The notes beneath the pieces are model-generated. The model did not search any database. It was given only the letters and a program-made list of their open reading frames with translations, and was not told where the DNA came from. A DNA stretch of 39,164 bases from Stappia stellulata (GTDB taxonomy: Bacteria; Pseudomonadota; Alphaproteobacteria; Rhizobiales; Stappiaceae). Below are positions 1 to 39,164 of this stretch, piece after piece. How positions within the stretch are numbered: position 1 is the stretch's first letter; every line of letters starts with the position of its first letter. The DNA is taken from the NCBI RefSeq assembly GCF_020176715.1, contig NZ_JAIVMF010000023.1, positions 1-39,164 of the forward strand, written 5' to 3'. The position numbers and the translations under genes are program-made.

Positions 1-311
1 ACGGCAGGCAGCTCACTCTGGCTGCGGGCCAGAACCGCCGCAATCTTGCGTGCCCCCCATGCCGGGTGCTCCTCGCGCACACGCACCACCGCCTCTTCCC
101 AAGCCGCGCTCACCCGCTGCGGGCTCGACTTCGGACGCCGGCTGCGATCATCAAGCCTCTCGCCCGCCGCAAACCGGCGAAGCCACTTGTATCCCGTCTG
201 TGCGCGGATCCCGAACCGCCGGCACAACTCTCGCCGGTTCACACCTTCAAGCCGCGCAAGGCGCACAAACTCTTCTCGCTGTTCCATGATCGACACCTGT
301 GACCAGGGCAT
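1..311 (-). CDS. IS481-family transposase, N-terminal part
   Basis: Only the first ~103 residues are in the window. They begin MPWSQVSIMEQREEFV and contain a helix-turn-helix region (ELCRRFGI, then GYKWLRRF at about residues 26-45), followed by DDRSRRP and a second HTH-like stretch (EEHPAWGARKIAAVLAR). This is the N-terminal DNA-binding layout of IS481 transposases; the DDE catalytic domain would lie beyond the left edge. The start at 311 is favoured over an in-frame ATG at 335 because GAGGAGG lies just before it and because family members commonly begin MPW. No frameshift is seen in the visible part, so the gene may be intact. Confidence 0.8.
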   Translation of the reverse strand, partial: MPWSQVSIMEQREEFVRLARLEGVNRRELCRRFGIRAQTGYKWLRRFAAGERLDDRSRRPKSSPQRVSAAWEEAVVRVREEHPAWGARKIAAVLARSQSELPA

Positions 312-365
312 GGCCGCCTCCTCAACGGGACTCATGCCAAACGTGTCAACCATCTCCATGAACAC

Positions 366-382
366 ATGTCACCTATGTCACC
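366..382. repeat. Subterminal direct repeat in the IS481 end
   Basis: ATGTCACC occurs twice (366-373 and 375-382) with a 9-base period, immediately inside the presumed IS terminus. Repeats this close to an IS end are often transposase binding sites; that role is inference. Confidence 0.6.
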
Positions 383-459
383 GGTCTGAACACTTGATCG
401 GGGATCCATTCGTTTCCAGAGTGAATTCGGGGTCTCGCAGACCTCGAGCTTGCGTCGCC

Positions 460-2955
460 TCACGTCCCCCGCGGCTTCGCCCGTGCGGTGGCTTGCGCGG
501 AGAGGGGATCGTCTGGCCAGGGGTGTTTTGGATAGCGGCCCTTCATCTCCGATTTCACCGCCGCCCAGGAGCCGCGCCAGAAGCCGGGAAGATCCTTCGT
601 GATCTGGATCGGCCGGTGAGCCGGCGACAGCAGTTCCAGGATCAGCGGCACCCGCCCGTCGGCAATCGCTGGGTGCGTGTCGAGGCCGAAGAGCTCTTGC
701 ACGCGGATGGGAAGTGTCGGTCCTTCCTCACGCGAATAGTCGATGGCGACGCGAGATCCGGACGGGGCGTCGAACTGCGCCGGCGTCAGGCGCTCCAGCT
801 CCGCCATGCGGTGCTGCGGCACAAGGCCCGCAAGCGCAGTGCCCAGAAGCCGAGCGTCGATCTCGGATGCCTTGGTGATCCCGGCGAGATAGGGCGCGAG
901 CCAGTCGTCCATCGTCTCCGTCAGCGCGTCGTCTGAAAGATCTTGCCAGTCGTTTGCTCCCGTTTCGCCAAGCATCCGGCGCAACATCGCGACCCGGCCG
1001 CGCAAGGCCTTTTGAGCCTTCGACCAGTTGAGCGCGCCGGCACCGCGCGTCTTCAGATGCTCGGCAAGCGCCGTCGCGACGGCCTCCGGGTCCGGCGCCG
1101 GCTCGACGTCCTCGGCAAGCACCAGACGCTCGAAACGGCGGATGCGCCGCGCCCGCACGGCACCCGACGCATCGCAGGCAACGCGAGTTTCGCTGACGAT
1201 CTGCTCCGCAAAGAGCACCTCGATCTCCTCGCGGGAGATCGGCGCGGCCAGCAGGATCCGCCCGCGCGCCGCCGTGCCCTGCACCTCGGCAAGCACGAGG
1301 AAGGGTTCGCGGGCGAGCGCGTCGGTTTCCTCCAGCCGGGCCGCGCGTCCATTGGCCATGCGAAAGCCGCCGCGCCCGTCCTGCGCCTGTGCCACCCGGT
1401 CGGGAAAGGCGAGCGCCAGCACCGGACCGCAGGCGTCAGGGTCGGTGTCTCCGACGGCAACGCCCGCCGCCTCGCGCCAGCGTGCGGCAAGCGCACGCGC
1501 GGATTTCGCGCGCGGATCCTTCGCCCGGCGGAAGGCGGAGAGCCGGCCGCGCAGGTCGCTGTCCCGGCCGCCAAGCCCCTGTTCCGACAACAGCGCGGCG
1601 ATCTCCGATGCAAGCCCGCCATGGCCCTCGCGTCCCGCCGCGACCAGCATATGCGCCAGACGTGGCGGCAAGGCGAGCTGCATCATCCGCTTGCCCTCCT
1701 CCGTCAGGAGCCCGCCGGCATCCAGCGCGCCGAGAGAGGTCAGCAGCATGATCGCCTGGGACCAGGCACCGGAAGGCGGCGGATCGAGAAACCGCAAGGC
1801 GGCTGGATCCGCCACGCCCCAGGCGGCGAGGTCGAGGGCAAGGCGCGACAGGTCCGCCTCCAGGATCGCGGGCCGATCGTCGGCGGCAAGGGCGGCGGTC
1901 TGCGGTTCGTCCCAAAGCCGGTAGCACAGACCCGGCTCCATGCGCCCGGCGCGGCCCCGGCGCTGGTCGGCGGCGGCACGCGAGACGCGAACGGTTTCCA
2001 GCCGCGTCAGCCCGGTCGCCGGCTCGTAGACGGGAACCCGCGACAACCCGCTGTCGATCACGACCCGCACGCCCTCGATGGTGAGCGAGGTCTGGGCGAT
2101 GGCGGTCGCGAGCACCACCTTGCGCCGGCCGTCGGGCGCGGGGCGGATCGCGGCGGTCTGCTCCGCGCCGGTCAGCGCGCCGAAAAGCGGGGCGAGATCG
2201 GTGTCGGGCGGCAGATGCCCGGCAAGAAGATCGGCCGCGCGGCGGATCTCGCCCTGTCCCGGCAGGAAAACCAGGATCGACCCGCGCTCCTCGGCAAGAG
2301 CCTTGCGGACGGCCATGGCCGCCTGATCGGCGGGCCCCTTGCGCGGGTCGCGCCCGAGATAGACCGTCTCGACGGGAAAGCTTCGCCCGGCGCAGGCAAT
2401 CACCGGCGCGCCGTCGAGATGCGCGGCGATCCGCTCCGCGTCGATGGTCGCCGACATGATCAGGAGCCGCAGGTCCTCGCGCAGCGCGGCTTGCGCATCG
2501 AGCGCCAGCGCCAGGCCGAGATCGCCATCGAGCGAGCGTTCGTGAAACTCGTCGAAAAGCACGGCGGCGACGCCGGAAAGCTCGGGATCGTCGAGGATCA
2601 TGCGGGTGAAGACGCCCTCGGTGACGACCTCGATGCGGGTCTTCGCCGAAACCCGGGTTTCCAGCCGCACACGCAGGCCGACGGTTTCGCCGACGCTTTC
2701 GCCAATCAGCCAGGCCATGCGCTGGGCCGCCGCGCGCGCCGCGAGCCGGCGCGGTTCGAGCAGGATGATGCGCCCCTGCGGGTCTGTCTCCCCGCGCCAG
2801 GGCGCGTCGAGGAGGGCAAGCGGCACGACCGTCGTCTTGCCGGCGCCGGGTTCCGCGACGAGCACGGCACGGGTGTTCGTCTCAAGCGCTGCGGTGAGAT
2901 CGCCGAGAACCGCGTCGATCGGCAGCGCGGGTCTGGAAATCTCGCTCAAGCTCAT
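460..2955 (-). CDS. hrpB: ATP-dependent RNA helicase HrpB
   Basis: 831-residue DEAH/RHA-type superfamily 2 helicase, cytoplasmic, expected to hydrolyse ATP on RNA; its cellular role is poorly defined outside a few bacteria. Visible motifs in order: Walker A EPGAGKTT (35-42), the HrpB-specific DEFH box (135-138), SAT (168-170), and motif VI QRRGRAGR (331-338). An HA2/ratchet region and the C-terminal HrpB domain follow. Length matches the family. The start at 2955 is chosen because its ATG overlaps the glk stop as ATGA, the same arrangement as at the glk-mgsA junction; an ATG ten codons upstream (2985) lies inside glk and adds nothing conserved. Last gene of the mgsA-glk-hrpB operon, with the IS481 end about 70 bases downstream. 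Confidence 0.95.
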   Translation of the reverse strand: MSLSEISRPALPIDAVLGDLTAALETNTRAVLVAEPGAGKTTVVPLALLDAPWRGETDPQGRIILLEPRRLAARAAAQRMAWLIGESVGETVGLRVRLETRVSAKTRIEVVTEGVFTRMILDDPELSGVAAVLFDEFHERSLDGDLGLALALDAQAALREDLRLLIMSATIDAERIAAHLDGAPVIACAGRSFPVETVYLGRDPRKGPADQAAMAVRKALAEERGSILVFLPGQGEIRRAADLLAGHLPPDTDLAPLFGALTGAEQTAAIRPAPDGRRKVVLATAIAQTSLTIEGVRVVIDSGLSRVPVYEPATGLTRLETVRVSRAAADQRRGRAGRMEPGLCYRLWDEPQTAALAADDRPAILEADLSRLALDLAAWGVADPAALRFLDPPPSGAWSQAIMLLTSLGALDAGGLLTEEGKRMMQLALPPRLAHMLVAAGREGHGGLASEIAALLSEQGLGGRDSDLRGRLSAFRRAKDPRAKSARALAARWREAAGVAVGDTDPDACGPVLALAFPDRVAQAQDGRGGFRMANGRAARLEETDALAREPFLVLAEVQGTAARGRILLAAPISREEIEVLFAEQIVSETRVACDASGAVRARRIRRFERLVLAEDVEPAPDPEAVATALAEHLKTRGAGALNWSKAQKALRGRVAMLRRMLGETGANDWQDLSDDALTETMDDWLAPYLAGITKASEIDARLLGTALAGLVPQHRMAELERLTPAQFDAPSGSRVAIDYSREEGPTLPIRVQELFGLDTHPAIADGRVPLILELLSPAHRPIQITKDLPGFWRGSWAAVKSEMKGRYPKHPWPDDPLSAQATARAKPRGT

Positions 2956-3995
2956 TTGGGACGGTCGGCTGCGGCGCGTGTCCACATCCGGCCGTCCAGG
3001 TCGACCGCGAACCTGTCGGGCGTGCGGGCGAAATCGGCGAGCCCTTCGAGGGCCGGCGCGTCGTGGCGGACGAGAAACGTCGGGATGGTTGCCATCAGGG
3101 CGTCATGCGGGACCTTGGCCTCGAAGGCGGCGCGATATCCGCCATCGACCAGATGGCGCTCGATGCGGGGTGGAATGCCGCCGCCAAGGAACACGCCGCC
3201 ACGAGCCAGGAAGGTGAGCGCGAAATCGCCGGCGACGCGTCCGAGCGCATGGGCAAAGAGCGCCAGCGTGCGGTTGGCGATCTCGTCGCCGGCATCGGCG
3301 GCGCTGGTGACGTCGCCGGGCGCTGAAAAGTCGCGGGTCGCGCCTTCGGCGGCACACACCGCCCGCGCCAGCCGCAGCAGTCCGGAGCCGCTGATGATCT
3401 GTTCGGCTCCGATGCGCCCGCCGACGCGCTCGATATGCGGCCAGACGCGATAGTCCTCCGCACTCACCGGGCCGAGTTCCACGTGGCCGCCTTCGCCGGG
3501 AACCGGCACCCAGCGGCCGGCGGCATGGATCATCGCCGCGGCGCCGAGGCCCGTGCCGGGGCCAAGCACCACCTGCGGGGCTTGTGCGATCCGCGTTCCC
3601 GGTCCGATCTGCTGCAGATGGTCGCCGTCGAGCCCGGGGAGCGCCAGCGCCTGGGCCTCGAAATCGTTGAGAACCAGGACCCGGTCGAGGTCGAGCTCCG
3701 CCATCAGCTTGCGCGGCTCGATCACCCAGTCGGCGTTGGTGAGCGGGATGCGCTCCCCTGTCACCGGTCCGGCGACGGCGAGCACCGCCGAGCGCGGGCG
3801 CGTCGCGCCCTCCAGCGGCAGCGCGGCCCGCGCCGCCTCGAAAAAGCCGGCGTGATCCGCTGTCGGCACGCGCGCGGCCGCGCCGGTCGGCGCGTCGGCG
3901 GCGGCGACAAGCGCAAAACGGGCGTTGGTGCCGCCGATGTCGGCGACCAGGACGGGAAACGGGAAGGCCGCGTGCGGAATCGGGCTTGCGGTCAT
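2952..3995 (-). CDS. glk: Glucokinase
   Basis: 347-residue glucokinase of the Glk (non-ROK) family, converting glucose plus ATP to glucose-6-phosphate in the cytoplasm. The phosphate-binding loop [12 protein letters not shown] is at 18-29, LNDFEAQA with the catalytic Asp at 109-116, and the GPGTGLGAA adenosine-binding motif at 145-153 is followed by EGGH at 168-171. Slightly longer than E. coli Glk because of a 15-residue N-terminal lead. The ATG overlaps the mgsA stop as ATGA, indicating translational coupling. Pairing with methylglyoxal synthase places entry of glucose and the methylglyoxal bypass of triose phosphates under one transcript. Confidence 0.95.
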
Positions 3996-4459
3996 GACTT
4001 TCCGCGCGGGATTTCCGGTGTCTTCGATGTGGTCGACAGTCCGGCAAGCCGCGCCGAGCGCAGAAGGATTTCCGCCGTCGCCGGATTGAGCGCCATGGGA
4101 ATATTGTAGACCACCGCAAGCCGCATCAGCGCCTTGACGTCGACGTCATGCGGCATTGGCGACAGCGGATCGACGAAGAAGATCAGTCCGTTGAGCCGGC
4201 CTTCCGCGATCATCGCGCCGATCTGCTGGTCGCCGCCGAGCGGGCCGCTTTTCAGCCGCAGGATCTCCAGAGCCGGACAGGCATCGGCGATGCGCCCGCC
4301 GGTGGTGCCTGTGGCAACCAGCGTGTAGGCGGCGAGCTTGTCGAGATGCGCGCTCGCGAAGGCGACCATGTCGTCCTTCTTGGCATCATGCGCGATCAGC
4401 GCGAGCGCGGGACGCGGCAGGTCTGAACGGGGCAGGATGTCGGGAAGCGATCCGGTCAC
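3992..4459 (-). CDS. mgsA: Methylglyoxal synthase
   Basis: 155 residues, the usual size. The enzyme converts dihydroxyacetone phosphate to methylglyoxal and phosphate, relieving sugar-phosphate build-up when phosphate is short. Family motifs are all visible: HDAKK (24-28), GTTG (51-54), GPLGGDQQ (72-79, with Asp77 in the place of the catalytic Asp71 of E. coli), [12 protein letters not shown] (94-105), DVKALMRL and [12 protein letters not shown]. First gene of the operon; glk starts within its stop codon. The 135 bases between it and the upstream minus-strand gene at 4595 would hold its promoter if it is not read through from there. Confidence 0.96.
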
Positions 4460-4594
4460 GGCTGGGTCCTGTGTTCACGCGGAGGGCGCGGCAAACGCCG
4501 ACGTTCCGTTTACCCGTTTCCGCCGTCCGTTGGAACCCGTCTGGCCGTGCGGAGACGCTCCGAAAGGGGATCGCCCCCGCTGGCCGGGGCGCCG

Positions 4595-5443
4595 TCAATC
4601 GTACAGCCCGCAGTTGACCGGCTTGCGTGCGCTGGCCTGCATCACCAGCGGTTTTTCGGGCACCAGCCCGGCGATCTCGAGCACGAGCTTCATGCGGATG
4701 GCATCGGCGAATTGTGCCTTGGAGTGCACCGGCACGAAGAAATGCCCCGGCCCGCCGATCACGCAGTCCTCATAGTAGCGATCGATGTTCAGCATCGCCT
4801 GCCACGCCGTCTCGTTGCTTTTCAGCATCAGGGGCAGGCCGTTGATGGTGATGCCGGCGGCGACTGCGCGGTCGCGGTAGAGCGTGACGGCGCCGCCCTG
4901 GTTGTTGGGGCCGTCGCCGGAAATGTCGATGACCTTGCGCAGCCCCTGAAAGCGGTTGCCCTCGACCATCGCCACGGCGTGTTCCAGCGCGGAGGCGATT
5001 GAGGTGCGCCGGCGCTGGTTCAGCGGCGCCTCGGCGACCTTGGCGGCAAAGGCGGCAGCGGTGGCGGCATCGCTGATCACCGACCAGTCGGCGACGATGA
5101 ACTGCTCGCCGGCGCCGCCCCATTCCATGTAGGAAACGGCGATGCGCCCGGTCGGGCCGTAGCGGATGGCGTCGAGCACCTCGCGCGAGGTGAGGGCCGC
5201 GACATAGCCGGCGCGCTGGATTTCCTGTTCCTCGGTGTCCATCGACTGCGAGATGTCGACGGCGAGCACCAGCTCGACATCGACCTCGGCGCCCGGATCG
5301 TAGCCATATCCAAGGGTCTGTGCATCGGCGTTGCGCAATGTGACGGCAAGGCCGAGTGAGGCTGCCAACAGCGCGACCAGCGCGCCGCGGAGGAGGACAA
5401 GGGCGGCGTCCCTTGCCGGAGAGGGGTGAACTGAAACGCGCAT
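4595..5443 (-). CDS. Secreted DUF1194 / von Willebrand factor A-like protein
   Basis: 282 residues. A hydrophobic N-terminal segment (about 14-36) followed by NADAQ looks like a Sec signal peptide, so the protein is probably periplasmic or secreted. The rest matches the DUF1194 family, a von Willebrand A-type fold: VDLVLAVDIS-like strand with a MIDAS-type DISQS motif at 63-67 (written here as ELVLAVDISQSMD), then ISGDGPNN, which resembles the second metal-binding loop. Function of the family is unknown; metal-dependent protein binding is a reasonable inference. The start at 5443 has AAGGAG eight bases upstream and is preferred to an in-frame ATG at 5473. It lies alone between mgsA and a long leader region. 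Confidence 0.85.
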   Translation of the reverse strand: MRVSVHPSPARDAALVLLRGALVALLAASLGLAVTLRNADAQTLGYGYDPGAEVDVELVLAVDISQSMDTEEQEIQRAGYVAALTSREVLDAIRYGPTGRIAVSYMEWGGAGEQFIVADWSVISDAATAAAFAAKVAEAPLNQRRRTSIASALEHAVAMVEGNRFQGLRKVIDISGDGPNNQGGAVTLYRDRAVAAGITINGLPLMLKSNETAWQAMLNIDRYYEDCVIGGPGHFFVPVHSKAQFADAIRMKLVLEIAGLVPEKPLVMQASARKPVNCGLYD

Positions 5444-6085
5444 GGTCGAATTCTCCTTCAACCGATGTGACAAGCTCCCGCCTGTTCTGACGCCGTCTCC
5501 CTAAAAGCCCCTCCCGGGCTGTCTTCTCCTGCCGTGGTCGCGCCGCTCCCGGCAAAGGCGCGGGAGCGATGGGGTGCGCGGTGGCGACAATCGGACACCT
5601 GAAGGTTTGCAACGCAAGTGTCGTGCCATTGGCTGGCCGGAACGCCCTCGACCCGCCCGTTCGTTTCCCGTGCGGATGACGGATGGCGGCGGAAACTGCC
5701 GCAACGTCAATGGAAAAGCCTGAGCGAGAGGGCACGGGCAAAACCGCCGTGCGAGAGTGGCGCGCGCGCAGCTTGGCGCGACCGGGCCGGGCGATCCGTG
5801 GCGTCCGCTCTTGCAAAAGGCGAAACGCTCGGCAGGAATTGCCGCCCGTCGGGTATTTCATGCCTGCCGACCGGGCGCGCGCCGCTTGCTCCGCGGTGCG
5901 CTTTGCCGCCCGCAATTGCACAGATAACGCGCTTGACCTTGCAGAAACCGTCATGCAGTCTGTTTGAAAGAAATCGCAAGTGCTGAATATTTTTTCGGCT
6001 AGCGGGCACTCCGGATCGGCGCCAGAAAACGAGCGTCCGGGACACAATGTCAGTTCGGGGCAGGCGGCGAGGGAGGGGTGTGGCC
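5444..6085. other. Divergent intergenic region, 642 bases
   Basis: No convincing gene is present. The side next to the DUF1194 gene carries two inverted repeats: AGCCC/GGGCT (5506-5520, followed by TTTTA on the minus strand) and an 8-base stem CGCTCCCG/CGGGAGCG (5544-5568). Both would fall in the DUF1194 leader if transcription starts upstream of them. The side next to the regulator gene has the only AT-rich stretch (about 5960-5998), a likely promoter. The middle (5590-5930) shows nothing I can identify. Confidence 0.6.
5964..5993 (+). promoter_or_regulatory. Candidate promoter of the nucleoside operon
   Basis: TTGAAA (5964-5969) is followed after 17-18 bases by ATATTT/TATTTT (5987-5993) in the only AT-rich patch upstream of the regulator gene, about 90 bases before its start. 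Reasonable sigma-70-type spacing, but the -10 is weak and no operator for the SorC-type regulator could be recognised. Confidence 0.35.
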
Positions 6086-7072
6086 ATGCAACAGGGCGAC
6101 TGGACCACGGATATGGCCATTCGCGCGGCATGGATGTCGTTTGTCGGTGGCGCCACCCAGGGCGAGATCGCGACCCGCCTCGGTATTTCCAACGCCAAGG
6201 TTCACAGACTGATCGCCCATGCGCAGCGCACGGGGCTGGTGCGGTTCCAGATCGCCGGCCGGCCGGCGGACTGTCTGGAGATCGAGGCGGCGCTGATCAC
6301 CGAATGGGGACTGTCGTCCTGCCTGATCGCGCCGGACATCGGCGCCGGCGGCGATCATTCCGAAGACAGCGACATCCGCGCGATCGCCGCGCTGGCCGGC
6401 CCGCATCTTGCCAATCTCCTGTCCGGATCCGGCATCTCGCAGCTTGGCGTCGGCATGGGCCGCACGCTGAAGGCGACGGTGGAGCGGATGCCGCGCGTGC
6501 AGCGGCCCGATCTCAGGATCGTTTCGATCTCCGGATCGCTCACCCGCAAGCTGTCCGCAAACCCCTTCGACGTCGTGCAGCAACTGGCCGAACGCACCGG
6601 CGGAGAGGGCTTCTATCTGCCCGTTCCCTATCTGGCGGAAAGTGCCACCGAGCGGGACATGTTCCTCGGCCAGCGCAGCGTGCAGGCGCTGTTGGAGCGC
6701 GCGCGCGCCTCCGATCTTTTCGTCATCGGCATCGGCTCGGTGGAGGACGACGGCCATCTCATTCGCCGCGACCTGATTTCGCGCGACGAGCAGCGCGACC
6801 TGATCGCCTCGGGCGCGGTCTGCGACCTCATGGGGCGGTTTATCGGGCGCGACGGCACACTCGTCGGCGCGAAACTGGGAGAAAAGGCGGTTGGCCTGCC
6901 GTTCGAGGCGGTGCGCGGGTCGCGCGTCGTCGCGCTGTCGGGCGGCCTTGGCAAGCTTGAAGCGACGCGCGCGGCACTGCGCGCGGGGCTGATCACGGAC
7001 CTGATTGTCGACGAAAGCCTGGGGCGCGCCCTGGTGTCGGCAAAGGGCGCACAACAGGCCCGCTCGGCATGA
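6086..7072 (+). CDS. SorC/DeoR-type (Bacillus DeoR-like) transcriptional regulator
   Basis: 328 residues. An N-terminal helix-turn-helix (GATQGEIATRLGISNAKVHR, about 22-41) is joined to a SorC-type sugar-phosphate-binding domain (about 60-318; note GVGMGRTL and DLFVIGIGSV). Members of this family sense phosphorylated sugars; Bacillus DeoR responds to deoxyribose-5-phosphate. Its position at the head of a nucleoside operon makes deoxyribose-5-phosphate or ribose-5-phosphate the likely effector (inference). Start chosen at 6086 because GGGAGGGG lies seven bases upstream; the in-frame ATG at 6047 gives a basic, non-conserved extension. Only 37 bases separate it from the first binding-protein gene, so it is probably cotranscribed. 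Confidence 0.88.
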   Translation: MQQGDWTTDMAIRAAWMSFVGGATQGEIATRLGISNAKVHRLIAHAQRTGLVRFQIAGRPADCLEIEAALITEWGLSSCLIAPDIGAGGDHSEDSDIRAIAALAGPHLANLLSGSGISQLGVGMGRTLKATVERMPRVQRPDLRIVSISGSLTRKLSANPFDVVQQLAERTGGEGFYLPVPYLAESATERDMFLGQRSVQALLERARASDLFVIGIGSVEDDGHLIRRDLISRDEQRDLIASGAVCDLMGRFIGRDGTLVGAKLGEKAVGLPFEAVRGSRVVALSGGLGKLEATRAALRAGLITDLIVDESLGRALVSAKGAQQARSA

Positions 7073-7109
7073 CGCCGGCTGCGGGGAACAGGTGGAGGTT
7101 TTGCAGGTG

Positions 7110-8102
7110 ATGAAACGCTACATTCTCGGCGTCGCGGCGGCGGCGCTTCTGTCCGGCACGGCGATGGCGGAAGAGTTCGCGCCGGCCCTCGTCTATGACA
7201 TGGGCGGCAAGTTCGACAAGTCCTTCAACGAGGCCGCCTATACGGGCGCGGAGCGCTTCAAGACGGAAACCGGCATCGAGTATCGCGACTTCGAGATCCA
7301 GAACGACAGCCAGCGCGAGCAGGCGCTGCGCAATTTCGCCCGTCGCGGCGCCAATCCGGTGGTCGCCATCGGCTTTTCCCACGCAAATGCGCTGGAAAAG
7401 GTCGCCAAGGAGTTCCCGGACACGAAGTTCGCCATCGTCGACATGGTCGTCGAACTGCCGAACGTGCGCTCCATCCTGTTCAAGGAACAGGAAGGCTCCT
7501 ACATCGTCGGCAAGCTCGCCGCGATGGCGTCGGAAACCGGCAAGGTCGGCTTTGTCGGCGGCATGGACATTCCGCTGATCCAGAAGTTCGCCTGCGGCTA
7601 CAAGCAGGGCGTCATCGAGACCAATGCGGATGCGGAGGTCTTCCAGAACATGACCGGCACGACGGGTGCCGCCTGGAACGATCCGGTCAAGGGCGGCGAG
7701 CTGGCCCAGTCGCAGATGGATCGCGGCGCCGACGTGATCTACCACGCGGCCGGCGGCACCGGTCTCGGCGTGCTGCAGGCCGTGGCGGATGCCGGCAAGC
7801 TCGGCATCGGCGTCGACAGCAACCAGAACGCCCTGCATCCGGGCCAGGTGCTCACCTCCATGCTGAAGCGCGTCGACGTGGCGGTCGAGACGGCCTTCAA
7901 GGACGCGCGCGACGGCAACTGGACCTCCGGTTTCTACACGCTCGGGCTTGAGGAAGGCGGTGTCGACTGGGCGCTCGACGAGCACAACGAGGCGCTGATC
8001 ACCGACGAGATGAAGGAAGCGGTCGCCCAGGCGCGCGCCGACATCATCTCCGGCAAGATCGAGGTGCATGACTACATGGCCACCAAGAGCTGCCCGTTCT
8101 GA
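7110..8102 (+). CDS. BMP-family nucleoside ABC transporter substrate-binding protein (copy 1)
   Basis: 330 residues. A clear signal peptide (1-20, ending GTAMA) has no lipobox cysteine, so the mature protein is soluble periplasmic. The rest is a BMP/PnrA-type (basic membrane protein) binding domain: DMGGKFDKSFNEAA at 30-43, VAIGF, GFVGGMDIP, HAAGGTGLGVLQ, GVDSNQN. PnrA-like proteins bind purine and other nucleosides, and the downstream enzymes agree with a nucleoside ligand. Start at 7110 uses GGAGG eleven bases upstream. A tandem paralogue follows after 78 bases that include a strong hairpin. Confidence 0.93.
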   Translation: MKRYILGVAAAALLSGTAMAEEFAPALVYDMGGKFDKSFNEAAYTGAERFKTETGIEYRDFEIQNDSQREQALRNFARRGANPVVAIGFSHANALEKVAKEFPDTKFAIVDMVVELPNVRSILFKEQEGSYIVGKLAAMASETGKVGFVGGMDIPLIQKFACGYKQGVIETNADAEVFQNMTGTTGAAWNDPVKGGELAQSQMDRGADVIYHAAGGTGLGVLQAVADAGKLGIGVDSNQNALHPGQVLTSMLKRVDVAVETAFKDARDGNWTSGFYTLGLEEGGVDWALDEHNEALITDEMKEAVAQARADIISGKIEVHDYMATKSCPF

Positions 8103-8122
8103 TCGAAGAAACGTGACGAAAA

Positions 8123-8149
8123 CGGCCGTCCCGGTTTTCGGGGCGGCCG
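8123..8149 (+). promoter_or_regulatory. Intercistronic stem-loop between the two binding-protein genes
   Basis: An 11-base stem (8123-8133 paired with 8139-8149, one G-U pair) closes a five-base loop and is not followed by a T run. Such hairpins after the first binding-protein gene of ABC operons commonly stabilise the upstream mRNA so that binding protein is made in excess over the membrane parts. That role is inference. Confidence 0.6.
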
Positions 8150-8180
8150 CAACGCGCAGGCAAGCCGGGGCGGACCGACG

Positions 8181-9179
8181 ATGACCCTTTTGACTTGGAA
8201 AAGCTGCATTGGCGGTGCGGCGATGCTTCTCGCCGCGAGCGGTGGTGGTCTTGCCGAGCCGGCGCTTGTCTATTCCGTCGGCGGCAAGTTCGACGGCTCC
8301 TTCAACGAGGCGGCCTACCGCGGCGCGGAGCGCTATGCATCGGAGACCGGCGACAGCTACCGCGACTTCGAGATCGCCCGCGACGCGGAGAGCCTGCAGG
8401 CCCTGCGCAATTTCGCAAGGCGCGGCGCCGATCCGATCGTCGCCATCGGCTTCAACCAGGCCTCCGCCGTGTCGGGTGCCGCCGCCGATTTCCCGAATGC
8501 CAATTTCGCCATCGTCGACATGGTCGTGGATGCGCCCAATGTGCGCTCCGTCGTCTTTCGCGAGCATGAGGGCGCCTATATCGCCGGCCTGCTGGCGGCG
8601 ATGGCGTCGAAGACCGGCACCATCGGCTTCGTCGGCGGCATGGATATTCCGATCATCCGCCGGTTTCTCTGCGGCTACCGCGAGGGCGCGGCGTCCGTCT
8701 CCGCCGATGTGCGGGTGATCTTCAACATGGCCGGCGACACGCCGGCGGCCTTCGCCGATCCCGCGCGCGGGGCGGAACTGGCGCGCAGCCAGATCGCGCG
8801 CGGCGCCGACGTGATCATCCAGGCGGCCGGCGGCACCGGCATCGGCGTGCTGCAGGAGGTGGCGGATGCCGGCAAGCTCGGCATCGGCACCGACAGCAAC
8901 CAGAACGGCCTGCACCCGGGCCGGGTGCTGACCTCGATCCGCAAGCGCATCGACACCGCCGTCTTCAACAACTTCATGGATGTGCGTGACGGCCGTTGGA
9001 CGCCGGGTGTGCAGGAACTGGGTCTGAAGGACGGCGGCATGGACTGGGTGCTGGACGCCGACAATCGCGCGCTGGTCACCCCCGCGATGGAGGCGGCGGC
9101 GCGCGACGCGCAGGCCGGCATCGCGGACGGGCGCATTTCGGTGCATGACACCATGCGCGACGGGGAGTGTCCGCTGTGA
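8181..9179 (+). CDS. BMP-family nucleoside ABC transporter substrate-binding protein (copy 2)
   Basis: 332 residues, roughly 60% identical by eye to the preceding protein across its whole length. Signal peptide ending near GGGLA (residue 25), again without lipobox. Conserved blocks: VGGKFDGSFNEAA, VAIGFNQ, GFVGGMDIP, QAAGGTGIGVLQ, GTDSNQN. The differences concentrate in pocket-flanking positions (for example YHAAGG becoming IQAAGG), suggesting a shifted ligand range after a tandem duplication. The stop codon overlaps the GTG start of the ATPase gene. Could alternatively be a low-expressed backup copy. Confidence 0.92.
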   Translation: MTLLTWKSCIGGAAMLLAASGGGLAEPALVYSVGGKFDGSFNEAAYRGAERYASETGDSYRDFEIARDAESLQALRNFARRGADPIVAIGFNQASAVSGAAADFPNANFAIVDMVVDAPNVRSVVFREHEGAYIAGLLAAMASKTGTIGFVGGMDIPIIRRFLCGYREGAASVSADVRVIFNMAGDTPAAFADPARGAELARSQIARGADVIIQAAGGTGIGVLQEVADAGKLGIGTDSNQNGLHPGRVLTSIRKRIDTAVFNNFMDVRDGRWTPGVQELGLKDGGMDWVLDADNRALVTPAMEAAARDAQAGIADGRISVHDTMRDGECPL

Positions 9180-10711
9180 GCGAGCAACTTGCCATCGAGC
9201 TGGAGGGCATCGACAAGCGGTTCGGTGCGGTTCAGGCCAACAAGGACATCAACCTCAAGGTCAAGAAGGGGTCGATCCACGGCATCGTCGGGGAAAACGG
9301 CGCCGGCAAGTCGACACTGATGTCGATCCTCTACGGGTTCTATCATGCCGACGGCGGCGAGATCCGCGTCGACGGCAAGACGGTGACGATCGCCTCCAGC
9401 CAGGCGGCGATCGCGCTCGGCATCGGCATGGTGCATCAGCATTTCATGCTGGTGGACAATTTCACCGTGCTGGAAAACGTCATTCTCGGGGCGGAGGGCG
9501 GCGCACGGCTGTCCGAGGGCATCGGCCGCGCGCGGGCCGAGTTGAAGCGGCTGGAAGCGGACTACGACCTCAAGGTCGACCCGGACGCCATCACCGGCGA
9601 TCTGCCGGTCGGGCTGCAGCAGCGGGTGGAAATTCTCAAGGCGCTGTTTCGCGGCGCCGACATTCTCATTCTCGACGAGCCGACCGGCGTGCTGACCCCG
9701 CCGGAGGCCGATCATCTCTTCCGCATCCTCCGGGTGCTGCGCGACGAGGGCAAGACCGTCCTTTTGATCACCCACAAGCTGCGCGAGATCATGGCCGTGA
9801 CCGACGAGGTCTCGGTCATGCGGCGCGGCGAGATGGTCGCAACCCGCGAGACGTCGAAGACCTCCATGGGCGAACTGGCCGAACTGATGGTCGGGCGGCG
9901 GGTCCTGCTGGACGTGGAAAAGACCCCGGCGCAACCGGGCGCCCCGCTCCTGAGCGTCGAGGGGCTGAACGTGCGCGACGCGCGCGGCGTCGATGTGGTC
10001 AAGGACGTCTCGTTTGAGGTGCGCGCCGGCGAGATCGTCGGCATCGCCGGCGTCTCCGGCAACGGCCAGTCGGAACTGCTGGAGGCGATTGCCGGCATCC
10101 GCCCGGCGCGGTCCGGTATCGTCACCATCGACGGCACCCGCATCGACCTTGCCGCCGCGCGGCGCGATCCGGCGGAAATCCGCTCCTATGGTCTCGCCCA
10201 TGTGCCGGAGGACCGGCACCGGATGGGGCTGGTGACGCGCTTCCACGAATACGAAAACGCCATCCTCGGCTATCATCGCGATCCCGCCTGCGGTCGCGGC
10301 GCCTTCCTCGATCTCGACGCCATCCGCGCCACCGCGCGCGCGGGCATCGAGAAATACGACATCCGCCCGCCCGACTGTTCGCTGAAGACGGCCAATTTCT
10401 CCGGCGGCAATCAGCAGAAGATCGTGCTGGCGCGCGAGATCGAGCGCGATCCGGCCGTGCTTCTGGTCGGCCAGCCGACGCGCGGCGTCGACATCGGCGC
10501 CATCGAGTTCATCCACAAGCGGCTCGTCGCGCTGCGCGACGCCGGCAAGGCGGTGCTGCTCGTCTCCGTCGAACTCGACGAGGTGCGCGCGCTCGCCGAC
10601 CGGGTGCTCGTCATGTTCGACGGCCGGGTGGTGGGCGAACGCGCGCCGGAGACGGCGGAAAGCGAACTGGGACTTCTCATGGCGGGTGCGACGCAGGAGG
10701 CGGCGGAATGA
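9176..10711 (+). CDS. Nucleoside ABC transporter, fused double ATP-binding subunit
   Basis: 511 residues with two ABC domains in one chain, as in the RbsA/NupO/YufO type. Domain 1: Walker A GENGAGKST (39-47), Q-loop MVHQHF, signature LPVGLQQR (143-150) in place of LSGGQ, Walker B ILILDEP. Domain 2: degenerate Walker A GVSGNGQSE (292-300), signature FSGGNQQK (408-415), and LLVGQPTRGVD where the catalytic Glu is replaced by Gln, so only one ATP site is likely to be fully competent, as usual for this family. The start is taken as GTG 9176, whose GTGA overlaps the upstream stop and has GGGGAG nine bases before it; a GTG at 9167 is possible. Confidence 0.93.
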   Translation: MSEQLAIELEGIDKRFGAVQANKDINLKVKKGSIHGIVGENGAGKSTLMSILYGFYHADGGEIRVDGKTVTIASSQAAIALGIGMVHQHFMLVDNFTVLENVILGAEGGARLSEGIGRARAELKRLEADYDLKVDPDAITGDLPVGLQQRVEILKALFRGADILILDEPTGVLTPPEADHLFRILRVLRDEGKTVLLITHKLREIMAVTDEVSVMRRGEMVATRETSKTSMGELAELMVGRRVLLDVEKTPAQPGAPLLSVEGLNVRDARGVDVVKDVSFEVRAGEIVGIAGVSGNGQSELLEAIAGIRPARSGIVTIDGTRIDLAAARRDPAEIRSYGLAHVPEDRHRMGLVTRFHEYENAILGYHRDPACGRGAFLDLDAIRATARAGIEKYDIRPPDCSLKTANFSGGNQQKIVLAREIERDPAVLLVGQPTRGVDIGAIEFIHKRLVALRDAGKAVLLVSVELDEVRALADRVLVMFDGRVVGERAPETAESELGLLMAGATQEAAE

Positions 10712-11814
10712 CGGCGGGTCAGATGCCGCGCTGGGCGGATTACATTCTCATGCCGGCGATCAACGTGGCGGCGGCCTTCTTCGTCTCCGGCCTCGTGGTG
10801 CTGGCGATCGGCGAGAACCCGATCGATGCGGTGCGCATTCTGGTGTGGGGCGCCTTCGGCTGGAACGAGGGCATCGGCTTCACGCTGTTCTACGCCACCA
10901 ATTTCATCTTCACCGGTCTTGCCGTGGCGGTCGCATTTCATGCGAGCCTGTTCAACATCGGCGGCGAGGGACAGGCCTATATCGGCGGGCTCGGCGTCGC
11001 CTTCGCCTGTCTGGCGCTCGACCGCTTCGTGCCCTGGTGGGTGACCTTGCCCTTTGCCGTTGCGGGGGCCGCCGCCTTCGGCGCGGCCTGGGCCTATATT
11101 CCGGCCGTGCTTCAGGCCAAGCGCGGCAGCCATGTCGTCATCACCACCATCATGTTCAACTTCATCGCCGCCTCGCTGATGGTCTATCTGCTCGTCAACG
11201 TGATGGCGAAGGAAGGCTCGATGCAGCCGGAAACCCGCACCTTCGAGGAGGGCGGACGGCTTCCCCTGCTGGATACAATCCTGCCCGGCGTCGATTTCGG
11301 CTCCGCGCCGGCCAATCTCTCCTTCGTGCTGGCGCTTCTCGCCTGCGTCTTCACCTGGGTGCTGATCTGGCGCACCAAGCTCGGCTACGAGATCCGCACC
11401 TTCGGCGCCAACCAGACGGCGGCGATCTACGCCGGCATCTCGCCCGTGCGCATCACCGTCATCACCATGCTGATTTCCGGAGCCATGGCCGGCATGATGG
11501 CGGTCAACGAGATCATGGGGTCGCAGCACCGGCTGCTGATCGAGTTCGTTTCCGGCTACGGTTTCGTCGGCATTGCCGTGGCGCTGATGGGGCGCTCGCA
11601 TCCGCTCGGCATTCTCTTTGCCGCGCTGCTGTTCGGCATGCTCTACCAGGGCGGCGCCGAGCTTGCCTTCGAGATGCCGGCGATCACCCGCGACATGATC
11701 GTGGTGATCCAGGCGCTGGTGATCCTCTTCGCCGGCGCGCTGGAGCATATGTTCCGCCCCGCCCTCATCAAGCTGTTCGGTGTGCTCTCCGCGCCGGCCA
11801 CGCGACCGGCCTGA
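10708..11814 (+). CDS. Nucleoside ABC transporter permease 1 (YufP/NupP-like)
   Basis: 368 residues, hydrophobic throughout with about nine membrane segments, of the BPD_transp_2 branched-chain/ribose permease family. Recognisable blocks are FNIGGEGQAYIG near residue 90 and EIRTFGANQTAAIYAGIS near 230, the coupling-helix region shared by permeases that work with BMP-type binding proteins. Its ATG overlaps the ATPase stop as ATGA. Forms the membrane channel together with the next gene. Confidence 0.92.
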   Translation: MTAGQMPRWADYILMPAINVAAAFFVSGLVVLAIGENPIDAVRILVWGAFGWNEGIGFTLFYATNFIFTGLAVAVAFHASLFNIGGEGQAYIGGLGVAFACLALDRFVPWWVTLPFAVAGAAAFGAAWAYIPAVLQAKRGSHVVITTIMFNFIAASLMVYLLVNVMAKEGSMQPETRTFEEGGRLPLLDTILPGVDFGSAPANLSFVLALLACVFTWVLIWRTKLGYEIRTFGANQTAAIYAGISPVRITVITMLISGAMAGMMAVNEIMGSQHRLLIEFVSGYGFVGIAVALMGRSHPLGILFAALLFGMLYQGGAELAFEMPAITRDMIVVIQALVILFAGALEHMFRPALIKLFGVLSAPATRPA

Positions 11815-11826
11815 GGAGCACCGCCA

Positions 11827-12795
11827 ATGTTCGACACGCTGATCCTCATTCTCGACAGCACGGTGCGGCTCTCCACGCCGTTGTTGCTGGCCGCCCTTGC
11901 CGGACTTTACTCGGAGCGCTCCGGCGTCTTCGACATCGGCCTTGAGGGCAAGATGCTGGGCGCGGCCTTTGCCGCCGGCGCCGCCGCCGCCGTCACCGGT
12001 TCCGCCTGGATCGGTCTGGGGGCCGGCATTCTGGTGTCCATCGCGCTTGCGCTTGTGCACGGGTTTGCCTGCATCACCCACCGTGGCAACCAGATCGTCT
12101 CCGGCGTGGCGATCAACTTCCTCGCCATCGGCCTGACGGCGTTGCTCGGCCAGGACTGGTTCCGCCAGGGCGGGCGCACGCCGCCGGTCACCGGCGATGC
12201 GCGCTTCGAGACCCTGGTCTTGCCCTTCGCCGATGCCTTGCGCGAGGTTCCGGTGATCGGCGGGATCTATTCCGAGCTTCTGTCCGGCCACAACGTCCTG
12301 GTCTACATCGCGTTTCTCGCCGTGCCCTTCACTTGGTGGGTGCTGTTTCGCACCCGTTTCGGCCTGCGCCTGCGCGCCGTCGGCGAAAACCCGGCCGCCG
12401 TCGACACCGCCGGCATCTCCGTCACCTGGCTGCGCTACCGCGCGGTGATCTGCACCGGCATCCTGTGCGGCATCGCCGGGGCCTATCTGTCGGTGGCGCA
12501 ATCGGCGGGCTTCATCAAGGACATGACCGCGGGCAAGGGCTTCATTGCGCTCGCCGCGCTGATCTTCGCCAAGTGGAAGCCGGTGCCGGTGATGTTCGCC
12601 TGTCTGCTCTTCGGTTTCCTCGATGCGGTGGCGATCCGCCTGCAGGGACAGCAGGTGCCCGGCATCGGCGAAGTGCCGGTGCAGGCGATCCAGGCGCTCC
12701 CCTATATCCTGACCGTGGTGCTGCTGGCCGGCTTCATCGGCCGGGCCGTCCCGCCCAAGGCCGGCGGCACGGCCTATGTCAAGGAACGCTCATGA
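11827..12795 (+). CDS. Nucleoside ABC transporter permease 2 (YufQ/NupQ-like)
   Basis: 322 residues, eight or nine membrane segments, same family as the preceding permease but shorter. The family blocks SGVFDIGLEGKMLGAA and LRAVGENPAAVDTAGIS are present. GAGGAG lies eight bases upstream of the ATG at 11827. The stop overlaps the start of cdd, tying transport directly to catabolism and supporting cytidine/deoxycytidine among the imported substrates. Confidence 0.92.
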   Translation: MFDTLILILDSTVRLSTPLLLAALAGLYSERSGVFDIGLEGKMLGAAFAAGAAAAVTGSAWIGLGAGILVSIALALVHGFACITHRGNQIVSGVAINFLAIGLTALLGQDWFRQGGRTPPVTGDARFETLVLPFADALREVPVIGGIYSELLSGHNVLVYIAFLAVPFTWWVLFRTRFGLRLRAVGENPAAVDTAGISVTWLRYRAVICTGILCGIAGAYLSVAQSAGFIKDMTAGKGFIALAALIFAKWKPVPVMFACLLFGFLDAVAIRLQGQQVPGIGEVPVQAIQALPYILTVVLLAGFIGRAVPPKAGGTAYVKERS

Positions 12796-13199
12796 GCCGT
12801 TTCGACGACCTCTTCGCCGCCGCGCGTGCGGCGCGCGACAATGCCTATGCCGGATATTCCGGCTTTGCCGTCGGCGCGGCGGTTCTGACCGACGACGGAC
12901 GGATCTTCGCCGGCAGCAATGTCGAAAACGCCAGCTTCCCGGAAGGCTGGTGCGCGGAGACGACGGCGCTGGGCGCCATGGTTGCCGCCGGCGGCCGCCG
13001 GGTGGTGGAGGTGGTGGTGACGGCCGATGCCGCCCTTTGCACGCCCTGCGGCGGCTGCCGCCAGCGGCTCGCCGAGTTCGCAGGCGATGACACGCCGGTG
13101 CATATCTGCAATGCCACTGCCTTGCGCCGGACCTTCCGTCTCGACGAGTTGCTGCCGGCGAAATTCGAACTGCATGAACGAAAGGACACCGCGTCATGA
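12792..13199 (+). CDS. cdd: Cytidine deaminase
   Basis: 135 residues, the short homotetrameric form. It deaminates cytidine and deoxycytidine to uridine and deoxyuridine. The zinc site is complete: Cys54 in WCAET with catalytic Glu56, and Cys86/Cys89 in the PCGGCRQ motif. The substrate-binding FAVGAAV and GSNVENAS segments are at 25-31 and 41-48. Both ends overlap neighbours by ATGA (permease upstream, punA downstream). It feeds deaminated pyrimidine nucleosides to DeoA. Confidence 0.96.
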   Translation: MSRFDDLFAAARAARDNAYAGYSGFAVGAAVLTDDGRIFAGSNVENASFPEGWCAETTALGAMVAAGGRRVVEVVVTADAALCTPCGGCRQRLAEFAGDDTPVHICNATALRRTFRLDELLPAKFELHERKDTAS

Positions 13200-14008
13200 G
13201 CGGCTATGGACGCGAATGCGCCGAACAGGTCCGCGCCGCGCGCCCGGGCACCTACCGTCTCGGCATGGTGCTGGGCTCCGGTCTCGGCGCGCTCGCCGAC
13301 GAGATCGAGGACGCCGTGCGCCTTCCTTACGCGCGGCTTTCGGGCTTTCCGGTGTCCTCCGTCTCCTCGCATGGCAGCGAGATCGTGGCCGGAACGCTCT
13401 CCGGCGTTCCCGTCGTCGTCCTGTCGGGGCGCGCGCATTACTACGAGAGCGGCAAGGCGGACGTGATGCGCACGCCGCTGGAGACGCTAAGGGAGCTTGG
13501 CTGCGACACGCTGCTCCTGACCAACGCGGCCGGAAGCCTGCGCGAGGACCTCGCGCCCGGAACGCCGATGCTGATTTCCGACCACATCAACTGGTCCGGT
13601 CTCAATCCCCTGATCGGCGAGGAAAGCGAGGCGCGCTTTCTCGACATGAGCGCGGCCTATGACCCTGAGCTGCGCGCCCGGCTTGCGGCCCTTGCGAAAG
13701 ACGCCGGCATCACGGTGGGCGAGGGCGTCTACATGTGGTTTTCCGGCCCCTCCTTCGAGACGCCGGCGGAAATCCGCATGGCGCGGGGACTGGGCGCGGA
13801 TGCGGTCGGCATGTCGACGGTGCCGGAGGTGATTCTGGCCCGCTTCATGGGCTTTCGGGTCGCGGCGATTTCGACGATCACCAACTATGGCGCCGGCCTG
13901 CAGGCGCATGCGTTGTCCCATGCCGAGACCAAGGCGACCGCATTGACCGCGGTCGATGCTCTGAAGACGCTGATCCGGCGTTTCGTGAAGGATCTTGCCG
14001 ATGACTGA
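13196..14008 (+). CDS. punA: Purine nucleoside phosphorylase (trimeric PunA family)
   Basis: 270 residues. Catalyses phosphorolysis of purine (deoxy)nucleosides to the free base and (deoxy)ribose-1-phosphate. Motifs of the low-molecular-mass trimeric class: GSGLG (27-31), GRAHYYE (78-84), TNAAGSL (109-115), SGPSFETPAEI (183-193) and GMSTVPE (205-211). Asn230 in TITNYGAG lies where the purine-contacting Asn of the human enzyme sits, which usually indicates 6-oxopurine (inosine/guanosine) preference. Adenosine deaminase later in the operon would convert adenosine to inosine for it. Confidence 0.94.
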   Translation: MSGYGRECAEQVRAARPGTYRLGMVLGSGLGALADEIEDAVRLPYARLSGFPVSSVSSHGSEIVAGTLSGVPVVVLSGRAHYYESGKADVMRTPLETLRELGCDTLLLTNAAGSLREDLAPGTPMLISDHINWSGLNPLIGEESEARFLDMSAAYDPELRARLAALAKDAGITVGEGVYMWFSGPSFETPAEIRMARGLGADAVGMSTVPEVILARFMGFRVAAISTITNYGAGLQAHALSHAETKATALTAVDALKTLIRRFVKDLADD

Positions 14009-14801
14009 GATGACTGCCGCAGAAACAGCCGCTGCGACCGCCGCACGCGCCCTGCCGCTGGTCGACCTGACCAATCTGGACGATGGTTGCCAGGCGACTG
14101 ACATCGATGCGCTGTGCAAGCGTGCCGTCACGCCGCACGGGCCGGTCGCCGCCGTCTGCATCTGGCCGCGCTTCGTCGGCCAGGCGGCGGCAGCGCTTGC
14201 CGGTACCGGCGTCCGGGTGGCGACGGTGGTGAATTTTCCGCAAGGCGGCGACGAGACGCTGAAGGTCGTTGCCGAAACGCGGCAGGCGGTCGCCGACGGC
14301 GCCGACGAGATCGACCTGGTCATGGCCTATCGCGCCTTCGTCGCCGGACGCCGCGGCTTTGCCGAGGAGCAGATCCGCCGGGTGCGCGCGGCCTGCCCGG
14401 AGGCGACGCTGAAGGTCATTCTGGAAACCGGCGAGATCGGCGATCCGCTGCTGATCCACGCGGCCTCCAATGTCGCGATCGGCGCCGGCGCCGATTTCAT
14501 CAAGACCTCCACCGGCAAGGTTGCGGTCAACGCGACGCTGGAGGCGGCCGAAATCATGCTGACCCTGATCGAGGAAGTGCGCCGCGACAGTCTGATGGAG
14601 ATCGGCTTCAAGCCGGCCGGCGGCATTCGCACCGTCGAGGACGCAAGCGCCTATCTTGCGCTCGCCGACCGGATTCTCGGGCCGAACTGGGTGTCGGCGG
14701 CAAGCTTCCGTTTCGGCGCGAGCGGACTGCTCGATGCGCTGCTGGCAGCCCTTGGCGATCCGCCAGACGACGGGCCGATCCCCCTCAAGGCAGGATATTG
14801 A
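14001..14801 (+). CDS. deoC: Deoxyribose-phosphate aldolase
   Basis: 266 residues, E. coli-type class I aldolase splitting 2-deoxyribose-5-phosphate into acetaldehyde and glyceraldehyde-3-phosphate. The Schiff-base lysine is Lys168 in DFIKTSTGK; the proton-relay Lys204 is in GFKPAGGIR, and Asp105 sits in EIDLV. Start at 14001 (AAGGA eight bases upstream, eight-base overlap with punA) is favoured; an ATG at 14010 is a possible alternative. The deoC-deoA-deoB order completes the deoxyribose pathway. Confidence 0.95.
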   Translation: MTEMTAAETAAATAARALPLVDLTNLDDGCQATDIDALCKRAVTPHGPVAAVCIWPRFVGQAAAALAGTGVRVATVVNFPQGGDETLKVVAETRQAVADGADEIDLVMAYRAFVAGRRGFAEEQIRRVRAACPEATLKVILETGEIGDPLLIHAASNVAIGAGADFIKTSTGKVAVNATLEAAEIMLTLIEEVRRDSLMEIGFKPAGGIRTVEDASAYLALADRILGPNWVSAASFRFGASGLLDALLAALGDPPDDGPIPLKAGY

Positions 14802-14806
14802 CCGCG

Positions 14807-16129
14807 ATGCTCGCACAGGAACTCATCCGCAAGAAACGCGACGGCGGCACGCTGGATGCCGAGGAGATCGGTTTTTTCGTCAAGGGGCTGGTCGACGGAT
14901 CGGTCACCGACGCGCAGGTCTCCGCGCTGGCGATGGCGATCATCTTCCGCAAGCTTTCCGCCGACGAACGCGTGGCGCTGACGCTCGCCATGCGTGACAG
15001 CGGCACCGTGCTCGACTGGTCCGACCTCGACCGGCCGGTGGTCGACAAGCATTCCACCGGTGGCGTCGGCGACAATGTGTCCCTGATGCTGGCGCCGGCG
15101 CTGGCCGCCTGCGGCGCGGCCGTGCCGATGATTTCCGGGCGCGGGCTTGGCCACACCGGCGGCACGCTCGACAAGTTCGACAGCATTCCGGGCTATGTGA
15201 CGCAGCCCGACAATGCGCTGTTTCGCAAGGTGGTGGCCGACGTCGGCTGCGCGATCATCGGGCAGACCGCCGATCTCGCCCCGGCGGACAAGCGCTTCTA
15301 CGGGATCCGCGATGTTACCGGGACTGTGGAGAGCGTCGACCTGATCACCGCGTCGATCCTGTCGAAGAAGCTCGCCGCCGGGCTTCAGGGGTTGGTGCTC
15401 GACGTCAAATGGGGCAGCGGCGCCTTCATGGCGACGCTGGAGGAGGCGATGGCACTCGCCGAAAGCCTCGTCGCCGTCGCCAATGGCGCGGGCTGCCGCA
15501 CCACCGCACTCCTGACCGACATGAACGAGCCGCTGGCCTCTGCCGCCGGCAACGCGCTGGAAGTGCGCAATGCGGCCGATTTCCTGACCGGTCGTGCCAT
15601 CGACAACCGCCTCTATGACGTCACCGTGGAGCTTGGCGGCGAGGCGCTGGTGACTGCGGGCCTCGCGCCCGACCGGGCGGCGGGCGCCGATGCGATGCGC
15701 AAGGTCTTTGGCAGCGGCGCTGCGGCCGAGCATTTCGCCCGCATGGTCACGGCACTTGGCGGTCCGGCGGATTTTTTGGAAAAATACGAGGCCTATCTGC
15801 CCTCCGCTCCGGTGGAGCGGGCGATCTATCCGGCGGAGGCCGGGACGGTTCTCTGCGTCGATGCGCGCGCCATCGGCGTTGCCGTGGTGGAGCTTGGCGG
15901 CGGGCGTCGGCGTCCCGAGGATACGATCGACCCGGCCGTCGGGCTGGAGCATCTGGCGGGCGTCGGACATTCCGTCGACAGCGACGCGCCGCTCGCCATC
16001 GTCCATGCCGCCGACGAGGCGGCTGCGGCGCGTGCGACGGAGATCGTGCAGAAAGCCTATCGCGTCGGTGCGCCGTCCCAGGTGGAGGACAGGCCGGTGA
16101 TTGCCGGGCGGGTCGGTCCGTCGGGTTGA
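14807..16129 (+). CDS. deoA: Thymidine phosphorylase
   Basis: 440 residues, the usual size for DeoA. Converts thymidine and deoxyuridine to base plus deoxyribose-1-phosphate. Phosphate-binding KHSTGGVGD is at 81-89, and the family signature SGRGLGHTGGTLDK at 110-123. The three domains (alpha bundle, glycosyltransferase-like core, C-terminal PYNP domain) are intact. A much longer open frame runs upstream, but that part is the shadow of deoC; the ATG at 14807 lies five bases after the deoC stop with AAGGCAGGA ahead. Confidence 0.95.
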   Translation: MLAQELIRKKRDGGTLDAEEIGFFVKGLVDGSVTDAQVSALAMAIIFRKLSADERVALTLAMRDSGTVLDWSDLDRPVVDKHSTGGVGDNVSLMLAPALAACGAAVPMISGRGLGHTGGTLDKFDSIPGYVTQPDNALFRKVVADVGCAIIGQTADLAPADKRFYGIRDVTGTVESVDLITASILSKKLAAGLQGLVLDVKWGSGAFMATLEEAMALAESLVAVANGAGCRTTALLTDMNEPLASAAGNALEVRNAADFLTGRAIDNRLYDVTVELGGEALVTAGLAPDRAAGADAMRKVFGSGAAAEHFARMVTALGGPADFLEKYEAYLPSAPVERAIYPAEAGTVLCVDARAIGVAVVELGGGRRRPEDTIDPAVGLEHLAGVGHSVDSDAPLAIVHAADEAAAARATEIVQKAYRVGAPSQVEDRPVIAGRVGPSG

Positions 16130-16146
16130 TCGTTCGAACAACGAAA

Positions 16147-16177
16147 GACGGGACAAACCCGTCAGACTGCTGACAAA
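16147..16177 (+). repeat. Hairpin and 16-base repeat between deoA and deoB
   Basis: GACGGG (16147-16152) pairs with CCCGTC (16158-16163), overlapping GTCAG-ACTG-CTGAC (16161-16174). The 16-base word at 16162-16177 recurs exactly at 39047-39062. This is the only clear structured interruption within the tightly overlapping middle part of the operon and precedes the deoB ribosome-binding site (GAGG at 16178-16182). Confidence 0.55.
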
Positions 16178-16188
16178 GAGGAAACCCC

Positions 16189-17409
16189 ATGGCCCGCGCA
16201 ATCCTGTGCGTATTGGACAGTTTCGGCATCGGCGGGGCTCCGGATGCGGCAAGCTTCGGCGACGAGGGCGCGAATACGCTCGGCCATATCGCCGCTGCCT
16301 GCGCCACCGGCGCGGCGGATCGCGACGGCCTGCGCAAGGGTCCGCTCGCGCTTCCCAACATGACGCGGCTGGGTCTGGCCCGTGCGGCACTTCTGGCGAG
16401 CGGCACCGCACCCGCCGGCCTCGATGTGGGTGTGGAGCCCGAGGGTGTCTGGGGCGCGGCGAGCGAGACCTCGCACGGCAAGGACACGCCCTCCGGCCAC
16501 TGGGAAATCGCCGGCGTGCCGGTCACCTTCGACTGGGGCTATTTCCCTGACACCGAACCGGCCTTTCCGGCCGAACTGACCCGCGCGATTGTCGACAAGG
16601 GCGGCCTGCCCGGGATCCTTGGCGACAAACATGCCTCCGGAACGGTGATCATCGCCGAACTCGGCGAGGACCACATCGCGACCGGCAAGCCGATCTGCTA
16701 CACGAGCGGCGATTCCGTCTTCCAGATCGCGGCGCATGAGACCCATTTCGGGCTGGAGCGTCTCTATGCGCTCTGCGAGACCGTGCGCGACCTGGTCGAT
16801 CCCTACAACATCGGCCGGGTGATCGCGCGGCCCTTCGTCGGCGAGACGGCCGAGACCTTCGAGCGCACGGCGAACCGGCGGGATTACTCTGTCCTGCCGC
16901 CCGAACCGACGCTGCTCGACCGGGTGGTGGAGGCCGGTCGCCGGACGCATACGGTCGGCAAGATCGCGGATATCTTCGCGCATCAGGGGATCTCCACGGT
17001 GCGCAAGGCCGCCGGCAACATGGCGCTTTTCGACAAGACGCTGGAGGCGATGGAGGAGGCCGGCGACGGCGATCTCGTCTTCGTCAATTTCATCGATTTC
17101 GACAGCCTGTTCGGCCACCGCCGCGATGTCGCCGGCTATGCCGCAGCCCTTGAGGCGCTGGACGCCCGCCTGCCGGAACTGCTGGCGCGGCTGAAGCCCG
17201 GCGACCTGCTGCTTCTCACCGCCGATCACGGCTGCGACCCGACCTGGCGCGGCACGGATCACACCCGCGAGCGCATTCCGGTGATCGGCACGGGGCCCGG
17301 CATCCCGGCAACCGCCATCGGCGTGCGCGCGACCTTCGCCGACATCGGCGAGACGCTGGCCGCGCATCTGGGTCTGGCGCCGGGCCGGCACGGACAGGGG
17401 TTCCTGTAA
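16189..17409 (+). CDS. deoB: Phosphopentomutase
   Basis: 406 residues. Interconverts (deoxy)ribose-1-phosphate and the 5-phosphates, linking the phosphorylases to DeoC and the pentose phosphate pathway. It belongs to the alkaline-phosphatase fold: metal-binding Asp10 in CVLDSFGIG, the phosphorylated Thr100 within [10 protein letters not shown] (97-106), and the C-terminal [17 protein letters not shown] metal site near 345. AAAGAGG precedes the ATG. It follows the hairpin/repeat at 16147-16177. Confidence 0.95.
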
Positions 17410-17447
17410 ACGACGACGCGTCTCCCAGACATGACAAGGACGGATGA

Positions 17448-18320
17448 ATGATTGCACGCTCATTTGAGGCGCCCGCTGACGGTCGTTTGACGCCGGAGAT
17501 GCGCACGGCCTATGCCGAGGACGGATTTCTCGTCCTGACGGGCTACAAGAGTTCTGAGGAATGCGACGCGCTCGCCAGCCGCATGACCGAGCTGATCGAC
17601 GCCTTTGATCCGGCGGAAAACGCCTCCGTCTTCGAGACCGGCGCGCAGAGCCACGCCCGCGACCGCTACTTCCGCGAAAGCGGCGACAAAATCCGTTTCT
17701 TCTTCGAGGAGGAAGCCTTCGACACCGACGGCAAGCTGACGCGGCCCAAGCATGCCGCGCTCAACAAGGTCGGCCATGCGCTGCACGATCTCGATCCGGT
17801 GTTCGAGGCGTTTTCGCGCGATCCGCGCCTTGCGCGCACCGCCGCCGATCTCGGGCTGGCCGATCCGCTGCTGGCGCAGTCGATGTATATCTTCAAGCCG
17901 CCGGAGATCGGCGGCGAGGTCAATTGCCACCAGGATTCCACCTTCCTGCACACCGAGCCGCTTACCTGCACCGGCTTCTGGTTCGCGCTCGAGGATGCGG
18001 ACCAGACCAACGGCGGGTTGCTCGGCGTGCCGGGCGGCCATATCGGTCCTCTGCGCCAGCGTTTTCACTACGACGGCGACGGGCTGACCATGGAACCGCT
18101 CGACGACACGCCTTTCGGCGAGGATGCCGCACTCGTCGCGCCGAAGGGAACGCTGGTCGTGCTGCATGGTCTGGTGCCGCACCGCTCCGCGCCCAACCGC
18201 TCGCCGCGCTCGCGCCATGCCTATGCGCTGCACATGGTCGACGGCACGGCCCGCTGGTCGCCCGACAACTGGCTGCTGCGGTCTCCTGAAAACCCGATGC
18301 GCGGCTTCGGGCCGGCATGA
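17448..18320 (+). CDS. Phytanoyl-CoA dioxygenase family oxygenase, PHYHD1-like
   Basis: 290 residues, a non-haem iron and 2-oxoglutarate oxygenase. The iron triad is visible as His161-x-Asp163 (CHQDSTF) and His245, and Arg256 eleven residues later would hold 2-oxoglutarate (HRSAPNRSPRSR). From memory, the blocks SGDKIRFFFE, NKVGHALH, QSMYIFKPPEIGGEV, TEPL and WSPDNWL match the animal orphan enzyme PHYHD1 more closely than true phytanoyl-CoA hydroxylase. The catalytic set is complete, so activity is expected. It lies between deoB and add, and add starts inside its stop codon. The substrate is unknown; a nucleoside, base or pentose derivative is suggested only by context. Confidence 0.88.
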   Translation: MIARSFEAPADGRLTPEMRTAYAEDGFLVLTGYKSSEECDALASRMTELIDAFDPAENASVFETGAQSHARDRYFRESGDKIRFFFEEEAFDTDGKLTRPKHAALNKVGHALHDLDPVFEAFSRDPRLARTAADLGLADPLLAQSMYIFKPPEIGGEVNCHQDSTFLHTEPLTCTGFWFALEDADQTNGGLLGVPGGHIGPLRQRFHYDGDGLTMEPLDDTPFGEDAALVAPKGTLVVLHGLVPHRSAPNRSPRSRHAYALHMVDGTARWSPDNWLLRSPENPMRGFGPA

Positions 18321-19336
18321 CGCAGACCCTGACTGCGGCCCTCGTGCCCAAGGCGGAACTGCATGTCCACATCGAGGGCGCCGCGCCGCCGGATCTGGTG
18401 CGCGAGCTCGCCGATCAACACGGCGTCGATGTCTCCGGCCTCTTCGCCGAGGACGGGTCCTATGCGTGGACGGACTTCGCCCAGTTTCTCGCCGTCTATG
18501 ACAGGGCGAGCCGGGTGTTTCGCACGCCGCAGGACTATGCGCGCCTCGCCGAGACCTATCTGCGCTCGATTGCCTCGGACGGCGCGATCTACGCCGAACT
18601 CACCATCTCGCCGGATCATGCCGCCGCAAGCGGCCTCTCCTATGCCGATTATGTCGGCGGTCTTGCCGAGGGCATTGCGCGGGCGCGGGCGGCGACAGGC
18701 ATCGAGGCGCGGATGATCGCCGTCGGCGTGCGCCATTTCGGCGCGCGCGCGGTGGAACAGGTGGCCCGTCAGGTCGCGGCCTATCCGCATCCTTTGGTGA
18801 CGGGCTTTGGCCTGGCGGGCGACGAGACGGAGGGCCATCCGGCGAATTTCGCCCGCGCCTTTCGCATGGCGGCGGAGGCCGGCCTCGGTCTTACCGCTCA
18901 TGCCGGCGAAACGGCCGGGGCGGAAAGCGTGACGGCGGCGCTCGATTTCCTGCAGGTCTCGCGCATCGGCCATGGCGTGCGCGCCATCGAGGACACGGCC
19001 GTGGTCGAACGCATTGTGCGGGACGGCATCGTGCTTGAAGTCTGTCCCGGCTCCAATCTGGCGCTCGGGATCTATGGCGCGCTGCGGTTTCATCCGGTCA
19101 ACCTGCTGCGCCGCGCCGGCTGCCGCATCACGCTCAATTCCGACGATCCGCCGTTTTTCGGCACGTCGCTCGCCCAGGAATACGAAGCTTGCGCGCGCAC
19201 CTTCGGCTGGGATCGGGCACAGAGCCTGGAGATCACGCGCACGGCGATTGCCGCCGCCTTTTGCGACGAGGACACCCGCGCCCGGCTGCTGCATGCGGTG
19301 GCGACGGCTGAGGACGCCCCTCCGGACCCGGCGTGA
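18317..19336 (+). CDS. add: Adenosine deaminase
   Basis: 339 residues, amidohydrolase fold. Zinc ligands and catalytic residues: His16 and His18 (ELHVHIEG), His195 and Glu198 (HAGE), His219 (IGHG) and Asp276 (NSDDPPFF). LAGDE at 166-170 is the segment that varies between adenosine- and adenine-specific enzymes. Expected reaction: adenosine or deoxyadenosine to inosine or deoxyinosine, the substrate of PunA. The SDDP and CPGSN motifs are also seen in adenine deaminases of the same superfamily, so adenine cannot be excluded as substrate; the operon context favours adenosine. ATGA overlap with the oxygenase gene. Confidence 0.88.
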
Positions 19337-19491
19337 GGCGCATCGGATCTGTTGCTTTTCGTCGCGGCCGGTGTTCCGCTTGGCGAGCGCTTGAACTAGA
19401 AGGACCGAAGACAGGCAGCGCACCGGTCGTCCGGCCCTGGCGTTGCCGGGGACGCGTTCGACATCCGGTCCGACACAAGAAGAGGCGAGAC
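19337..19491 (+). other. Spacer between add and upp
   Basis: At 155 bases this is the longest break in the operon. No terminator hairpin with a T run is seen, so read-through is likely. A secondary promoter for upp-rbsK could lie here, but I cannot identify one with confidence. Confidence 0.4.
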
Positions 19492-20121
19492 ATGACAGGT
19501 GCCACCGTAATCGACCATCCGCTGGTTCAGCACAAGCTCACGCACATGCGGATGAAGGACACCTCGACCCAAGGGTTTCGTCGTCTGCTCAGGGAAATTT
19601 CCGTTCTCCTGACCTATGAGGTCACCCGCGACCTGCCGATCGCGCCGATGGAGATCGAGACGCCGCTTCAGCCGATGTCGGCTCCCGTCATCGAGGGCAA
19701 GAAGCTCGTCTTCGCCTCCGTCCTTCGCGCCGGCAACGGCCTGCTGGAGGGCATGCTGGAACTGGTGCCGGCGGCGCGCGTCGCCCATATCGGTCTCTAC
19801 CGCGACCCCAAGACGCTGCAGCCGGTCGAATATTACTTCAAGGCTCCCGACGGCCTCGCCGAACGCCTCGTCGTGGTGGTCGATCCGATGCTCGCCACCG
19901 CCAATTCCGCGATTGCCGCCGTGCAGCGGCTGAAGGATCGCGGCGCGACGCAACTGCGCTTCCTGTGCCTGCTGGCCGCACCCGAGGGCATCGCCAAGTT
20001 CAACGAGGCCCATCCCGACGTGCCGATCTTTACCGCCGCCATCGACGAAAGGCTCAACGAGAAGGGCTATATCGTGCCGGGGCTCGGCGACGCGGGCGAT
20101 CGCATGTACGGTACCAAATAG
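19492..20121 (+). CDS. upp: Uracil phosphoribosyltransferase
   Basis: 209 residues, exactly the family size. Makes UMP from uracil and PRPP, recovering the base released from uridine, deoxyuridine and cytidine. The PRPP-binding loop [12 protein letters not shown] spans 129-140 and the uracil-binding tail [17 protein letters not shown] is at 192-208. The start at 19492 (AGAGGCGAGAC upstream) is chosen over the longer frame because conserved sequence begins there. A small hairpin AGGCGG/CCGCCT overlaps the stop codon (20120-20137). Confidence 0.96.
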
Positions 20122-20155
20122 GCGGGGCTTTCCGCCTGAACGCGGGGGCGCGGAG

Positions 20156-21082
20156 ATGATCACAGTTTTCGGGTCGATCAACCTGGATCTGGTTGTGTCG
20201 CTGCCGCGCCTGCCGGCACCCGGCGAGACCATCGTCGGGCCGGATCACCAGAGCTTTGCCGGCGGCAAGGGCGCCAATCAGGCGCTTGCCGCCGCCCGCG
20301 CGGGCGCCAGGGTGCGCATGATCGGCGCGGTCGGACAGGATGCCCATGCCGGCCCCGCGCTCGCCAATCTGGAGGCCGCCGGCGTCGACCTTTCCGGCGT
20401 GCGCCATCTGGAGGGAACGACCGGGCTTGCCATGATCGGGGTCGCCGCCGACGGCGAGAACCTGATCATGTGCGCCAGCGGCGTGAATGCCCGCGTCGCC
20501 GCCGACTGGCTTGAGGGCGAACTGTCTCCCGAGGTGCTTTTGGTGTTGCAGCGCGAGTTGCGCGCCGAACCGATCCGCGATGCGGTGGCGCGCGCCCGTG
20601 CGGCCGGAGCGCGGGTGCTGCTCAACGCCGCGCCCTCCGGGGACGCGGATCTGGCTTCGCTTCTCGACGATGTCGACATTGTCGTCGCGAACGAGATCGA
20701 GGCGGCGGAGCTCGGCATTGCCAGGGGCGCGGCGCCCGGGTCCTCCGCCGAAGCCTTTTGCGCCGTGCTTGGCGGTGCGGAGCGCCTGAGCGTCGTCACG
20801 CTCGGGCCGCGCGGTGTCGTCGCGCGGCTTGGGACGGACGTCTGGCGGGTTGCCGCGCCGCGCATCGAGGTCGTCGATACCACCGGCGCCGGCGATGCCT
20901 TCGTCGGGGCGCTTGCCGCAGCGCTCGACCGGGGGGCGGATGTGCCGCGCGCCCTGTGCGAGGGCACGGCCGCCGGGGCGCTCGCCTGCACGGCAACAGG
21001 CGCGCAGACGTCCTCGCCGGGTGCACAGGCGATTGCCGCGCTTGCCGACACGCTCACCTGCGAGCGCACCACCGCCTCATAG
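20156..21082 (+). CDS. rbsK: Ribokinase (PfkB family sugar kinase)
   Basis: 308 residues. The PfkB fold motifs are GGKGANQALAAARAG (36-50) and DTTGAGDAFVGAL (241-253) with catalytic Asp247; NAAP and ANEIEA match ribokinases. Expected to phosphorylate ribose (or possibly deoxyribose) at O5. As the last gene of the nucleoside operon it joins free pentose to the DeoB/DeoC products, but no nucleoside hydrolase is present to make free ribose, so the substrate could be another pentose or nucleoside-like compound. Start at 20156 has GCGGAG directly upstream. Confidence 0.88.
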   Translation: MITVFGSINLDLVVSLPRLPAPGETIVGPDHQSFAGGKGANQALAAARAGARVRMIGAVGQDAHAGPALANLEAAGVDLSGVRHLEGTTGLAMIGVAADGENLIMCASGVNARVAADWLEGELSPEVLLVLQRELRAEPIRDAVARARAAGARVLLNAAPSGDADLASLLDDVDIVVANEIEAAELGIARGAAPGSSAEAFCAVLGGAERLSVVTLGPRGVVARLGTDVWRVAAPRIEVVDTTGAGDAFVGALAAALDRGADVPRALCEGTAAGALACTATGAQTSSPGAQAIAALADTLTCERTTAS

Positions 21083-21231
21083 GTACGGCTTGCCGCGTCT
21101 CGTTAAAAAGCCGGCGACCGCGTTCACCTTTCGCAAACCCAGACCTGCGGTTTTCCTCAAGGCTCAGCCCTCCCTTAACCCGTCAGGTCGATACTTCTCC
21201 CATTGATCCGCGGAAGGGCGAAGAGGGACCG

Positions 21232-21753
21232 ATGGGACGCTATCTGATCATTGCGATTGCTGTCGTGGCGGCCGCGGTCTTCGGCCCCGACCTTGCCCGC
21301 ACCTACCTGGACGACGGCCGACTTCTAGCCGCCGCCCGCGTCGATGACGGCGAAAGCGATGCCTCGCAGACCTCTTCGGGACTGCGCACGCTCGTCCTCA
21401 AGGCGGGGCAGAACGGCCACTTCCAGGTCAGCGCGCATTTCAACGGCCGTCCGGTCCAGTCGCTGATCGACACCGGCGCCTCGGCCGTCGCCTTGCCCCT
21501 CGCTGTTGCGCGGGCGGCCGGCATCGCGCCTTCCGCTTCCGACTATACGGTTCGGGTCAGGACCGCCAACGGCGTGGCGCTCGCCGCCCCCGTGCGCCTG
21601 CGTGAAATGCGCCTCGGCAGCATCCGCATGCGGAATGTCGAGGCGCTGGTAATGCCGGCGGGCGCGCTGGAAATCCCGCTCATCGGCATGTCGGCGCTCA
21701 ACCGCCTGCGCACGGTCGACATCCGCTCCGGAACCATGCGGCTGATCCAGTAG
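21232..21753 (+). CDS. Membrane-anchored retropepsin-like aspartic protease (TIGR02281/clan AA family)
   Basis: 173 residues. One N-terminal membrane segment (about 4-18) is followed by a linker and a single retropepsin-type domain with the active-site motif IDTGAS at 79-84 (Asp80) and a flap/loop region ending LIGMSALNRL near 150. A single-domain protease of this type would work as a homodimer. The family is widespread in alphaproteobacteria and its substrate is unknown. It lies 149 bases after rbsK, so it may not belong to that operon. The start at 21232 follows GAAGAGGGA. Confidence 0.85.
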   Translation: MGRYLIIAIAVVAAAVFGPDLARTYLDDGRLLAAARVDDGESDASQTSSGLRTLVLKAGQNGHFQVSAHFNGRPVQSLIDTGASAVALPLAVARAAGIAPSASDYTVRVRTANGVALAAPVRLREMRLGSIRMRNVEALVMPAGALEIPLIGMSALNRLRTVDIRSGTMRLIQ

Positions 21754-21944
21754 GCGCGTCCCTTGCGGCTTTTCCCGACTTTGCCGCAGGCATGCGCCCT
21801 GGCGCCTCGCTGACGGGTTGCGGCGACCGGCCGACACCGGTATCAGCGATGGGAAGAGCGCTGCCCGTCCATGCAAGGCGACTGGACCTTGAAGGTGACC
21901 GGATCTCAAAGGTGATTGGGGCGGCCAGGGTGGGGACCCGACGC

Positions 21945-22976
<1,032 letters not shown>

Positions 22977-22978
22977 GG

Positions 22979-23608
22979 TCAGCCGCGAGGCGTGAGCGGA
23001 AAGCCCTGGTCTGCAAGGACCGCGCGCAGGCCGTCTGCGCCGGTGAAATGGTGGGCGTGCATGCCGACGTTGCGCGCGGCGGCGACATTCGTGGCGCTGT
23101 CGTCGATGAAGATCGTCTGTTCCGGCACGATTGCGTTGCGGGAAAACAGCACCTGGTAGATCGCCGGGTCCGGCTTGAGAACGCCTTCATGGGCCGAGAC
23201 CACCACGTCGTGAAACGCCTCCTTGAGGAAGGGAAAGCGGATCTCGCATTCGGCGAATTTCTCGCGCGAGAAATTGGTGATCGCATAAAGCGGCACGCCG
23301 GCTGCGCGCAGCTCCTCGAGGATCGCGACGGTTGCCGTGATCTCGCCCGGCACCATCTCCTGCCAGCGGGTGTCCCAGGCGGTGATCGCCTCGGCATGCT
23401 CGGGATGAAGCTCGAGACGCTCGGTGATCGCGTCCTTGAAGCTGCGGCCCCGGTCGAGGCTGAGATTGAACTCCGGCGGGCAGACGACCTCCAGGAAATG
23501 CGCCATCTCCTCAGGGTCGGGAAAGATCTCCCGGTAGAGGACGCGCGGGTCCCAGTGGATCAGGACGTTGCCGATATCGAAGACGACCGTGTCGGGTGTG
23601 CGTGGCAT
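22979..23608 (-). CDS. HAD-superfamily hydrolase (subfamily IA, YihX-like)
   Basis: 209 residues. Motif I FDIGNVLI carries the nucleophile Asp11 in the DxGNV form found in YihX-like glucose-1-phosphate phosphatases; motif II is TNFS (111-114), motif III Lys145 (LKPDPAIY) and motif IV IDDSATN (168-174). An alpha-helical cap lies between motifs I and II. Likely a small-phosphosugar phosphatase; the precise substrate cannot be read from sequence. The start at 23608 has AAGGAG six bases upstream. Transcribed divergently from the PhnD-like gene. Confidence 0.87.
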   Translation of the reverse strand: MPRTPDTVVFDIGNVLIHWDPRVLYREIFPDPEEMAHFLEVVCPPEFNLSLDRGRSFKDAITERLELHPEHAEAITAWDTRWQEMVPGEITATVAILEELRAAGVPLYAITNFSREKFAECEIRFPFLKEAFHDVVVSAHEGVLKPDPAIYQVLFSRNAIVPEQTIFIDDSATNVAAARNVGMHAHHFTGADGLRAVLADQGFPLTPRG

Positions 23609-23691
23609 GATGGCTCCTTCAAGTGATTCGAAGTCTGACACGGGAACGGCACGAGACGGTGACACCGCGCGCACAAGACCGCAGGAAGCTT

Positions 23692-24912
23692 ATGTCCGGC
23701 GGACCAGCGGCAACGCGTCCCGGAACGGTTCGGCTTTGTTTGGCTGCGGCGGCGGTGCTGGTTCTGGCCGTTTCGTCGGCCCGCGCGCAGCAAGCGGGCG
23801 ACGCGGGAGCGGTGTGGCCCGCCGGCGACCCGGCCGTCTCGCGGGACGCGGCGGTTCAGGACGGCGGCGGCGACGCGCGCTGGCCCGATACGGACGCAGG
23901 TGAGGCCAGCGACGGCGATCTTGCAGCGGATGACGCCGGACGCGACCCCTGGCAGACCGGTGTTCCCGGCAGAGACGCGCCGGAAGAGGGGCGCCTGGAG
24001 GCGGGCGACGCCGGCACCGATACCTTCGATCCCGAGCGCCTGGCGCTCCTGCCGGTGTTGCGCGTCGGGCTGGTGCTTGATCCGGCGCGCGAGGACTTTC
24101 AGGCCGCCGAGCCGTTCCGCGCGGCGCTGGAGGCGGGGCTTCGCATTCCCGTTCACCTCGTCGCCTATCGCGATCTCGCCCGGCTTCAGACCGCGCTGGT
24201 CCGCGGCGAGATCGACTATGCGCCGTTGTCGGCCTCGGCCTATGCGGCGGCCTATCGGCGGTGTTCCTGCGTCGTGCCGCTGATGGTGCCGCGCAGTGCC
24301 GACGGCGCGGCCGGGTGGCACGCGGTCGCCCTGGTCGCGCGGGACGCGCCGTTTCAGGACCTTCGGGATCTTGCCGGAACCCGGCTTGCGACGGCACGAC
24401 CCGTCTCGACGGCGGGCTACCGGGTGCCGCTTGCGGCGATGAAGGCGGACGGGCTCGATCCCGACAGCCATTTCGCCAGCATTCGGGCGTTCGACAGCGT
24501 GCGCGCGGCCGCTGCTGCCGTTCTGGCCGGCGAGGCGGATGTCGCCTTCGGCTGGTCGTCGCTGCGGGGAGACGCGCGCAGCGGCTACAGCCGGGGCACC
24601 CTGCGCGATCTCGCCGAACTGCAGGGCGCGGGCACGTCTCCCTTGCGGGTGGTATGGACCTCGCCGCAAATTCCCAATGCGCCGCATGTCGCGCGCGCCA
24701 GCGTTCCGGTCGAGATCCGCGATGCGCTCGTCGAGCTTCTGGTCATTGATGCGGCGGTGTCGCCCTCGGACGCGTTGCGGCTGTCGCCCCATGGCTTCGT
24801 GCCGGTGACCCATGAGGATTTCGCGCCCGTGCTCGCGACCTTTCCCAAGGCGGGAGAAGGGGCGAGCGGCCGTCTGCGTCCGCTCGGCGGGGCGGCGGGG
24901 GAGCTGCGCTGA
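23692..24912 (+). CDS. PhnD/TAXI-like periplasmic binding protein with long acidic linker
   Basis: 406 residues. A signal peptide (1-32, cut after SARA) is followed by an unusual segment of about 80 residues (33-115) rich in Asp, Gly and Ala, with DAG recurring at 37, 68, 81 and 106. Then comes a phosphate/phosphonate-type binding domain (PhnD-like) from about 122: RVGLVLDP, RGEIDYAPLSASAYAAAY, ADVAFGWSS. No permease or ATPase gene is adjacent, so this may be an orphan sensor or binding protein rather than a transporter part. Start at 23692 has AGGAAG upstream. Tail-to-tail with ackA, seven bases apart. Confidence 0.75.
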   Translation: MSGGPAATRPGTVRLCLAAAAVLVLAVSSARAQQAGDAGAVWPAGDPAVSRDAAVQDGGGDARWPDTDAGEASDGDLAADDAGRDPWQTGVPGRDAPEEGRLEAGDAGTDTFDPERLALLPVLRVGLVLDPAREDFQAAEPFRAALEAGLRIPVHLVAYRDLARLQTALVRGEIDYAPLSASAYAAAYRRCSCVVPLMVPRSADGAAGWHAVALVARDAPFQDLRDLAGTRLATARPVSTAGYRVPLAAMKADGLDPDSHFASIRAFDSVRAAAAAVLAGEADVAFGWSSLRGDARSGYSRGTLRDLAELQGAGTSPLRVVWTSPQIPNAPHVARASVPVEIRDALVELLVIDAAVSPSDALRLSPHGFVPVTHEDFAPVLATFPKAGEGASGRLRPLGGAAGELR

Positions 24913-24919
24913 AGCGCGC

Positions 24920-26098
24920 TCAGGCGTCGACGAGACGCCGTGCCTGGCGGGCGATCATCCGTTCCTCGTCGGTCTCGATCCGGTAGACGGCAACCTTCGC
25001 CTCCGCCGGCGACAGCCGCGTTTCTTGTGCTGCATTGGCGTCCGCGTCGAGGGCGATGCCGAGCCAGCCCATGTCGGCGCAGGCGAGGCTGCGCACGCGC
25101 GCGGAATGCTCGCCGATCCCGCCGGTGAAGACCAGCGCGTCAAGCCCGCCGAGAATGGCCGCAAGCGCGCCGGTCTCGCGACGGATGCGCAGGGCGAAAT
25201 GCTCGATCGCCAGCCGCGCGGCCGGGTCGGGGGAAGCTTCCAGCGTGCGCATGTCGGAGGAGACGCCGGAGAGGCCCAGGAGCCCGGAGCGGTGGTAGAG
25301 CAGGTCGGCGATCTCGTCGCCGTCCATGCCGCGTTCCTGCATCAGATACAACAGCACGCCCGGGTCGATCTGGCCGCTGCGGGTTCCCATCGGCAGACCG
25401 TCGAGCGCGGAAAATCCCATGCTGGTGGAGACGCTCTTGCCGTCCCTGAGCGCACACATCGACGCGCCGTTTCCCAGATGCGCGATGATGACGCGGCCGC
25501 GTCCGACGTCCGGCGCGATCTCGCACAGTCGGCCGGCGACGAACTCGTAGGACAGCCCGTGAAAGCCGTAGCGGCGCACGCCCTCGTCGTAGAAGGCGGA
25601 CGGAAGGGCGAAGGTGTCGATGACGCGCGGATGGCCGCGATGAAAGGCCGTGTCGAAACAGGCGATCTGCGGCGTGCCGGGAAAGGCCTTTTGCGCCGCG
25701 CGGATGCCGGCCAGATTGTGCGGCTGGTGCAAGGGCGCGAGCGGTTCCAGCCGCGCAAGGGCCTGCTGCAGCGTCTCGTCGATGAGCACCGGGTCGGCGT
25801 GGTCCGGTCCGCCGTGAACCACTCGGTGCCCGACGGCACGCACGGCAATATCGGGCGTAGCGGTCGAAAGAAAGGCCACGATGGCGCCAAGCGCCGTCTC
25901 GTGGCAGGCGGCGTCATCGGCGGGCAGGGCGCTGTCGGCGAGCGTCGTGCCGGCATCGTCGTGAACGGACAGATGCGGTTTCGTCCCCAGACCGTCGACC
26001 TGTCCGCGCAGCAGCGAGTGCTCGCCGTCGAAGAGCTGGAACTTGATCGACGAGGATCCGGCGTTGATGACCAGGATTGCCTGCTCAGCGCTCGTCAT
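24920..26098 (-). CDS. ackA: Acetate kinase
   Basis: 392 residues, the normal size. Interconverts acetate plus ATP and acetyl phosphate. Visible motifs include the N-terminal LVINAGSSSIKF (9-20, with Asn12), VGHRVVHGG, FDTAFH, YGFHGLSYE, IIAHLGNGAS and TGGIGEHS. Start overlaps the stop of the phosphotransacetylase-like gene as ATGA. Together the pair can make ATP from acyl-CoA or recycle acetate. Confidence 0.95.
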   Translation of the reverse strand: MTSAEQAILVINAGSSSIKFQLFDGEHSLLRGQVDGLGTKPHLSVHDDAGTTLADSALPADDAACHETALGAIVAFLSTATPDIAVRAVGHRVVHGGPDHADPVLIDETLQQALARLEPLAPLHQPHNLAGIRAAQKAFPGTPQIACFDTAFHRGHPRVIDTFALPSAFYDEGVRRYGFHGLSYEFVAGRLCEIAPDVGRGRVIIAHLGNGASMCALRDGKSVSTSMGFSALDGLPMGTRSGQIDPGVLLYLMQERGMDGDEIADLLYHRSGLLGLSGVSSDMRTLEASPDPAARLAIEHFALRIRRETGALAAILGGLDALVFTGGIGEHSARVRSLACADMGWLGIALDADANAAQETRLSPAEAKVAVYRIETDEERMIARQARRLVDA

Positions 26099-27540
26099 GT
26101 GTCGTGCTCCGTCCCATTTGCATCACCTTCGAGCTCCGTCACTTCGAAGGGGGCAAGCGCTTCGCCGTTGCGGCGCCAGTGATCGTAGAGCAGCGCCAGC
26201 GTGCAGGAGGCGAGGCGGGAGCGGGCATCGTCGGCGCGGCTTGTGAGGATCACCGGCACCGAGGCCCCGATCACCAGGCCGGCGGCCTCCGCATGGGCGA
26301 TGAAGGTCAGTTCCTTGGCCAGCATGTTGCCGGCTTCGAGATTGGGCGCGATCAGCACGTCCGCGCGCCCCGCCACAAGCGAGGTGATGCCCTTGGTCTT
26401 CGCCGCCCGCACGTCGATGGCGTTGTCCATGGCCAGCGGTCCGTCGACGATGCCGCCGGTGATCTGGCCGCGCTCCGCCATCTTGGACAGGACCGCGGCG
26501 TCCAGCGTCGAGGGCATAGCCGGATTCACCGTCTCGATGGCCGAGAGAATGCCGACCTTGGGCGTCATGATGCCGAGCGCGCGGCCCATGTCGATGGCGT
26601 TTTGCACGATGTCGACCTTGGCGGCGAGATCCGGCGCGATGTTGATCGCCGCATCGGAGATGATCACCGGCGAGGGCCGGCCGGGAATATCCATCACGAA
26701 ACAATGGCTCAGCCGCTTGCCCGTCCGAAGCCCGCCGTTGCGCTTGACGATGTGGCGCAGCAGCACGTCGGTGTGCAGATGCCCCTTCATCAGTGCGCGG
26801 GCGCGGCCCTCGTGCACCAGGGCGACGCCCTTGGCCGCCGCCTGCTCGTCGGAATCGACGTCGATGATCTCGATCTCGCCGAGGTCTTCGCCAAGGCTGT
26901 CCGCCGCCGCCACGATGGCGGCCGCATTGCCGACCAGAATGGGGGAGATCAGCCCTTCGCGCGCGGCGAGAAGCGCGCCGCCGAGCGAATTGGCGTCGTC
27001 GGGGGCGACGACCGCGACGGGGAGCGGCGGCAGCGGGCGGACCAGTTCGGTCAACCGGTCGAAATGCTGGTGGCGCTCCACCAGGATGCCGGGGAGGATC
27101 GAGGCGTCGAAGGCGATCCGCGTTGACGGCGCGACCACGACGGCCTCGCCGTCGGCGATCACTGTGCCGTCGGAGCGGGTCACCTGCGTGTCCAGGCGCA
27201 CGACGCCGTCGGCCTCCTTGGCGGATACCGTGGCGCTGGCGGTCAGCTTGTCGCCGAGATGGACGGGCGCGCGAAAGTTGAAGGTCTGCTTGCGGTAGAC
27301 GGTGCCGGGGCCGGGCAGCACATTGCCGAGGACGGAGGAGATCAGCGAACCGACCCACATGGAGGGCGCGACCGGATCGTCCTTCTTGCCGTCGCCTGTC
27401 CAGTCGATATCTGGAATATGTACCGGATTGATGTTGCCGGAGGCATGGGCGAAGACGAAGAGGTCGTTGGCCCTCAGGATGCGGGTGAGCGACGCGGTCT
27501 CGCCGATTGCCAGTTCGTCATAGGTGCGGTTCTGCGCCAT
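26095..27540 (-). CDS. MaoC-like hydratase domain fused to phosphate acetyl/butyryltransferase
   Basis: 481 residues, two domains. Residues 1-140 form a MaoC/hot-dog domain, and about 160-465 form a phosphotransacetylase-type domain (VVAPDDANSLGGALLAA, ALMKGHLHTD, VISDAAINIAPDLAAKVDIVQNA shortened here as ISDAAINIAPDL, GPLAMDNAID, PNLEAGNMLAK). Family members are annotated as bifunctional enoyl-CoA hydratase/phosphate acetyltransferase. In the hydratase motif, normally SGDxNPxH, the catalytic Asp is Asn36 (SGNINPVH, 34-41) while His41 is kept, so the hydratase may be inactive. The start at 27540 follows AAGGACGG. A stem-loop lies upstream at about 27571-27599. Confidence 0.9.
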   Translation of the reverse strand: MAQNRTYDELAIGETASLTRILRANDLFVFAHASGNINPVHIPDIDWTGDGKKDDPVAPSMWVGSLISSVLGNVLPGPGTVYRKQTFNFRAPVHLGDKLTASATVSAKEADGVVRLDTQVTRSDGTVIADGEAVVVAPSTRIAFDASILPGILVERHQHFDRLTELVRPLPPLPVAVVAPDDANSLGGALLAAREGLISPILVGNAAAIVAAADSLGEDLGEIEIIDVDSDEQAAAKGVALVHEGRARALMKGHLHTDVLLRHIVKRNGGLRTGKRLSHCFVMDIPGRPSPVIISDAAINIAPDLAAKVDIVQNAIDMGRALGIMTPKVGILSAIETVNPAMPSTLDAAVLSKMAERGQITGGIVDGPLAMDNAIDVRAAKTKGITSLVAGRADVLIAPNLEAGNMLAKELTFIAHAEAAGLVIGASVPVILTSRADDARSRLASCTLALLYDHWRRNGEALAPFEVTELEGDANGTEHDT

Positions 27541-27723
27541 GATGGTCCGTCCTTGTTCGCGATGCCGCACGTTTGCGCGCGGGGGCGTTCCCCGCAAACC
27601 CCAAATGCGCCTCAGCGGTGTATGGCACGTCTGTGAAGCGGCAGTGAACCCGGACGGTCGCATCCGCGCTATCCGGTAAGGCCCTTAGGAGACAGGGGCA
27701 CCCAGGTCAGGCATGGGGAAACG

Positions 27724-28326
27724 TCAGTTGCAGCACTCGACGTTGGTGCTGACGCGCGGGCGCATGAAATAGATGTCGCTCAGTTCGATCGTGTCGGAAT
27801 TGAACACATCCTTCAGCACAGCGGCGAAGGTCGGCCGATGCGTATAGGTCGCCTGCGAGACGATCAGATAGGTGTCTTTCTGTTTCGTCAGGCCTTCCGG
27901 GATCGTGATCGGCGGAGGGGAGTTGTTGCTCCAGGCGCTGGTGTTCAGGGCCCGGCTCCACACCACTTGCGGCGTGTCGACGTCCTTCATCCAGACACTG
28001 GCGACCACCAGTTTGGCGTCGCTGGAGGGATAGGGCGCGAGCATCGCCTCGGAAATTTCCATGAGATCGTTGATCTGGGCGGTCGTCAGCTTGTCGGTCT
28101 GCGCCACGAGATCGGCGAGCGCGCTCGCCGTCTGGCTGACCTTGCGATCGAGCGTCAAAGCCGAGTTCAGTTCCACCATCCCCAGGAACAGCAGCAGCAT
28201 GAACGGCAGCACCAGGGCAAATTCGACCGCGGCAACGCCGCGCCGGTCGGCACCGAAACGGGTGACGCGCCGCAGAGGGCGCGGAAGGCGGAGCCGGAAG
28301 GGAAGGGTCCAACGCGTCACGGTCAT
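27724..28326 (-). CDS. TadE/TadG-like minor pilin (second copy)
   Basis: 200 residues. A short basic N-terminus leads to RRGVAAVEFALVLPFMLLLFLGMVE, given here as RRGVAAVEF (28-36): the prepilin-like cleavage Gly30 with Glu35 at position +5, then one hydrophobic helix. TadE-like pseudopilins are cleaved by the Tad prepilin peptidase and assist Flp pilus assembly. C-terminus ends in Cys-Cys-Asn. Its start overlaps the stop of the other TadE gene as ATGA. Confidence 0.88.
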   Translation of the reverse strand: MTVTRWTLPFRLRLPRPLRRVTRFGADRRGVAAVEFALVLPFMLLLFLGMVELNSALTLDRKVSQTASALADLVAQTDKLTTAQINDLMEISEAMLAPYPSSDAKLVVASVWMKDVDTPQVVWSRALNTSAWSNNSPPPITIPEGLTKQKDTYLIVSQATYTHRPTFAAVLKDVFNSDTIELSDIYFMRPRVSTNVECCN

Positions 28327-28901
28327 CCTCCCGGCTTCTGCGTTGTCCAGGGGAAGGGTTCGTTGCGGAAGACGGCGGTGGCGACCAAGAGCCGGTCGCC
28401 TGAATCGAGATCCGCGTAATTGGTCTTCATCAGCGACGATACCATCGGCCAGCGGTAGAGCGCGCGCACGATGACGATGTCACCGGCCTCGCCGTGGTTG
28501 TAGGCGGTCTTGTCGGTGAGGGCCCCATCCTCGATCAGCGTCTTGGGCGTATAGCTGGAAAAGGAGTTGATGCGCTCCACGTCGATGGTCAGCCGCTCCT
28601 TGCTCACCGGAAAGCCGGACATGTTCTCCAGGACCTTCGCCTTGAAGGCGCCACTGTCGAAGCCCTGCGCATGGGCCTGCCCGGTCCGTATCAGCCGCGC
28701 GGCGTCGAGAACGGCGTTGTTGAGGATCTGATCCGCGAACAGCGACAGGCCGATCTCGATCAGGCCGAACAGCAGCAGGAAAAACGGAATTGCGACGAAT
28801 CCGAACTCGATCGCCGTCGTGCCCTTGCGGTCGCGCAGCAGCACGGCGAGCAGCCGCCTGCGCTTGCCTGCGCGCACCGAACGTCCTGAAACGTCGCTCA
28901 T
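28323..28901 (-). CDS. TadE-like minor pilin (first copy)
   Basis: 192 residues. A basic leader precedes DRKGTTAIEFGF (24-35), the pseudopilin cleavage site with Glu at +5, and a single membrane helix to about residue 52. The C-terminal domain is periplasmic and ends close to FRNEPFPW. The start at 28901 has GAGG six bases upstream; an in-frame ATG at 28940, directly after the upstream stop (TAGATG), is an alternative that would add 13 residues. Middle gene of a three-gene minus-strand pilus operon. Confidence 0.88.
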   Translation of the reverse strand: MSDVSGRSVRAGKRRRLLAVLLRDRKGTTAIEFGFVAIPFFLLLFGLIEIGLSLFADQILNNAVLDAARLIRTGQAHAQGFDSGAFKAKVLENMSGFPVSKERLTIDVERINSFSSYTPKTLIEDGALTDKTAYNHGEAGDIVIVRALYRWPMVSSLMKTNYADLDSGDRLLVATAVFRNEPFPWTTQKPGG

Positions 28902-28940
28902 CGGGGGCCTCGTTCCATCGATTTCGCCGTTGGATGTCAT

Positions 28941-29429
28941 CTACTGCGTGACGCCTGCGGCCTGCTCTGACATTTGGGTGCGCGCGGTCGCCTGCTTGTT
29001 GGTGAGCTCGTAGCTGGCTTCCGTGTCGCCGACGCGCATCACCGGCTCGCAGGCGGGCGCGCAGGAATAGGAGGTGCGTGCCGTGTTGCGGTGGACGGTG
29101 ACGATATCGGCCTCGGGCGCGCTCACGGTGATCACCTCGTCGATGATCGGCTCGCCCTTGGCGTCCAGGATCACCAGGTTGGTGGTGCCATAGAGCTTGC
29201 CGGTCACGACAACGGTCTGGCGGTCATACATGGTAACATCGGCAATGGCGGGATTGCCGACGATCACCGTGTCGGCGGGCGCGTCGATGCGAAACACCTT
29301 GGCGCGGTCTGTCATGACCTGAACGGCGCTGTCCTGCGCCTGTCCGTCGACGGGCAGCAGCGCGAGTGCGGCCGCGAACGCCAGGGCGCCGGCGAGCGGC
29401 TTGAGCGAAATCAGGCGGAAAGGCGACAT
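28941..29429 (-). CDS. Secretin N-domain (T2SS-T3SS pil_N) pilus assembly protein
   Basis: 162 residues. A signal peptide (about 1-31, ending DGQA) is followed by one domain that resembles the N-terminal pil_N domain of CpaC: compare VFRIDAPADTVIVGNPAIADVTM with the cpaC stretch SVVINLGEEVSDVIVSNPE, and the VTGKLYGTTNLVILDA strand with FGNKAGQASLFLF. Cys123 and Cys127 could form a disulfide. No secretin channel domain is present. Two ATGs exist; 29429 is preferred because AGGAG is nine bases away, versus three for 29435. First gene of the minus-strand operon and divergent from flp. Confidence 0.85.
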   Translation of the reverse strand: MSPFRLISLKPLAGALAFAAALALLPVDGQAQDSAVQVMTDRAKVFRIDAPADTVIVGNPAIADVTMYDRQTVVVTGKLYGTTNLVILDAKGEPIIDEVITVSAPEADIVTVHRNTARTSYSCAPACEPVMRVGDTEASYELTNKQATARTQMSEQAAGVTQ

Positions 29430-29628
29430 TTCCATCGGCTCCTTCGAAGAATTCCTACCCGAACGTGAAGGAGATTGGTGAAGGAACCGCTAACATGCGC
29501 CGGCGCCTCGTTGCGATCCGCTGCTATTGTTAATTCCGACGAGGCGAGGGGTTTACCAAGATCTTCGCGACGGCACCCTCGTCCGCTTTCGTTGCTGGTG
29601 TCCCGGGGCAATGCGTGTTGAAAGCCTT

Positions 29629-29667
29629 GGTTAAAATTGAATCGAATGTATTCGCATTGCATTAACC
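29629..29667. promoter_or_regulatory. Inverted TTAACC sites around a palindrome upstream of flp
   Basis: GGTTAA at 29629-29634 faces TTAACC at 29662-29667, almost concentric with CGAAT/ATTCG at 29643-29654. TTAACC resembles the half-site recognised by the cell-cycle regulator CtrA, which controls pilus genes in Caulobacter; that link is inference. Confidence 0.4.
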
Positions 29668-29718
29668 ATGGAAAGGCGAAGAGGATTTGTTTTTTCTCCG
29701 CTTTCCGAATTTAACCAA

Positions 29719-29748
29719 GTGGCAACTTGTGGTTCCTATAGTGGCAAC
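29719..29748. repeat. Two GTGGCAAC direct repeats upstream of flp
   Basis: GTGGCAAC occurs at 29719-29726 and 29741-29748, 22 bases apart (about two helical turns), 80-110 bases before the flp start. Same-face spacing suggests a dimeric regulator site, but no known factor is recognised. Confidence 0.5.
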
Positions 29749-29828
29749 ATCTTAGAGCGGCCAAGCAAATGAGAAAAACGGTCGACAAGATGGTGCTGTC
29801 AAAACAAGTGGAAGTTAGGAGCCAACAA

Positions 29829-30014
29829 ATGAAAAATCTTTTCGCACGTTTCGCCAATGACGAATCCGGTGCCACCGCGATCGAATACGGTCTGATCGCC
29901 GGCCTGATCTCCATCGCGATCGTCACCGCGGTTACCACGGCTGGTGGATCGATCTCGTCGATCTTCACCACCGTCTCGACGAAGCTGACGGCCGCTCAGG
30001 GCAACGTCAAGTAA
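29829..30014 (+). CDS. flp: Flp-type major pilin
   Basis: 61-residue Flp/PilA pilin precursor. A 14-residue leader ends in Gly14, and the mature protein begins ATAIEYGLIAG: Glu at +5 and Tyr at +6, the Flp signature. A hydrophobic helix follows and then a short serine/threonine-rich tail. Cleaved by CpaA and assembled into the Tad pilus. AGGAG (29817-29821) lies seven bases upstream. A strong terminator follows at 30091, so the pilin can be expressed at higher level than the genes after it. Confidence 0.95.
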   Translation: MKNLFARFANDESGATAIEYGLIAGLISIAIVTAVTTAGGSISSIFTTVSTKLTAAQGNVK

Positions 30015-30090
30015 GACGGGCCGTCCCGCATCGCGAATGAACCTGCTGGTTGCCGCAGTCCGCGAACCGGCAGGTCCATGACGCAAGACC

Positions 30091-30122
30091 AAGCGGGCGG
30101 CCGGTGCCGCCCGCTTCTTTTT
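30091..30122 (+). terminator. Rho-independent terminator after flp
   Basis: A perfect 11-base stem (30091-30101 with 30106-30116), loop CGGT, followed by CTTTTT. It lies about 75 bases past the flp stop and separates it from cpaA. Confidence 0.9.
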
Positions 30123-30211
30123 GTCCGCCTCCTCGACGAGCGCGTGAACCCGGTCTTAAGGGCCGCGCTGCCAGACTTCGGGGCGGATCGACAGTGGACG
30201 AGGAACGGAAC

Positions 30212-30718
30212 ATGCTCGAAGCGGCCCTCTTGGTGGTTTTCCCATGCCTGCTGGCCTTTGCCGGCGCCTCCGACCTGTTCACGATGACGATTCCGAACCG
30301 TGTGTCGCTCCTCCTGGTCGCCGGTTTCGCCGTGCTTGCGCCCTTCATCGGGCTCGGACCAGCCGACATCGGCCTGCATGTGCTGGCGGCAGCGATGACG
30401 CTATGCGCCGGATTCGCCTTTTTCGCCTTCGGCTGGATGGGCGGGGGCGATGCCAAGGTGATGACCGCCGTGGCGCTGTGGTTCGGTTTTACGCCGGCCT
30501 TCTTTGTCTTCCTGGCGTTCGCCGGGATCTATGGCGCCGTCCTGACGCTCGGGCTCCTGATGTTCCGCCAGGTGCCTGTTCTGCCGATTCCCGCCGGGCG
30601 GGCCGATTGGCTTCTGCGTCTCCATGATGAGCACACCGGTGTTCCATACGGCATCGCGCTATCTGTGGCCGCGCTTCAGACCTATCCGCAGAGCATCTGG
30701 TTCCAGGCGCTGACGTAA
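30212..30718 (+). CDS. cpaA: Prepilin peptidase CpaA/TadV
   Basis: 168 residues, about five or six membrane segments, an A24-type aspartic peptidase without the N-terminal methylase domain of type IV pilus peptidases. Catalytic Asp21 (GASDLFTMTIPN) and Asp80 in GGGDAK. It cleaves the leader peptides of Flp and the TadE-like minor pilins. The start at 30212 follows GAGGAACGGAAC and is preferred over the longer open frame, whose extra part overlaps the terminator. The next gene starts 259 bases on. Confidence 0.93.
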   Translation: MLEAALLVVFPCLLAFAGASDLFTMTIPNRVSLLLVAGFAVLAPFIGLGPADIGLHVLAAAMTLCAGFAFFAFGWMGGGDAKVMTAVALWFGFTPAFFVFLAFAGIYGAVLTLGLLMFRQVPVLPIPAGRADWLLRLHDEHTGVPYGIALSVAALQTYPQSIWFQALT

Positions 30719-30977
30719 GGGGCCGGTGGCGCTCATTTTGGGGTTTCGTTCGATGTGACCTCAGGCGGACGGTAACCCCGGTTGCTTGCCTGAATATTAA
30801 CGAAAAATAAACGCTCCAAAGAGCGATTCCCGAAATGCAAAATCTTTAAAAATCATTCATCTACATTGATCACACCTGATTAACCATGTCTTGACCATTT
30901 GCCCCGCACAGTATCGGCAGGATGGTCGTTGGCGTTTGTGCCGACGACACGAAACCGACCGATTGCGGGTAACAGTC
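30719..30977 (+). promoter_or_regulatory. Promoter region of the cpaB-tadC operon with CtrA-like sites
   Basis: AT-rich around 30790-30890. TTAA-N7-TAAAC at 30797-30812 differs by one base from the CtrA consensus TTAA-N7-TTAA. ATTAACCATG at 30879-30888 is identical to ten bases upstream of flp (29661-29670), about 90 bases before cpaB. Both are consistent with shared control of the pilin and the assembly operon. Confidence 0.5.
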
Positions 30978-31754
30978 ATGAAAATCGCTCGTCTGGCCAT
31001 TTTGGGTGTTTCGCTGGGTGCAGGCCTTCTGGTTGCGCGCATGGTGATGACCTCCGGCAGCGAACCGCCGTCCGAACCCGTGATCGTTGCGGAAACGACG
31101 GAGAAGGACGAGGTGCTCGTGGCGGGCCGCGATATCGCGCTCGGTCAGCAGGTCAGGGAAGACGACCTGAGCTGGACCGACTGGCCGCGCGACCTCACCC
31201 CCCTGAACGCGATCCTCAGGTCCGAACGCCCCGATGCCGTGGGCGAAATCGCAGGGCGCATCGCCAAGGCGCCGGTCTATTCCGGCGAGCCGCTGCGCGA
31301 GGAGCGCCTGATTTCGAGCGACCGCGGCTTCATGTCCTCGATCCTGCCCAAGGGCAAGCGGGCGATTGCCGTCTCGGTGGAGGCCCTGACCTCCGCCGGC
31401 GGCTTTATCCTTCCCGGCGACAAGGTCGACGTCATTCTCACCCGCCAGTCCGGCCAGCGCGGCGGCAACAATTTCACCAGCGAAACCATCCTCCAGAACG
31501 TGCGCGTGCTCGCGATCGACACGATCACGGCCGGAGAGCAGGAGGAGAAGGCATTGCCGCCGGGCCAGACCGCGACGCTCGAGCTCCTGCCGAACCAGGC
31601 GGAGGTCGTTGCCCAGGCGACGCAGCTCGGAACGATCTCGCTGGTCCTGCGCAGCGTTCAGGATTCGGCAGATGACGCGGAGCAGAACGTGATCGGCGGC
31701 GGTGTGAACTTTGTGAAATTCGGCGTTACCGGCCAGATGCAGACCCAGCGCTAG
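30978..31754 (+). CDS. cpaB: Pilus assembly protein CpaB (RcpC)
   Basis: 258 residues. One N-terminal membrane anchor (about 4-26) is followed by an SAF domain (DEVLVAGRDIALGQQVREDDL, about 47-65) and the RcpC-type domain (PKGKRAIAVSVE, GGFILPGDKVDVI, ATLELLPNQAEVVAQA). Periplasmic partner of the CpaC secretin. The ribosome-binding site is weak. First gene of the seven-gene assembly operon. Confidence 0.92.
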   Translation: MKIARLAILGVSLGAGLLVARMVMTSGSEPPSEPVIVAETTEKDEVLVAGRDIALGQQVREDDLSWTDWPRDLTPLNAILRSERPDAVGEIAGRIAKAPVYSGEPLREERLISSDRGFMSSILPKGKRAIAVSVEALTSAGGFILPGDKVDVILTRQSGQRGGNNFTSETILQNVRVLAIDTITAGEQEEKALPPGQTATLELLPNQAEVVAQATQLGTISLVLRSVQDSADDAEQNVIGGGVNFVKFGVTGQMQTQR

Positions 31755-31793
31755 AACGGCGCGGGTATGGCAATGACGTCAAGGAGAACTAGA

Positions 31794-33233
31794 ATGGTTG
31801 CTCAACGTTTCCTCGGCATCGGCCTGGCCGTGGCGCTGGTCCTCGGCGGCCTGGGACTGCCCACGCGCTCACATGCGGACGGGTATCCGAAATCCGTGAC
31901 GATCTCCGCCGGCGAGCGCGTCTCCGGGCGCATGCTCCAGGTCGGCCTCGGCCGGTCTGTGGTGATCAACCTCGGCGAGGAAGTCAGCGACGTCATCGTG
32001 TCCAACCCGGAAGTGGCCGACGCGGTCGTGCGCAGCGCGCGCCGGGTGTTCGTCTTCGGCAACAAGGCGGGCCAGGCGAGCCTCTTCCTGTTCGGGCGTG
32101 CCGGCAACCAGATCGCCAGCTTCGATCTCGCGGTGGAAAACGACACCACCGACCTCAATGCGATGATCCGGCGCTCCATCCCCGGTGCCCAGATCCGTGC
32201 CGAATCCGTCAACGGCAACATGGTGCTGAGCGGAACCGCGCCGAGCACGGCGGACGCCCAGCGGGCGGCCGACCTCGCCGAGCGCTTCACCCGCAAGGAG
32301 GGCGAGGCGCTCCCGGTTCTCAACATGATCTCCGTCACCGGCAAGGATCAGGTGCATCTCAAGGTCACCGTCGCGGAGGTCGAGCGCTCGATCATCAAGC
32401 AGCTCGGCGTCAATCTCGGCGGCAACATCGGCATCGGCAACTACAACGTCGGCTTCAACAACGCACCCGGCTACACGGTGAACTCCAACGTCGTCGGCCG
32501 GTCGGCGGCCGGCCTGTTCGACCCGACAAATCCGAATTCGACCTCCGGCTTCATCGCCGGCGGCACCCAGCTCAAGGCCAACATCGAGGCATTGCAGCGC
32601 GACGGCGTGATCCGCACGCTGGCCGAGCCGACGCTGACGGCGATCTCGGGCGAGAACGCCAGCTTTCTGGCGGGCGGCGAATTCCCGATCCCGATCTCCC
32701 AGGACAACAACAAGATTTCGGTCGAGTTCAAGAAGTTCGGTGTCGGCCTCGATTTCACGCCGGTGGTGCTGAGCGGCGGCCGTATCTCCCTGCGCGTCAA
32801 GACCGAGGTCAGCGAGATCACCCAGGAAGGCGCGGTCAATATCGGCACCCTGTCGATCCCGGCCCTCAAGGTGCGGCGTGCGGAATCCACCGTCGAGCTT
32901 CCCTCCGGCGGCACGCTGGTGATGGCCGGCCTTTTGAAGGAATCCTACAAGCAGGATCTCAACGGCGTGCCCGGCCTGATGCAGGTGCCCATCCTGGGCG
33001 CGCTGTTCAAGAGCCGCGACTTCCTGCGCCAGGAGACCGAGCTCGCCGTTTTCGTCACGCCCTACACGGTGCGCCCGGTGGCACGGTCCGAGCTTGTCGA
33101 GCCGACGAAGAACTTCGCCCCGGCCACCGACGGCGACACGATTTTCCTGAACCGCCTGAACCGCGTCTATCGCGTGTCCGGTAGCCCGGCCGAAGGCGGC
33201 TATCACGGCCAGGTCGGCTTTATCTACGAATGA
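31794..33233 (+). CDS. cpaC: Tad secretin CpaC (RcpA)
   Basis: 479 residues. Signal peptide ends at SHA (28); then a pil_N domain, a BON-like domain (about 110-170) and the secretin channel domain (about 190-430; VHLKVTVAEVERSIIKQLG, GFIAGGTQLKANIEAL, TLVMAGLLKE, ELAVFVTPYTVRP). Outer-membrane gate of the pilus. AAGGAG seven bases before the ATG fixes the start, in preference to an in-frame ATG at 31767. Overlaps cpaD by ATGA. Confidence 0.95.
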   Translation: MVAQRFLGIGLAVALVLGGLGLPTRSHADGYPKSVTISAGERVSGRMLQVGLGRSVVINLGEEVSDVIVSNPEVADAVVRSARRVFVFGNKAGQASLFLFGRAGNQIASFDLAVENDTTDLNAMIRRSIPGAQIRAESVNGNMVLSGTAPSTADAQRAADLAERFTRKEGEALPVLNMISVTGKDQVHLKVTVAEVERSIIKQLGVNLGGNIGIGNYNVGFNNAPGYTVNSNVVGRSAAGLFDPTNPNSTSGFIAGGTQLKANIEALQRDGVIRTLAEPTLTAISGENASFLAGGEFPIPISQDNNKISVEFKKFGVGLDFTPVVLSGGRISLRVKTEVSEITQEGAVNIGTLSIPALKVRRAESTVELPSGGTLVMAGLLKESYKQDLNGVPGLMQVPILGALFKSRDFLRQETELAVFVTPYTVRPVARSELVEPTKNFAPATDGDTIFLNRLNRVYRVSGSPAEGGYHGQVGFIYE

Positions 33234-34012
33234 TGGGGATCGCACCGATGATTGCAAAGACCGCACAGCGCCGCGCAGCGGCAGCGCGCCCGAGCCGGCC
33301 GGTCATGCCCGCCGTTGCGGTTCTCGCAGCGCTTCTCGCCGCCGGCTGCCAGAGCCAGGCGCCGACCACCTCGGCGCTTGCCGCCAACGACTACCGCCTG
33401 CGCCATCCCATCGTGGTTGGCGAAGGCACCAAGACGCTGGACCTGCCGATCGGCAGCGGTATGCGGCACCTGTCGCCGCAACTGGCGGCGGTGGTGTCGA
33501 GTTTCGCCCGCGACGCCCGGTCGCGCGGCGGCGGGTCGGTGGAGATCATCGCGCCGTCCGGCTCGCGCAACGAGGCCGCGGTCCATGCGGTTCTGCCCCA
33601 GATCCGCCAGGCGCTGGCCCGCGGCGGGGTGCCGTCGAAGCGCATCGCAACGCGCAGCTACAGCGTCGGCGATGGCGGCATCGCAGCACCCGTGCGCCTC
33701 GCCTACACCGGCGTGCAGGCAAGTGCGGGTCCCTGCGGGCAATGGCCCGACAATATCACCGGCGGCGGCTCGGCGACGAAGCACAATCCGCAGCTCAACA
33801 ACACGCAGTACTACAATTTCGGTTGCGCCTCGCAGGCGAACCTGGCGGCGATGGTCGACAATCCCTCCGACCTTCTCTACCCGCGCGCGGTCGAGCCGGG
33901 CGATCAGATGCGCCGTGGCGTCGTCTATGAAAAGTTCCGCAAGGGCGAGCAGACGGCATCGGAATACAAGCAGGGTGACGGCGCTCAGATTTCCGACGCA
34001 GCCGGAAACTGA
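33230..34012 (+). CDS. cpaD: Pilus lipoprotein CpaD
   Basis: 260 residues from the ATG that overlaps the cpaC stop. A lipobox LLAAGC gives Cys40 as lipidation site, so the protein is probably anchored in the outer membrane beside the secretin. The C-terminal part has the family pattern CGQWPDN and NFGCASQANLAAMVDNPSDLL. In-frame ATGs at 33233 and 33248 are possible starts and give a more usual signal-peptide length. Confidence 0.9.
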   Translation: MMGIAPMIAKTAQRRAAAARPSRPVMPAVAVLAALLAAGCQSQAPTTSALAANDYRLRHPIVVGEGTKTLDLPIGSGMRHLSPQLAAVVSSFARDARSRGGGSVEIIAPSGSRNEAAVHAVLPQIRQALARGGVPSKRIATRSYSVGDGGIAAPVRLAYTGVQASAGPCGQWPDNITGGGSATKHNPQLNNTQYYNFGCASQANLAAMVDNPSDLLYPRAVEPGDQMRRGVVYEKFRKGEQTASEYKQGDGAQISDAAGN

Positions 34013-34032
34013 TCCCGGGAGGAGCAGGACGA

Positions 34033-35349
34033 ATGAACACGCTGGCATTCGAGGACATGGGTGAGGACACCCGCCGGGCAATCGACGAGGCGGACCGCGA
34101 AACCGAGATCGCGGCCCCGCCGCCGCCGGCCGACACGCTCGACCTGAAAGCGGTTCCGCGCATCGCCATCCAGGCGTTTTGCGAAAGCGACGAGGTTGCC
34201 GGGACCATCGAGCGGGCCGCGCAGGACCGGCGCATGGCCAAGGCGCATGTGAAGGTGCACAGGGGCGGGATCGCGGCCGCGGCGGATTTCTATTCCTCCG
34301 CGCCGACACCGAACCTGATCATGATCGAAAGCCTGATGGACCCGAACGGCTTGATCGAGGGGCTGGAGCGTCTCGCCGAGGTCTGCGACGCGGGCACCAA
34401 GGTCGTGGTGATCGGCCACGTCAACGACGTGTCGCTCTACCGCGATCTCATTCACCGCGGCGTCAGCGACTATCTTGTCGCGCCGATCGACCTGTTCCAG
34501 GTGATCGGCGCCATCGGCGATCTTTACGTCAGCCCGGAGTCCGAACCGCTCGGCCGCACCATCGGCTTTATCGGCGCCAAGGGCGGCGTCGGGGCCTCCA
34601 CGGTTGCGCATAATGTCTCCTGGTCGATTGCCCGCGTCTATGAAAGCGATGTGGTGCTGGCCGATCTCGACCTGGCCTTCGGCACCGCCGGGCTGGATTT
34701 CAACCAGGACCCGCTGCAGGGCGTGTTCGAGGCCGTGTCCTCGCCGGAGCGGCTGGACGAGACCATGCTCGACCGCCTCCTGTCGAAATGCGCGGATCGC
34801 CTGAATCTCCTTGCCGCACCCGCCTCGCTGGAACGCGCCTATGATCATGGCGAGACCAGCTTCGACGGACTGCTCGAGGTGATGCAGGCAGGAGCGCCGG
34901 CGGTCATTCTCGACATTCCCCACGGCTGGTCGTCGTGGATCCGCCATTTGCTGGCGAAGGTCGACGAGGTGGTGATCGTCGCCGAGCCGGATCTGGCGAA
35001 CCTGCGCAATGCCAAGAACATGGTCGACACCCTGCGCCAGCTGCGTCCCAACGACGCCGCGCCGCGCCTTGTGCTGAACCGCGTCAACGTGCCCAAGCGG
35101 CCCGAGATCAAGGTGAGCGAGTTCACCGACGCGCTCGGCATCGATCCGGTTGCGGTGCTGCCGTTCGAGCCGCTCCTGTTCGGCACGGCGGCGAACAACG
35201 GGCAGATGATCGGCGAGCAGGACGAGAAGCATCCAAGCGCCGCCCTGTTCGACCAGATCTCGCAGGTCGTCACCGGTCGGGGCGAGATCCAGAAGCAGAA
35301 GGGCCTGGCGCTTGGCGCGCTGATGAGCCGCTTGTTGAAAAAGGCCTGA
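34033..35349 (+). CDS. cpaE: Pilus localisation ATPase CpaE (TadZ)
   Basis: 438 residues. An N-terminal receiver-like domain (about 43-165) precedes a ParA/MinD-type ATPase with deviant Walker A GAKGGVGAST (181-190). In the receiver domain the position of the phosphorylated Asp holds Glu99 (LIMIES), as is common for the atypical receiver domains of this family. It places the pilus at the cell pole. GGAGGAG precedes the ATG. A hairpin lies in the 90-base spacer before cpaF. Confidence 0.92.
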   Translation: MNTLAFEDMGEDTRRAIDEADRETEIAAPPPPADTLDLKAVPRIAIQAFCESDEVAGTIERAAQDRRMAKAHVKVHRGGIAAAADFYSSAPTPNLIMIESLMDPNGLIEGLERLAEVCDAGTKVVVIGHVNDVSLYRDLIHRGVSDYLVAPIDLFQVIGAIGDLYVSPESEPLGRTIGFIGAKGGVGASTVAHNVSWSIARVYESDVVLADLDLAFGTAGLDFNQDPLQGVFEAVSSPERLDETMLDRLLSKCADRLNLLAAPASLERAYDHGETSFDGLLEVMQAGAPAVILDIPHGWSSWIRHLLAKVDEVVIVAEPDLANLRNAKNMVDTLRQLRPNDAAPRLVLNRVNVPKRPEIKVSEFTDALGIDPVAVLPFEPLLFGTAANNGQMIGEQDEKHPSAALFDQISQVVTGRGEIQKQKGLALGALMSRLLKKA

Positions 35350-35379
35350 GGCGCGGAACGGCGGCTTGTGGCTGTCGGC

Positions 35380-35406
35380 CCGCGGCGGGGGAACGTCCCT
35401 CCGCGG
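35380..35406 (+). promoter_or_regulatory. Stem-loop between cpaE and cpaF
   Basis: CCGCGG (35380-35385) and GGG (35387-35389) pair with CCC (35397-35399) and CCGCGG (35401-35406) around one mismatch. No T run follows, so this is more likely an mRNA-processing or stability element than a terminator. Confidence 0.5.
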
Positions 35407-35439
35407 ACGATTGATGAACGCAGTTGAGAGCAGGTGAAA

Positions 35440-36948
35440 ATGTTCGGTCGACGTGGCGCAACTCCTGGAACGGCGGCTCCCCGCCCCAAGGCTCCCGCTG
35501 CTCCCCCCGCGGGATCGGCGGTCGAACCGCGCGCGGACGCGCAACAGGAGCGCGAGACGGCGGTCGCCGCCAGCGCTGCGCCAGCCGTTGCCGCCCAGCC
35601 CGCTCCCCAGCCCAAGGCCCCCGAGCCTGCGCCGGAAAAGCCCGTGCAGAGGCGGTCCAACGACTATTACGCGACCAAGGCGTCGATCTTCAACGCGCTG
35701 GTCGAGGCCATCGACCTGTCGATGCTGACCCGGCTGTCGCCGGAGGATGCGCGCGAGGAGATCCGCGACGTCGTCAACGACATCATCGCGCTGAAGAACG
35801 TCGTCATGTCGATCTCCGAGCAGGAAGACCTGCTGGAGGACATCTGCAACGACGTGCTCGGCTACGGCCCGCTGGAGCCCCTGCTGGCGCGCGACGACAT
35901 CGCCGACATCATGGTCAATGGCGCCGACACGGTCTACATCGAGACCCAGGGCAAGATGCAGCAGACCGGCGTCCGCTTCCGCGACAACAAGCAGCTGATG
36001 AACATCTGCCAGCGGATCGTGAGCCAGGTCGGCCGCCGCGTCGACGAATCCAGCCCGATCTGCGACGCGCGTCTCGCCGACGGGTCGCGTGTCAACGTCA
36101 TCGCGCCGCCGCTGGCGATCGACGGCCCGACGCTCACCATCCGCAAGTTCAAGAAGGACAAGCTGACGCTCAAGCAGCTCGTCCAGTTCAATTCCGTGTC
36201 GCCGGAAGGCGCTACCGTTCTGGAGATCATCGGCCGCAGCCGCTGCAACGTGCTGATCTCCGGCGGTACCGGCTCGGGCAAGACGACGCTGCTCAACTGC
36301 CTGACCGCCTATATCGATTCCACCGAACGCATCATCACCTGCGAGGATGCGGCGGAGCTGCAGCTGCAGCAGCCGCATGTGGTGCGTCTGGAAACCCGCC
36401 CGCCCAACCTTGAGGGCGAGGGCGAGGTGACCATGCGCGACCTGGTCAAGAACTGCCTGCGCATGCGGCCCGAACGCATCATCGTCGGCGAGGTGCGCGG
36501 ACCCGAGGCCTTCGATCTGCTGCAGGCGATGAACACCGGCCACGACGGCTCGATGGGCACGCTCCACGCCAACAGCCCGCGCGAGGCCCTCTCGCGTCTG
36601 GAATCGATGATCACCATGGGCGGCTTCTCGCTTCCCTCCAAGACCCTGCGCGAGATGATCGTGTCTTCCATCGACGTGATCGTCCAGGCGCAGCGCCTGC
36701 GCGACGGCTCGCGCCGCATCACCCATGTCTCCGAGGTCATGGGCATGGAGGGCGACGTCATCATCACCCAGGACGTGTTCCTCTACGACATCCTCGGCGA
36801 GGACGCGAACGGCAAGCTGATCGGGCGGCACCGCTCCACCGGCATCGGCCGTCCGAAGTTCTGGGAAAAGGCCCGCTACTTCGGTGAGGAACACCGTCTC
36901 GCCGCGGCGCTTGACGCGGCCGAAGTGCGCGAGGACGGCAATGTCTGA
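35440..36948 (+). CDS. cpaF: Pilus motor ATPase CpaF (TadA)
   Basis: 502 residues. The first 72 residues are an Ala/Pro-rich linker; then the N-terminal domain of secretion ATPases and the RecA-like motor with Walker [10 protein letters not shown] (275-283), [11 protein letters not shown] Asp box, and the Walker B region [14 protein letters not shown] followed by [12 protein letters not shown] His box. Powers pilus assembly from the cytoplasm. Start at ATG 35440; the GTG at 35434 is also open. Overlaps tadB by eight bases. Confidence 0.95.
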
Positions 36949-37960
36949 GCTGAAGGACTTTCTCTCGCCCGAACTGACGATGCTGGCAACCGCCCTGCTT
37001 GCCACCTTTTCCATCGGCGGCATCCTCTATGCGCTGCTGCAGCCGATGCTGACGGGAGAAAAGCAGCGCGACAAGCGCCTCAAGTCCGTCTCCAGCCGCG
37101 CCACGACCATCGACGCCGCCCGTCTCCTGAAGGACAACGACCGGCGCCGCAAGTCCGTTCAGGACCAGCTTCGCGATTTCGAAACCCGGGAAAAGAAGCG
37201 CAAGGACAAACAGGCGCGTCTCACGCTCGAGGAGCGGATCGAGCAGGCGGGGCTGACCTGGACGCGGCGCACGTTCTACATCTTCTCCGTGGTCAGCGGC
37301 CTTGTCGTCACCTTGATCGGCTTCTCGATCACCTCGTCGATCCTCGTCAACGCCGGCTTCGCCTTTGTCGGCTTCTTCGGCATTCCCCGCTTCTATCTGG
37401 GGCGCAAGAAGAAGAAGCGCATCGACGCGTTTCTCAATGAACTGCCGAATGCGGTGGATGTCATCGTGCGCGGTACCAAGGCGGGTCTGCCGCTGGCGGA
37501 ATGCTTCCAGATCGTGGCGGCCGAGGCGCGCGACCCGATCCGGACGGAGTTCCGCCGCCTGATCGAGGCGCAAACGATGGGCGTCACGCTGAGCGAGGCG
37601 ATCACCAAGCTGCCGCAGCGCATGCCGGTGGCGGAAGCGAATTTTCTCGCGATCGTCGTTGCCATCCAGTCGCAGGCCGGCGGCTCGATGTCGGAGGCGC
37701 TCGGCAATCTGTCCAAGGTGCTTCGCGAGCGCAAGGCGATGAAGGGCAAGATCCAGGCGATGAGCCAGGAGGCGAAATCCTCCGCCGCGATCATCGGGTC
37801 GTTGCCGTTCCTGGTTGTCGGCGTGCTGTCGCTGACGAGCCCGTCCTACATCATGCTTCTGGTCACCGAACCTGCAGGCAACATGATCCTCGCCTTTTCC
37901 GGATTCTGGATGCTGACGGGAATGGCCATCATGAAGAAGATGATCAACTTTGACTTCTGA
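36941..37960 (+). CDS. tadB: Pilus inner-membrane platform protein TadB
   Basis: 339 residues. A GspF-type (T2SSF) domain at about 180-310 and four predicted membrane segments (about 12-34, 105-125, 130-145 and near the C-terminus). Conserved blocks are LPNAVDVIVRGTKAGLPLAE and MPVAEANFLAIVVAIQSQAGG. Works with TadC as the inner-membrane platform for the CpaF motor. ATGTCTGA overlap with cpaF. Confidence 0.94.
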   Translation: MSELKDFLSPELTMLATALLATFSIGGILYALLQPMLTGEKQRDKRLKSVSSRATTIDAARLLKDNDRRRKSVQDQLRDFETREKKRKDKQARLTLEERIEQAGLTWTRRTFYIFSVVSGLVVTLIGFSITSSILVNAGFAFVGFFGIPRFYLGRKKKKRIDAFLNELPNAVDVIVRGTKAGLPLAECFQIVAAEARDPIRTEFRRLIEAQTMGVTLSEAITKLPQRMPVAEANFLAIVVAIQSQAGGSMSEALGNLSKVLRERKAMKGKIQAMSQEAKSSAAIIGSLPFLVVGVLSLTSPSYIMLLVTEPAGNMILAFSGFWMLTGMAIMKKMINFDF

Positions 37961-37975
37961 CGCGAAGGCCCGGCC

Positions 37976-38962
37976 ATGATGGGACTGGATTTTTCTGATC
38001 TGATGAGCCAGCAGATGATCATCGCCGCGCTGACGATGGTCGCGGTTGCCGGCACGGTCTTCGTGCTGGTGATGCCGCTGCTTGAGGGCGACAAGCTGAA
38101 GAGCCGCATGAAGTCGGTGGCGCTCGAGCGCGACCAGATGCGGGCGCGCGAACGCGCACGCATGGCCGACGAGAAAGCCAATGCAAGGGTCTCCCTGCGC
38201 AATCAGCCCAAGCAGCAGGTGCAGCGCATCGTCGACCGGCTCAACCTCAAGCATTTGATGTCGGACGAACAGACCAAGCTGCGGCTTATGCGGGCCGGAT
38301 TTCGCGGCACCAAGCCGCTCTACATGTTCCTGTTTGCGCGGCTGGTCATGCCGGTGGTGCTGTTTGTCGTGGCGCTGTTCTACACCTTCGTGGTGCTGCA
38401 GCTCGAACAGCCGCCGATGGTCAAGGTCCTGATCGCCAGCGTGGTGGCCTTCATCGGCTATTACGCGCCTGATCTCTACTTGAAGAACCGCATTCAGAAT
38501 CGCCAGCTGTCGATCAACCGGGCCTGGCCCGACGCGCTCGACCTGATGCTGATTTGCGTGGAATCGGGCATGTCCATCGAGGTCGCCTTTCGCAAGGTCT
38601 CGGAGGAAATCGGCGTGCAGTCGATCGCGCTCGCCGAGGAACTGACGCTGACCAACGCCGAATTGTCCTATCTCGGCGAGCGTCGGCTTGCCTATGAGAA
38701 CCTGGCGAAGCGCACGGGCCTGGAAGGCGTCAAGAACGTCTCGCTCGCGCTTATCCAGGCGGAGCGCTACGGCACGCCGGTGTCGCAGGCGCTGCGGGTG
38801 ATGGCCGACGAGAACCGGGCGCAGCGTATGCAGGCGGCCGAGAAGAAGGCCGCCGCCCTGCCGCCGAAGTTGACGGTTCCGATGATCGTGTTCTTCCTGC
38901 CCGTGCTTCTGGCCGTGATCATCGGCCCGGTGATCATCCAGGCGCTCGCCACCTTCAAGTGA
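37976..38962 (+). CDS. tadC: Pilus inner-membrane platform protein TadC
   Basis: 328 residues. Second T2SSF-type platform protein: a membrane segment at about 14-36, a central charged region, then two membrane segments near 117-160, the WPDALDLMLICVESGMSIE block and a C-terminal pair of hydrophobic helices. GAAGG lies seven bases ahead of the ATG. Last gene of the operon; the TPR protein TadD that often follows in this order is not present before the window ends. Confidence 0.94.
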   Translation: MMGLDFSDLMSQQMIIAALTMVAVAGTVFVLVMPLLEGDKLKSRMKSVALERDQMRARERARMADEKANARVSLRNQPKQQVQRIVDRLNLKHLMSDEQTKLRLMRAGFRGTKPLYMFLFARLVMPVVLFVVALFYTFVVLQLEQPPMVKVLIASVVAFIGYYAPDLYLKNRIQNRQLSINRAWPDALDLMLICVESGMSIEVAFRKVSEEIGVQSIALAEELTLTNAELSYLGERRLAYENLAKRTGLEGVKNVSLALIQAERYGTPVSQALRVMADENRAQRMQAAEKKAAALPPKLTVPMIVFFLPVLLAVIIGPVIIQALATFK

Positions 38963-39020
38963 TCCGCAAGAGGGCGCGCGGCCCGAAACGTGGAGCCGAT
39001 TGCCGGCTCAGACATCAAAA

Positions 39021-39047
39021 AGGCCTCCGGGACGATCCCGGAGGCCT
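39021..39047 (-). terminator. Hairpin terminator, T run on the minus strand
   Basis: A perfect 12-base stem (39021-39032 with 39036-39047) closes a CGA loop. On the plus strand it is preceded by AAAA; read on the minus strand it is followed by TTTT, so it can terminate leftward transcription. On the plus side the expected T run is missing and the repeat word at 39047-39062 begins instead. Confidence 0.75.
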
Positions 39048-39062
39048 CAGACTGCTGACAAA
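39047..39062. repeat. Second copy of the 16-base deo-operon repeat
   Basis: This 16-base word is identical to 16162-16177 and begins at the last base of the hairpin stem before it. Confidence 0.6.
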
Positions 39063-39091
39063 CCCGTCGATTTCGGCGGGTTTGTTTTTTT
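39060..39091 (+). terminator. Rho-independent terminator after tadC
   Basis: A 10-base stem (39060-39069 with 39074-39083, one G-U pair), loop ATTT, followed by GTTTTTTT. It will end transcription of the tad operon from the left. Confidence 0.88.
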
Positions 39092-39164
39092 GCAGTTTTG
39101 GTTCTGAGGTTTTGAGCGGTTTTGGTTCAGGGTTAGGTTGGTCCAGCCACCTCAGGCTGGGGCT
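39092..39164. other. G/T-rich tail at the right edge
   Basis: No gene is visible. GTTTTGGTTC is repeated at 39095-39104 and 39119-39128 (period 24). Composition differs from the rest of the window; it may be the start of a mobile element, which the window does not show. Confidence 0.4.

Follow-up and report, generated by a model that had tools for sequence, protein, structure and literature searches.

What does an Fe(II)/2-oxoglutarate (2OG) oxygenase do in an operon that otherwise takes up and breaks down nucleosides? The question is raised by a gene of Stappia stellulata in the 39,164-nucleotide stretch of contig NZ_JAIVMF010000023.1 that we analyzed (the window; Table 1). The initial annotation had proposed a nucleoside, a nucleobase, or a deoxyribose compound as the substrate of the enzyme, an interpretation that our analysis partly supports.

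An oxygenase gene in a nucleoside operon

The oxygenase gene is real, as first described. Its reading frame starts with ATG, ends with TGA, and encodes 290 amino acids. It begins after 38 bases that separate it from the end of deoB at 17409, and its stop codon overlaps the start codon of add in an ATGA motif, which confirms the placement between the two genes originally given. The genes from 6047 to 21082 are all on one strand, with overlaps or gaps of at most about 155 bases, and we infer that they form a single transcript. A scan of the operon for promoters and terminators returned nothing above shuffled sequences. The PF04198 protein encoded at the head of the row is a likely candidate for the regulator of the whole nucleoside operon.

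Table 1. Genes of the nucleoside operon in the window, with the basis of each assignment.
Feature	Position	Strand	Basis
Regulator with PF04198 sugar-binding domain, just upstream of the BMP genes	6047..7072	+	Pfam
BMP/PnrA-like substrate-binding protein	7107..8102	+	Pfam; NCBIfam match clear but under cut-off
Second BMP-type substrate-binding protein	8181..9179	+	NCBIfam BMP model, 102 bits, under cut-off
ABC transporter ATPase	9167..10711	+	Best NCBIfam models are sugar/B6-type ATPases, under cut-offs
ABC permease (BPD_transp_2)	10708..11814	+	Pfam
Second ABC permease	11827..12795	+	Position and sequence
cdd, cytidine deaminase	12795..13199	+	NCBIfam above curated cut-off
Purine-nucleoside phosphorylase	13196..14008	+	NCBIfam above curated cut-off
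deoC-like deoxyribose-phosphate aldolase	13995..14801	+	Named from sequence
deoA, thymidine phosphorylase	14816..16129	+	NCBIfam above curated cut-off
deoB, phosphopentomutase	16189..17409	+	NCBIfam above curated cut-off
PHYHD1-type Fe(II)/2OG oxygenase, 290 amino acids, proposed 2'-O-methyl nucleoside demethylase	17448..18320	+	Pfam, PDB sequence match, predicted fold, alignment
add, adenosine deaminase, ATGA overlap with the oxygenase gene	18317..19336	+	NCBIfam above curated cut-off
upp, uracil phosphoribosyltransferase	19492..20121	+	NCBIfam above curated cut-off
PfkB-family (ribokinase-like) kinase	20156..21082	+	Pfam

Two tandem BMP-type binding proteins precede a single transporter, and their ligands might differ. 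Tandem BMP proteins are also encoded in several Stappia and Breoghania loci, and many other loci have one, where the end of the locus may hide a second. In Breoghania, Pseudovibrio, and some other members of the family, a gene for a DUF1688 protein (PF07958), which we take to be a protein of uracil catabolism, lies between add and upp (e.g., 11874–13175 in locus L133). Further along the window, two minus-strand genes (24920–26098 and 26095–27663) encode an acetate kinase (named from sequence) and, beside it, a fusion of MaoC and phosphate acetyltransferase. The stretch from 28326 to 38959 contains Flp/Tad pilus genes (TadE, RcpC/CpaB, secretin, and T2SSF by Pfam).

The oxygenase is PHYHD1-like

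Residues 22–258 of the protein match the PhyH family (PF05721) at 127.6 bits, against a cut-off of 22, and no other Pfam family matches up to an E-value of 1. The iron triad (His161, Asp163, and His245) and the 2OG-binding arginine (Arg256) are complete and located where the initial annotation had placed them, and all four residues are unchanged in the alignment of 128/128 distinct relatives. The nearest protein relatives among the best 80 of 563 matches in named genomes come from a metagenome-assembled genome labeled Rhodobacteraceae (99%) and from S. stellulata (92%). In the host genome (4.55 Mb), the gene itself is the sole match to its protein at an E-value ≤ 0.001. Four more PhyH-family genes are present, all out of reach of a tblastn search with the oxygenase protein at an E-value of 1e-4.

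Searched against all PDB sequences, the protein has human PHYHD1 (2opw/3obz) as its top match, with 207.7 bits (E-value 2.4e-60) and 41% identity over 270 aligned columns, followed by EvdO2 (45.5 bits) and human PHYH (34.5 bits). A structure model for which the oxygenase was aligned with 14 relatives (mean pLDDT 88.6) superimposes on two PHYHD1 structures with TM scores of 0.87 and 0.86 (40% identity) but on human PHYH, the third row by E-value, with a TM score of 0.61 (20% identity). PHYHD1 alone scores above 0.68 among the 50 matches listed. By sequence and predicted fold, the oxygenase is thus of the PHYHD1 type rather than a phytanoyl-CoA hydroxylase, and the initial annotation had judged this correctly. 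Human PHYH (2a1x) has the PhyH superfamily fold in common with it, whereas human PHYHD1 resembles it in predicted fold, length, and Fe and 2OG ligands. PHYHD1 also has an extra helix near the mouth of its cavity (Q56–L71 in the human protein); the model places a helix at residues 69–76, next to and partly within a segment (residues 61–70) with pLDDT below 50.

The substrates of PHYHD1 bear directly on the Stappia protein. The initial annotation had regarded PHYHD1 as an orphan enzyme, a view now out of date because PHYHD1 and bacterial relatives are reported to demethylate free 2'-O-methyl nucleosides (Stonkus et al., NAR December 2025; PMC12709175). The operon therefore supports a known function instead of supplying a first one. 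As described in that work, FJS, a bacterial gene from a metagenomic screening selected on 2'-O-methylcytidine, and human PHYHD1 both turn free 2'-O-methyl nucleosides into the unmethylated form with consumption of 2OG, and formaldehyde was shown as a product for FJS. Neither enzyme acts on mono- or triphosphates; 3'-O-methyluridine is not a substrate, and a small RNA with a 3'-terminal 2'-O-methyl group is not demethylated (PMC12709175). Active enzymes came from animals, a fungus, plants, bacteria, and a giant virus, and human PHYH was reported inactive on 2'-O-methyl nucleosides; the bacterial enzymes tested include ones from Sphingomonas, Acidisoma, and Poribacteria (PMC12709175). Furthermore, zebrafish phyhd1 knockouts accumulate free 2'-O-methyl nucleosides (PMC12709175).

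The residues that line the pocket extend the likeness to PHYHD1. In the published docking model of PHYHD1, K102, H105, Q139, and W277 hold the ribose and the base stacks on F161; the stacking position is described as Tyr in the tested bacterial demethylases and the ribose contacts as conserved among the non-bacterial ones (PMC12709175). The alignment pairs the four ribose contacts, all identical, with K107, H110, Q144, and W275 of the Stappia protein and the stacking residue with F166. Lys107 and Gln144 are kept in 128/128 relatives and His110 and Trp275 in 127/128, while at position 166 Phe (94 of the 128) is commoner than Tyr (33) and Trp (1). On sequence grounds, the Stappia pocket therefore appears to resemble the animal enzyme more closely than the bacterial enzymes as Stonkus et al. 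describe them (PMC12709175). Two paralogs from the host genome, aligned to the same positions, differ: the first shares Gln144 and Trp275 but is gapped at 107 and 110, and the second is without His110, Gln144, and Trp275. Unlike the Stappia enzyme, human PHYHD1 is an animal protein outside any operon, and its Ser154 corresponds to Asn159, a position that varies across the bacterial relatives.

Two bacterial systems invite comparison. FJS is of about the same length (858-bp ORF) and catalyzes the reaction that we propose for the Stappia protein, but it was cloned as an insert of ~1200 bp without an operon and belongs to the tested bacterial demethylases said to have Tyr, in contrast to Phe166 of Stappia (compared by description; PMC12709175). 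The RK9NH/RK9DPA pair likewise consists of bacterial genes proposed to act in a cluster for 2'-O-methyl nucleoside degradation, yet it encodes a nucleoside hydrolase that frees the base and an aldolase, with no oxygenase in the abstract and passages covered (PMC6278475).

The nucleoside neighborhood recurs in other genomes

Homologs of the oxygenase were found in 35/87 genomes of the window's family at an E-value of 1e-40, and in 38/385 genomes of the class and 9/398 of the phylum at 1e-25 (own genome included in each count; the phylum set overlaps the other two). We fetched the loci of all 37 other class matches, 5 new phylum matches, and 18 of the 34 other family matches, together with the best 80 of 563 loci in named genomes, so that the whole set was selected for its similarity to the Stappia protein. 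These 140 loci represent 128 distinct proteins, with those having the same sequence in the middle of the match treated as identical. Neighbors were counted from tblastn matches; the automatic gene call, which missed the oxygenase in 28/140 loci, was used solely in choosing representatives.

Of the 128 distinct relatives, 67 have a gene of nucleoside catabolism or of the BMP transporter on the same strand no more than 1 kb away; where at least 3 kb of sequence is available on both sides, the count is 61/107. In the class sample, which is even and the least biased set, 21/37 loci have such a neighbor on one strand or the other at a distance of up to 1.5 kb, and these 21 come from 12 of 23 family codes. 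The neighbor is a catabolic gene at 16 of them and a BMP gene, with cdd and pnp farther away, at four; the last has a divergent BMP transporter only. At 5 of the 16 class loci without such a neighbor, the contig ends less than 3 kb away on one side. As a control, we used a paralog of another PhyH subfamily of the host genome (G000:C11), which matched in 89 of the 385 class genomes. A nucleoside-operon neighbor was found at 0/30 of its loci (best 30 of 89; 1.5-kb flanks, some shorter). The neighborhood thus recurs well beyond the host genome, and so the initial annotation holds on the point that it had itself named as its refutation, a lack of recurrence elsewhere.

The gene occurs in four kinds of arrangement. 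The commonest order in Alphaproteobacteria is BMP-ATPase-permeases-cdd-pnp-(deoC)-deoA-deoB-PhyH-add, with variants in which a phosphorylase replaces deoB or PhyH precedes the BMP gene. Pelagibius-type loci have an extra 5'-nucleotidase. The loci of Woeseiales and other Gammaproteobacteria have, downstream of PhyH, genes for a pyrimidine nucleoside phosphorylase, a CNT nucleoside transporter, a nucleoside hydrolase, and a PfkB kinase (families assigned from representatives). Among named genomes, adjacency is seen in 24/39 loci of Alphaproteobacteria and 11/13 of Gammaproteobacteria, and in none of the loci of Betaproteobacteria (0/12), Myxococcia (0/3), "Deltaproteobacteria" (0/4), Thermoleophilia (0/1), and Blastocatellia (0/1). 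It is also seen in 4/7 loci without a class label and in 28/48 of the remaining loci of the 128. On a quick tree with long branches, used solely for counting state changes, parsimony requires at least 9 changes of the neighbor state (3 of them forced by well-supported branches), compared with a mean of 42.8 after shuffling.

The composition of the operons is also variable. A search for deoC within about 10 kb at an E-value of 1e-10, which a diverged deoC could escape, had no hit in 24/36 operon-borne relatives outside the window's family and missed none inside it (0/19). Similarly, add was detected in 29/55 operon-borne loci with full flanks.

The oxygenase gene is an optional extra of the operon

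We checked sister genomes for the operon without the oxygenase, using 30 of the 52 family genomes in which no match was found. All of them (30/30) have deoA upstream of deoB and add downstream. The add gene follows deoB within 300 bases in 29/30; in the remaining genome the match to deoB is split in two, with add 349 bases after the first part. Because the deoA-deoB-add row is kept throughout, the oxygenase gene is best explained as a single gene, either inserted or lost, in an operon that is complete without it and of which it is an optional extra. The retention of the row in genomes without the gene also indicates that the oxygenase is dispensable for ordinary nucleosides. This is as expected if the added gene widens the range of substrates to a modified class.

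Relatives outside operons have other surroundings. Twenty neighbor proteins at 12 loci of stand-alone relatives (Massilia, Kiloniella, SAR324, Pyrinomonadaceae, and others) included no evident nucleoside enzyme by Pfam. Next to the SAR324 copy are an M20 peptidase and a carbon-nitrogen hydrolase, two proteins that could be pyrimidine-catabolic. The Niveispirillum copy adjoins chorismate synthase, and a Massilia agri locus (L164) has two PHYHD1-like copies separated by about 2 kb. Searches of phages with the oxygenase returned no match, and those of plasmids matched 2 of 72,556 records (Azospirillum and Halomarina, the latter at 22.6% identity). The Azospirillum relative (47% identity) is encoded at 5983–6834 of the mobilizable A. 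ramasamyi plasmid NZ_CP029836.1 (L280), among genes for a SAM methyltransferase, a TauD-type oxygenase, and a very long hypothetical protein; this locus has no nucleoside gene and perhaps represents a biosynthetic use of the same fold. Given the stand-alone relatives and the company of the Azospirillum gene, other substrates are possible in the wider group.

A proposed route for 2'-O-methyl nucleosides

Taken with the activity of its relatives, the sequence, model, and analogy evidence suggests that the Stappia oxygenase is very probably a 2'-O-methyl nucleoside demethylase that feeds the deaminases and phosphorylases of the operon. Nucleosides from RNA breakdown, presumably including the methylated ones, would be imported by the BMP-type ABC transporter. 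The oxygenase would use Fe(II), O2, and 2OG to hydroxylate the 2'-O-methyl carbon, releasing succinate and CO2, and the unstable hydroxylated product would decay to the plain nucleoside and formaldehyde. The reaction would most likely be an O-demethylation rather than a stable hydroxylation of the kind carried out by the fungal enzymes named in the initial annotation. The plain nucleoside could then pass to the deaminases (Cdd and Add), phosphorylases, and phosphopentomutase. How demethylated uridine would be processed further is not evident, given that DeoA is of the thymidine phosphorylase type. Two glutathione-dependent formaldehyde dehydrogenases, both over the curated cut-off and encoded elsewhere in the genome, presumably clear the formaldehyde. 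The need for a demethylation step fits the report of an E. coli strain unable to use 2'-O-methylcytidine without such an enzyme (PMC12709175).

Other readings of the locus carry much lower probabilities. The enzyme could hydroxylate 2'-deoxynucleosides at C2' to ribonucleosides, like the pyrimidine deoxynucleoside 2'-hydroxylase of Neurospora, a very unlikely function even though the Stappia operon also has deoA and deoC. Most operon-borne relatives outside the window's family are without a detectable deoC, Woeseiales-type loci have a CNT transporter and nucleoside hydrolase instead, and the 30 sister genomes without the gene retain deoA and deoB. Thymine-7-hydroxylase and deoxynucleoside 2'-hydroxylase belong to a Pfam family other than PhyH, the sole match of the Stappia protein up to an E-value of 1. 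The absence of deoxynucleosides from the substrates in the table and main text of Stonkus et al. can be counted on the side of C2' hydroxylation (PMC12709175). The tight coupling with add could instead point to a base modification as the target (N6-methyladenosine or 5-methylpyrimidines), with demethylation or hydroxylation preparing substrates for Add or Cdd. We rate this the least probable of the alternatives, for little more than half of the operon-borne loci have a detectable add, and FJS and human PHYHD1 convert N6,2'-O-dimethyladenosine to N6-methyladenosine and leave the base methyl in place (table 1 of PMC12709175).

A function outside nucleoside metabolism, with the gene placed in the operon accidentally or for the sake of co-regulation, would agree with the 61/128 relatives found away from nucleoside-operon genes. 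The gene recurs, however, in several distinct nucleoside arrangements that cluster on the tree, the paralog control was negative, and the 13-kb surroundings of the host's four other PhyH-family genes yielded no operon genes, so that this explanation is even less probable than C2' hydroxylation. Of the substrates first proposed, the nucleoside is thus retained, and 2'-O-demethylation is the reading that we prefer; nucleobases and deoxyribose compounds were too wide a choice, made less likely by the frequent lack of deoC in operons carrying the oxygenase gene and by the conservation of the ribose contacts of the demethylases.

Implications

The enzyme activity was already known, and its operon context was the subject of no paper that we found in the literature searched. 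The main text of Stonkus et al. gives the activity without a bacterial genomic context; its single uses of "operon" and "gene cluster" refer to the pyr operon and to RK9NH, respectively (PMC12709175). No bacterial operon with a PHYHD1-type gene appeared in the titles and abstract openings covered, a scope outside which subscription papers and preprints fall, nor did the oxygenase gene appear in those on BMP/deoC nucleoside transport in rhizobia. The recurrent operon is therefore independent support for a nucleoside substrate and points to a whole pathway from uptake to catabolism. It also suggests that entries named "phytanoyl-CoA dioxygenase family protein" could be renamed where they belong to the PHYHD1-type subgroup, and it names cultured bacteria (Stappia, Pseudovibrio, and Dongia) in which to study the physiological role. 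More broadly, and with somewhat better than even confidence, we propose that the PHYHD1-type demethylase recurs as an accessory module in several differently built operons for nucleoside uptake and catabolism in Alphaproteobacteria and Woeseiales-type Gammaproteobacteria. For these bacteria, 2'-O-methyl nucleosides set free from RNA would be an environmental nutrient with a dedicated, regulated pathway, and animal PHYHD1 would be the salvage-side counterpart, with the same pocket.
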